Below, piece by piece: positions 1 to 64,000 of a DNA stretch of 64,000 bases. The notes under the pieces were generated by a model, which was not told the origin of the DNA, did not search any database, and saw nothing but the letters and a program-made list of their open reading frames with translations. Numbering within the stretch: position 1 is the first letter of the stretch; every line of letters starts with the position of its first letter. Position numbers and translations under genes: made by a program. Source of the stretch: Polytrichum commune (lineage: Eukaryota; Streptophyta; Polytrichopsida; Polytrichales; Polytrichaceae); assembly GCA_950295325.1 (NCBI GenBank), contig OX485806.1:19964001-20028000 (forward strand), in the 5' to 3' direction.

Positions 1-850
1 CACCCATGGTATGGACTATAAATGTAATTTGAACATTATGTTTCTGCCACATGTCAGAATATGGGACGTACACGTCATTAACCTGTACTATACATAGAAT
101 GACATGTGTTAAATTTCTCAGTCATTATTTAGTACTAACTATCAGCACATTCGGGTTTGAGCATACGCGTGGCGTTCATGCCGTTAATAGCGATGCCATG
201 TCATCCTTATGATTTGTCCATGAGCCACGTAATAATGTCGCTACGTATAATCAGGCGATGTTCTGGTTTCCATGTTGACTGCATTAGAGTCATAGATTAG
301 TCATTCATTACATAATTCCATGTGACATGTCTAATAAGTATTTGTTGCCTTGAAATCAGCTACCACGCTCGGGGAAAGTATGACTATATTGGACTGTTAA
401 TAGTTATTTAATAGTCTTGTAGTTGGTTAGTGCTTGAAACGTGTCCAATATGTCTTATGACGTGGCAATTAAACGACTCAACTCATCTCATTTGCTACTC
501 AGAGGAGTAAGGCTTTCTGGGTCACTCTCAGTCATTAATCTGGCTATCTAGTCATAAATTACTCGTTCCTTAAATATTTTTGGGTCATCACTGGTTCACA
601 TCCACATGTATGTTAATAACACGTAATTCCATACATACAATAACTGAGTGAATCAATACATACAATAAACGCCACTTGCCTCATCCAAATGCCTTATACA
701 TGTCCACTTACACATTGCAATATACTTGCACATAGCAACATTTTTGCAGTATCATTTGCCAATGCTACCTCCTTCGCAGTATCAAGATAGGGGAGCACTA
801 ACCTACTCTGCATCCATAACTCTATACATATGAACTATGTCCAAATAGTC
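1..850. repeat. CACTA left subterminal-type region, no gene
   Basis: No coding sequence is seen. Short motifs recur in both orientations: TAGTCAT, AGTCATT, ACGTCATT, GACATGT and GACGTGG. They match the style of the right subterminal zone at 14.4-15.77 kb, so I read this as part of the transposase-binding repeat field of the same CACTA element. Confidence 0.5.
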
Positions 851-1457
851 CTAGGCCTTCAAATGCTTATGACACCATAACACGCTGCCACCTATTGCAT
901 CTTTTACAAAAAACTGATCCCCTTCCGCATGTGGATGCATGAGAGGGGCATCACCTACTTGAACATGTGTAACATCAACCTTGTAGTAAAATTCTGGAAT
1001 AGGTTTGAAATGAAATTTATCAATCCCCCATACTCCACTAATTGCTCCAGATGCCACTATCTGGTGTGGTCTCTTGAAATTCAGCATTTTTACAACCTGT
1101 CCTATACTCAACTGCCCCAACCCAACATCCACAACATCCACCAACTGTTATATATATTGAACAAAAAGGTTCATCCAAAAGCACCACCGCTCAACTACCA
1201 ACATGTGTACCAACTTGGAAATTGTGTAACATATCCACATGCCAAGTTGACAACCTATAAACAAATCACATAATAACTAAAGACTAACCTGGTGCACATT
1301 GGGCCCTTCATTCTGTGCCTTTTCCTTTGTCTTCACCGTCCTTCTTTGAAGCTCCTTCTGCACACAAACCCAAAGTGCAATAATTAGTCAATTTTATGTG
1401 AGTGGTGGTGAGGGGACATTGCACAATGTGAACCAGTAGCTCACAAATCCCCTCACC
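851..1457 (-). CDS. 3' exons of the CACTA TNPA-like gene (DUF8039-like C-terminus)
   Basis: Three pieces on the minus strand join by canonical splices. An exon ends at 1457 (donor G|GTGAGG). A 69-nt exon covers 1289-1357 (acceptor TGTGCAG, donor CAG|GTTAGT) and encodes a basic, charged helix. The last exon is 851-1144 (acceptor TATAACAG). The last exon reads through a VASGA...EFYYKVDVTHVQVGDAPL pattern and ends near LWCHKHLKA. This resembles the C-terminal domain found in many plant transposon-encoded proteins (DUF8039-like; assigned from memory of the pattern). It lies on the same strand as the Transposase_24 gene and probably was its end before the 1.66-3.83 kb block was inserted. The true 5' limit of the exon ending at 1457 is unclear. 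Confidence 0.45.
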
Positions 1458-1659
1458 TGCCAACTTAGAATTGCATGACACATGGATGTTTGAAACTTTC
1501 ATCTTCGAGCTCCGGGTTGTTCTCCCAACCGCAGGTACATTTCCACAATGATCCCCAACTCCCTGTTTGTTATCAGATAACACACTACGAAATTGGTTGT
1601 TGAGTAGCAACATTATGGAAGAGAAAGAAGCAAGATAGAGCACATAACGACATCAAACA

Positions 1660-3833
1660 ACTCCGGAGAGGAAGAGGAAGAATGCCGAGGAAGAATGCCG
1701 AAGAAGAACACCGAAAAGAGCTCTCCGAAGGTCGTCCACGGTAATAGGGTCCACTTCCACGGCTTTACACACCTTACGCGCGGTTATAGGTCCTATTACC
1801 CACGGCAATGGGTACCCAGCGGGTTAGCAAAGGAAAACTTAGAATTTAGGAAGGAGGACTATTATATAAGGATGAAAGGACTTATGTAAGAGGTATATAA
1901 GGGTATATAGGGTTATTAGGAAGTATGAATTACATTCTATTAGCATAGTATGTAAGATTTTGAGGATGAATGAATATCCAAGGAAGCATGATTATGGAAT
2001 AGGTAGAATGTAGGATTTTTAGGAAGCACGATTATGGAATATATGGGAAATTTAGATATTAAACTCAAGGAGACATTATGAAGACATTAAGGGGAATATA
2101 GGAATATGGTACATTCTACTATCATGATCATTAATCAATCAACATGAAGATTTGATTGATCTCCAAAAAGAATTTAGAATGTAGCCACAACAAGGAGTTA
2201 GGGAAATCTTGGAATTATGAACATTAAGGTGATGAAACGGTTGTAACCGTTTAGGATAGGAATCATCTACATATATCAAAGATAGTAAGTATCTAGGAAG
2301 TGGAAGTTAACAACCACTTAGTATAGATTTTGGATAGGAAGAAAAGACTATATAAGGGAAGCATTTTAGGAGACTTATACCTCATTTTCTACACAACGAA
2401 GTTATCTTAAATTTGAGTGTCAAGAATCACTTGAAGCTTTTGTAACTCTCCTCTCGAGGAACTTTTGCAATACACTTATCTTTTCTACAATATGAGTGAT
2501 CTCTCTTACCTCTCCCTCTCAATTTGAACTACGAGTCGTCAATGGTACTTTGTAGCTTAAGTGATTGAGCAACCGAGAGTAGAGTAAATTGAGTAGACTC
2601 TTTTGAGAAAGAACTCAAAAGATAGTGTGAGGGTGAGAACAAAGCGCTCAAGACAATTTGGAGAATCAATGGAACTTTGAGAGAGATTGATATGAGAAAG
2701 CAATTGTCAATTTATACAACTTGAGTAAAGGAAGCACGATTATCTCTCAAAGCGGAACTTATTATTGATCTCCTCAAAAGGGAATTATAAATATACATGT
2801 GATTGAATGATTGAAGAATTATATGCATGTTATGATTTAAGCAAAATCACTTAACGATTGCAACTCCTTCAAAAGAGGAGGAGCTTATTATTGAAAACTA
2901 TATAATTGACTTATAAGTATTATACATATCATTCTACATATTGATTGTTGAACTTATGATTGACAAGAATAATGAAGACATTAATTCATATCAAAGTTTG
3001 AATACATATGAATGAAGTAATATTGATATAAGATAATCTACTTACTACAATTGTTATTGAAGCTTCTTACTTGAAAATTCTTTGTGAGTTGTTGGATGTC
3101 ATTACAATTTGAAGGATTATCTATTCAAAAGAAGATCTCTCTCTCTCTTGAGCAAAACTCAAAAGAGATAGGTTTATCTTCTCGTCATCAAGAAACACTT
3201 TGTAGGAAAAGTGCTTCTTCTCTTAAGATACTTTGTGAGTTGTTGGATGTCATTAACAATCAAAGAGGAGTTCTTTCTCTTAAATAAACCTCAAGAGAGT
3301 TATAATTATTCTTGTCATTAAAACACTTTGAATGTTAAACGTGACATTGCAAAACAAACAATGATGTGTTCACGAAATTATAACTACTATATGCATACAT
3401 GTCAAGTTACAATATTATAAGTAGTAACACTTGAATTTAAAAAGGAAGACTCAAGAATATTAAATCTTCTTCATCATTATAAGATTACTATCATTTGTGT
3501 GATTAATGTTTATGGACTACTAACATTAAGGATTCATACAATTTATTAAACACTATATTATTATCAAGGATATTGTTACATCTCTTGAAGCTTTCTTTAA
3601 ATCTAATGGTTCTTATTATCAATGATGCCTTACATTGAGAGTAAGAATTAAGATAATGAGATTGTGTTCACTCCAATAATTATATTCATATCATAAGGAG
3701 AAGAGAGGGATTATTAATTCGAGACCGAACATATTAATGAGGCACGGTAGTTCTCAAGCGAATATAAATTTACGTGATGTCTCACCGTGAGTCTTCTTGA
3801 GCTAAATTGCAAGGGAACGACCCACGGGGTGCA
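1660..3833. mobile_element. Inserted non-coding block, LTR-like, boundaries unresolved
   Basis: About 2.2 kb of AT-rich, non-coding sequence separates the FCP1-like exon (ends 3834) from the 3' exons of the same gene (1457 and below). It has a strong TATA box (CTATATAAGGGAAG near 2350) followed by a long leader-like tract rich in short repeated phrases. One example is CTTTGTGAGTTGTTGGATGT, present near 3080 and near 3232. The near-inverted pair GGTAATAGGGTCC and GGTCCTATTACC lies at about 1741-1800. ACATCAA occurs just outside both ends (about 1653 and 3844) and could be a target duplication. No primer-binding site, coding domain or clean TG...CA ends were found. A solo LTR is the best guess; a promoter-leader unit of another retroelement cannot be excluded. 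Confidence 0.35.
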
Positions 3834-4462
3834 TCATTGGTGAACATCAAGACTACCCAATAGTTGTTCAAGAAGAGGCCACAACTGCTTTGTCAAGTAA
3901 TTGTTATCATCAGCAAGGGTTGTCATGTTCTCCACATAGAATGCAGGCGGGATAATGATGTTCGCAACCGGATTGCACTCCACCAAAGCTTCCATGTGGT
4001 CAATGATCAAAGTATTCCCCTCATTCCACTCTGGCCATTGCCCCCACACTTTGGACAAGGGTTTTTTCCATTTTGACACCCCAATGTTCTCAACAACTTC
4101 TTCACATTCCTTTGCTGCCCAACAGAACAATGGTTTGTGGGTATCCAAGTTTGTAAACTTTCGCATGATCACGGCCAGTACATCATCCATGTTTGCACTA
4201 CTCTTGATGCCCCAAAATGCAACTCTGAAGTTTTTAAAGCATTTGTCTATGAACTCTAAAAGACATGGCCTAAACACAATCCGTCGTGTCTTTGACCTAC
4301 TAGTCATTCGGATAGAGGTGTTAGGATTAGGCTCTGACAACATACTGCAATCTAAAAGCATGCCATGGACATTAAAAATCACTAATTTGGGAGGAAAGTG
4401 GGTACCAATCCTCTCGATGTCGCTGCTCACCTGGTCACTTGGATGAACCTCTTGACTGGCAC
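3834..4462 (-). pseudogene. Degenerate FCP1/HAD-phosphatase-like segment within the CACTA minus-strand gene
   Basis: About 200 codons match the FCP1-homology (NLI-interacting factor, HAD) fold in order: PKLVIFNVHGMLLD (motif I position), RPCLLEFIDKCFKNFRVAFW (motif II region), KPLSKVWGQ, NTLIIDH (motif III/IV position) and LWPLLEQLLGSLDV at the end. In active FCP1-type phosphatases motif I is DxDx(T/V); here it is F-N-V-H, so the nucleophilic and acid/base aspartates are both replaced, and the motif IV DD pair is DH. A catalytically dead pseudophosphatase or a binding module is therefore likelier than an enzyme. The frame is open upstream to about 4462 and is offset by one from the TNPA-like frame, which stops at 4469. 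An indel in the A7 run near 4490 would join them. Confidence 0.65.
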
Positions 4463-4468
4463 TAGCAC

Positions 4469-7400
4469 CTACTCTGGTAGGAGAATTGTGCTTTTTTTCT
4501 TCCTTGCTTTTCTAGGAGTAAGTCTTTTCCCTGGTGAGACATTCCCACTTGTCCGCTTTCTACCATCTGCATTCCCCGAACCTCCACTCCCACCTTCCTC
4601 ACTCACTGGTTTTGCACCCCCCTCACCTGCACTCGCCACTACCTTGCACCCACTTCCTGCATCCTTTCCACAAAAAATTCCCCCTTCCAACCCTAAACCT
4701 GCTTGGGAAGGAGTGGACTCTCCAACTGGTGCAGCTACAATGCCCCCACCTCCTAAACTACTACCCTCAATAAGTCCACCTCCGGGACTACCATGGCCCT
4801 CTATGACACCTCCCTTACTAACATGGCTCTTGCTACCACCCTCTACACTTACACCAACCCCCATCACAGCCTCCCCAGTCACGTTAGCCACATCAATGGC
4901 ATCTTCGGTACTTACCACCTTGTGGCCATTCTTGCCAGGGGTGTCACCCTCACTACCTGCCCTTGAATTCAACATAGGATCTAAACTAGGCATATGAGAG
5001 TTAGTGTTTTGAGCTGTAGGGGTTGTGGGCTCAAATACCGTCCCTTGGTTACCTAGTTTCTCCATCATAATGGAGACCATAGATGTCAGGTTAGTGAGGA
5101 CCAGGGTGTTTTGGTGTAGAGCCTGCTGGTTTGTCTGGGAAGTGTGCAAAACCTCGGATAGATGTTCCTTAAATTCTGCGTGCGTACTTTCTAATGCACT
5201 TATCCGTGTTGCCATCCTTCCAGAGACAGCTTGCTGTGCACATAATAAACATGGCTTTTTATTAGTATGGCAGAGAATATGCGATGTACAAACTAAAGCA
5301 CAAATCAAAAATCCATAACACATGATTAGCTAATTCTTCTCACAAATACAATTGACTACAATGGAACTAAAAAACGATTACAATATAACTGTAATCTATC
5401 TTAACCCTCAACAGAAAAATTACTGAAATATAATTTTAATACGACTACAATATAACTGGACAATGACTCTAATAAATCTGCAATTGTATTACTACATAAC
5501 TATACCATGACTACAACCTGATGTCAAATAATTATTATATACCATGGATCAGACTACATTTAACAAAAAAAAAAACTTACTGATGTACAAGCTCCAGTCT
5601 GCTCGGACTCCTGATAATCCTCTGCAATCTCAGTAATCCCTGGGCTCCTTTGCCTTTTTTTCCGCTGTCAAAGCAAGGCATCTTAGTCAATTACTATAAA
5701 TATGAAATAAAATAAAATAAACTGCATTTACAAGCTATGGAGTTTAGTACGGACTTACCAATTGAGCTTCTTTTCCAGCCTTTCCAGCCCTTCCAACATT
5801 CGATGTGTTCCTCACATTTTTCCTTGCTTTAGCCATCATCTGGGTCTTTTGCTCTGTCTCAGGGTTCGTCCAATACTCACATAACCGTGCCCATTGATCA
5901 GGTTCAATAAAAACAGGGCATTCTTTTTTCCCGGACATGTACCAACCTTTCATTTTAGACCTCTCTATTTTCATCTGTCTTTTCACAGCATTTTTGAAGC
6001 CCAAGTCTGATAGATTATGTTCCAAGTACTCAAATTCATTGTCTATGGCGGACCTAAGCTTCTCTACAGAGCTAGGATGCTGCAACTTCCACTTTAATAT
6101 GCTAACATCCAATATCCTAGGAACCAAGCTGCGGAGCGCCTCATCAAACGCATTTTTACCCTCGCACCCGGCATCTATGCCACCACCCACTTTCACTCTC
6201 AATGTGTGTGGTTTTTGCCCTCCTGATCGCCTCAATTCCACTTTAGTTTCTACCTCCTTCCTAGCAGCTCTCCTTAAGGCTCTTGCTTCACTCTCTGGCC
6301 GTGCCTTACCGATGTTTTGGGTGCCCTGTTCCATAGGTGGTGGCTGAGGAATCCACGGGCCTGGGTATTGTTGTCCCATCATCCACGGCATATGTTGTCC
6401 CATCAGCCAAGGGCCTTGTTGCCCCATCACAACAGGAGGAGGATCCATGACTTGCCCCATTGCTCCAGATGGTCGTTGCATGTGTTGTTGCATCACTCCA
6501 GGTTGCATCCATGGCCATTGAGGCTGGGTGCACGTTGGCGTCGAGGTGTTCACTTGGTGTACTCCAACCTAGACCCATCACACCAATATCAATTAGTAAG
6601 CTAAAATATACAAACCCAGCCTTGAGGTACTCTGCCAATTAAATGGGCAGAAAGATTACAACTTACTTTTTTGGCAGGTGACCTGATTATTTGTCTTCCT
6701 CGAGTCTTCTTTGTTGCACTGGAGCCAGCCAAATCGTCCATGCCCTCATGGACTGACTCGTTGTCCTCATCAGTTTCTGCATTAGTACAAAATATACAGA
6801 GGATTAAGGCCACACCAGGGCACTCGCCATGGCACATCAACCACACTTAACATTGGAAAACAAGAATATTAAATCAAAGCACTAACTCTAACTTCCCAAA
6901 TTTGATTATACAAACCACCCACATTTATGTTTAGGGTATCTCCTAGAAATTAATCCAACAAATTCCAGACCGCAAAGTAAGTGTTGATGTACCATTATGT
7001 GTCGCTAGAAGTCGTGTTGAAGAGAGAAAGAAAAACATAGGGAAGCTTGTGCGTAACGAATCAAGCATAAGTGTGTTTTCAGCCATGTCAGTATACCTGT
7101 GACTAACCTATGACTAAACTTTGAGTGACTATCCAATGACTAACTTTTGAGAAACCTATGTCTAACCCATGTCTAACCAATGACTAACCAATGACTAACC
7201 ATTGACTACCCATACCCACCTATTTGTTAGCCAGTTAACCCCTTGGTTAGGCAGTTCTTAAGTCCCAAATATTTTGTGGCAAACTCTCTTCCTGGGTATG
7301 ACATGAAGCTTATTGAATTCTTAGCAGTTTGTTAAGCCCCATACAAAGCATGGCAAAAACGTCCACATAAATGTCAGGTACTCTGCACATCGCCTCTCCA

Positions 7401-9040
7401 AGATTTCATAAACTATTTCTCTCTATCTAAACTGTTTGTCTGCACAAACTCCTAAACCCCACCCACACAGCAAAACAAATTCTACAATTTATCACAAAGC
7501 TATAAATTATAGCCACTTTGCATGAAACCCAAAGCAAACATCCAGACGTGTACAATGGTTAACTTCCACATATGCCTACCTCCCTAGCATTTCGCCTCCA
7601 TCAGCAAGTTCTTACCTGCATTTTGACACCTGGACTTAACCCTAAACACATACCAAATTTCAAAAATCCCCTCACCCATCACCTTGCACCCAAATCCACT
7701 TACATGCATCTCAACCCTTTTTATGACCCTAAACAAGCAAGTTCACACATTAGTCATATTCCACATCGAAGGCTTTTTAGGAATTAAAAAAACCAGCAAG
7801 CATGAAGACTAATTCAATCTCGGATTACTGTACAGTGGCTAACTTCCACATATGGCTAACTAGAGGAGGAGACTGTACATCTGCACCTTGGCGATGTGTT
7901 TGTAGCCTTAGTTTTTTAAAGCAGAACCAAGAACATCATGCTTGAATCACTTCCATTTCAAGAAATAGACACATAGAAAGTAAATTTGCAAGGCTCCAGT
8001 CTTCTACTACAAAGCACGTAGACCCCCCAATCAGCAGCCCTGCAAAAGTGCATACACTCAAGGGGAGCATCCCAAAACTAGCAAGGACACACTTCACTCA
8101 CTCCCCATTCCCACCCTTGCAAGAAACCCTCTACTTGAAAACCATAGATCCATTCCACTTCAACATCCTAAACCAACAATTACCCTAAACCAACAACAGT
8201 GCATACCCTCAACCCCCCTAACCCCTAGCCAGCAAGATCAGTTTTAAATCTCTCCCCTCATCACCCTTATCACTTACAATGAAACCCTCAAGTTCACTCT
8301 ACAGTCAAGCACACTTCAAGCACAACACTACAAAACCAAGATCCATTCGGATTCAACATCCAAACCCCACAATTACCCTAAACCAGCAAGTGTGCATACC
8401 CTCAACCCCCCTAACCCCAAGCCAGCAAGATCACTTTTGAATCTCTCCCTTCATCACCCTTATCACTTACAATGAAACTCTCAAGTTCACTCTACAGTCA
8501 AGCACACTTCAAGCACAACACTACAAAACCAAGATCCATTCGGATTCAACATCCAAACCCCACAATTACCCTAAACCAGCAAGTGTGCATACCCTCAACC
8601 CCCCTAACCCCAAGCCAACAAGATCACTTTTGAATCTCTCCCCTCATCACCCTTATCACTTACAATGAAACCCTCAAGTTCACTCTACAGTCAAGCACAC
8701 TTCAAACACAACACTACAAAACCAAGATCCATTCGGATTCAACATCCAAACCCCACAATTACCCTACACCAGCAAGTGTGCATACCCTCAACCCCCCTAA
8801 CCCCAAGCCAGCAAGATCACTTTTGAATCTCTCCCCTCATCACCCTTATCACTTACAATGAAACCCTGAACTTCCCTCTACAAAGAGTTTGTTTTAATGC
8901 ATCCACAAACCCACAATTACCCTAAAACACTTACACCATTCACTAGAACACAAGCACACCAATTGTTTGGGGTTAGATGACTTACCTGGAATGTAGTCTT
9001 CCTCTGTCTTAGTCTCAGCTGATTCCTCCTCTACTGCCAT
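4469..9040 (-). CDS. TNPA-like CACTA protein with Transposase_24 domain
   Basis: The exons, chosen by GT-AG sites with matching phase, are 8986-9040 or further upstream (donor CCAG|GTAAGT), 6667-6776, 5759-6568, 5581-5664, and 5233 down to a TAG at 4469. The first exon is acidic (MAVEEESAET...). The 5759-6568 exon starts with a Pro/Gln/Met/Trp-rich stretch and ends in a domain with the Plant transposase Ptta/En/Spm (PF03004) pattern: KGWYMSGKKECPVFIEPDQW, EYW, then KARKNVRNT. The 5233 exon encodes a heptad-like helix (ESTHAEFKEHL...) and a long Gly/Ser-rich tail. TNPA-type proteins bind the subterminal repeats and assist TNP2 in transposition. The start codon is uncertain; the frame is open upstream to about 9505. 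Confidence 0.65.
7091..7215. repeat. Short interspersed TGACTAAC motif array
   Basis: Within about 125 bp the motif (A)TGACTAAC or a one-base variant (TGTCTAACC, GTGACTAT) occurs around ten times, all in one orientation. It lies between the two divergent CACTA genes. Similar TGACTA motifs appear in the outer zones of the element, so this may be an internal set of transposase-binding sites or part of a promoter. Confidence 0.6.
7216..8112. other. CACTA internal spacer, no gene seen
   Basis: This is C- and A-rich non-coding sequence between the divergent transcription units. Short open frames here have no recognisable domain and no supporting splice context. The tandem array begins at its right edge. 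Confidence 0.4.
8113..8880. repeat. 193-bp tandem repeat, about 3.9 copies
   Basis: The phrase GCATACCCTCAACCCCCCTA starts at 8201, 8394, 8587 and 8780, an exact period of 193 bp. Copies 2-4 are nearly identical; the first is more diverged. The repeat lies in the intron between the first exon (ending 8986) and the 6776 exon of the minus-strand TNPA-like gene, close to the centre of the CACTA element. Confidence 0.92.
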
Positions 9041-9698
9041 GTCGTTGTAGGCACGCACTGGAGAGTTCTTCACCACACCTATCCTTGCGCTTCGACGACT
9101 TGGAATGGGATTAGGGTTTGGTGCTTCAACTAGGCGTGGACGAGGGTTTCGGGCACTTTGCAGCTCGCACCTGGCAAGGACCAAGAACTTTGAGTTTCCA
9201 ACGACCCACTTGTTGACAATGCGGCCAGGACATGCACACACTATCCCTCTAAACCATGCATCTACTAGATAAGAAAGAGATAGGGGAAAAACAACGTCGA
9301 GACGAACTGGGCGCTCCCGAAAGTGATAGGGTTCGAAAAGGTCGTGGGTTTCTGGACGCTCCCGAAAGAGAAGGGGAGAGACGAAATCTCCACCGCCCAG
9401 GTAGGATCTTGGAGTAGGTGGCATGCCAACATGGCCAGCCACGTCTTCACACTTAGGTGTGTGCGTTGGCACCATCCATGGAGGTGGCCCGTAAAAACGA
9501 CACAACTATGTCCTAGTCGACCCATGCAAGTCCAGGAGGTGTCAACATGAAAGCAAGTTGAGGAGGAGTCACTTGGATTTTGGCCGACACTAGGCAAGAA
9601 TGGACATAGCATATTGTTGCGAGTAAACGACACAAACCTGCACTCGTTGCTCATCAACTGGGTATCACATTGGAGCTCACATATAGTTATTGGATGAC

Positions 9699-9923
9699 TT
9701 ACAATGCTCTTGCTGCCTCCTCCACTGGCCTGAACATCGCCTGTATTTCGGCGACACGTTTGTCGCGGGCCATCTCATACTCTCCCTTCACTAGGCCGGC
9801 AACAACTTCTACATTCAAGGTATGTAAGCTCTCCACATTTGTTGCAGCACTATTTAAAGCAAGTTTTATAGGCGACCGCACAGAGTCGATGCTGTAGTCA
9901 CATCCCTTTTCTCTACCTGCCAT
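9699..9923 (-). CDS. Possible small exon of a CACTA gene
   Basis: An open frame starts MAGREKGCDYSIDSV and reads a helical, charged sequence (NVEVVAGLVKGEYEMARDKR). It ends exactly at a good splice donor (GCATT|GTAAGT at about 9699). It lies upstream of the TNPA-like gene on the same strand and could be its 5' exon or a short separate gene. No domain is recognised. Confidence 0.3.
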   Translation of the reverse strand: MAGREKGCDYSIDSVRSPIKLALNSAATNVESLHTLNVEVVAGLVKGEYEMARDKRVAEIQAMFRPVEEAARAL

Positions 9924-10643
9924 TTCCTCAGTACACTCAAATTCCCTAGTAAACTACAAAGGTCTCAAACCCACACTTCTTTGATACCTTGGACCTCTAT
10001 TGCTTGAACATCTCTCCTCATGTATTTGACATAGCATTTGGCATTCCCAGTAGACTAAAAAAAGAGTTTAAACAACTACAGCGACATTCATAGCACCCAA
10101 TTGTCACCCATACTTACACACCAAGGTAATGCCCTACTCCACTGCCGTATTGATATGTCTGTATCAGTGTTGGCTACCATGTATGTAACCAGAGTTGGTA
10201 CTGCATTGTTGTAGGTACAGGGTTTAAGATAAACCCGGCAACCCAAAACCCTAGCCCTAACCCCGTACGACTACAGAATCAGTTTATTCTTGTCCACGTC
10301 ATGTAAACAATGACTAAACACCAACTCTAATTAAGGTCAACAATGAGTTGTTAACAACTATAATATTACTCTAACAAATCGTTTGTCAAAGCGACAATAC
10401 ACCCCTAGAAATGACTAATAAACAACTATATACTCTGCAATGATAAATGCGTACACCCTTGCCAAACAACGCATCGTAGAAACTTTTGGAACAATCTGTA
10501 GTCGTATATAAATCCATTTATACTTCAGTTAGGCAGGTAGCCATATGGGTCATAGTTAATTTGGTCAACTGCACACACTATATAGCATGCAAAACTATTT
10601 AGGTGTGTAATTGCTAATAGAAATAATCTATATGATTGCTGTC
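9924..10643. other. Spacer between divergent CACTA genes
   Basis: This 720-bp AT-rich stretch has no supported coding sequence. TGACTAA and AACAACTAT motifs similar to those in the subterminal zones recur between 10,300 and 10,440. It probably holds the promoter of the TNP2 gene. Confidence 0.4.
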
Positions 10644-13600
10644 GGCATGGAGGAGAGGAAACTCCCCATTAGCGATAAGAGGAGGCAATAATTGCGAGAT
10701 GATGGGCTTTGGAAAAGAGAGCAACAAAGGGTTGTATTCTACAATTTGAGGAGAATTCACTGTCCATGCGGCAAGTGTAAAGGCCGTGTTCAGTGCTCAT
10801 TGGGAAAAAGTCAAGGACCACCTAATCCAACATGGGAGGGAACCCTTATATAGAATATGGAGAGGGCCAGGTGACAGAGACTCGTCCGATGAGGAGTGGG
10901 AACAAGAATTCCAGACACCTCGTAGAACATTTGAAAATGCAAAAATGGATGCAGGATTTGAAGTGCGTTCAATGGTGGAAGATGCATTTCAAGAAATAGA
11001 CGAGCAACAACACCCATTGGAAGAAACAATACAGGAAATTGTCATGGATGCATTCAATGTAGTGGATGGCCTACAAGAGGATGCAAATGATGATTCGGGT
11101 GATGAAGATGATGAAGAACCTATGGGGGATTTGGGCATTGAGGAAGACAATTATGATGCCCCACATGATTTAGAGGATGCAATCCAAGAATTGTATGGTG
11201 GAGCAAAGTCATCCGTATTGGCCGCCACAATTTTGATCATGACCCTTTGTACTATTCATGGGGTGAGCAACAAGTTCGCCGATCAACTATTTGCTCTTTT
11301 CCGCCTACACCTTCTTCCTGGTGAGAACCGACTACCTAAGAATTACCATGCCGCAAAGTCAATGATTAGAAAGTTGGGCTTAAATTACCACACCATCCAC
11401 GCATGTATAGGAGGGTGTGTGTTGTTTAGAGGGCCTTATGAAAAAGCTGTCCGTTGTCCTAAGTGCAACAAAGCACGGTACAAAGACGAGGCCACCCAAA
11501 AACGACCTTGGAAAGTACTTAGACATTTTCCATTGATTCCTAGATTAAAACGTATGTTTCGAACACCGGCAATATCCGAGCTTATGGTATGGCATTCAAA
11601 AAATAGAAGCACAGACGGTATGGTAAGACATCCATGTGACTCCAAGGCATGGAACCATGTGCATGAAAATGTTGATCCTACATTTGGCCAAGAACCTCGA
11701 AATGTGCATATGGGACTTGCTACAGATGGTGTGAATCCCTTCAAGCTTCAACGCTCCACATGGTCTACTTGGCCAGTGATGTTGCTTAATTACAACATCC
11801 CTCTGTGGTTGACAACCAAGAATTTTTTTTGTCATGTTGGTATTGCTTATACCCGGAAAACAGTCCGTTACTTCTCAGTTTTTTGACGTGTATTTGGCAC
11901 CATTAGTAGAAGAATTGCAACAGTTATGGAAAGGGGTGTTAGCATATGATGTCATGAAAGAGGTAGGGAGTCGAACTTTCAAATTAAGAGCAATGTTATT
12001 ATGGACAATACACGATTTTCCAGGGTATGGGACAGTAGCAGGCGTCGCACACCAAGGGTATGTTGCGTGCCCGGTGTGTGGACCAGATTTTTGGGGTGAA
12101 CATTCTCTTGAGCTTGGGAAACAAACATATACGGATACACGAAGATGGCTTCCACATGATGACCCATGGAGATTGCCAAGAATGAAGGATCATTTTAACG
12201 GCCGCATGGAAGAACGAGGACCTCCCAAAGTTGTCACGGGAGACGAGCAAGCAGAGCGGGGAGTTCAATACCAAGACTGGCTAGGAAATGGGAACAAGGA
12301 TGGTAGTGATGGAGATCCCTCAAAAATTCATGGAGTGAAGAGACGAAGCATACTACATGATTTGCCGTATTGGAAGGTAAATACTTTTACATTCTCATTT
12401 CCAAATTCGGGGACAGTAGACCATGGTAGTTATTTGATGCAAGAAAAATAGCACTTTAATGTCAAGCCTCAAATCGTAGTACATGTGCATTTGATTTTTG
12501 CCCCTTATTTTCATGGTTTAGGCTTCTAAACGTTTGTTATACTGTTTTTGAGTCAGGACCTTCTTATTCGATACACATTGGACATTATGCATTGTGAACA
12601 AAATCTATCGAAAATCATATTGAAGACAATTACAGGGCATAAGGATACAGTGAAAGTAAGGCGTGATCTTCAACGGCGGGGAATTAGGAAACACCTTTGG
12701 CTAACTAGTAATCCCAAAAAACAAGGGAAAATGTTAAAACCTGTAGCGCCATATGTGTTTACTAGCGAGGAGTTCGATATATTTGCTAGCACTATTGAAT
12801 CTTTGAAAACACCTTCAGGCCACATAGCCAACATATCTCAATACATACGGAAGAAGAATTTTGGGGGACTAAAGTCACATGATTACCATGTACTTATGCA
12901 ACAAATATTGCCATTAGGATTAAGGGGTTTATTACAACCCGGCCCAAGAATGGCAGTGATGAGGATTTCCAAGGTATTTCGTAGAATATGTAACAAAGTG
13001 TGGAATCCAAGTGATTTTGAGGGACTTCGTGTTGACGTTGCGCGGAGTATGGCACTCTTAGAGATGCATTTTCCTCCCTCTTTTTTTGATATAATGACTC
13101 ACTTGGTGTATCACCTAGTGGAGGAATTGGATTTGTGTGGACTTGTATCTACAAGGTGGATGTACCCTATTGAAAGGTACATGAAAACCTTAAAGCACTA
13201 TGTCTGCAATATGGCAAGACCCGAGGCTTCTATGGCGGAGGGGTATGTGAAGGATGAGTGTTTTGGTTTCATTACAGAGTACTTGCAACGGTTTGAGGTT
13301 GTCGACCGACGAGTTTGGGATGCCGATGAAGAATACGGAGATGCTGAGGAGGTTCTTGAGGGGGCGGGAGCAGGTTATGTCATGAGTCCTCCTTTGAGAG
13401 AACTTGCTCATCAATATGTTTTGACAAACATATCTCTTTTGGAACCTTGGCATCGGTGAGTATCTACAATATAGTCACTCTGTAGTTATATGTTATAGTT
13501 ATATGTTAGTGGATAGTAGTTGTCTATGACTATATATTCATAACCATACAAGTAGATGCTCAATGACTGTTATATGACTAGGATATGACACCTTAATGAT

Positions 13601-14383
13601 AAACATGTGATTCATATACTAATATAACTATGTTGTGTCAGGCAGTGGAGGGAAGAACATGATGCAAATCCCAGCATCCCACCATTTGATGTTTGGGTTA
13701 GAAGAGCAGTGCACAACCATCCTCATGATTCCTCCAATAGTGACGACATGGACAGAATTTTGTTGTGTAGCAGGCCATCCCAAAAAGCCACACGGTATAC
13801 GAGGATGCGCGCATTTGGGAACCATTTTCGAGTGCAAGATTCACAATCCGCATTGTTGCAAACATACGATAGTGGGATTGCCTCAATATTTGAAATGCCA
13901 GCTGTTGATTCAGAATCTAAGGTGTCATTAAATTATGTGGGAGTGCTTCAAGATATATTGAAGTTGGATTATGGTCCATTGCGGACTCCAGTAATTCTTT
14001 TTCGATGCGAGTGGTTGAAAAGAGAAGACAATCGTGGAAATCCAACTTATGTGCGGGATGATGCAGGGTTTATGGTGGTGAACTTTCGGCACAAACTACC
14101 CAAGATGTCGGAGCCATTTATTTTTCCAAGTCAAGCTACACAGGTTTTTTTCTCCGATGATGTTAAAAAACCAGGTTGGAAGGTAGTTTTGCGAAAGGAG
14201 GCACGGTCAAGAAGAGAAGAACAAGACACATCAGATGTTTTTATTACAACACGTTTAGAAGTTGATGGCATGAGTCCTCTTGAGCGTGTGCCTCCCCCCC
14301 CCCCCATTACAGTCTCTCTAGTAGGGGCAATCGAATTATCAGACAAGGATAATATGTTGGCAATAGCAAAGTTTAAAAATTGA
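10644..14383 (+). pseudogene. TNP2-type CACTA transposase with frameshifts
   Basis: The exons are 10644-12376 (donor AAG|GTAAAT), 12557-13455 (acceptor GTCAG, donor G|GTGAGT) and 13642-14383. An N-terminal transposase-associated zinc motif (HCPCGKCKG) is followed by an acidic region. The TNP2 core comes next (CVLFRGPYEKAVRCPKCNKA, LATDGVNPF, LLWTIHDFPGYG, ACPVCG, then LDIMHCEQN across the first splice). A DUF4218 region (MALLEMHFPPSFFDIM, RWMYPIERYMKTLK) and a DUF4216 region (LFRCEWLKRE ... FIFPSQATQVFF) follow. Breaks: an in-frame TAA soon after the first ATG (about 10,690), a +1 shift at about 10,780 between GKCKG and VFSAHW, and a one-base surplus in the T8 run at 11,823-11,830. The rest is open, so decay looks recent, or some breaks are sequencing errors. 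This gene would supply the catalytic transposase. Confidence 0.88.
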
Positions 14384-15769
14384 CAAAAATTTAGATAGGC
14401 TACAGTTTCTGTATTGTTTTTCTCATATGGATGAGTATTACCCATAAACCCAAATATGGGAGCAAACTCATGTAAAGGGGACTATCATGTTCAAATGTAA
14501 GTTGTGAGCGAAAGGTCACCACGGTGTGAGTAGGCTTAGATTTGAAACCCCTGGAAATGGACTTACAGTTTTCAATAGCCGTATATGACTACACAATGAG
14601 TCAAGTCCGTCCAAACAATTACTTTATTGCAACTACAATGACCATAAACCCTATCATTGCTTACGTGGCAGGACACACCCAATTGAAGAAGCACTCATTA
14701 ATGACTAACTCTGAAATTCATGTAGGATAGCATATTAGTATGCCATTGTTATAATGTCCAATATGTTGACGTGGCAAGGTTTAGGGTTTATTAAACACCT
14801 CCTTTCAGAAAAGAAAAAGAAATCTCTTGACAAATGTTGTATGGACATTTATAAATGAGCTACCAAGAGTACAGAATCTACCAGTATAAATCTTCACGTC
14901 CAAATGTAAACCACTGTAGATTGTGCCACTATAGTCTCCATGAAATACAATAAGAGATACTCACTTTAAACATCTAAACCCTAAATTTATGCCGTACTTG
15001 GTTTGTAAACCCTAAACCCTAATCAATGATGGGAACCATAAATTAGGGAGTGTATATGTGAATTTCTAATAGCACGTTCACAACCTTAGTTTAGCATGCT
15101 GCATAAGGTACATGCGATTTGGATGTATTTTAAATTGCATAGTAGGAAGGCCCGAACACATAATAAAAGAATTGTACAAAAGTTATCATACTAAATGATG
15201 ACTTGTTGCAGTGTGTTCCAAATTAGATGCCCCATATAAAAGAATAACATGAAAATGTATGCTCGACGACTAATATAGGGTATAGGGAATAGGGGGTCTA
15301 TGCCACGTCAATTACCTTAAAACTTCAAAAGTCGTTGAGGTAGTCATACTAGTCATTTTTATGACACGTCATTACTACCGACAATGTTGAGAAATATCCC
15401 TAAAACTTCATTTCCACGTCATTTAATATGCACAAATGCCACGCCATATACATTCTATTAAAGAGTCATATTGAAGACGTCATAGTGAAATGACAATAAA
15501 ATAATGACTTAAACAACCCCACGTCATCATCCTCTATCCCCGTCATCCAAGAGTGGATGAAGTGGATGATATATTGTGCACAGAAAATATGGATGATGTG
15601 AGGTCTTCAATAGAGCTCATCGATGAGAATTTTAAATGACTGCAAAATGACAAACGAGTTGGACACGTCATGACTTGTAAGTTAGGTAGGTGCAGTAGTC
15701 ATTTAGATAGTTGTTTAGGACAATGAGTCATTGATACCATGGTTGGAATGGACAAGGTTTCTTCTAGTG
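14384..15769. repeat. CACTA right subterminal region and terminal inverted repeat end
   Basis: No gene is seen. ACGTCAT, AGTCAT, ATGACT and CCACGTCA motifs are dense, especially at 15,300-15,740, in both orientations. On the minus strand the region starts CACTAGAAGAAACCTT at 15,769, the terminal repeat. The three bases next to it (ACA, 15,770-15,772) would be the target duplication if the left end, outside the window, is also flanked by ACA. Three AAACCCTAA-like motifs near 14,990-15,020 are isolated. Confidence 0.7.
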
Positions 15770-15789
15770 ACATACTTGAAAATACTTAC

Positions 15790-17910
15790 AATTTGATATG
15801 TTCTTGTAAACCCAAGTGAGTTGTTGATTTGATTGAATTCAAATGTAGTAAACAAGGTTTTACTGTGGAGCTTCCAAGGTAACACATAACAACCATGCTC
15901 CAATGTCCACTGTCAAGAAGAGAACATAGTTAGTAGCATTTTTGTAAATTAAAATTTCAGTAAGTTTTCAAATAAGATTCTATAAAACATAGATTGAATA
16001 CCTGAGTAAGATAGGCAAAAAAATGTAGTCACACTTGAAGATATTGATGTCCTTGAACCACAATGCAATTTTCTTGAATCCATTTGCAACATCCTCCTTA
16101 AAGGTGATCACAAGCTTCTTGAAAAAGAAGCTATTAAAAAAATAGAGTCCTTTTATATAGTGATGTTTTCTTTCCTGGTACTTAAGATAAAAATCCACCA
16201 TTGTGTCTGTTAGGCATTGACCCTTGGTGAGAGACTCAAAATCAGTGGTCCTAATTGTCACTGGATTGAGGTCATCACGTGGCCAAACAAGTGAATCTTG
16301 AACCACTCTCTGCGCCTCATTTGGCATGTCAATGGGATCCTCGTCAAACGTATCATCTTCGTGAAGCACCTCTTGGATAATATGATTAATCATTTCTTCA
16401 ACATTCTCATGCAACATCTCTTCATCCAAAACCTTTTGCAACTCTTCATCTTCTTCTTTCACATGTGTAAGCAAAGGCAAAGTGGTTAAGTGAGGTAGAA
16501 TTGGCCCATAGTATTTATCCATTGCAGTTGGATCCACTGGAAAGATGCCTATTTTTCAACAAACCCCAACTCCCATGATCAGTAAGTCAAATATAACAAA
16601 ATAGCCATGTACATCTTTGAATAAAAAGATGATTAAAATTTCAAGCAAAAAATTTAGCACATATTTAAAGAAAAAGTTGAATAAATACATGTTGTCTTGA
16701 AACCTGATATTATATTAGATGGCTTAAGAGCTTTGCTTAAAGCATTTGCTGCCATTTTAGCCAAGGTTGATTTCAACATTACTCCATTGCCCCAATTTGG
16801 ATTTTCTAATGTCATAGTTGCTTTATCCTCTTGAAGATATTGCTTAAAAGGCTTGAAGCAAGAGACATCAAGGGGTTGCATGTGGTGTGAGGAATGTGAA
16901 GGGATTGTAATGATGTCTAATCCCATCTTGATGCATGTATCCAATGCCTTGGCACTAACATGGCTACAATGGCCATCTAAGACAAGAAGGTGTTTGTTAT
17001 CGTTACTCACACCTCCCGGAACATTGAGTCGAAAGTGGTTAAGCCAGTCACAAAAAATCTCATTAGTTACCCATCCATTTTCTTGGACATTCATTGCCGC
17101 ACTTGGTCCACAATGTTGTATATAATCCTGAAGAAGATAGGTTCCCTTGAAGATGAAATAGTGAGGGACGAAAGTGCCAATAGCACTAATACATACCAGG
17201 ATAGTTAACCATTCCCTGCTATCACATGCACGAACATTCACATTCCTTGATCCTTTTTTTGCCACAACCTTTAGAGTATTGTTTCTACCCACTGCTTGCA
17301 CCCCTGTTTCATCAACGTTCCAAATATGGGATGCTTCGTATCCCTGAGAGGTAATCAGAGTGGTCAAATTGTCATAAAACCGTGAACATGAGACTTTGTT
17401 TAAGCCAATACACCTCTTCATCTCCAAACCTTCGCCTACTCGCAACACCACCTCTGGATGTCGTAACTTGAAGCATTGCCACCATGTTTGTCCGGGATGG
17501 TCATCTTTGAATGGATGTTTTCTTGGATGGGATCTTACAATATCTTTGACAGTGTTTTTTTAAATTGGTAAGGTCACGGAGAATGCCATTTCTTGCATCT
17601 TAAAGCGCCATGCTTTCAACTCACACTCTTCTGCCTTGGTTAAATAGGGATCAAAGCCACGTCTCTTCTTCTTGGTCTTTCCATACATCCAATCTGCAAT
17701 TGATGATGCAGGGATTGAGAAAAATTTGGAAGCATTCCTAATTGATCTTTCTCCTGATTTGATGCTGTTTATGGCAATTTTCATCAACTCTTCTGTCCAT
17801 TGTCCTCGGCTAGGTCCACATGCATTGGTTTTTTTCCCCACACTAGGTCTTGAATATTCAGCTTTAGGCTTAGGAGCTTCAACTCGTTGAGACCCTCGGG
17901 GGCCTCTCAT
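15790..17910 (-). pseudogene. pogo/Tigger-type DDE transposase fused to a Ulp1-type protease domain, truncated by CACTA insertion
   Basis: Exon 1 (16689-17910, ATG at 17910) encodes an HTH_psq domain (residues about 37-85, WTEELMKIAINSIKSG to KKKRRGFDPY) and a DDE_1 domain. Its acidic triad is D200 (WNVDETG), D312 (LLVLDGHCSH) and D348 (MQPLDVSCF), 35 residues apart for the last pair. An in-frame TAA at 17560-17562 is the only break. A donor at T|GTATTT (16689) and an acceptor at ATAG|GC (16548) restore the Tigger C-terminus, KTTCIFPVDPTAMDK. The same exon (16002-16548) then runs through an acidic linker into a Ulp1/C48 fold: TKGQCLTDTMVDFYLKY, then FFNSFFFKKL. Exon 3 (15790-15909) gives GHWSMVVMCYLGSS, with the catalytic His, then LLHLNSIK, where the catalytic Asp is Asn. 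The Gln/Cys part is missing because the CACTA element begins 20 bases into the next intron. Confidence 0.82.
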
Positions 17911-18756
17911 AGTAAAGAAGATCTCACTCAAAAGTACCTCCAACGGCACGAGATCTACCTGCAAACCCTGGCAACCACTTAATGATCATCCTCCAAATTG
18001 AACTCCTAGCTCCAATTCATAACTAATACCGCCACCTCAACACAGATAGAAAATAATATACTCCATTTCGTCGTATGGAATTCTTCTGCCATTTGCGTTG
18101 CCTGTAAGCTCATTGTATAACGCAGCTTTCGACATTGCTGAGAGCAATAGTCTAGCTCAATCTCCCTGGAAGGCGGTGTGTGCAGAGAGGGCATACCTTC
18201 CTCTCACTTTCAATCCTCACTGCACATCATTGATCTTCTTGTACCATCCTCTAAACATCACCTAACCTTCAGGTCTCGAAGTCTTTCAAGATTTCTTCGT
18301 TGGCTCAACTAAGAGCATTCAGAGTTGCGTAGCCCTGCACGCATCTTTTCCGCCTTAATCTTTTCCCAGTTGTTGTGTCAGAGCCGAAATTTGAAGGACT
18401 TTCTACACCATATTGAGTTTCATGTGATCATAGCTGTGTGCATTGTGTGTGTATTTCCGAAGCTCAGACAACACGCAAGTTTGGCAGTAGTTCTACACTA
18501 TAAATTAAATTAAATTTCAAATAAATAAATAAATAAATAAAATCTGATATCAGCATTTGAGAAGCAAGTTCAAGGAGGAGATGGTAAGAGAACATAAAAG
18601 AATTTTGCGTGATTTAGGCTCTTACCACGAGAAGTAAATTCCGGTTTGTGTAGCAATCTTCCTGCAGACTTGAACTTCAACCGGTTATTTCTCAAACTCC
18701 ACCGGTTCATCTGTAACTAACTGCCGGCTCTCCCCGATCATTGATGAGACTAAGCG
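17911..18756. other. Upstream region of the Tigger-Ulp1 element, no gene seen
   Basis: The stretch upstream of the transposase ATG has no recognisable domain in any frame. It includes an (AAAT)n run near 18,520. It may contain the promoter and the undetected terminal repeat of the Tigger-type element. Confidence 0.4.
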
Positions 18757-19370
18757 CTGCAATTAAGTTACCTAAATGTAAAGAAGTATCACTATCATCA
18801 CCACAGCAATCTGCGAAAAAGTAAATGCAATCGACGATATGATAAATTGCTCGGAGACGGAGCAAACTACCTAGACCGAAACAAGTGAAGAAGAAACCTG
18901 ATCAAGTGAAGAAGGTTCACAATCCAGGGAAGAAACCTGATGGACAAATGGCGATACCGTTACACGAAATGAAGAGGTGCTTGGCCGCGAAGCTAAATAC
19001 CTCCAGCAAGGCCTTCCAGCAACAAAACTACAGTGAGACTAAGCGATGCATTAACGTTCACCTAAAAGCCAAGAAAACAAGGTCACTATCACAGCAGCAA
19101 TCTGCGAAAATCAAATGCAAATCAACGATACTCTCTATTAGAACTCTAATACAATCTGTTTGTCCGAATCTGGACTGAGTGCTCAGTACAAAACCCTCGC
19201 CGCGAAGAAACTAGGCAGAATCCAGACTCTTCCATTACGAAACAAGAAATTGAAGAAGGATCACAAATCGGGGAGGAACCTGGCAAATTGGCGATACAGT
19301 CTCACGAAATGATTTTCCCGGTCGCGAACTTGCAAAACATCTCCAAAGCACAAGACCTTCGCTGCACTGA
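18757..19370. repeat. Diverged tandem duplication, about 0.28-0.36 kb period
   Basis: The block around 18,757-18,850 (GCGCTGCAATTAAG ... CAGCAATCTGCGAAAA) recurs at 19,041-19,135 (GCGATGCATTAACG ... CAGCAATCTGCGAAAA). The block at 18,900-18,985 (GAAGAAGGTTCACAATC, TGGCGATACC) recurs at 19,250-19,320 (GAAGAAGGATCACAAATC, TGGCGATACA). Spacing varies from 284 to about 350 bp, so the copies contain indels. Confidence 0.7.
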
Positions 19371-21032
19371 AACCCAGCCCGAAAGCGCATAACTACTGCA
19401 AATTCTTGACGGAGTTCGGAAGGAGCTGAATGCGGGCAAGAATCCAAAGCATTGAAAAAGCAATAAAAACTGCAAAGCTCTAAACTGACATTTGAGAAGA
19501 GGCTTGAAAGCAGCTGCGACGTTGAAGAACATTGCTACATCTTCATCAAATTGCTACATCTACACCTTGCTATGTGATTTGAGTGAAGGAGACTCGATGA
19601 TGAGTGTGAGTTGACAGTGACGCTTTAGGTCATTGGCGCGGTCATGATTGAGTTTGAGAGACATCGGACGGTTGAGATTGCATGTGATATAATTTGACGG
19701 CCGAGATTAAAAGTACACAGTAAGTGGCATGGTGGAGTATCGTGACATGCACAGTAAGTGGTGCTGCACAGTCAGTAGCATGTCTACTGATATATTTGAT
19801 TAATTATCCTTTCATTCACATTGCTTGGCAAGTTTATCCCTTCTTGACTCCCATATGCTTTGATTGTAGGAACGCCAATGCTCGGACATCATAATGATGT
19901 GCACACAATTAATTTAACCCCAAACAAATATCCCCACACTTTCCTGTACGTTCCCCCACCTTGAACAAAAGTGATGCTTGTTGGTAGATTTGTATACATA
20001 GCACCACAAACCCTAAACAATGATTCAAGAACAAGCAAGCATTGGTACTACGTCACTCGTTATTTTAAATAAGCAATGCTGTAGTGCTCCATACATATAC
20101 GGTAGCCCCGATTCCGAACGTATTGATAAACCAAAACCCCAAATTTGCTAAGTATGTCATGGCATTCAAGGCACAAGAATTCTAAGAAACTCCAAAAACG
20201 GGAAAAGAATTGGAATAACACACATATAATTTCAAATTGTTTGTTATCAGAGGGTTTATCTTTCTGTGTTGGACCAAGGTTTGTAGATAGAATGACATGC
20301 GTGCTAACATGCCTATTGAGTGTTCTGATTCTGTTTTGACCACATTTTAGAAGTTTAACTTATTATCCTATGTCATGACATGCACCATGGTCAGCCCATC
20401 AACCGCTTGTACAAGAAGAAATGCTTGTGACATAATTGACTTTATCGTTGATGAGATGAAAGCAAATGAAGATGCTCTAGCTATGAATACACTCGAGTGT
20501 GCCATAAATCCCCAGCCTGGATGAGAGACGCAAAGACTGTGTTGTCAGCTCCTATGCTGTCCTCATGCTCACACACCCTTTCCATAGTGTGCACATGAGA
20601 ATGTAAATATTCTAGCTAGCTTTGGCCTCCAAGATTTGGGGTACTGAGGTAAGTATAGCCGAGGCATGTAGAAATGGAACCTGGAAGTCTGGTGTCTATT
20701 TAAACATCAGTGCAGTGTCTGGGCGTACATACACAAAACCAATGTGAGAGTCATCAGCTAATGTGATGAGTTCACACTCCAACAACGACGACGACGATGA
20801 CGACGATGACGACGACAACCAGTGCAACTAAAAACTCACGCAGAGGAAATTCATTCAATGAGCAGACAACGGTGCACTTGCGAAGGACATGACATGGTGA
20901 CGATAGGAAGATGGCATTGTTCATACAAAGTGGATACACAATACAATGGCAGAACTCACGCACTCCTGTACAACATCATCATGGAGCTGCTGCTGGAGCT
21001 CCTCAGAAAAGAGGAGAATTATTGACTGATAT
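19371..21032. other. Intergenic region downstream of CP26, no gene seen
   Basis: No coding domain is recognised. CACAGTAAGTGG-type phrases repeat three times at 19,720-19,780, and a GAC/GAT trinucleotide tract lies at 20,785-20,818. The right end must contain the 3' untranslated region of the CP26 gene, which is transcribed leftwards from 24.8 kb. Confidence 0.5.
20785..20818. repeat. GAC/GAT trinucleotide microsatellite
   Basis: An uninterrupted run of GAC and GAT triplets lies about 215 bp beyond the CP26 stop codon, probably in or near the 3' untranslated region. Confidence 0.9.
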
Positions 21033-24000
21033 CTACAGGCTTGGGGCACGCTCGGCGGTTCCCTGCAACACTGTGAGCAAGTTGTTGCCGAATGGGTCGC
21101 TCAAGTAAGCAGACAGGTTCTCTACAGGTCCCTCTCCAGTCACATAGGCCTGGATGAAGAATCCAAGCATGGAGAACATGGCAAGTCTTCCATTCTTGAT
21201 CTCCTTCACCTTCAACAATGCAAACTGGTCGTGGTCCTTGGCCAAACCCAGAGGGTCAAAAGCACCACCTAGGTGCAGTCTGTCCAAGTCCTGCAGGCCC
21301 AGAAAACAGATCATCCACACTCAGGTTTGGCAACTACTACAGAGCTCTTCACATTCTTCAGGCATTATAGCCTTGCCGTGCACACAGTTTTATTTATGTT
21401 TTGCACTCAGAGAATTGATTTAAATGGTATGACAATGAATGGTGTAGAAACATACCGATCCCAAGGGGGACTTGTTGGTTGACATGTAGTACTCAGCTCC
21501 TCCAACCAAAACAACCTCGGCGATCACAGCAGCTGCCAGGTTCACTGGGATAGTGGCTCCAAAGTACTGCAGACACAGGGGGATCACACCCTCTTACATT
21601 TTGTAACCACGTGCGATAATGGGGTATTTAATGGGGGGGTATTTATGCACCTCTCGGTATTTTTTTCCTCCCTATTTGTAGATATAAAGTTGTTTTGACA
21701 TATTTTTAAGCACCCTATGTTTATTTGTAATTTTTGGAGAGACTAATTTTTAGCATCATTTTTTTAATAAATTGTACAGATACCAAATAATGAACAGAAT
21801 ACTATAGCATTGCAAAATCGACTATGTGAGCAACAAACATTCCATACCATCCATCTTGTCATTTGATCGGTTAGTTATACCAATGCTAAAGCATTCAAAG
21901 TGCCATTCAAAACACAATCAATAATACTTGGAGTTTAGTTAAAAAATTACCAATGAACATGGAGATGACAAAATGTACAAGCTAACATAGACAAGTTGTA
22001 AGCACGGATAGAACAAAACAAGAAATATAATCGATTGTCATAAGACATGAAAATTTTGCATAATTATCTACTCCAAAACAAAAGATTGCATTCAATTGAA
22101 AAAACTAAATACAAAAATTGAAAACATTTACTTTAATTGTGTTCACAAACACATTCAACCTTGTACCAAACATTTACAATATAAAGGGTTAGGATATAAC
22201 TATGCACCCTCCAATACATGTCAAGGTACATATCAATATCCTCTTCAATGTCATAAAAAGATAAAAATTTTGGAGAGATTTAACACCATAGATGACAAAG
22301 AACTAAAACTAATTGTTGGTATGAGGCGGACATACCTCACGAGAGCGGAGCAAGCCGAATTTTTGGCGCTTGTGAAACACAATGTGTGAATGTTGTGACT
22401 GCTATGGAGCAACGAAGAAAGCTCCAAAAAATGTGTCTTACCTACCGCCTTTGTCCCACGCTTCACCAATGCAAGACCTCCTACCCAAACGCTTCACCAC
22501 CTTCACACCACTATGTTTGTCCAAACCCTAAGCAAACCCAAGGGCCGTTGAGAAGTCACAACATTCCTTCCCCCAAAAAAATCTACAACGTTTCCCTCCA
22601 AACTAATGTGTTTCATTCAAATTTGGACAAATTACACAATTCTTCATCCAAGTAGTCAAACCCATAATTATTCTATTACTTCTACTACATACATTTGGGG
22701 GGATCCAATATCTATAATCCTATTTTTTTCTACTCATTACTAAAATGGAGGAATTATTCACCGCCTTATTTTACATATAAACATGTAGGGGACATATTTC
22801 CAAAGCTATGGTAGATCTAATGAATGTATAAATTATACCCTCAACGAATTAAATTGACCTTATTTTTTATCTCACGTGGTTTCTAAAATTCCGATAGTCA
22901 CCTCCCCGTGACTGCAGACTATCTCCTTCCAGCAGAAGTGCTCCAGTCTGAGACAGACAGACAAAAAGACCAAGGATCATCAATTTTAGTCATTGAAGAC
23001 ATTCAACCAGACCCAAAGCACCCCTTTGAAAAATGTGCAACAACACAGAGCACAAGAGAGTCTCTTTCATGTCCACCAGGGTACACTACAGTAGGTAGGC
23101 AGTCCTTAACAAACAATGCCCTTGAATGATTTCCAACATGTAGGTACATATTCAACTCTAGAATGTGCGTACACAGCACTTTAAAAATTCAAAAGCTATT
23201 CATCTCGACTCCAGAGCCAACAAGTTCAACTCCCATGTCCTTATTTAAATCTAATATGCCGTCCAACATATATGACCAATCTTCAACAGCAGATACTCTC
23301 ATTTTACGTCATGTGCAGAAGTCCACAGCACGGAGGTCACAAAAATCTCTCTTCCTATCCACAAAGGTGCAACCCACAATTCCCAAATGTATGCAAATCC
23401 AAAGTAACGGTGGAAATCATGTGCTACAACATTATTCCTGGAAGCAGGAGTTTATTACATACCTTCCACCAAACGGCTTCTGGGCCGCAGACGGCGCCGA
23501 ACTTGTTGAATGCCTCAGGAAGCACGAATCCAACGGCACCGAGCATAGCCCACCGAGCATGGATAAACTCATAGGCTTGGTACCTGTCGAAGTCTTGTGG
23601 CTTCTTGCTCAAACCAAAGGGGTCGAAGCCGTAACTGCAGACCAGAATATATAAACCACATGACCCATGAATACCCAATGCACACTGTGAACCAATTGAA
23701 CACTCCAAAAAGAAAGGGAGCCTTAAGATACAGCACCCCGGATGTCTTAATTTATGTGAAAACAGATAGAAAATCAACACCTAATGCACATCATGAACCA
23801 ATAGAACTCTTAAAAAAGAAAGAAGGCCTTAAGATACACCACACCGATGTTGAACGGATGTCAAAACAGAAAGAAAAGAAAATTGCACTTACTCTCCGGG
23901 AACTTCTCCGTTCAGGTAAGATGGGATCTCAGACTTGTCAAGAAGACCTTCGGGAAGATAGATTCTCCTGTCAGGTCCTGCAATCCCAAAAACCACTAGA

Positions 24001-24768
24001 TCATATCCCCAATCGCATGACCCAAGTTTGGAGGAACAAATTACCACAACAGCCATACATGCAAATGTGGATAATGATTGAGAATGCCCAAAAACCGCCA
24101 AATCACATCCCCATTCGCATGAGCCCATGTTTTAAGCAAACACATTAACACAACACTCATACATACAAATGTGGCTAATATTCGACAATGCCAAAAATCG
24201 CCCAATCACATCCCCAATCGTCATGACCCCAAGTTTGGGCGAACAAACTAACACAACAACAAAACATACAACCATTGATAATGTTTAAGAGTGCCAGAAT
24301 AACCGCCAAATCGTATCCCCAATCCCCATGAGCCCAGTTTGAGCGAATAAACTAACACAACAGCAAGACATGCAAATGAGGGTAAATGTTTGAGAATGCC
24401 ATCTAGCCCACAACAGCCCAATTCTCCAACATCGAACGAATTAGGCAACATAATTATAATTGAGAAATTTGAGAAGGAGAAATGGAGGGAGTCTATCAAT
24501 GCAGGTAGATAGATAGATACGTACCGTACCACTTGGCGAGCTCCTCGTTGTCGGGCTTGCTGACCTTGGAGGCGGCCCTGGAGGCGGACTTCTGGACGGT
24601 CTTGGCGGCCTTCTTGACGGGGCCGGCAGCGGCGGCGGCCTTCTTCTTGCCGAAGTTGAAGATGGAGACTACCTTGAGGGAGGCCGCAGGGCGGGCGGCA
24701 TTGCTCACGGAGGGGGCCGCGGCAGTGCTCAGGCTCTGGCCCAGAAACTCTGCCCTCATGGTTGCCAT
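21033..24768 (-). CDS. Lhcb5: Chlorophyll a/b-binding protein CP26 (photosystem II minor antenna)
   Basis: Six exons (24525-24768, 23893-23977, 23463-23634, 22912-22947, 21456-21566, 21033-21290) total 906 nt and encode 301 aa in frame. Residues 1 to about 60 form a Ser/Ala/Lys-rich chloroplast transit peptide. The mature protein starts near [16 protein letters not shown], a CP26 signature. Helix B is at about 126-145 ([12 protein letters not shown], with E132 and R137), helix C at about 187-206 ([14 protein letters not shown]) and helix A at about 240-262 ([17 protein letters not shown]). The C-terminus [16 protein letters not shown] is also typical of Lhcb5. The protein binds chlorophyll and xanthophyll and links trimeric LHCII to the photosystem II core in the thylakoid membrane. 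All splice sites are GT-AG except after exon 4, where CTGCAG is followed by TCACGG. Intron 1 contains a 104-bp tandem repeat, and a MITE lies about 290 bp upstream of the ATG. Confidence 0.95.
23982..24400. repeat. About 104-bp tandem repeat in CP26 intron 1, four copies
   Basis: The phrase AATGCCCAAAAACCGCCAAA, with variants, begins near 23,982, 24,083, 24,187 and 24,290, followed each time by ATCCCCAATCGCATGA-type sequence. The array fills most of the intron and starts almost at the exon 2 acceptor. Confidence 0.85.
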
Positions 24769-24953
24769 CCCTCCCTCCCTCCCTCCCTCGCTCGCTAGCT
24801 CGCAAGCAACGCAAGCAACCTCATGTTCGTGCTCTCGCTCTCGCTCTTGTCCTCGTCCTCGCCGGAGCTATGGAGCTCTGTTTGTGCGCGAGCTGTGCAG
24901 TGTAGCTTCCTCCCTGGTGGGGCGTGTGGCAAGGGCGATGAGTGGGAGGTTTT

Positions 24954-24961
24954 GGATAAGG
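24954..24961 (-). promoter_or_regulatory. Possible I-box (GATAAG) upstream of CP26
   Basis: GGATAAGG lies about 186 bp upstream of the CP26 ATG. GATAAG (I-box) motifs are common in light-regulated plant promoters, but the motif is short. No clear TATA box was identified. Confidence 0.25.
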
Positions 24962-25058
24962 CTAGCATGGGATGGATTTAGAGAGAGAGAGAGAGAGGGG
25001 GGGGGGGCAAAAAATGAGTAAATAATAAATAACATGTTCGCAGCTACACTAATAATAA

Positions 25059-25552
25059 GGGCCACTTCACACACGAGCCAAGAGCCGTGACCATGAAATT
25101 GTGAGAGCCCAAAAGAAAGTGACCAAAGGCTGTCCCAACACACCTCCAAAGTCATGTAGTGTGGTCACAGACCCTCAAGAGTATTGTGAAGCCATATGTG
25201 ATCGGGCCCCCAACCAAATGCTATTTCAATGAATTTTTATTCATGTAGGTCCTCACGCATGATAAAGTAGAATAAATCAACGGTTGGAAGCATTCAGAGT
25301 GCCATGGTCTCCCGGTTTTGTGTCAGGCCTACCTCCAAGAGGTGGTTTTTGAAAATAATCCAAGTGACCATGAAACATGATCCATTTGATGCCGTGTAGG
25401 AATCCATGTGGACTTTACATCCATCTTGCATTCACATACTCCGTTGGTCCCTCAAGCGTAGTGTGAAGCGAACTTGGCTCTACCTTTTCCACCAGTGAGA
25501 GTGTGTGGCGTGTAATGGTCACGGGCTCTCAGTCTCATGTGTGAAGTGACCC
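25059..25552. mobile_element. 0.5-kb PIF/Harbinger-like MITE, copy A (CP26 upstream)
   Basis: The ends are inverted repeats: GGGCCACTTCACACACGAG on the left and the reverse complement of a close variant on the right (CTCATGTGTGAAGTGACCC). The element is flanked by TAA on both sides, a 3-bp duplication of the TWA type used by PIF/Harbinger elements. The interior is about 85-90 percent similar by eye to copies at 33,523 and 59,482. It is 494 bp long with no coding capacity. Confidence 0.85.
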
Positions 25553-26947
25553 TAATGCCCCCTTCCCACCTGACTTTACCAAATAACCAAACTAATTTCT
25601 AAAAATCAGGTAAAGCTCCCTCGGTTATAGCAGAGGCATCCAGTTATCCCAGTGCACCTACAAGAACTTGCTCGAGAGATTTTCAAGTAGGTTTTAGTTA
25701 ATTGGCTTTCACACATGTTCATTGTTTTATCTACGAAGCAATGAATGTTGGGTAGTTTTTGTCCCATCCCCAAATGCCTTACTACTCACCTATCTTACCA
25801 TCGGTTTTTGTTAATGGAGCTCCTCGTGCCCTCATAGCTAAGACTAAAAAGCAACCGATCACAAGGGCGGGAGGCGACACTTTTAAAGGTCGTATATTCT
25901 TGCCTCATGTTTAGGTACCGATGGGAGGGTCAGTGCTTGAGGCTTAAAACCCCCACTTTTAAGCCATGCCACATCATTTGCCAACTAGGTTGGGCACTAG
26001 ATAATGTGAATGGTGTGAAGGCCGGGTTGTTAGAACCAACTTCTAGGCTTAGCTCAACTCGGGTGGGAAGGGGCCATAAGTAGTCCGATTAGTGTGGGTG
26101 GAGAATTAGTGTGGAAATAATTAGCATGGACCACATTCATTTTCTATCCCAAGTAAAATTACCATGGGTCTATGATCCCGGGTCTTCTCTTAAGTTTGCA
26201 TGAGGGTTTTCAACCAACACTTTCCATGAACTAGAATAGGCACTTGACATCAAAAGCAAAAGTGGCACAAAAATAAATAATCACCCACATTGATTTCTTG
26301 GAAAGAAAAACAAGTATTATAGCCCATGCCTATCCCCCTTTGCATCTTTTGTGAAAGTGGAGGGGAAAGTGGGACGAGAACTACTATAGCATACATGCTG
26401 ACCAAATGATGAATATAACAACTATTGGAAATTTGAGCATAAACTGAAATATTGTAGTCAAATGGGGGCTTTAAATGAAGTACAAAACAAAGGATGTGCA
26501 CCAACATCAAGGTCGTCACTATACCGCTCCTCACCATTATTCACCGTTCATGGTATCTTCACGAAGCTTTTGCACCTCAATAGATATTTGAGAGTTGCAT
26601 CTCATCAAGAGCATATCATGTGATAGTTGTTAACTTTCCACCAATTTGTGATATATGTAAAACTTTTCGTCAAGTTTCTTAACGAAACATTTTTTCTTTT
26701 CTTATTATGATGAAATTCCCATTATGTTTTACTTCTAAATTTATTAAGGATGGACTATTAGTGTCTTCTTTTGGTATTTTGAACCATATGAATGTGTATT
26801 TTTTATAGTGACTCCCAAACTCCCTTTAATAGATATTTTCCAAGAAGTCCTTGGGTTGTTATCTTATAACACATTTTTTTTAAATGCTTACTAAGAAGAT
26901 CAAAATATTTGTTAGTGGTAGATAAGGCCCCTGCGACAGGAGGGGGG
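25553..26947. other. Intergenic region, no gene seen
   Basis: This AT-rich sequence lies between the MITE and the gypsy LTR. Short open frames lack recognisable domains. The phrase TTGGGTTGTTATCTTATAACACA near 26,850 has a relative near 45,712 (dispersed repeat). Confidence 0.5.
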
Positions 26948-27732
26948 TGTAACAAACCTCTCATAGGTTTATCATCAACTTTCACACTAACACTTATCAA
27001 TCAAAATGATGAGTTGAATAACTCAGTTTATTTTCTTTGTAATGTCAAATTACAAACGTAAACCAAGTAGGTCTTGGTCTAAGCTCAACCACCCGACCAA
27101 AGAAGAGAGACAAAAAAAGATCCTCTCTCCTCCCCCGAGCTTCCTCTTATGCCAAAGGCACTAATTTTACTTTCTACTTTCACATATAGTAAAAATATTC
27201 TATTCATAGCTCTATCTCTTAGTTCTACTATGAATCTTCTATCTTAGGTTCTTCTAGAACCTTCTTCCATCTTTTATCTCAATCTCATTCTTCCAATTGG
27301 AATTGTCTAATTCCAATTGGATTCATCCATCCTTCCTTTTAGCTGGGACTATTTAATTCCAACTAAATTCATCCAACCATTCTTCTGGTTGGAACTATCT
27401 AATTCGAACTAGATCTATCAATTCATTGAGAGTTGTCTAACTCCAATGAATAGCATTTATCTTTCCAATTTTGGAGTGGTTCAACTTCAATGCACCTCAT
27501 CGAAAGTTGTCTAACTCATGTGCACATGTTCTCAATATGGAATGGTTTAATTCCAATGCATTAAATGCGGAGCTGTCTAACCCCAGTGCACATGTTGTCA
27601 ATCTGGAGTTGTCTAACTCCAATCCATCCATCTTCAACTAGGAGTTGTTTAGCTCCCATCATCCTCTACTTACACACTAGCACATGTGGTTAGAATTTTT
27701 TATCATCCATCAATGTTTGTAGTTACTTTACA
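26948..27732 (-). repeat. 3' LTR of the gypsy fragment
   Basis: The boundaries TGTAA...TTACA are set by the adjacent polypurine tract on one side and the inverted end on the other. Inside, at 27,260-27,660, a 'GTCTAACTCCAATG'-like phrase recurs every 30-60 bp about ten times. Confidence 0.7.
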
Positions 27733-27843
27733 ATCTCCCCCTTCCATCAAAAGCCATTGTCCTCAATGACAAAATTAGGGTAATCCTTTTTAAAATCAAC
27801 TTTTCTTTTCCAAGAATTTTTTCTTCGGGATAATCTTTCAATT

Positions 27844-29067
27844 TCACATAAAATCTATGAATATCTTATTCCTTAGATGTTGGTTCTCTATCTTTAAAAT
27901 TTTCTCAGGTTCAGCAAGAAGTTTTCCCTCCAGAGCAGTTTTTGGAAGATTAGGCAAAATATGATTAGGATCAGACAAATATTTTCTCAACAATCCCACA
28001 TTAAGTACATTATGGATCTTCCAATCCTTAGGTAGTTTTAATTCGTAAGATATTTGTCCTATCCTCTTCAAATTTTCAAATGGACCACAAAATCTAGGTG
28101 ATAATTTCCTTGACTTACCAAACTTCAGTCCAGATCGATTTGGTGCTACCTTTAGGAACACCTTATCACCCATTTTAAATTCACAATTTTTTTTTTATTA
28201 TCAGCATAATACTTATCTCTATCATGTGCATTTTTCATAGTCAACTTCGTTGATTATCTGATTTCATTCATCTCTCTAATCTCTCTAATTAATGCTTTTA
28301 AATCTCGTATTAGGAGCAGAAAGTGTAATTGGAGTTCTACATTCCTGACTATATAGAACATAAAATGGACTTACCCCAATAATACTATGAATATGATCAT
28401 TGTAAGCAAATTTGATTATATGGAACTACTTATCCCATGAATGTTGTTTCTTGCCAACATACATCCTCAACATATCCTCAAAAGTTATGTTTGTTCGTTT
28501 TGTTTGTCCATCAGTCTCAGAATGATATGCAGTATTTAGTTTAATTTTGGTTCCACACAATCTGAATAGTATAGACCAAAATTCACTCATAAACTTACGA
28601 TCTCTATCGCTTATAATTTTACATTGAATTTCATGGTGTTTAAAAATTTCTTTCATAAATAATTCAGCTATTCCATAAGCAATTATAGTGGTAATTGTAA
28701 GAATAAAATGAGCTATCTTAGTCAATCTATCCACAACCACCATAATATTGTCGAAGTTATTTTGGATCTTAGGCAATCCCACAATAAAATCCATACTAAC
28801 TAATTCAAATTTCAAGTTAGGCATATCCAGTGGTTGTAACAACCCAGGGTTTTTCACTTGTTCTGATTTAGAGAGTTGACATTTGAGACATCTCTTAACA
28901 TATTCTTTGATATTTTTTTTCAATCTTTGCCAATAATAATGGCGCTTCACTGCCATATAAGTCTTTTGAAAACCTGGAAGGCCTGCTATTGGAATGTCGT
29001 GAAGGTTATTCATAAGTGTAAAAATCGCAGTGAAGGACAAGAGTGATGAAGGACAATCACAGTGCAT
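27844..29067 (-). pseudogene. Gypsy integrase, degenerate
   Basis: The upper frame (28,426-29,067) has the zinc-binding end (H...H, then CLKC), LVSMDFIVGLPK with the first catalytic Asp, IISDRDRKFMSEFW with the second, and HSETDGQTKRTN. In that last motif the third catalytic residue (Glu of the usual QTER) is Lys. The lower frame (27,844-28,173) is the typical C-terminal segment: GDKVFLKVAP, KLSPRFCGPF, then IHNVLNVGLLRKY. The two frames are separated by about 250 bp with stops, so the protein is broken. Confidence 0.88.
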
Positions 29068-31264
29068 GACAAGACTAAGTCATGAAGGGCAATCGCAGTC
29101 TTGAAGGACAATGTGTATAAATACTTATGGAAATAGAAGGCATTAACTAGATTATTATGAAATAAACACACTAAAAATAAACATTCATTTTAGTTTCATT
29201 TTAGAATGACAAAGTCCCTTCCTATGGTAAGTCACAATAAATATGACCTCAGTGCTAATGAGATTTTTGTAATGTTTTTGACTTCCAAGTTAATTACATG
29301 TTTTGTTGACGGTTTCACTTCAAAAGGGAAATCCTAATCAATTGTTTGTTTATTCAATGGAAGATTTTGGACCTTGAAGATGAAGTGCACTCAATATGGG
29401 TTATATGGAGAAGCGGCCTTCAATCTTAGTGGAGGACAATAGGCATGACGGACAAAATTGAGTCCTACAGGACAATCGTAGTGAAGGAGAACACCATGGT
29501 ATTGAAGAATTTTTGCTAAAAGGCAATTGTTATTTTGTTAAAGTGGCGGACATCAAGGAAGAGATGCATTTGGGAAGAGATGTCGGGCAACGTTGCCCGA
29601 ACCGTGTGGATAGGGATGCAAAAGGTTTTAGGGGGCAGAGACGGTGGTGGGCCCCACTAGCGTTTGTCACGCCGGACATAGCTTGTTGGGGTCCCTTTAA
29701 CGTCTACCTAGTGACCTCCATATCCAATTGAAAGCTAATTACTTAAATGTGTTTGATGTTATTATTGCAAGATATTAGGAACTGAAATCCTCAGCAAGAT
29801 ACCTACACTAATTTAAGAAACCTACACTAATTATATATTTAGTGTCACCAATTCTATTTGTCTTGCTCAATACTAATTGTAAACCGCCCGTGCAGTGTCA
29901 TTCCTTGTAAAAAAATGTAAGACATTATAGATTTCTAATGTTGCAAAAATTGTCCCTTACTAAATGATTTTTCATCCAAAATTCAACCATTCATGATAAT
30001 ATTCCATTATAGAATTGTTAAGATGCAGATATACCAAACTTTGCTTCAATCATTGGCATGGATTTCCTTCAAATTTCAATCATCCATGACAACACTTGTG
30101 AACTTATTCATCAGAAGTGTCATTAGAAATGTTACCATACAGACATTAAATACCATATGACAATAAATACAGTATTTAGTGTAGTTCTTCCAAATTTGGG
30201 TCAGCCCTTGCCCCAATACAATATAGGTATAGATACATGTTTGCACACCAATTTATGCCGAGGTAGAATTCACACCATAACAACTAAGGTAAATGGGCCA
30301 TAAATGGTAACTTTTCTTAATCGGACACCTACATTTGGTTGGTGTATGGTCAGGTGAGGATCAAAGAGCAAACACCATAAAGCACGTGCTTTTAATATAG
30401 AAGATGGAGTACAAGGAAAACGAACTGAATAACATCCGCATACCATGTTGATGGTTTGCAGAACCAAGAGGTTACACAATGCTCTAAAAACTTCGGTTGC
30501 TGAGCAGAGGTCAGGATAGATGAACTGATCTTATGGCCAGTGAAATTTCCGAAGTCTTAATTATGAATTCTATGTGTGTTTGGATACCCAGTATGTAATT
30601 GTTGAGTGAATGTGCCAAATTACAATTTTTTTGCTGGCTAACATGTACTAGACTGAGAATCCACAGGTGTATATGATCACTTGCATTGAGTTTCTTTCAT
30701 TTCTAGAACCAAGTGCTTCAACCCACTACACAATTTATTTCAGTCAGTGCGGAAAAGTGTCTGGAAACACACAATGCCATAACTCCTTACAACTCTTTAC
30801 AGACTATTAACATATGGTTTGCTGCTGCACTCTCCACTCAGGTACAGGTGTAACAGGTGAGAGTTGAAAGGAGTCTTGAGATATGAAATTATAATCAAGG
30901 AACTTGACAGCAAATCATAACTTCAAAACTTAAGTGGCTTGTGTCTTAAAGTGAGATTAGAAAGACTGCCAATTGTGGGTGGAAACCGCCTCTTCTATCT
31001 TTTCAAGACCTTGCTAAATATATCTTGTTCACCTGTTTCAGGTCCAGCAACTTTTGTAAGCCAGGTTTATAAAATATGTCATTAGAAGAATCACTCAACA
31101 TCGGCACTCACCATATCTCTTTTTTTACCTTGCCACTCATTCTTGTACTCAGATTAGATGGAAGGTTCAAAAACAGATCAACCCACAAAGTTACAATGTC
31201 CTGCAGAAATTCTTCAGAAGTTCCTGTATGTACATCATCAACAATGAGATTCAAATCCAGGTTT
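29068..31264. other. Intergenic region, no gene seen
   Basis: Repeated GAAGGACAATCGCAGT-like phrases occur at 29,030-29,110 and 29,430-29,490. CTACACTAATT and TTTAGTGT motifs near 29,800-29,870 recall the MITE ends found at 40.5 kb. No supported gene is present. The right edge contains the 3' untranslated region of the dehydrogenase gene. Confidence 0.5.
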
Positions 31265-34200
31265 TTACTTGCTGGTTGGCAGGGTCAGGTTGTTAAGCCG
31301 CTCCAAGGCAAGAACCAAGGCTTGGGTTCCTAGATTACCTTCATCATGTGCCTTCAGGGACACATAAAACTGCTGTGCCTACAGACCCACCCAAAAAAAA
31401 ATGAGATCATCAGGAGAGACTCCTGAAAATAATGAGTTATGCAAGTCATTTGCAGACGTAGCCGTGAAAGACAACCAGTTGGGTAAAGGGAAAACTGACA
31501 AGTGCAAGCCCGGGTAAAGCGAGCCCCATCCGCTGACATTCTTGCAAAGAAATCCCCAGATCTTTCACAAAGTGGTTCACAAGAAATCCTGGATGTCAAA
31601 CACCACTCAAATTAGCATTCCGTAGAAGGCTCTCTATTCCAACAAGTAGGAAATTTCTCCTCAAAGTCTGCCACGTGTCATTTTTAATTAGTTGACACCG
31701 TCTGAATCCACGTGGACACAACATTCTGACACTGAAGAGAAACTAAAAGCTACCTGGAGCAAGATCGCGTTTCTGAATGCGGGCGGCGTACAGCTCCAAA
31801 GACTTTGATCCAGCTGCACCCCCTGCTATGGCTTGCAAGTAACTGGAACAAAAAGCCAAAAAAGAGAGTCGGTCAGGCATTTTAAGAGAAAATTTACAGA
31901 TTGCTCACTTGGTTTTCAAATAAGAAACCTGGACTAGTTCTAAGTGGATGCAAGTTCCTTACGTGGTCATGTCAAGGCCAGCTTTATGTGCATACAACAT
32001 CCCCTGCATCAAAATCAGCAGCGACCATTAGAAGTGGCCATTTGCTTGAAGTTTTGCTGCTATGCTTATGGTCCTTCAAAACCCTCCTGTCCTCAGATTC
32101 TCAGATCAAACTGGGACAAACTGAAGAAAAATTTCTTCACCTATCTACATACAGGAAGAGACAAAAAACTTCATCCGACTGTAAATGTCTCTCAATCCAC
32201 CTCAACTCATTATCATCAAAGTTATTTAGAATCAGGGATTCAACTTGTGAGTGACCCTCATTTGTACTTTCCTCCCTTGTACTGGCAGCAGAAAATATGG
32301 ATAATACACGTTCTGATATTATGAAATACAGGAGTTGGAATGGAGCCAACATGAGTTTTAGCTGAGTTAAAGGAAAAAGTTGGACAGGGGAACAAGCAAG
32401 AGTATAAGCAGTAACACACACACACACACACACACAAGATTATTTAATAAAAGGATGATATAAGACGCCCTGCAGGTTTATATTAGAGCAATATGTCATT
32501 AAAAAGTTCATGGTTTCCATACAGACTTTGGACCGGAAGGTAAAGTGTCGTTCACCTCTATTAACCCAATCATCGTTGACGCAATGGTAATCTGCCAGGC
32601 GTGTACCCAACACAATTCCAGGTTAGTAAGTACTACAGCCACAAAACATAAATTGGCACTTAAACCAAACACAGCAGTCAGACAATCCTTAGCTGCCACT
32701 TGAGATTAATGAATTGCTAACTCAAATAGATTTGTCCCCCTTGCAATAAAAACTGAAACTGAGTACCTGGTTTGCAAGTTTACAGCTCTGGCCACAGCCT
32801 GCAGGGCCCATGAATGTCACAGAGCCCATGCACTTGAAGAGCGGTGCCAACCCAGTTACCTGTACCACAGCCAGGGGGTCATCAGTACTGCAGCCAAGCC
32901 TGCGAACCCTAAACTCTAAACCTTGAACCCTGAACCAGCTGGATGCAAGCAAGAGCAAACGAATGAATAATGATGATCATTTCTCTTTCAGACATTTTTG
33001 TAGTGATACAACCAGGTTAACCTCAAATGCCCAAGAGGCCCATTCTAGGCTTTAGTGATACTTTTTTTATACGATTCACATACATTATCATATTTTTGGC
33101 CGAACAGATGTAATGTGACCCCTACTCAAATTGTCAAATTCACTTTCTAGAATAGTGAAAATTGTCAAAATGACCAATCTCAAGTGTAAAATACATGTTG
33201 TATAAATTCATGTATTTTTTAAAGTCTGAAAAAACTTGACCAATCATAAATCCATGAGATTCTATCCGATCACCACATTGATTTCCATTTTTGTGGCTTG
33301 AGATTATCTAAATTTAGGTTGATGGTGTAATTCAAAATTGGAATATTGAACAAAGAACCAATTGGGGCAAGCCATTTTCGATAATCTACTTCGCAAGGAT
33401 GGAAAAGTTTGATTTTTTTGGTCAAATGAAGTGTTCAATGTGATATGCAAAAGAACTTAATTTTCCCAAAAATATTGAAGGAACAAGGCACAACAAATCA
33501 CATTCCAGTAGTAGGACATTGAGGGCCACTTTACACACGACACTGAGGGCCCGTGACCATTGCACTTCAAGCACTCTCATTGGTGGAAAAGGTGGAGTTG
33601 GTCCAAGTTTGCTTCACACTATGCTTGAGGACCAACAGAGTAAGTGACTATAAGTTGGATGTAAAGTCTACATGGATTCTCACGTGGCATCAAATGGATC
33701 ATGTTTCGTGGTCACTTGGACTATTTCCAAAAACCACCTCTTGGAGGTAAGCCTATCACAAAACCGGGAGATCATAGCACTCCGAAATCTCACAACCGTT
33801 GATTTATTCTATTTTATCATGTGTGAGGATCCCGCATGAATATAATTTCATTGGAATAGCATTTCATTGAGGCCCGGGTCACATATGACTTCACACTCAA
33901 CTTGAGGGCCCGTGACCACACTACATGATTTTGGAAGTGTCTTGGGACGGGCTTTGGACACTTCTTTTGGACTCTCACAATTTCATGGTCACGGCTCTTG
34001 GCTCATGCGTGACGTGGCCCTGAGTTTCTCCTCTTCTTAATGACACTTACAGTATGTTCTTCACCGCCGGCCATGATTGAAAGTGTCCCGGATTTGGCTC
34101 CTTTGTCTCCTCCAGACACAGGTGCGTCAACTGCACCACACCCCCTTCCTTGACCACACTCTCCCTAAGTTGCGCTATCATCCTCTCACAATCTCTGGCA

Positions 34201-36862
34201 TGTGTGAATGCAAGCAAGCTCAAACCTTAAACCCTAAACCCTAATTTCTGGTCAGTCAGGGTTTACAGGTGAATCTCCATGACAACATGATCAAATCGGT
34301 ATGTGTTTGAAAGAGTAAAGCGAGTAATACCTGTCGTGGGCGGCAGCGTAGATTTCGCGCGCCAATGAAGGCTCACTTGTTGTCATGTCGACCACCTGTC
34401 CATCGCAACTCCAAATCTCAGAAACCCTTAAAACCACCGAAAACCCTCACTGCTTCACAAGATAACTGATATAGTTGAATGCATGAAAACCCTCAAAAAG
34501 CCTCCAAAACCCTCACTGGCTCACTTGTTGTCATCTCAATCACCTGTCCACCGCACTCAAAATCTCAAAAACACTCAAAATCCTCACAAGCCTTCAAAAC
34601 CCTCACTGCTTCACGAGATAACTGACGGATATGAGTACAAAAAACATGCATGGACTCATTGAAGGGAGTGCTTTCTCTCTTATCGAAATGTGGACTTACA
34701 ACTCCGCCGGACTGGAGGCCGTTCAAGATTCCTGTCTCTCCCAAAATCACTTCACGCACATCCGCCGGATACCTGCCATCTCCAAGTGTTAACAGAAAAG
34801 CGAAACACACATGTCAGATCTGTAACCAATTTACCGAAAGACATCGAGATTTTGGAAATGTAAGAAGCTTACCCTACAATTGTGAAGACGATGTCGCTTC
34901 GCTGAGCAACGGCACTTGGAGAATCTGCCAGGACCGCGCCTTTCTTACATAACCCTTCCGCTTTGCTGGGGTTCATCAGTCCACCAAGAGTATAAATGTG
35001 AGTACAGACAGAAATTAGCCAAATGGAGGCACAAAATGCACACACATTGTCCTCTAACTCAACATGACTTTTGGTTGGGAGTTGGTTGTTTCGCATAGAA
35101 TACCTTCCATGTTCGGTAAGTTCTACGGTGCATTCTTGGAGGTAGTGTGGAGGTTTAAACGAAAAAAAAAAAAACATTTCATTATCGGCTTATTAAAAGT
35201 CAAACTCATTTGGAATGCAATCAAGAGAAGCTAGAGTGAGTTTGGGCCCTCAATGAACCGAAATAGGTTGCTCTTCATTCAAATTCAAACACTACCTCCA
35301 AGGATACACCATTACAAGGGGGAAGAATTTATTGATATTGTATGGAAAATCATGGGGGACGAACTCCCGACGAAAAGTCCCATTGAGTGAAAGGATAAGC
35401 TTAACTCTATTGGAATTGTGCTTTACCCTTACCTTGCAGTGCGGTTGAAGACCGTGACGGAGAAGCCGGCATCGAGAATGTGGCCGCACATGGCCTCACC
35501 CATCACACCTGTACCGATCCACCTGCGCCATAGCCACCATATTCAAAATTACTCTCAGGTGCCAATGTGAGTTTCAAAGACTCAAATCCTTGAATCCCCT
35601 CATAAATTGTAATGGAACGTAGATTCTTAAGGGTTGATTGAGAAAGAAAATATTTTCTGTGGTATAGGGAATCATCGAATGGAGGGCAAGAATGTCCTTA
35701 CCCCACTCGTGTTCGACCGGCGACCACATCCTTCCAAGCAGCAGACGAGGCCATCTCGCACCTTACGCCTGTCAACGACCCACCAACAATTATTACGATC
35801 ACAAATGCAACCACATCATGTGACATTCGAGTGACGCACAATTCCAAGATTCCAAAACCTACTAATTCATCCTCGGTACATATGAACGTATGTGCTTCAT
35901 TCTCCTGAATTCTCATCTAAGCATGCAAATGCAACATCATCACGCATACAATCTCTGATTAATTTCAAACTAGTCATAGTTAGCACTGTGAATTTCAGTA
36001 GGAAGTGACATACATCCCACTAATTCTCTACCTATACTAAATTGGAAATTTGGTGAGGCACCAAATGCAGTGACAGGCAACTCCGTGCTTCGGAACCTCA
36101 CAAATCCATACTCGACACACAAGGTAAGCTCCGAGATTCCTTTCTCCTAAAGTCTCACCTTACCCAGAATGTAACTTTACCAGGTGTGCGAAAGTGGGAT
36201 CTGAGAGACCAAGATTCCTGAGGAGACGAAATGAGAAAATACAAAGTACGATGCACCACATCATTTGATATCAACTAGGATCACAGGCAATTCCAAACTT
36301 CCGAAACCCATAAATCCATACTCCACCCCAGCCTCCTAAATTCTCACCTAAGCAAAAGTAATATGCAAGCACAATTCGGTCTCCAAAATCTGGTAAAAGA
36401 AATGTGAGCGAGGAAGAAACCTGAGGAGAAGGGTTTAGAGCGGAAATATGAAGATCAGAGGAGGTGCACCACATCATTCCATATCAACAACCATCAAATC
36501 CTGAGCTCCCTTCCCAAAAATCCTCACTTAAGCACAAACAGAATATGCTAGTGCAATTCGAACTTCAAAAGCTGAAGAAAGGGATGTGGGAAACGGAGAC
36601 AAATAAGGAGAAGGGTTTAGGGTGACAAAATGTAAATCAAAGATGCACCACATCAACCAGCATCTAACCTTGAACTTCCTGCTCAGAACAATATGATAGT
36701 GAAATTCGGACTTCAAAATCTTGAAAAATTATCAAATTACATAAGATTAAAAAGGATTTGAGAGAAGAAGAAACCTGAGGAGAATGATTTCAAGGGAGCA
36801 GCGACAAAGGGGCGGAGGGTTCGAGGGCTGAAGAGACGGATGAGAGAGGACATGGCCGCCAT
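31265..36862 (-). CDS. 3-hydroxyisobutyrate dehydrogenase-like protein, predicted mitochondrial
   Basis: Thirteen exons: 36775-36862, 35702-35768, 35433-35522, 34873-34965, 34700-34772, 34331-34395, 34051-34144, 32767-32859, 32556-32591, 31963-32003, 31754-31842, 31500-31588 and 31265-31378. They total 1032 nt (343 aa) with every phase matching. Residues 1 to about 45 are Arg/Ser-rich without early acids, like a mitochondrial or plastid presequence. GTGVMG (55-60) is the NAD(P)-binding glycine motif, DAPVSGGD (165-172) is the substrate-binding signature, and K217 in GQSCKLANQ is the catalytic lysine. The sequence resembles the plant HIBADH-like group (Arabidopsis At4g29120 type) more than the valine-catabolic enzyme proper. 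The family oxidises beta-hydroxyacids; the substrate here is unknown. The exon 7 acceptor (GGAAG|G) is purine-rich. Intron 1 has tandem repeats and intron 7 a MITE. Confidence 0.93.
32414..32436. repeat. (AC)n microsatellite in a dehydrogenase intron
   Basis: A run of about eleven AC units lies in intron 9 of the HIBADH-like gene. Confidence 0.95.
33523..34020. mobile_element. 0.5-kb PIF/Harbinger-like MITE, copy B (dehydrogenase intron 7)
   Basis: It is an inverted-orientation relative of copy A. It begins GGGCCACTTTACACACGA and ends GCATGCGTGACGTGGCCC-like (GCGTGACGTGGCCC read directly). TGA flanks both sides. The element stops 30 bp short of exon 7 (34,051) and contributes most of the intron there. 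It is 498 bp long and non-coding. Confidence 0.85.
36057..36790. repeat. About 180-215-bp tandem repeat at exon 1/intron 1 of the dehydrogenase gene
   Basis: GCACCACATCA-type phrases begin at 36,252, 36,466 and 36,645, with a more diverged one at 36,057. Each unit carries a GAAACCTGAGGAGAAGGGTTT-like segment. On the gene strand this is the exon 1 end plus splice donor (TCTCCTCAG|GTTTCTTC), so donor-like sites are duplicated down the intron. Confidence 0.8.
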
Positions 36863-37454
36863 AGCCAACAACCTTCACTGCAAATTCTGCAAGGATTTGA
36901 CAGTCGAAGGGGTCATCATGTCCGGGCATCGCCGGGTATTCTAAGTCTCGTACCCGCTTCTATGATTGAATCTCATCCTCGTACTGTAATAAACCTAATG
37001 TCCAGCACTCCGGGTATCTCTACACACACATCATGTTTAATGAGTTTCAAAGACTATAATAGAAATCCCATGTAGAGGAAATTGGGGAGCTATGTGGAGT
37101 GGCTACATTGAATATGCGTCGAGATTCTTGGTTATAGGTTTCATAAGTACATGACAAGAACATTGTTCACATTCTCCATCTATATGTATCATCGTTGATA
37201 CATGTTAAAAAAGCACACTTGCGAAAAGAATCTCCATGGGATCTCCAAGTTACGAGCAAGGATCTAAGGACCTCTAAATCTTAGACCCTCTTTACAAGGC
37301 AACTTGGGGTGAGCAAATGAGTGATTGACATGTGGCACGTGCTACATAACAACTTTCATTCTTGTTAAGTTTTCAAATAACTTATTATGTGAGAGAGCTT
37401 AAAAGGTTGAGTGATCTCCAAAAAAAATGGGGCTAACTTGATGTCAACTACTTA
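36863..37454. other. Upstream region of the dehydrogenase gene
   Basis: About 590 bp with no supported gene, ending at the Tourist-like MITE. It should hold the promoter; no convincing TATA box was fixed. Confidence 0.4.
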
Positions 37455-37828
37455 GGGCCGGTTTACACTACGGTGGAGAAGTCCACCGGTCATGAAAAAA
37501 AGGGCATTTCTCAATTGTGATTGGTCGAAAATACAACTCTTGACCGGTGGGTGTTTACACTAGGTGAAGAAAACAATGGTGGTGAACATTTCTCATGGAT
37601 GATAAAATGACATGGCCGCCTACATGGCGGCACTTTTTGGAGTTGGGCTTCTCCAGAGGAGGAGTTTCTTGTCCGGCCTCAAGAGGCCGGAGAAGCCCAA
37701 CTCAATAAAAATATTTTATTGCCTTTAATTCTTCTCCGGCACATCCACCATTTGCCTCATATAACCATGCCTTGGCCAAGCATTCTTGACCGACCGGAGG
37801 CCTTCTCCACCGTAGTGTAAACCAGCTC
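37455..37828. mobile_element. Tourist-like (PIF/Harbinger) MITE, 374 bp
   Basis: The terminal inverted repeats are about 28 bp: GGGCCGGTTTACACTACGG on the left, matched by CCGTAGTGTAAACCAGCTC on the right. TTA flanks both ends. The terminal GGGCC...GGTTTAC form and the TTA duplication fit the PIF/Harbinger superfamily. It has no coding capacity. Confidence 0.9.
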
Positions 37829-38264
37829 TTACAGTGCTGTGAAGAGTGAAATTTGTTTCCCCACTTTGCGTATGTCGTTGATTGTGATTCCATACATAGT
37901 AGCTTACATGGGCGTAGTACCAAAACAAAGGGTCCTTTGATACTAATTATGAGATCAATTAACTAGCTTTAAAATCAACAACTTCCATGTCATAAATGTT
38001 CAATATACTTCTCACCTACTAATCATTCATAATATTGCTCAACTCCTTGGTTGCATTCTATGGGACCAAGTATCAGACGAGCATTATTCTCTTTTAACTT
38101 CATGATTTCATGTCTATGAAGAGTTTTCAACAAGCAAATTATATATTTAATCATAGTTTTTTTAAAGCAACCTCTTTCTTTGGAAAGATGGTTGCTTAGT
38201 AATGTTATTCATTTGTTCGCACTAAGGTACATATATTCAAATACAATCACATGTTTAGGAACTT

Positions 38265-39084
38265 CATATGTGTGATTGTGGTACACAAGTTGCTCTTAGA
38301 AAATAAATTCCTGACATACGGACGAATGAGATTCCTCCCTCTATTTCTCCTAGTTGGAACTTGGTGTGGCACATAAAGAGGCGGCTTTCCTTTGGTCGGT
38401 TCTTCATAAGACGTTGGCGGTGAATGAATGGAAAGGGAGGATCTCAGCCACAATTGTTAAGAGTTGCCTTCACTACGGCCTGGATCAAGTGGAGTCAATG
38501 GAGCATAGATTCTTCAATTGCCCACTTTCTCAATAGGGTTGGCGCTATGCCGCAACCATCATTTGGCAACTTTTCGCTAAGCGAGGTAACCTTGGCCCAT
38601 AGAAATCCTTCTCCTTGATGCAATTTCTTTTTGATAAGCCCCTTAGTAAGCCTCTAAAACAATTTAGGCAAGTTTGGTTTTTCTTTAAGGAGTGATCTCC
38701 CGTGGATTATTTGGCACCAAAGGAAGATTTGATTGTCAATAACATTGCTTGGCAAGTGGAGAAGACTCATCAAGTTGTGTGGGATGCTCTGCTAGATTAT
38801 GGTCGTGTTGAGTGGTAATGTAGGTTCAAGGATCTCCAAAAGGCTCCAAATGTTGCTTACCATGACGTGTTTGATGAATTTGATTTGATTTGGTGTGTTA
38901 AAGGTCTTATTATCACCTATAACAATCTAGTTGTTACATTGAAGGTCCAGCCCCGGATGGGCATCATTTCTTAATCTCCCTTTGGTCCATTCTCTGCTCC
39001 CCGAGGTGGTTGTAATGGATTCTCTTGCAATTTAATTATTTTTCAATTTGTGCCCCAAAAAAACATATGTGTGATTGTGGTACA
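38265..39084 (+). mobile_element. 5'-truncated LINE with 21-bp target duplication
   Basis: An identical 21-bp sequence (starting CATATGTGTG, ending GTGGTACA) lies at 38,265-38,285 and 39,064-39,084. The insert ends in an A-rich tail (CCCCAAAAAAA). The interior, with a few stops, encodes the zinc-binding domain that ends many plant LINE reverse transcriptases: HKTLAVNEWKGRI, then ESMEHRFFNCPLSQ. It also carries a diverged downstream stretch (DYLAPKEDLIVNNIAWQVEK). About 780 bp remain, so this is a dead copy made by target-primed reverse transcription. Confidence 0.9.
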
Positions 39085-40500
39085 TAGTGTTGATTTTGGG
39101 TTAAGTGTTGAGGCATGCCTACCTTATAGGTGACGGTTCACCATAATCTTATAGAGATCTCTGACACCGCATATGATAACAAGGTGTAAAGCGATTCCAC
39201 GTGGATCCATTTATTGCAATTATCATTCACCCATACTAAATTATGCATGCTCAAAATCAATATTAAATCTAAAATCAACACTACCTACCACAGTCATATA
39301 TTTAAGAACTTCATAGTTTTGGTTCTAGGTGAACCTATGTGTTGGTTTTGGGTATGCTTACCTAACTAATATAGTAGACATGCTTAATTCGATCCCTTCT
39401 CTTAATTGAACGCCTATATTTGAGTGGCACATGGTTTGGTGTGGCTTTAAGAATGGAAATCAATGTGTTTAAGAAAAAAAATAAGAATGGATTGTGTGCT
39501 CAAAACATGATGATCATTTTAGGTTCAATGATCAACATAGATAAAGGAACATATATGACCACTTAATGAGCACAAGAATCATCAATTTGACAATGAATAA
39601 GATATTCATACGAGCTCCTAAAATGTGAGGAAATGGTTATGTTCTCGATTTGGATTTGCTAATCATCTTACACTAGTCGCATCTTTCATATTCTAGGAGA
39701 AAGAAAAAAGATTGAAAAAAAAAAAAAAAAAAAAAAATCCAAGACCCATCTACCGTACAAGTTTTGTTTAATCATAATAAATTATTAGACTTCTTCGTGG
39801 GCAATGACATACAATAGATGTGTCTTAATCGGTTTATTTTCCATCTAGCCCACTTCTCTGGGAATATGAAACACACTATTTGTATGAGATGGTTAGCGAA
39901 TCCAAATCAAAACCATAGCCATTTTTCTCATGATTTCTAGAGTTCATGTGAATAACTTATTTCAATATCAAAGCCAAAATTCCCATGCTCGTTAAAGGAT
40001 CCTATAGATCCTCCCCTCCCCCTCAATTATGTTGACTTATGAACCTAGAATGATTATCATATGTTGGGCACACGATCCAATCTCTTTTAAACACACGTCT
40101 TTTTGGTGTCCATCCTTGGAGTCACACTAAATAACATACCACTCAAATACAAATATCCGGTCCAAATAAGCAACATAATTGGGCACACCTACCGTAGTGT
40201 AAAGTTGTCAAAGCAAGAAGGATATGATAAACAAGGTGAAGAAGAGTCATGTAAAGTTGGAAGATCTTATGAGCGTGAAAATACACAATGTGACATTGGC
40301 CTATGGGCTTTGTGGACTTTAAAATCGAGTCCCATTTCATTGGTTTGGGACCCAGTACCTGGGAGCTTCCAGCAAATGTGGAAAGGACCCACGTTTGCTA
40401 GGCCGAAGAGGCTACTTATTAGTTAGATAGATATGCATGAAAAAGTATGGTTTCTTAAGTCCCAACTTACGTACTATAGTTGCCCAAAAAAGCACCACCA
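39085..40500. other. Repeat-rich intergenic region, no gene seen
   Basis: It includes a 23-base A run at 39,715-39,737 and one copy of a dispersed repeat (39,940-40,130). No supported coding sequence. Confidence 0.5.
39940..40130. repeat. Dispersed repeat family, copy 1
   Basis: The order of phrases TTCATGTGAATAACTT, ATTATGTTGACTTATGA, CGATCCAATCTCTTTTA and TTTTTGGTGTCCAT is shared, with divergence, by copies near 50,398 and 56,560. Its element class is unknown. Confidence 0.5.
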
Positions 40501-40820
40501 CACTAAATATGATATTTAGTGTTTGATTATAAGTAATGTTGTTACCACCCTACCTTGCTCAACACTAATTTTCAGTTCCTTGACAATTAGTGTTAGAAGA
40601 CATGCTAGAAGACATGTTGGAATTCTCTTTTTATCACTGCTATTTTCAATTTTCCATATCTTTATTAACACTAAATTGAAACATGTAACTTTCGCGTATT
40701 ATCATAGTTGGTATTTAGTGTTTGAGTTTACATTTAATGCTACTTACTTTCATAGGGTTATTGACATTTAGTGTATGCGTTCGTATTTAGTGTATCAAAC
40801 ACTAAATATCATATTTAGTG
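40501..40820. mobile_element. MITE with 27-bp perfect terminal inverted repeats, copy 1
   Basis: The first 27 bp (CACTAAATATGATATTTAGT... to GTTTGAT) are repeated exactly, inverted, at 40,794-40,820. Each terminal repeat is itself an imperfect palindrome. TTTAGTGT motifs recur inside. A related copy lies inverted at 48,620-48,887. No clear target duplication was seen. Confidence 0.9.
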
Positions 40821-42499
40821 TAGGTTGATTAAGTTTGCATTGCCGGTGAAGAATGTTGACGATAGTGTTGTCCAAGATGACGACCCGTGGACAACCCGAC
40901 TTGATTGAAGTCCTATAAGGTATGTGGGTGTTATTCGGTTTTTCCTTTACATTCTCCAGCTTCTATTGATTAGATGTACACACAACAAAACTTTTGTTGT
41001 GTTAGCAAATTTGCGATGAAGCATGAGCAAAAATCATATTGAAATTTGGACCTCCTATAATTTAAACATGTTTAGCGAAAGTTCATGTTTGTTCGTTTTT
41101 AGATTGTTTGTTCATTTTTTGAATTTAATACATGGGTCTTTGCAATTTGTGTTGACTATTGAGTGTGGAGTGGTGATCAAATTTGAAGACGTAGTCCAAT
41201 GTCTTTCAACACATGTGTCTCTGTGGTGTTTATTCTTTGACCCTCCCCAAAGCACGCAACAAATATAATATAGGGGTACGATTAAGGAAAGCAACCAAAT
41301 AACACCCACATACCTTAAGGAAAGTAGATAGACCTATTCCCATTCATTTAAGCAATTTCACAAAGGTTCAATACAAGTACGATATTGGAGTGTTTGGAAA
41401 TTGATATCACAACGTTTAACCCAAATAAAATCACAATTTATATTCAAGTTTTGAAAGTACTATAATAGATTTTGAAAAGCAAGATTCCTTCCCAACCCAT
41501 ATTCATAACATATGTTGACCTAATTTTCGATAATCGGGAGACAAAAAACTTTAACGTAATAAGTGAACTTTCAAAGAACCCAAATCCATGCCCTTTTAAC
41601 TTACTTTTTTCATCACGCCAAATGTGAAGACAACACGTATAAAACTACATGACTTTTTCCACCACGGCAGAAAATAACAACTACATATGTAAAACTTCAC
41701 GACTTTAGAGAACTCTATATTTCAAGATTGTTATTAGTATTATTATTATCATCTTTTTCCTCGGAGGGGGGATTGGAATTGGGTATGTCTACTTTCTTAA
41801 TTGACGAGGAAGACCGTTAAAAGCTTTTGGCAAAGATTTTTTGTCAAAAAAAAAGCTTGCCACGGCTTTGGTTTTAGGCACCTACTTCTTTCACTCCAAA
41901 TACTCTATCAAACTATCAAAGCCCATCAATGCCCATGTGTTCCGAAATATGGAAGTCTTTCGAGACGCACTTCCAAACTTGGTCCAAGTCTCCTTGAAGA
42001 TTGCAACATAAGTATTATTACGGAGACCCACACAACTACACTTGACCCAAGATCAAATGGCCGATCAAGTCATCAACATCAAGGGCCGTGACCATGTAGA
42101 GTAGAGGCACCCATAACCAATTAGTTAAGAGATTATGCGCCAAATACCGGTATGGAGAAGTATAAGGCGGTGCAAATTTTTCATGCATAGGAAATGAAAT
42201 GAAAGAAATGAGGAGGCGAGGATTGTAATCTTTGGTAATTTAAAAATACTATTATTTTTTGAAGCCAAAAGTTGATCCAAACATATTGTCTATGTCTAGA
42301 GTATGCCACAACTGTTCATTTTGACCGCTCATTCCTCCTCATTTTGGCACTCAGACTAGGGACACTTGTGCATAACACTATAGGTGCCGTCTTGATTGAA
42401 ATCTAGTCCCAACATGATCGAAATTATGGCACCCAATGGGTTCCCAATGGTGACTTGATGGGGAATAGGTGCCTCTATTCTAGTTGTGTAGACCATTGG
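40821..42499. other. Intergenic region, no gene seen
   Basis: No recognisable domain. A further partial relative of the dispersed repeat (CGTAGTCCAATGTCTTTCAA) lies near 41,190. Confidence 0.5.
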
Positions 42500-42786
42500 T
42501 TTCTCATCCAAAGGCCGTAACACCGACATCGTCTATCAGAAATTGTGTGAAGACTACCTCGTGGAGGTGGGCTTGATGCAAATTCCAACAGTTCATGGTA
42601 CATTATTTATAGTATGCCATGTAGGAATCCATGTGGACTTTTCATCCATGATACTTTCTTTGGGCCCTTAAGCCTCCACATTCTAGTTGTGAATAGTGAA
42701 CTTGGATGGTCTCTACCTTTTCAACCAATGCGAGATCTTAGAATGCAATGGTCACGGGCCTTCAGTCTCGTTTTATGAATTAACCC
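42500..42786. mobile_element. Degenerate 0.5-kb MITE, copy D (right part)
   Basis: Sequence from about 42,530 matches the right half of the 0.5-kb MITE family: CATGTAGGAATCCATGTGG, then CACGGGCCTTCAGTCTCG. It ends AACCC followed by TTA. The left half is too diverged or lost to place a start. Confidence 0.6.
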
Positions 42787-42883
42787 TTAGTGTATTTGGG
42801 GAGATCCTTGGGGCTCTCATTGTTTCGTGTCTTGTCACATGGCCGGATTTAGTGTTTTGACTCTAGGGATTGCATGGTCCTAC

Positions 42884-43210
42884 TGCTACACCATTTATGA
42901 TATTGAGTGTCACATACAATATTGGCAAATGATCTAAACTAGATGCCTAGAGGTCTAGTATTGTTATGTCAGTTGAATCTCAACATGACACCCATTATCA
43001 AAATAAGTAACTTTTTGAAGTGCATAACTATCTACAATATGATACTTTGCGCATGACATTAGAGGGCTTGAGATGACATTTTAGTATGCAAGAGGAATAT
43101 ATTATTCCACATACTAATGCCAAGTGTCATGTGTTTACAATACAATATGCATCATAGTAGGGTAAGTCACACTATTACGTAGGTGACACTAAATATCATA
43201 AACGGTGTAG
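42884..43210. repeat. Inverted repeat of about 32-bp arms, MITE-like
   Basis: The left arm (42,884-42,916, TACACCATTTATGATATTGA...) pairs with the right arm (43,179-43,210, GACACTAAATATCATAAACG...) with about three mismatches, spaced by about 260 bp. No clear duplication of the target was found. Confidence 0.6.
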
Positions 43211-45995
43211 TTTCCTTTCAATACAAGATTTACATTAAGTCGGTGTGGATTCTACAATTTACCATACTCATAGATGATATAAAGCGTGTATATGTGTGTT
43301 TAACCTCGTGTCATAGTAGGATCTAATTATTAGTAGTAACCCACATTAATATACATTCATGGTAAATTATATAGGCCACGACTTACACATTGTAGTAGTG
43401 AGAAGAAGTTGTTACTAGAAAAGCAATGTGTGTCCATGATAATTAATCCAATGTTCTTGATCTTGGGTCAATGACAAATAGTTTGGCCCGTGCTAAGTCA
43501 AATATACATAGTGTTAGTAGTCCGACCACGTGAATTATGTGGTGCCTCATTTTACACATGCTAGTCACTTATACCTAGCAATATTAAGAAACGATTGACA
43601 TATGAAACGTCTCCATCAAGGCACCGTGGTTTTTGAGGGTGGCACGATCTGGGAAGTTTTTGAAGCCTGAGTGGCTAATTGCCGGTAGTTGCTACGAAGG
43701 GTCGGATTTTTCCCAATTTACATCGGCAAGAGCCGGTCTTTTGTAAAATCAATCGGCCAATTGCCTATATTTTCATATTTTCATTGGCCAATATCCGATT
43801 AAATGGAATTCATATCGGCACTAATCGTTTAAAAAATGTATGAAAAGTTATTAGAAATCATTTCTTAGTACAAAATCTTGAATAAGTGAAAAGAAAAGGC
43901 ATGTTCAAAACTTTAAATTTGAAGAGTTAATATCCTTGGCAGGAATTAAACCTAGCAATGCCTTCACCGCTTGAAGGCCAAGGGTCCCCCAATTCTTCAT
44001 AGAAGCAATTGGATTTGGTCATGGAAAGGTTGCATAATTCAAAAAGTTTAAGGTTTAGGGTACTTCCTCAAGTGCATCATCAGATGCCCCAAACAAATAG
44101 CGCTTTGGATGCTTCCGGTTGAAATCCAGTAACTCACAAGAAGAATCGGCTACATTTCCGGGACATTTTCTGGTCCATCGGCTAATTGCCGGAGGATTGA
44201 AATTACAGTCGGATTGCCATCCGATGGTTGGAAATTTGGACCGGCCATGAGGGAAAATCCATCGGCTGATAATGAACTAGCCGTCGGTTTTCCCCGAACA
44301 TAGATCTGGTGCATTTGGGACACCCCAACCAATTCACAGTTCGGCAAACTTGTATACCCAAAAACAACACCTGACCAAAAACCGATACCTAAAAACCCAT
44401 GCACAATAGATGCATATTGATTGTAAAAATATACACTTCTAAACATCGGATATAGTTGTTGGCTTCAGGTCACCTACAACCGAAACTTTAAAGTCTTACA
44501 ACTTCTACATACGGTGTCCAAATGGTGTGTTCTTTGGTGTGTTGAAATCCTCTTGATCTTGCCAAAAAAAAAAGAGGGTATAGACTCAACAAATTTCTAA
44601 TAATATGAATTGTGCTTAGCACTTAATTGTGTCGCTTACCTTAGATCACCGTTTAGGAAACCTACACAATTCACATGACATGTGGAAGTAAGCCATTTAA
44701 TTTGTGTACCATGGAGAGGGTGGGAATGGATTGCACATCCTTTGTGGATGATTGTCATCCAAGTAGTCGAAAAGAAACGAGTATCAAAATAATAAGTTGG
44801 TCGTTGCAAGCCATGATACCAGCTTGCCACTACCATGACCGGAACCACTTGCATTGTGACAGGAATTATTAATGATCCTTAAAAAAAATCATGACCTGTA
44901 ATAAATCCACGTGACATGTGGGACGAGAGGTAGTAAGGGTATCCGAGCCTAAAATGGACACAAGTTCTTAAACGGATACTAATGTATGATTGTCCTACAT
45001 TTACATTCTAGAATGAACAGACGTGCTACATTTCGTAAGATCCCGACTAAGTAATTTATGATCATTTTGGGGTTACATATCTTAGAACTTGTCATAACAT
45101 TGCTCAATAGATGAGTTGTGTTTACATCTCATAAAAGGCCCAGATTACATATTGTAGAACTGCAACGCAAGGTCCGAGAAACATGTCCCCATAATGTTGG
45201 CCTCGCAAATCAGTCTTTTTTTCCCATGAGCAATGTTATGGTAGAGTCCCCGATACTAATATACAAGATTCGCCCTTGATTCCTAAAGGCCAGCCAAGGA
45301 CATCTTTGCCCACGTGACTTCAATGTCTTATGGATCTTGCTAAGAAATAAATGTTATCTTCCACCCCCTCCACCACTCAAACCATAGGTATTGAAATTGT
45401 CTATCACCTCCAAAAGCTCAATCATGATTATTCTCTACACCTCATGAAGTGCTCACATCCCAAGAGAAACTTTGTCAATATGATCGTTGTCAAGATCGAA
45501 TTATGATTGGAACTGTCCACCGATCTATAGTCATTGTAAATTCAACCAATTTCATCAAATCTCTCTTGAAACTAATGACATTTGTGATTATGTTGAAATA
45601 CCAAACCAATCCACTTCTAAATTCATTATGAAAAAACCAAAACTATTTGTTTTTGTTTTTAACCCCGTGGATGTGATGTAATCCGTTGTAATAGTCCTCA
45701 AGAACTCCTTGGATTTGTTATTTTATAGCACATCCTTGAATATGCTTTACCCCTCATGTACTCATAGGCTTTTAAGGATTAAAGGACAAAGGCGTTTTTC
45801 AAAAAGTAACATAACTTAAGATGGAAGGCTTAATGTGGTCTAGGATCATTTCTCCAATGAATCACAATGTTGGAGACGACCAAAAGATAACATTCAAACA
45901 ATAGGAAGTTGCATATATGTTCGGTTGTGGAGAAAACCACATTCCATGTTTTTGACATTAAGAATAAATAAAAAGAGGCACTCGCTAAATAAATA
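43211..45995. other. Intergenic region, no gene seen
   Basis: TCGGCTA/ATCGGC phrases are frequent at 43,670-44,300, suggesting an old repeat. No supported gene or RNA. Confidence 0.5.
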
Positions 45996-46279
45996 CTCCA
46001 TCCGTCCCAAAATGATTGTTCTACTTCCTGGATTTTTTTGTCCCAAAATGGTTGTCTAGTTTATCTGCATGGCTAGAAATTTGAGGCTCAAAGTCAAGTA
46101 TTTTCAAGTCATTTTTTATATATCAAGAAGTCTTTTGACACCGCAACTTTCGGGGGCATTTCGGAGTAGTTGTTGTTTTCTATTTAAAGAGTCATACTTA
46201 TAGCTACTTTGTTAATGGTCAACATGCCTCGATCTTGCCAAAGTTAAGAACACGGACAATCATTTTGAGACGGAGGGAG
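45996..46279. mobile_element. Stowaway-like (Tc1/mariner) MITE
   Basis: It begins CTCCATCCGTCCCAAAATGA and ends TCATTTTGAGACGGAGGGAG, the well-known Stowaway terminal sequence in inverted orientation. TA flanks both ends (45,994-45,995 and 46,280-46,281). The length is 284 bp with no coding capacity. Confidence 0.96.
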
Positions 46280-46281
46280 TA

Positions 46282-48619
46282 GCTTCTCTCTTTCCATACA
46301 AACTCATACCTAGCACAACCCATCACAAGAAGAATATCAGTATAAACATGATCATATGTAGCAAGGGTGATCCACATGTATTGTTTATGGAAATAAAACT
46401 AACATAAGCATGTTTGTATCTAAACAAAAATATTATACTTGTCCTAAATCAAAACATAAGTATTAGACCAATTGATAAAAAAAAAATACAACATGTATAA
46501 TGACTTATATCATATAAGGTCTTAGTTGGCAAAAGAAAGGCTCAAAACACACCTAGGTGGGTTTCGAATGCATAAATGATATTTGCGAAAGCCATGCATG
46601 GGCTCCTTGGCATTCAAGGGTTGACCTCTAAAAGCACAATGGGTAGACATCAAATTTAAAAGATGGAATATTTCATGTTCTTTAGAAACAAGTATGGATT
46701 TGTTGTGAAAGGTGTTTAATAAATCACATTCATGTGGTTGAAGTTAACAATATCTTCACAAATTTATACTTTAGAAGCAATTCCCTTAAACAAACTAATC
46801 ACAATTCCCTTGAACAAACTAATCACAATTACCAATTATGGTCGAGCCACTCGAGTTTTGGGTGGATTGCCTAAACTTAAAAGTTGCATGAGGTGGTGAA
46901 CAATGAAATAGATTGTCCATTTGATAATATTTTACACTTTCCGCATATAGTGCATTCTACAACAAAGAGAGGAAAAGACTTCTTAACACCAAATTTTGAT
47001 TATCGGTTTACATGCTTAGGTGGCAAGATAAACCTCTAGGTGCGAGAGAGCACATATGGAAACACTTGAGAACAAATTAAACGGACCAAAAAAAAAATGT
47101 CGGCTAGGAGTTAAAGGTTTCTTAAATAGTGAATGACCATCATTTGGGTGATTGGGAATTCACGGTCTCAAACACTTTAATTTGGTACCCATTGTTTATA
47201 CATGCAATTATGGCCTTTTGGGCCGCACATGGTCCAAAACATGTTTCGGTGCTTGCAAGGGTATCATCATCAAAAACCCAGGGGGTGGACTCTTCATACC
47301 ATGTACGAGGTTCTTCACTCGGGTTGTGATGGTTTGCTCGTGTTTGGTTGTATTTTGGTTACTCTCTTGCAATTGAATCTTTAATTTGTGTCAAAGATAA
47401 AACAACCCATGTACGAGTTAACATGAGTGTTAGAAGGGATGTTATTGGGAGCATTAGTGTACATAATATACATAAGGGAGAGTCCTTTTTCTCTTCTAGT
47501 GTGTACATCTTAAAAGCCTATTCAATTTTATGAAGTAAAGGTAGATGTACAAATGGGGTATACAATTTAGAGAAGAATTTGACAACAAATGTGTTGGTTT
47601 CATCCACTTTACATTTTTATTCATTGTTTTCATTTGGTCATAGTTCTCAATGACTATTGCATGTCTTCTTGTTGGTGTTTGCATTTGGGTTTTAGGTTTT
47701 TACAAACTAGAGGCTCTTGGAGCTCTCATGGGCTTCCTTTAGTTTTCCTCTCTAGATTATGACTAAGTTATTATGCTTTTATCTTTGTTTGTTTGATAAA
47801 ATCATTGAGTTACATGCTATGAATGAAAACATTCAATGACTTTCTCTTTGAAAAGTGAAAGTGGTTTTTGTATGTAATGAAGGAATATGTCATTCATGAT
47901 GTATAATTTGTGTATGTAGTGGAGGCATTTATCACGTTAAATAGAAAGGCTTAGTGCAAACACACGAGTCCATCTTTTAGTGTGTCATTAGTACATATAC
48001 ATTTGTTTTTATAAACTTCTCACATACAAATTCTTAATTTCATATTGACCCACACGCATCAATTAGGTTTCCAATGAAAAGTCCACCCCCCGTGACCGAA
48101 AAGACACATAAACACACATTTCATGACCCACTACCCATAAACCGGTCCAACATCGATGCCACAAAGTTTGGTGGCTTGAAGTGCGGAGAAATAATGCTCC
48201 AAATTATTGGGACTAATGGCATGATACACATTGGACAATTTCAAGAGTACGTGGTATGTAAGTAGCTCAAAATGAGTGTTCGGAAAAAAAAAATACTGAT
48301 TCTTTTTGAAAATTTTCAACAAAATTACATTAATTTTGTAATAATATTTATTTAAATCACCTTCATGCTCGTGCATGAAAAACCTTCAAGAAGTGAAGTG
48401 GCAGAGCTCACTTCTTGATCCCATGGAGCATGTAACTAGTTTAAAAATAAATATTCCACAAGTCCCTTTTTTGGTGTTCATCCATTTCCACTGAAAATTG
48501 CAACACCATTGCAATATTTTCATGGTTACATGAATGAAGGTGTATCTTATGTGAAACCACCACCCAAACATTGTTCTATGAGTAATTGGGTCCGGTAAAG
48601 ATTGTTATTATAATTGCAG
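46282..48619. other. Intergenic region, no gene seen
   Basis: Several overlapping short frames at 47.1-47.4 kb have no domain or splice support. Nothing else is recognisable. Confidence 0.5.
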
Positions 48620-48887
48620 TACACTAAATATGTCAATAACCCTATGAAAGTAAGTAACATTAAATTAAACTCAAACATTAAATATCAACTATGGTAATAT
48701 GTGGAAGTTACATGTTTGAATTTAGTGTTAGTAAGGATATGAGGGGAAAAAATGATGAAAGGAGAATTCCAGCATATCCTCTAGCTTATCTTCTAACACT
48801 AGTTGTTAAGGAATTGAAAATTAGTGTTAAGCAGGGTAGGATGGTAACAACATTAAATATAATCAAACACTAAATATCCTATTTAGT
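48620..48887. mobile_element. CACTAAATA MITE, copy 2 (inverted, one end shortened)
   Basis: Read on the plus strand it follows the reverse complement of the 40,501-40,820 element over its whole length (GTCAATAACCCTATGAAAGT, TTACATGTTT, TCTAACACTA, AATCAAACACTAAATATC). It lacks about 50 bp near the end corresponding to 40,820. Confidence 0.85.
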
Positions 48888-49470
48888 TGTAATTCTAGGC
48901 AACCCCAACCCATATCCATGTTTGTCAATTGTTAGAGGTGTGTCCTAAATAGTGAGGATTGGGCTAAAAGAGACGGTTTTATCCGGTGTTTGGTCTTTTG
49001 GAGCTCCTATCGGTTTTGTGTTGGAGGCCAAACATAAACATAAGCGTGGGTTGAACCTCCTCATACTTTCTTTTAGTGTTCTCGGGAGTTGGAGACTACG
49101 GAGCAACTTGGAACTAGGGAACGAGTTTGGGAACATGTGAACAAGTTCGGTTCATGTGGAACAATGGCGTGTAAGTGGAAAAATATAAGGATTCAATTTT
49201 GCATATGGTGGCCCCCAAGTCTTTGACATTAGCCGTTAATGATACTCTCGTAGAGCAAACTTTATACGAGTCCACAACATGGAACATGTATATCCAAACA
49301 ATGACCCACACTAATTGGACGAAAAAGTGTAGTTACAAATGAACTCGTCGAGTTTGAAAAATAATCAGTTGGAAAATTGTCCATCATTTTAGAAGAGTAC
49401 CTCAAACCAATACAAATAAACTAAAAGACACACAATATGCATGACATTACTTGGATGATAGTTGTGTTTA
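48888..49470. other. Intergenic region, no gene seen
   Basis: No supported feature. Confidence 0.5.
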
Positions 49471-49889
49471 AGGTAGAAATACCATAACCCGTTAACCACC
49501 CTCTAGCCGTGCACTAGACCGCTGTCATAATGGTGAAGTGCATTTCTAAAACCGATCATGGCTCGGCGGCACTGCAATGCATGTACATTTAGTGTAGCCA
49601 ATGGGAGTCAAGTGTTAATGTACTCATGAGGTAACCGATGTAGATGATGTTGTGTATGCAAATGCGGATTACCGTGTTCGGTGTAGGGAGAATCTAGTGA
49701 ATGAGTAGGGGGTTGGACAACTTTCCACTTTGAAAAATTGTAGCATTTTTTGTATAGGGCAAAAAAATATGAAACAACTTGCATTCTTCATGAATCCTTC
49801 TCGTCTGTCTTGGAAAATGATCTCATGATTGTCAGACCAGATCTTCAATGCGAATCACCTTATTTTCACGGGTTATGGTATTTCTACCT
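49471..49889. mobile_element. MITE with 22-bp inverted repeats and TA target site
   Basis: The left end AGGTAGAAATACCATAACCC is exactly matched, inverted, at the right end (GGGTTATGGTATTTCTACCT). TA precedes and follows. The length is 419 bp with no coding sequence. The TA target suggests a Tc1/mariner relationship. Confidence 0.85.
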
Positions 49890-51300
49890 TAGCTGCCCTG
49901 ACTTCAAATTCAAACTGTAGCATTGGGATTCTCGAATCCACTTGTTGGACCCATGAACACAGCTCATCAGCTGAGTAATGTTATGTGTAACCCGTTGGAC
50001 TTGGAAACTGCTGGGCTTGGACTGATTATACCCAAAAATCTTCCCGGGCAGCGGGCAGGCAACAACAAATTTGAATCCTCTCTCAGAAGATCAAATCCCG
50101 CTAAGCTAGTCAGGTTATTAGATTGATATCAACTCCCCACCGAGAAACAATGTGTGGATGCGTGCCCGCTCATTCTCCCAAAAAAAACATCGTATGCGGA
50201 TGCCATAACTTAGTAGGCTCCTTTGTTATTGAAAGCTCTTGGGCATAGTCAACAAACTCCTCCTCTCTCACATTTCAATCGCCATTGATAGGCTATTAGA
50301 TAAGCAGGTGCTTACATAGCCACTTGTCATGGGTGCCTAACACACGCAACCATTAGGAGATGTTTTGCCTATACCTAATTTCCTCATATTTTCTCGGGGT
50401 TCATATGAATACCTTTTTCATTTTCAAAGTAAACGATTTTCGATGGCATTAGATGGATATCTAGCCCCCCCTAGTTATGGTGACTATTGAGCTTAGGTGA
50501 TTGATGTATTTTGAGCATGTAGTCCAGTATCTTTTAGAGACATGCTATTTTGGTGTTCATACGTCAAGGGAAAGCACTGCAATGCACCGGGACACCACCT
50601 TGTGATGAAGTGGTGTTGCTTTATTAGTATATGCCATAGTTGCACCACTTTACATTTGGGTCCAAGACTGGAGACATATGAAATTGAGTGATCGTGTTGG
50701 TAAAGAGCAAAATTTTGGATTCAAGAAGTTTCCAAGAGGGTATGGACTTGTAGTATGCAATACAGATGGGGAAATTTGATTGAAGTGGCACTAACGTGGC
50801 ATCACTTTCACACCAAATCTTGGTAGAACCAGCTCAAGAAAAAGCTCAACCCAATTTGAGAAACCAAACTTTAAACTTGGGTTTGGACCCTAATGTAATC
50901 CCACCCTTATTCAAAATTATGTGACCATTGCGACAACATCAATCTCATTTGCATTCACGCATCTAGAGTTCCTCCACATGTGAAAATTGTATTTAGTAAG
51001 GAGTGCGGGTCTTATGTGGTCACTCGTCTAATCGGACATCTATATTTCAATGGTAAGTAACATGCCAAGGTGTGTACTTAAGATGGATGCTAAATAACCA
51101 TGAGTTACAATGAGATTGGACTACGTGCTCAAAATATACACAAGATTCTAGGTTCAATTGTTAACACAGTTGGGAGGGAAGGTATATGCGATGGAAAGAT
51201 TATTTTCTTTTCAATATGACTAAACACAATTTGAAATACGAGAGGCCCCTTAGAAACTATATAGTAGAAGTAGGAAAACACTCATACCTTGCCATGATCG
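49890..51300. other. Intergenic region, no gene seen
   Basis: It contains the second copy of the dispersed repeat (50,398-50,580). No gene is supported. Confidence 0.5.
50398..50580. repeat. Dispersed repeat family, copy 2
   Basis: It shares GGGGTTCATATGAATACC, GTTATGGTGACTATTGAGC, ATGTAGTCCAGTATCTTTTA and TTTTGGTGTTCATA with the copies near 39,940 and 56,560. Confidence 0.5.
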
Positions 51301-52345
51301 AGACAACTAGAAGATTTACCAACTATTGAAAGTGCCCACAACATGACCACACACCTTATATAAAGACGAGGTTTGCCTCTACACCTATGTATAAAGCCTA
51401 CACCCACCTCAATTAAAACTCCACTAGACTTTTATGTTGAGAAACCAAGGGATTTTAACTTCCACCGTATCAAAGTTTTACCATGTCTTCCACATGCGAT
51501 AATTTCTCAAAGATATACCACATATATCACTCAAACCCAAGAAAACCCCAAGAGGCAACAAAGTGAAAGTAGGAAAAACACCCATCTCCTACCTTGATCG
51601 AGACATTTAAGAGATTTGCCCACAATAGGGAGCCACACCGGATACAAACACGAGGTCTACCCCTACACCTATGTATACATCCTACACCCACCTCAACAAC
51701 CTTCCACACTAACCTTGTGTGATGCGAACCAAGGGTTCTAGCTTCAACGATATCAAAGTTTACCATGTGTTCCTCTCCGGAGAATTCTCTCATAGATAAA
51801 CTACATATGTCATTACAACCCTAAGAAACCCAAAGGCGACAAAGTGAAAAATGGAGAAAAACGCTCATCCCCTACCCAAATCAAGACGATTGAGAGTCTT
51901 GAGCTATGAGAAGGGCCACACATTAGATATAAACATGAGGTCTACCACTATGCCTATGTTTACGTCGTACACCCACCTCAAAATTCTTCCACACGAACCT
52001 TGTGCGATGAAAAACCTCGGGTTTTATAGTATCATTTGTATGGATTGAGATGACCCTAAACTACTGGGTGATGGTGAAGAGGTACCCATTTCCGAATGAA
52101 GCGGTTGGCGGTTCGATTCCCGCTGTTAAATCTTCTCTCTGAGTCAAGAGCTTACCCACTGCAAGGTAAGCAGTAAACCCCACCCTCCACCAATAGGATT
52201 CTTAAGCAGGGTGGGGCCAATGGGCTCAAATTCATGTCGGATTGTCTGACATTGGTTATTTATTTATTTATCACTTGTATTAGAACTTACCGTGTGTTCT
52301 TCATGGGATCGTTTCCTCAAAAATAAATTGTATATCTCATTCCAA
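51301..52345. repeat. About 280-300-bp tandem repeat, three units
   Basis: Units begin AGACAACTAGAAGATTT (51,301), AGACATTTAAGAGATTT (51,601) and AGACGATTGAGAGTCTT (51,883). Each contains ACGAGGT, ACACCTATGTATA, TACACCCACCTCAA, CTTCCACA and ACCATGTGTTCC-like phrases in order. The third unit is interrupted by a SINE at 52,042. A fourth relative is at 54,150-54,620. Confidence 0.85.
52042..52268 (+). mobile_element. tRNA-derived SINE
   Basis: It is flanked by TATCATTTGTAT (52,030-52,041) and TATCACTTGTAT (52,269-52,280), a 12-bp duplication with one mismatch. A perfect Pol III B box, GGTTCGATTCC, is at 52,110-52,120, with an A-box-like sequence about 40 bp before it. The 3' end is (TTAT)n. The related repeat unit at about 54,550 has the same site without the insert. 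Confidence 0.8.
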
Positions 52346-54149
52346 CTACCACATCAACACCTTCCACAAAGGCTTCGTCTGCAACCTCGACACACAACTC
52401 CCTCTCTACTACACATATTTCCCAAAAACGTATATTCCAAAGCACCCAAACATACTCAAATGGACACATAATGACCTCCTTGACCCTAAAACCTCCAATT
52501 TTGGCAAATACCCAATCTTCCCGCATCACATATCACCCAAACACTAAAATTTCGAAATGCACAATTAATACACGGGATGCTTGCAAGAAACACCTCTTGT
52601 GGCCCAAACAATTCCCAACCCCATTTTGCCCTTATGTAGATCCATGAGATACAAACTTGATATGCGGCCCCACCTCCTAGCCACTTACCACCACCATGTC
52701 ATACATGGACTTCATATTGGCAGTCACAACAAAGGTCCGAAACACATACAAGTTCTCCTTCTCAACCACATGGGGAGGTCATTGTCGAAATTTTATTAAA
52801 CCATGTGAGAAAATATAAGGTATTTTTAATTTAAGAGACCAAAACTTTACACAAATTTGATTGTGGTTGCTTGTGTTAGTGTTTGGTAGTGGTCGGTCTT
52901 CCGTTGAATGGTTGTCTACGGGTATCTTTCATGGCAATAGGTGAATTCAAGGAAGTGCAGTGATAGGTATGGGGCAAGGAGTGGAGTGTGTGGGCAACCT
53001 TTGAATAAGTAGGATATTTGTACATAATCAGGTTGGACATGTGCAAGATAGTTTTGATGAAGTATTGTGTGTTCAGCAAGGTGAGATGGGGTGGAACTTC
53101 CATTTGTGAGGCAATTCCATAGTGTGTTGTGGTGGTTGAGCCCGGAGAGATCAAAAACTATATACTTTTGTAAACCATGTGCGGTGGGGGGGGGGGGGTG
53201 GGGTAATTAAAGATGGGATATTTATCTACATTTCTTGAATAATTGGCACCCTGTTGGTAGATAAAAGTGTAGTTTAAGATTTTTTCAAGACCCTAGAGGT
53301 AAATTTAATGAACATGATGAACTTATTTTATAGATTTTTTTGTTCATAAATTATATTATTCATCAAAATATTGGAATGTTGACATAAATTGACATTAATC
53401 CATAACAAAACAACAATAATACATTAATGGTACATGCAAATAAAATTGAATACTACCTGGTTGTAGCACTATCTTGAAACTCTTGGTGACCACCCCAAGC
53501 TTGCCAACATCCAAATTCGATGTTTTTTAGTCAATTGAGGCAACTCCTCATCCAATCCAAAGACATTCATTGAACCTCACAAAAAGTCTTTGGTCCTCTA
53601 AATATGACGGACCATATTTTATCAATGAAATTGATATACTACCTATATTTTCCACATACCCTATTTTAGATATAATATTGTACGGGCCATTCCATCCAAG
53701 CTATAGTAATTCCAAAAGGGGTCGAAATTTCATCCCTTGAAAATACTAACCACATGATAACAAGGATTCACCCACCAACAAAACATAGCTCTCCTAGAAG
53801 ACACCTTCAAACTCCCACCCCAAGCAACCAACGAGCTCCAAACCCATCTACATGCCACAACCATCAACTCTCTCACCACCATCGTCCTCAACAAACGCAA
53901 ACTAGAACACAACCCCACAAAACGACGCAATCAAACACCGAATGCATACGTCACTATGGAAGCTTGACAATAGATCATCAAAGCAAAAATGCATACAATG
54001 AACACACAACACAAGAGTGCCTTTTTGACACTCCACACATTCAATATAAATGCATCGGTAGCATGCTATTGCTTACATTAAAAAACCCACCCATGAGAAA
54101 GGGAAGTAACACTTGCCCTATGGGTAGCTAGCGTTACTACTATTACTAC
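52346..54149. other. Intergenic region, no gene seen
   Basis: It includes a G-rich homopolymer tract near 53,186-53,199. Short frames have no recognisable domains. Confidence 0.5.
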
Positions 54150-54620
54150 TACCATCATTCAAACCCTAAGAAGCCCCCGAAAGTAAGAAGGCACTCATCC
54201 CTTACCCTACTTGAGACAATTGATAGCAAACCCACACATACTGGTGTGGACGATCAAGGAAACAACTCCTATCATCAGGGGCCACTTTTAGAGTTGGTTT
54301 AACCAGTGAAAGCCATTGAATGTAACCAATGCTGATAGGAACCGTTCCATGTTGACCTACACCAGTAAGTGTGGGTGGGCTACGAGCGACTTACCAGCTA
54401 CCGGAAAGTGCCACCCACAAAAGTGCCACGCACCATATACACCTAAACACGAGGTCTACCACAATGCCTAAGTTATGTATACATCGTACACCCACCTCAA
54501 AAGCCTTCCACACTGAGCTTGTGTGATGAGAAACCCCAGGGCTTTCTAGCGTCACTCGTATCAGAACTTACCATGTGTTCCTCCAGGGATCGTTTTCTCT
54601 GACATAAGAATAAATAAAGG
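54150..54620. repeat. Fourth copy of the 280-300-bp repeat with internal foldback
   Basis: The left and right parts match the 51.3-52.3 kb units (GAGACAATTGATAGC; CACGAGGTCTACC, CTTCCACACTGAGC, AGAACTTACCATGTGTTCC). An imperfect inverted repeat (54,233-54,373, arms of about 40 bp starting CACACATACTGGTGT) is inserted between them and looks like a small foldback element. Confidence 0.7.
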
Positions 54621-54954
54621 GACGGATACAATACGCATGCATGATGTGGTGCTGGATCATGCATCTGCCCCTCACTTAACTTATTACCTGGTCAACCTTT
54701 GCATCGGTGCAAAGTTGGATCAATGCCTCGGTCCTGGTCCTGAAAATTGTATCGGAAATTTCACTTTCCAAGTGACCATGGGATTTAAGTGCTGTATTTT
54801 TACGGCACTGTCTTCGATCGCATCTTGCAGGCCCGAGGCCATGACATACTGTTTCAAATCGCGAGGACGATTGGATTCGCCCCTAGTTTAAGCATTTCTC
54901 ATCAAGACTTGGGGGTCAATTCGCGCTTTCGATCGAAATGATGTGGTAGATTTC

Positions 54955-55972
54955 TCAGTGCTTACAGCTCTGTGCCTGCTTAGCTTGCTCCTCAGCTAAT
55001 TCTTCTACTTTGCAAGCTTCTCTCGTCAGCCTTCGAGCCTCTACTTCTCGGAATCACCTTGATGTTCACCGCTTCTGATGAAATGGAACATATGTGAGGG
55101 CGATTCTTGTGAAGCGGCCATGATTCATTAAGTGAGTTGACGCTGGGAAACCACTGTTGATCGCATCGCTCCTCTTCATTGGAAATTGGAACACCATAAA
55201 TTCTTTGCTCGTTTTAGCAATTCGACAAACTCAGGGCCAACGCATGCACTTCCGATTGTTCGATGGAAACAACAATGTGGTGGCTTTGATCATCACTCTC
55301 GGCTGCTCCACAGCTCCTTTGCAAGGTTCCTACCAGCACTTCAAAGTCTCTAATTCTCCAAACCCTTGACTCAATATCTGCACTTCAGGCTTTATGTATA
55401 TATCTTTTGCATCACCTTGAGCAGATGTGGCAGAGTTGGAGCAGAGCGATCACCATGCTCGATCGACTTTCGTCTCCGTTCGACTGGTAAGTCTCATCAC
55501 AGGTGTTCAAAACAACTAGGATAAAAAATAAAAAAACAGAATCATATCACAGAACAAGTGTTTTGTGCACACTGAATTATTGCCTTTGGGTTCCGAATTA
55601 TACATAGGGAAAAAACGTCGTCGTTGTTTACCTCCAATCCCAGAACTTGAAATGACAAGCTTCGCGAACATGATTCTTCACAATTGCAAACTGGATGACA
55701 CCATTCATTCCCGAGCAGATCCAACAGCCTGAAGTGTTTGTGAAGCTGGAATCAACTCCATAACCAGGTCACATACATATCACCGTACACACAAGGAATT
55801 CTGTGACAACCTTGTGACGAATTGAAGTGAGTTGACTCTGGGAACCGAACGATGTCAAATCGTCAATCGTGCGGCCGCAGGTATCTATAAATCCAGTCGG
55901 CATCATCTTCTCGACCGACCTCAGTCGTGTCATTTTCGGCTGTGCGTGTTTTCCCTTCTTCTCAAGGGCCAT
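54955..55972 (-). pseudogene. Possible gene with GRF-like zinc motif and coiled coil, unrecognised
   Basis: A first open stretch starts MALEKKGKHAQPKMTRLR (ATG at 55,972). A candidate exon at 55,632-55,745 (acceptor TTCCAG, donor GAG|GTAAAC) reads a Cys-x2-Cys start and then VKNHVREACHFKFWDW. This recalls the end of GRF zinc fingers, which pair with a coiled coil in many plant proteins. The last stretch ends VEELAEEQAKQAQSCKH and stop at 54,955, a charged helix. The central exons could not be joined without breaks, so it is either degenerate or misassembled by me. The function is unknown and may be transposon-related. Confidence 0.25.
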
Positions 55973-58900
55973 GCACTAGCTAGCTAGCTACTAAACTAGC
56001 TAACTACGAGGCTTGCAACAACAACAACAACAGGAGATCAAAGCCATGCATTGATGTATACATAGAGGCCCGGCCAGGCTATTGATTGATATTGCCCGGA
56101 TTTCGTTTACTTTACCCAGAGCCTCATGGCATGATGTAGAGGTCACCACTGCAAAGTTGGGTTGGGTTCGTGTCACTTTCTTGAGAGGGTTTCAGTGAAT
56201 TGCAGATCGGCAAAGACAAGGACCGTCCTCCACCCCGGCCCTTTTCCTTTTGTAATTTTCAATCAACACACATTCTTGCGGATAGCATGTCACTATGTAC
56301 ATATGAGTATACACGCACACCTAATCGAGAGGGTTAATTCACTGATCACTACTAAAAGACTTCCCTGTGATGCTTCACTACCATCATGTGGGTCATGGGC
56401 CATTGTCGTGTGTCACTGAAAGAAAAACGCGAGTCTATCATTGTGGTAGATTTGCATATTTTCCAACGACTTAGAATAAGTTTCATGTGACGCATGTTGA
56501 TTAGGCTTGTAGTGCTTGTAAAAGGTACACTACGGGTGTTCGTTTGGTTTGTATTTCATGTTCTCCAACTTCATGCCGACCAAATTTACACGATGGAACT
56601 TGATTTACGTTAACAAATCTATGATAAAGCACTCATCTGTGTCGGTTCTTTAATTGAATACCTAGGTCCTCCCCCCATGCTCAATTGTGTTGATTCTTTT
56701 AGTCTAGAACGGTTGATGGATTTAGAGCACATAGTCTAATGTCTTTTACATAGATGCCTTGCCGGGTTCTAACCTAACCATACACCACTCAAATACACTC
56801 CGAACTTCGTAATATCACGCTTGTGGCAACCAAAAGTGCACATGATATTGAGGAGTTATGTGGTGTTAACATGGATGCATGAATCACTGTAGCATGTGAC
56901 ATTATGAAATAACACAAAATCACATTGCAATAATGACAATGATCACAACGTGATGCGTGCAAGCGTGCGGTTTGCGTTCTGTGATGGTTTATTTTAATGT
57001 CAAAACCCATGATATTTGGGAAAGAAACATGATAACAAGGAGTGAGATTTAACCTAAGAACATCCGTTCCTTAGGGTTTGGGGAATTATGTGAGGGTCAA
57101 ATCCCCGGTTTTAAAGCTCCGAAGTATACGAATCCGTAGGGTGCAATGTGAGTACATTCAAAAGACAAGAAAACTTAATTATCATCTTGTTGAGGTCCTT
57201 GGATTGTTGAGACAAGTGCACCAGAATCCACACAAGTCGTGAACATATCGCCTGCTTAGATGGTGTTTTGTGCTCATTTAAACTGGATGTCAATTCACTT
57301 TCATTCTACTCGCCTTCTGAAGAATTATAAGCTCTTCAAAATGCGACATCTTGATTACCTTGCCACACATCGGAAGATTGAATTTTTTTTTTCTCCTTTC
57401 GATTATGTTGGGCCTCCTGCAATTGCGACCCATAAACTTGCGCTAATTCTCGATCTCATAGTCTGAATTGAAGTGTTGAGCAGAGCAAGATCGATTGATC
57501 TCCATACTCACATCGAGGGCTGCATTAATAGCAAGATTGAGTTAACCCTTACACAACAATCCTTATTGGGACCTGTGTTTATATGGGAACGTGACAATTT
57601 ATACAAACCCCTCAACAAGTATTGAAATAATTTGGTATGTGGGGTCGAATCCGTGTTTAGCATAAGTGAAAGTTAAGGCATATGTGAATGGTAATCACAT
57701 ATATGAGGTGTGATGTGAGTACACGTCAATTATACGAACTCAATTTTTTTGAATAATTCGGTCGACATAGATTTAAGATAGATAAATAAATTTCATATAA
57801 GATCAAATATGATTTTGATTTTTTGGGGGCACAAGCACGGTCAAGTGGATAACTCATGAACCAAGCATAGGATTAAGTGAAAGTGATTCAGACTATATGT
57901 ATTAACTTTGAATTTTGTAAAGAAAAAAATATTAAAAATTTTGAAAAAAATAATAGATTGATCTACAAAGCCAACCAATTTATGTTGAGAAAAATAATTT
58001 CAAGAAAAGTCTGCACATTTTTAGAAGACGGTGCAAGTGGTGTGCAAGTAGATGATATTGAACAAGCAATTGTCTACAATTTGTTTGAAATATGATAAAA
58101 ATAAATAAAAAATAAAAATTCTCTACATACTTTTGTAATGATGCCCTCAAGTTTATAACAAATTCAAGGATATATGAAAGATTCAACTTTAGAATATTTA
58201 AGGTCATGAATAATTACATCCAAAACCAAATTTAGCCATTTCTTTTGAGCATCATGACTTTCAATAACAAGTTTTAAAGATCTCGTCTTGACATTTAAGT
58301 ACTTAGCACAACAACACTTTGCTACTAATTTTGAACACATAGTCCGATCTCCTTTGACCACATGATTTTGTTGATCTCCAGTCTTAGATCCACACCTAAC
58401 CACACACCACTCAAATGTAGGTGACCATTTAGCCTTGATTATGTATTAACCATTCTAGGTTGAGTAGTCAACATAATTAGGGCTACCTCATCATGTTCTA
58501 GTCCCGACACTTTTGACATTGAGAAATCATAGCAACAATAGAGTTATCCGTAAAGTGAGCTGAAGAGAGGGTTTTGGGCCTGGATTTGAGAAAATTGTGT
58601 GACAGGCCCTAAAAGTGGAGCAGGTGTCTGTAGCTATAAAAAAACACAGGCACAAATCTTTTGAGGGACCGGAAATGGTGAAAAAAAAAATTTGCTCCTG
58701 TGTTGTGAGCACGCCCCGTGAATTTAGCGTCGCTTTGTCAGAGGGTGCTAATTATGTCACCCTGTTTCGCTAATTCTGTTAGGGGTGCAGACAAGACTAA
58801 GTAAGTAGTGAAGCACGCCCAAAATCAGCAAGCACACATGACGGCCTCAACCACGAATAGGCGGATTCTCTCATCCAAAAACAAGCAGACCAGCTCTGAC

Positions 58901-59481
58901 CCTAAACCCAGGCCTTGTGTATTATGCCCCGGAATTCAAGAGCCTTACTTTGCATTTCCATGGGTTTGTGTGAATCTGTCAAAACACTCAAAATTTGTCA
59001 AAACACCAGCTCACTTTACGGATAACTCTAATAGGGAGCTCAAAAAATCCACACATTGTTGTTACAAGCTTGCATCGCATTCACAGAAACAAGAACATCC
59101 CCAACTATAAAAATCCAAGTTGAAAAATCTTGGCAAACGACAGAAACAAATCATTTCAAACACATTTGCCTTGTGGTAAGGTTTGTAGTTAGGAATGGTA
59201 TCCAAAAAGACATGTGTTACAATGAGATTTGACTCTATGCATGCTCAAATCTTCACATAATTGAGAGGGCCTACCAAACCAAGTCTTGAAGGAAAAAGAG
59301 AATGTTCACTTTCACCTCTTACAATTGTTGCATCTCAACTCCACATCTAAAACTTGAAATATAAAATTTCTTGATTCATCACATTCGCTAACCGGAGCGG
59401 ATAATCCCGAGCCGATGCAATAGCCAAGTTTAATCAACGAGTGGTCACTACATGGATCACTTGATCTCGCCACTTCAATAA
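55973..59481. other. Intergenic region, no gene seen
   Basis: It contains the third copy of the dispersed repeat (56,560-56,800). Open frames are short and unrecognised. Confidence 0.5.
56560..56800. repeat. Dispersed repeat family, copy 3
   Basis: It shares TTCTTTAATTGAATACCTA, AATTGTGTTGATTC, CATAGTCTAATGTCTTTTA and CACTCAAATACA phrases with the copies near 39,940 and 50,398. Confidence 0.5.
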
Positions 59482-59979
59482 GGGCCACTTCACACATGAG
59501 CCAAGAGCCGTGACCATGAAATTGTGAGAGCCCAAAGAAAGTGTCCAAAGGCCGTCCCACGACACCTTCAAAATCATGTAGTGTGGTCACGGATCCTCAA
59601 GTGTAGTGTGAAGTCATATGTGACCAGGCCCTCAACCAAATGTATTTCAATGACTTTCTATTCATGCGGGGTCCTCACACATGATAAAATAGAGTAAATC
59701 AACGGTTGTGAGCATTCGGAATGCCATGGTCTCCCGGTTTTATGTTAGGCCTACGTCCAATAGATGGTCTTTAGAAATAGTCCAAGTGACCATGGAACAT
59801 AATCCATTCGATGCCACGTAGGAATCCGTGTAGACTTTACATCCATCTTGCGTTCACATACTCCGTTGGTCCCTCAAGCAGAGTGTGAAGCAAAGTTGGA
59901 CCGGTTCCACCTTTCCCACCAATGAGAGTGCGTGAAGTGTAACGGTCACGGGCTCTCAGTCTCGTGTGTGAAGTGGCCC
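59482..59979. mobile_element. 0.5-kb PIF/Harbinger-like MITE, copy C
   Basis: It has the same orientation as copy A. It begins GGGCCACTTCACACATGAG, ends CTCGTGTGTGAAGTGGCCC, and has TAA on both sides. It is 498 bp, close to copy A throughout. Confidence 0.9.
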
Positions 59980-60825
59980 TAAATCTCTTCCACTTTAGGC
60001 GTTACAATTTACGACCATGCTCGCTTTTAAACGCACGCTCAAATAGGGTAGAAGCTTCTAGTGGGAAGAAAACGAGTGATAAGTACACGCAATTCCCGTG
60101 GTGAGGTGGCCCACAATAGGGCCACATACATACCCGAACCCTAAAACGAGACCAAAATGTGGACCACGACGACAAAGTCTGCCTATCGGGCACTCACTCA
60201 CCATCTACCATTCGAACCATGGGCAAGGCCCTCCTAACTTCGAAGTTGGTTGGGTCACCATTAAAGCAAGGAAACCCTAAGTACGTAGTATCAAACATCC
60301 AAGGCTCCCGAGTACAACATAAGCTTACTTGCCTTTTTCTTCTTATTATTATTGCTAATTAAGATAATCGCACTCATTGATCACCAGATTTAGTAGTTGT
60401 GTACTTAACCCGACTTTGAATCCACTGATAAGACTCGGGGAATTTAACCATCGCGTCTTAAGTTAAGTTAAGTACTTTTGAGAAGGTTGCGGGATTGGAT
60501 GCGCCAATCATATATACTTAGATTTTAAAATGCACCTCCGATACGACCCCAGAGCATTCAATTACCCTCGCTGGTTTCATATCGTGCAATCTTAAACGAC
60601 ACTTCAGAGATGAAAGCTGAAATCGTACTCCATTCTTCTTACAATCGATTGTCCAATGAAAAAAGAAGTTCATAAAATCGGGCCAATACCTAGTACCATA
60701 GAGGGCTCTCTATTCCGACCACCCAAAAAAACCCAAAAAAACCCCAAAAAAAACACTATTTTCTCTTCACATTTTGCGACGTGTTATAGTTAGGACCCGT
60801 TTGTATTTCACGTGGAAACTATGTA
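59980..60825. other. Intergenic region, no gene seen
   Basis: No recognisable coding domain; A- and C-rich low-complexity sequence near 60,720-60,755. Confidence 0.5.
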
Positions 60826-60957
60826 TTAGGTAATTGTTTTATTGGAACCGGTTATCGGTGCATAACAGGTTCAATCAAGGTGGCGAGCCCGCGGGCGAGC
60901 CAGCTTGACAGAACCGGTTCTGCACCGATAACTGGTTCCAATAAAACGATTACCGAA
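60826..60957. repeat. Hairpin 1: 31-bp arms with two mismatches
   Basis: The arm at 60,832-60,862 (TTATTGGAACCGGTTATCGG...) pairs with 60,921-60,951. The loop holds a GC-rich core with GGCGAGCC repeated around CGCG. Pairing extends weakly outward to about 60,826/60,957. Confidence 0.85.
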
Positions 60958-61141
60958 CGTAACCGGTTGGCCGCTTTGTTGAGCCGCGCAGGTGACCTAA
61001 ACAGTGGGTCACCTGTCACCATAACCGATTTAGATGATCATAACCAGCTGGGATGTCGAGGTTATCGTCTGCAAACCTGTGTGCTCAGAGCCAATCGTGT
61101 AGTGCCACCTCGGCGAAACAAAGCGGCCAACCGGTTACGTT
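60956..61141. repeat. Hairpin 2: 25-bp perfect arms, abutting hairpin 1
   Basis: The arm at 60,956-60,980 (ACGTAACCGGTTGGCCGCTT...) is exactly inverted at 61,117-61,141. The loop is about 136 bp. It probably is a MITE-like unit; the target duplication was not resolved. Confidence 0.85.
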
Positions 61142-63098
61142 TTGGCAGATGTGAGGTAAATAGGGAGTCTTTCTACAATATTATAATGGCAGGGAGAGAA
61201 GAGATTCTCGCAAAGTTCTCATCATCCACCCAAAGTGGAAAGCTTTAACCTCTATAAGTTTGTGATTGGTTGAGTTGTGTCAAATGACTTCGTCGAGACT
61301 GATTTGGGGTCTTTATAACTAATTGATATGGTGTCAAACCAACTTAAAAGAATAACCTTCGAGTCACATTTTTTCCCCGTGTTGGATGAAGAAGAGGTGG
61401 TTTGTTTGTGACCATGCTCTCTCTCTCTCTTTGTGATGTCATTGTCGGGTTGTCCACTATGACAAACTTGCATAATAACCGGTAAGCCTTCAGAAAGGTA
61501 GATTGATATGTGCAATTAGGTTGTCTTCAACATATAGATTGTTGCTCTTTATCCATGTAAATCACCTTGGATAAAAACCATGTCACACAAACATATAAAT
61601 TTTGTTAATCCATTTGCACAACAACCAACGTTCACAAAAACAAATAAACTCATGTATTTTGTTATTGTGGTAACAAATATCCAAAATAGTGCCGGAGGTC
61701 AAAAAAAAATTAAGCGTGAGGCAACCTAATTACACATATTAGTGTAGGACATGGATGAAGCAAACATAGGCCATTGAGCACACACGTTATGCATGTTCCA
61801 TGCCCTTTACCATATTTTTTGTTTTGGTTTTGGTTTCTAGGCCCCGTTTGAGTTGCTTAGGACAAGCCCACAGTCCACCTCTTAATACTTTTACTAAGGA
61901 TTTGTTTACACCATGGACCATGAAGTTGTCCCGTATTAAATGGCCTTTCTTCATGGTTTAAATTATGAAAAATGAAAGATTCGAAGCCTTTGGGCCCCTC
62001 ACTAGGTGTGAACCAAATTGGATCAAGAGGAGTGATCATGCACCAAAAACTGGAGGTGCTAATTTTTTTAATATATGTCCAATAAGGAAGTTTTAGATTC
62101 CTTCTATCTCGTGTTTTACCTTCTTCTTTCATATTTGCTACAATAACATTTGGCGTAAAACATAAAATAAACATAAACCAATCAATAATATATGTATATA
62201 CATACACACATACATACTAAAACAGTGTTACCCACGGTCCCTTAATTTTTGCAGCAAGAAAACCTCTTTTGACTCTCTCATTGCAAAACCTGTTGGATCA
62301 TGACAATGAATAATGCATGCCTAAAAATAGGTCTTCCGGGGAACTTAAGCTCCGTAATGACTTCGACTTTTTTTCCTTGATGTAAATTGAATTGAGCATG
62401 GGCAAGTTCAACAACCAATCACATGATTTCAAGGGCACAAGGGACAACTATGGTATGTGGCCCGGGACGTAAACAACCCTACTTACCTAGTTATGGTTTT
62501 AGCATTATTTAGTTTAACCCCTAAATCCTTGAGCACTGTTCTCCTCAAAATTGGCCTCAAATCACTATTTGTAAGAGAGAGAATTTATTACTCGGTCTAC
62601 AAGTGTTTTTAAGCATCCAACCGTACAAATATGATGTTAGCCTTTGTATGAGCTATTTAGAATAACATCAACCATCCACGTGGTAATGTGAATGAGAAAC
62701 TAGTATATATGTGAAGGTATAATGGGTAGGGTAGGCGATTAAAAACAAACTTTAAGCTTACACACATCATCAAATGGATGACAAGATGAGGCCCAATTGG
62801 GATGAATTCTTTGCATAAGATTTCCAACTAAATTGTGAACATTTGAGGCCTGAAATTGTATGTTTCCACCAAATGTGATTATTAGAGAGCCCTTGCAATG
62901 TGTAGCACTTTGTTTTACATCCAATCTTACATAATATTCTTTAAGCGACTTCAAAAACTCCAATTGCCAATCCCAACATTAGATACTTGAAACACAAAAA
63001 TAAACTAAATCCTTGCAAAGTTTCACAGCTATTCAAGTACATATGAGTGTCATTCTCCTGTCTGTCTGACACACTTCCTAGTGTATCATGAGGTCAAG
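61142..63098. other. Intergenic region, no gene seen
   Basis: No supported gene or RNA. Confidence 0.5.
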
Positions 63099-63262
63099 TC
63101 CAAATGCAACGGAATTTGCGACGTTGGATGACTTTGAAAACTTCCACAAGGTTGAAGTTTAGTCCAAATCCAACGGAATTTGCAGCGTTGGATGACTTTA
63201 AAATTTTCCACAAGGCCGAGGTTTAGTCCAAATCCAACGAAACCTAAAACATTAGATGCAGA
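63099..63262. repeat. 64-bp tandem repeat, about 2.5 copies
   Basis: TCCAAATCCAACGGAATTTG-type phrases start at 63,099, 63,163 and 63,227. The units are nearly identical in the first two copies. Confidence 0.9.
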
Positions 63263-64000
63263 ATGAACTTCTTTACTGACATGAATTTCACCTCCATCTC
63301 ATCAAAAAAAGTCAAAAGTCTCGTTCAAAAAAACACACACACACACACCCACCAAAAATTGGTCATTTTGGATCTCTCGTGAATTTAGGGTTTAAGGGGT
63401 AGTAGGCTGCCATGACAACCTTGCAACAAAGTTATTTAGTATATATGCTACGCCTCCTCCAAGCCTGCAAGTTTCCTAAGCTTCCTATTAGTTATTGTCC
63501 TATAATATGAAACGGAACTCAATGGGCTCCGAGTTTGGGACTTGAGAAGGGACTTGAAGGGCGCCATGACATAAGCGTGACAGGTGGCAGCCCTCGAGAG
63601 GCCTTCACCCCTTTCGGGACCGATGAAAGAAGTCCGTCCATCCATCCAACTAACACCCAGCCCACGGTAAGTTATAAGGTATCATGGAGAGAGAGAGAGA
63701 GAGAGAGAGATTTTGCCTGCCCGCCAGCCAGTGGGGCTTGAATTGATGGCCGACCAACCCCGACTCTTGCCTAAAGGGGAGGGTACGGGTCATATTGTGG
63801 TGGTGCCCTCTCGAGTGTTAAGTAGATCGATCGACCTCCTTTTGCAGGCTCCTTCCGAAAGGCTCCAACAAACGTATCCGCCCGGCCACACATTAATTTA
63901 ATGCTTCACAACACACTGGCCCCCGCCTGGGGGGGGGGGGTTTCCTCTTCCTTCTTTCTCCCAAACCGTTTCACTTGTGCCACGTGTCATTCTCCTATTG
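63263..64000. other. Intergenic region with microsatellites, no gene seen
   Basis: An AC-rich run near 63,333-63,350, a (GA)n run at 63,687-63,710 and a G10 run near 63,930. No supported coding sequence. Confidence 0.5.

Follow-up and report, generated by a model that had tools for sequence, protein, structure and literature searches.

A dead pogo-superfamily transposon copy in Polytrichum commune whose transposase gene probably captured a ULP2-type SUMO-protease region

Results

Organization of the fusion gene in the window

The window, a stretch of 64,000 nucleotides of Polytrichum commune DNA, carries on its minus strand a gene that begins with an ATG at position 17910 and joins a pogo-type transposase to a Ulp1-type (C48) protease domain. 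It is interrupted by a CACTA element and preceded by a terminal inverted repeat (TIR) and, farther upstream, by the host CP26 (Lhcb5) gene, a mark of a green plant (Table 1). Splice sites were called from GT-AG borders, reading frame, and conservation. The phase-1 splice between exons 1 and 2 yields ...IISGFKTT-C-IFPVDPTAMDKYYGP..., in which IFPVDPTAMDKYYGP is the transposase C-terminus completed by exon 2; the frame then remains open through an acidic linker into the C48 domain. An earlier, sequence-only reading had placed a transposase–Ulp1 fusion on this strand, at 15790–17910, with a junction of 16,689 to 16,548, and these assignments proved exact. The DDE residues that it had named, D200, D312, and D348, are all present, with the same numbering in the window copy and in a second copy, C1, and the last two lie 35 residues apart (DD35D). 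The in-frame join is likewise borne out by the open exon 2 and by the joined protein, which matches both DDE_1 (2.3e-22) and Peptidase_C48 (1.7e-10, profile positions 2–103 of 217) in Pfam.

Table 1 Features of the window, in window coordinates
Feature	Position	Strand	Remarks
CACTA element (16,087 bp), right part	1–15769	+	Inserted in the intron after exon 3; left end outside the window, C4:19963683
ORF in CACTA interior, NLI-interacting-factor-like phosphatase domain	3834–4511	-	2.5e-10
ORF in CACTA interior, Transposase_24	5744–6568	-	Weak match
Exon 3, GHWSMVV (catalytic His) and HLNS	15790–15909	-	Ends at GTAAGT donor
Intron 2	15910–16001	-	GT-AG
Exon 2, transposase C-terminus, acidic linker, N-terminal C48 part	16002–16548	-	C48-like from about 16297
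Intron 1	16549–16688	-	GT-AG, phase 1
Exon 1, putative HTH region and DD35D transposase	16689–17910	-	DDE_1 2.3e-22; in-frame stop within
DDE_1 domain, residues 233–404	16699–17214	-	Pfam
In-frame TAA, codon 117	17560–17562	-	Inside transposase
HTH_psq-like stretch, residues 39–72	17695–17796	-	17.0 bits, below the Pfam cut-off of 20.4
Short repeat	18655–18743		Rejected as terminal repeat
5' TIR of pogo element	19765–19790	-	TCAGTAGACATGCTACTGACTGTGCA, TA before it; matched in C1 and C2
Host CP26 (Lhcb5) gene	about 21000–24870	-	
Repeat array in first intron region of CP26	23985–24399		100-bp spacing
Dispersed repeat, ~500 bp	25054–25555, 33514–34021, 59477–59982		Also at L031:640–1130

Among solved structures, the best match of the joined protein is SENP7 (3.2e-14), and the transposase part matches none at E 0.1. 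An AlphaFold model of exon 2 alone was uninformative (mean pLDDT 39.6), tRNA and Rfam scans of the window gave no matches, and a scan of viral contigs with the transposase exon found no relative. The copies of the ~500-bp dispersed repeat, three of them in the window and one in a separately fetched stretch (L031), are 85–87% identical.

Stop codons and a later CACTA insertion in the window copy

The window copy is dead: it cannot make the fusion as it stands because of the in-frame TAA at codon 117. A second in-frame stop lies in exon 4, in the stretch left of the window (L033). No Cys box (DCG) is found on the minus strand of window positions 1–26000, because 20 bp after the exon-3 donor the gene gives way to the end of the CACTA element; the gene's Cys-box exon (VPQQPKDNVTDCGIYVIKSVEIF) lies at L033:8351, ~650 bp left of window base 1. 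The CACTA ends, ACA followed by CACTAGAAGAA at C4:19963683 (in L033) and TAGTG followed by ACA at 15769, define an element of 16,087 bp with a 3-bp ACA target duplication. On the plus strand of the window it has tnp2, DUF4218, and DUF4216 stretches, and the motif ATGAC is dense at 15.0–16.0 kb and in bases 1–750, which hold the five densest overlapping 500-base stretches. The paralogous copy C2 has an empty site with a single ACA, so that the duplication and the empty site together show that the CACTA arrived later than the fusion gene. Homology between the window copy and C2 breaks off at L033:8245, and for this reason the last exons and 3' end of the window copy were not found; this 3' loss adds to the damage done by the stops and the CACTA.

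On the strand opposite tnp2, the CACTA interior contains two further ORFs, one with a phosphatase-like domain and one with a weak transposase match (Table 1), which perhaps represent another captured host gene.

Five loci share the fusion, one of them fully open

The search covered one genome (G000; 408 Mb in 64 contigs), which contains 51 Pfam C48 matches. Used as a query, the exon 2–3 protein matched 20 stretches. In five loci the match starts at query residue 1–4, hence in the transposase C-terminus, and extends into the linker or Ulp1: the window copy itself, C2 (94%), C1 (78%), C4b at C4:17.04 Mb (47%, with stops), and a copy at C6:30.75 Mb (C6; 50%). The remaining stretches belong to later exons of these five loci or match other Ulp1-like genes in part. 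The transposase C-terminus is joined to Ulp1 in 5/5 loci, rather than the two parts always being separate genes, and because this joining exon is common to all five, the comparison identifies the fusion as a trait of an element family, not the product of chance or of one decayed locus.

C1 consists of seven exons with GT-AG borders that encode 849 amino acids without a stop, in the order putative HTH region, DD35D transposase, C48 domain (His and Cys both present), and pogo tail. Pfam matches are strong for DDE_1 (3.9e-23, 82.4 bits; cut-off 22) and Peptidase_C48 (1.5e-20, 74.4 bits; cut-off 20.7; profile 2–190 of 217). The HTH matches fall in the right order, with HTH_Tnp_Tc5 (3.3e-4, 21.0 bits) and HTH_psq (2.9e-3, 17.7 bits) each under the curated cut-off (22.2 and 20.4, respectively). 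No Mutator domain was found in C1 by Pfam at E 1 or better, with DDE_1 in its stead. The best solved structure is again SENP7 (1.6e-20), and its second aligned stretch spans the Cys box. The combination that the sequence-only reading had proposed to look for in other copies (one frame for both domains, a shared terminal repeat, and an intact Cys box) is thus present in C1. It is the only fully open copy of the five: C2 has frame breaks in the transposase and a Tyr in place of the catalytic His, stops interrupt C4b, and C6 combines frame breaks with a deletion spanning the His.

As a separate observation, C1 and C2 share 96% identity from upstream to the end of the transposase exon and only 75% from exon 2 on, with the break at intron 1 and dS values of 0.17 (5' half) versus 0.69 (from exon 2 on). 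This pattern suggests that the 5' half may have been exchanged or converted between the C1 and C2 subfamilies.

Element ends, TA flanks, and a related MITE family

C1 (5,497 bp, 55227698–55233194, with 25-bp inverted repeats) and C2 (6,054 bp, 39128272–39134325) are bounded by inverted repeats T[C/T]GTAGACA[T/G]GCTACT[A/C/G]ACCGTGCA with TA before each, and in both copies these ends enclose the tail exon as well as the Ulp1 exons. The 5' end of the window copy is at 19790, and the 3' end of C4b is similar to the C1 and C2 ends, so that the TIR with its TA target duplication is seen at both ends of C1 and C2, at the window 5' end, and at the C4b 3' end. No TIR was found at the 3' side of the window copy or in 10 kb around C6. 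The DDE_1-type domain, the DDxD triad in its DD35D form, and the TIR with TA are features of the pogo superfamily. The assignment is made at this level, and the Tigger family named by the sequence-only reading is a candidate within it.

The stretch at 18655–18743 was considered as a terminal repeat and rejected, given that it matches dispersed repeats and has the wrong orientation. This short repeat also occurs in the fetched loci L031, L037, and L034, and as a 105-bp tandem array at C4:17.02 Mb.

With up to three mismatches allowed, the TIR pattern occurs at 122 + 131 places in the genome (reversed control, 0 + 0). Among 100 of these 253 places that were listed, 84 form 42 facing pairs, namely 41 of 577–756 bp (28 of them at 640–642 bp) and C1 itself. 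The short pairs represent a MITE family of ~642 bp that has its ends in common with the fusion element. TA lies on both sides of all 20 MITEs fetched from the 41, and these are 93.0–99.2% identical to their own consensus. One MITE, L041, was compared with the elements; it corresponds to a C2-type element that lacks its middle. Both parts are 96% identical to C2, and the 3' part includes about 170 bp of the last coding exon. The makeup of L041, the TA flanks, and the identity among MITEs indicate that the mobile unit extended past the Ulp1 region and that the short copies spread recently. The fusion protein may have moved these MITEs.

Origin and position of the Ulp1 domain

The C48 domain of the element resembles SENP7/ULP2, and the same genome has a ULP2-type gene (L034, C5:11.15 Mb) with HLDS and DCG. 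By eye, four introns in the Ulp1 part of the element have the same place and phase as L034 introns. Two are in phase 2, one lying a full codon ahead of HW and the other following H-I-K/R; two are in phase 0, one preceding VPQQ and the other following a 40-amino-acid Cys-box exon. Two further L034 introns are missing from the element. The four shared places and phases point to capture of the Ulp1 region as genomic DNA.

With the transposase as query, 137 stretches of the genome matched (134 of 282 candidates scored), with identities of 64–100% for the fusion loci and 49% for the next relative. In the stretches fetched for three transposase relatives (49%, 49%, and 47%), nothing matched Ulp1 at E 1 or better (3/3). 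A tail HMM was built from eight Ulp1-less relatives, nine having been fetched and one (L062) dropped for having no ORF above 100 amino acids; the relative at C5:46435256 was left out. The tails were cut around an LTS-like motif picked by eye, and for five of the eight the fetched sequence comprised the post-transposase part only. This HMM matches the fusion protein at 734–819 with 24.1 bits, against 10.6 bits for the best of 2,000 shuffles. In single-sequence searches, the C1 tail scored above 40 shuffles (best 10.2 bits) in only 4/8 relatives: L060 (21.6 bits), L059 (17.5 bits), L067 (16.5 bits), and L066 (11.5 bits). Because of the Ulp1-less relatives and the tail HMM match, the Ulp1 domain appears to have been inserted between the DDE domain and an ancestral pogo tail. 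The Ulp1 domain of the sequence-only reading therefore stands as a C48 domain, refined here to a ULP2/SENP7-like domain that is internal and precedes the pogo tail.

Two other places in the genome combine related sequences. Several ULP2-like matches lie on the same strand at C5:50.11–50.46 Mb, possibly as a gene cluster, and a pogo transposase at C2:30055408 (+) has, no more than 3 kb away and on the other strand, a C48 match at C2:30059205 (-).

Selection on the Ulp1 domain

Nei–Gojobori codon comparisons were made, with bootstraps on uncorrected proportions (pN/pS). In between-subfamily pairs, the Ulp1 domain has a pN/pS of 0.21 for the window copy and C1 (0.14–0.31), 0.21 for C2 and C1, 0.30 for the window copy and C4b, and 0.29 for C1 and C4b; against C6, whose domain is damaged by a deletion, it is 0.54 (window copy) and 0.49 (C1). 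The HTH–DDE part gives 0.20 (0.12–0.31) for the window copy and C1 and 0.19–0.35 over the between-subfamily pairs, those with C4b comprising only 53 codons. Values are 0.42–0.75 for the linker and 0.38–0.47 (three pairs) for the part after the Ulp1 domain. Within a subfamily, the window copy and C2 give 0.88 for the transposase, 0.68 for the linker, and 0.71 for Ulp1, and the Ulp1 interval of 0.58–0.79 stays below 1. Since the two parts have similar pN/pS between subfamilies, the Ulp1 domain is under purifying selection about as strong as that on the transposase. This reading of constraint would fail had each subfamily captured Ulp1 anew, and the shared exon and linker speak against that.

Discussion

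Catalytic residues and possible roles of the captured domain

We consider it probable that the window holds a dead copy of a plant pogo-superfamily transposon whose transposase gene captured, together with its introns, the catalytic region of a SUMO protease gene of ULP2 type (SENP6/7-like), to give a protein with the order putative HTH, DD35D transposase, acidic linker, C48 domain, and pogo C-terminal tail. The HTH region would bind the inverted repeats, the DDE domain would cut and paste both the element and the MITEs, and the C48 domain might strip SUMO from the transposase, from nearby SUMO-marked chromatin, or from repair proteins. Such removal could relieve a SUMO-dependent inhibition or help repair. 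The sequence-only reading had proposed that the fusion might shield the transposase against sumoylation or direct it to SUMO-marked chromatin. A SUMO-removing role of the C48 domain is proposed by analogy; in the Sleeping Beauty work, extra SUMO1 lowered HMGXB4-stimulated transposition, and the sumoylated protein described there is HMGXB4, not the transposase (PMC10138897).

The weakest step is that the C48 domain still cleaves SUMO, given the residue at its acidic catalytic position. That position is Asn in 5/5 copies and Asp in SENP7 and in the host ULP2-type gene (HLDS), and an Asp-to-Asn change by decay of the window copy alone was rejected, since all copies have it. The Cys is kept in 5/5 copies and the His in three (window copy, C1, and C4b), with Tyr in C2 and no His in C6. 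C1 has the His and Cys with Asn for Asp, rather than the full His-Asp-Cys triad. Papain has an Asn at the position corresponding to the catalytic Asp, so the replacement need not abolish activity. Protease activity of the fusion is possible, and it is uncertain because of the Asn in all five copies. The fuller reading, in which a ULP2-type catalytic region with its introns was set between the DDE domain and the tail, and SUMO removal by the transposase itself, perhaps with a papain-like Cys-His-Asn arrangement, was selected in transposition with the MITEs drawing on it too, we judge to be evenly poised.

A somewhat unlikely alternative is that the C48 domain is no longer a protease and that SUMO binding, with Asn for Asp, makes it a tether between the transposase and SUMO-marked chromatin or repair foci. 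The uniform Asn, set against the HLDS of the host gene, would fit such a tether, whereas the invariant Cys, the His of three copies, and the papain precedent argue for a domain that may still cleave.

It is improbable that the Ulp1 region is an idle passenger or a chance juxtaposition, with a working transposase that stops within intron 1. Reading on from exon 1 into that intron does soon meet a stop (SGFKTTCIYSTFSLNMC), a stop is also present there in C1, and many captured fragments in plant transposons are described as inert (PMC13317346, PMC2528002). However, the short form would be without the transposase C-terminus and the pogo tail, and between-subfamily pN/pS is 0.21–0.30 for Ulp1, against 0.42–0.75 for the linker. 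Domestication of the fusion as a host gene that is no longer a mobile element is more doubtful still: purifying selection on the protein and the single fully open copy would be in keeping with it, but C1 and C2 carry inverted repeats with TA flanks at both ends in different chromosomal places, and about 250 matching ends occur in the genome, mostly MITEs among those listed. That the Ulp1 gene is a passenger of the neighboring CACTA, as in known CACTA-ULP elements (PMC2528002), and merely abuts a transposase fragment has next to no probability and is refuted at this locus, despite a CACTA end only 20 bp away, because none of the Ulp1 exons falls between the CACTA ends, the later arrival of the CACTA is shown by its ACA duplication and by the empty site of C2, and C1 and C2 have Ulp1 without a CACTA.

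Comparison with known transposons and proteases

The pogo–Ulp1 fusion has a close parallel in Ginger1 of Hydra, in which a DDE transposase and Ulp1 also share one polypeptide inside TIRs; Ginger1 has a Gypsy-integrase-like transposase, an animal host, and a C-terminal Ulp1, whereas the fusion element has a pogo transposase, a plant host, and a ULP2-like domain followed by a pogo tail (PMC2836005). The authors of the Ginger1 study suggested a part in transposition or repair for Ulp1 and OTU domains borne by transposases (PMC2836005). CACTA-ULP elements of grapevine and rice are, like the fusion element, plant cut-and-paste elements with a ULP region, and several rice CACTA proteins reportedly have both Tnp2 and ULP1 domains; they differ in their Tnp2 transposase and 3-bp target duplication, in place of DDE_1 and TA (PMC2528002). 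Kaonashi and other ULP-carrying Mutator-like elements likewise keep a captured ULP in a plant DNA transposon, as a separate gene or fused to VANC and often in reverse to mudrA, unlike the domain within the pogo transposase (PMC13317346, PMC2528002). The sequence-only reading had likewise named Mutator-like and some CACTA elements as carriers of Ulp1 genes.

The DDxD transposase of the fusion, with its putative HTH region, resembles that of the pogo superfamily at large, in which Tigger is DD29-36D and Lemi DD29-42D, with the fusion element at DD35D with TA flanks; the land-plant members described come from eudicots and Selaginella (PMC7386202, PMC7325037). The word Ulp1 does not occur in the main text of these two surveys. 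Among the literature matches listed, a scope outside which subscription journals, preprints, and Repbase reports fall, there is no pogo transposase with Ulp1; the transposon matches listed for pogo and Ulp1 are Ginger, Crypton, and Utopia. The sequence-only reading had known of no Ulp1-bearing pogo or Tigger transposase, and this holds for the literature matches listed, with the qualification that Ulp1 in the same protein as a transposase is known from Ginger1 and CACTA. Crypton elements encode C48 peptidases (PMC3212892). Because Ginger1, Mutator, CACTA, and Crypton elements have all taken up Ulp1-type proteases (PMC2836005, PMC2528002, PMC3212892), the Ulp1 built into a pogo transposase is apparently an independent case in a recurring pattern, one in which gene capture seems to have ended in a selected, fused domain. 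The system lends itself to experiment: one copy is open, the ends are defined, the MITEs could serve as substrates, and a single Cys could be replaced.

The fusion domain shares the C48 fold region, the His, and the Cys box with SENP6/7–ULP2 proteases (3eay, 7r2e), and the sequence near these features is similar. It differs from them in the Asn at the catalytic Asp position and in being joined to a transposase, and the long insertion that SENP7 has between His and Asp is absent from it.
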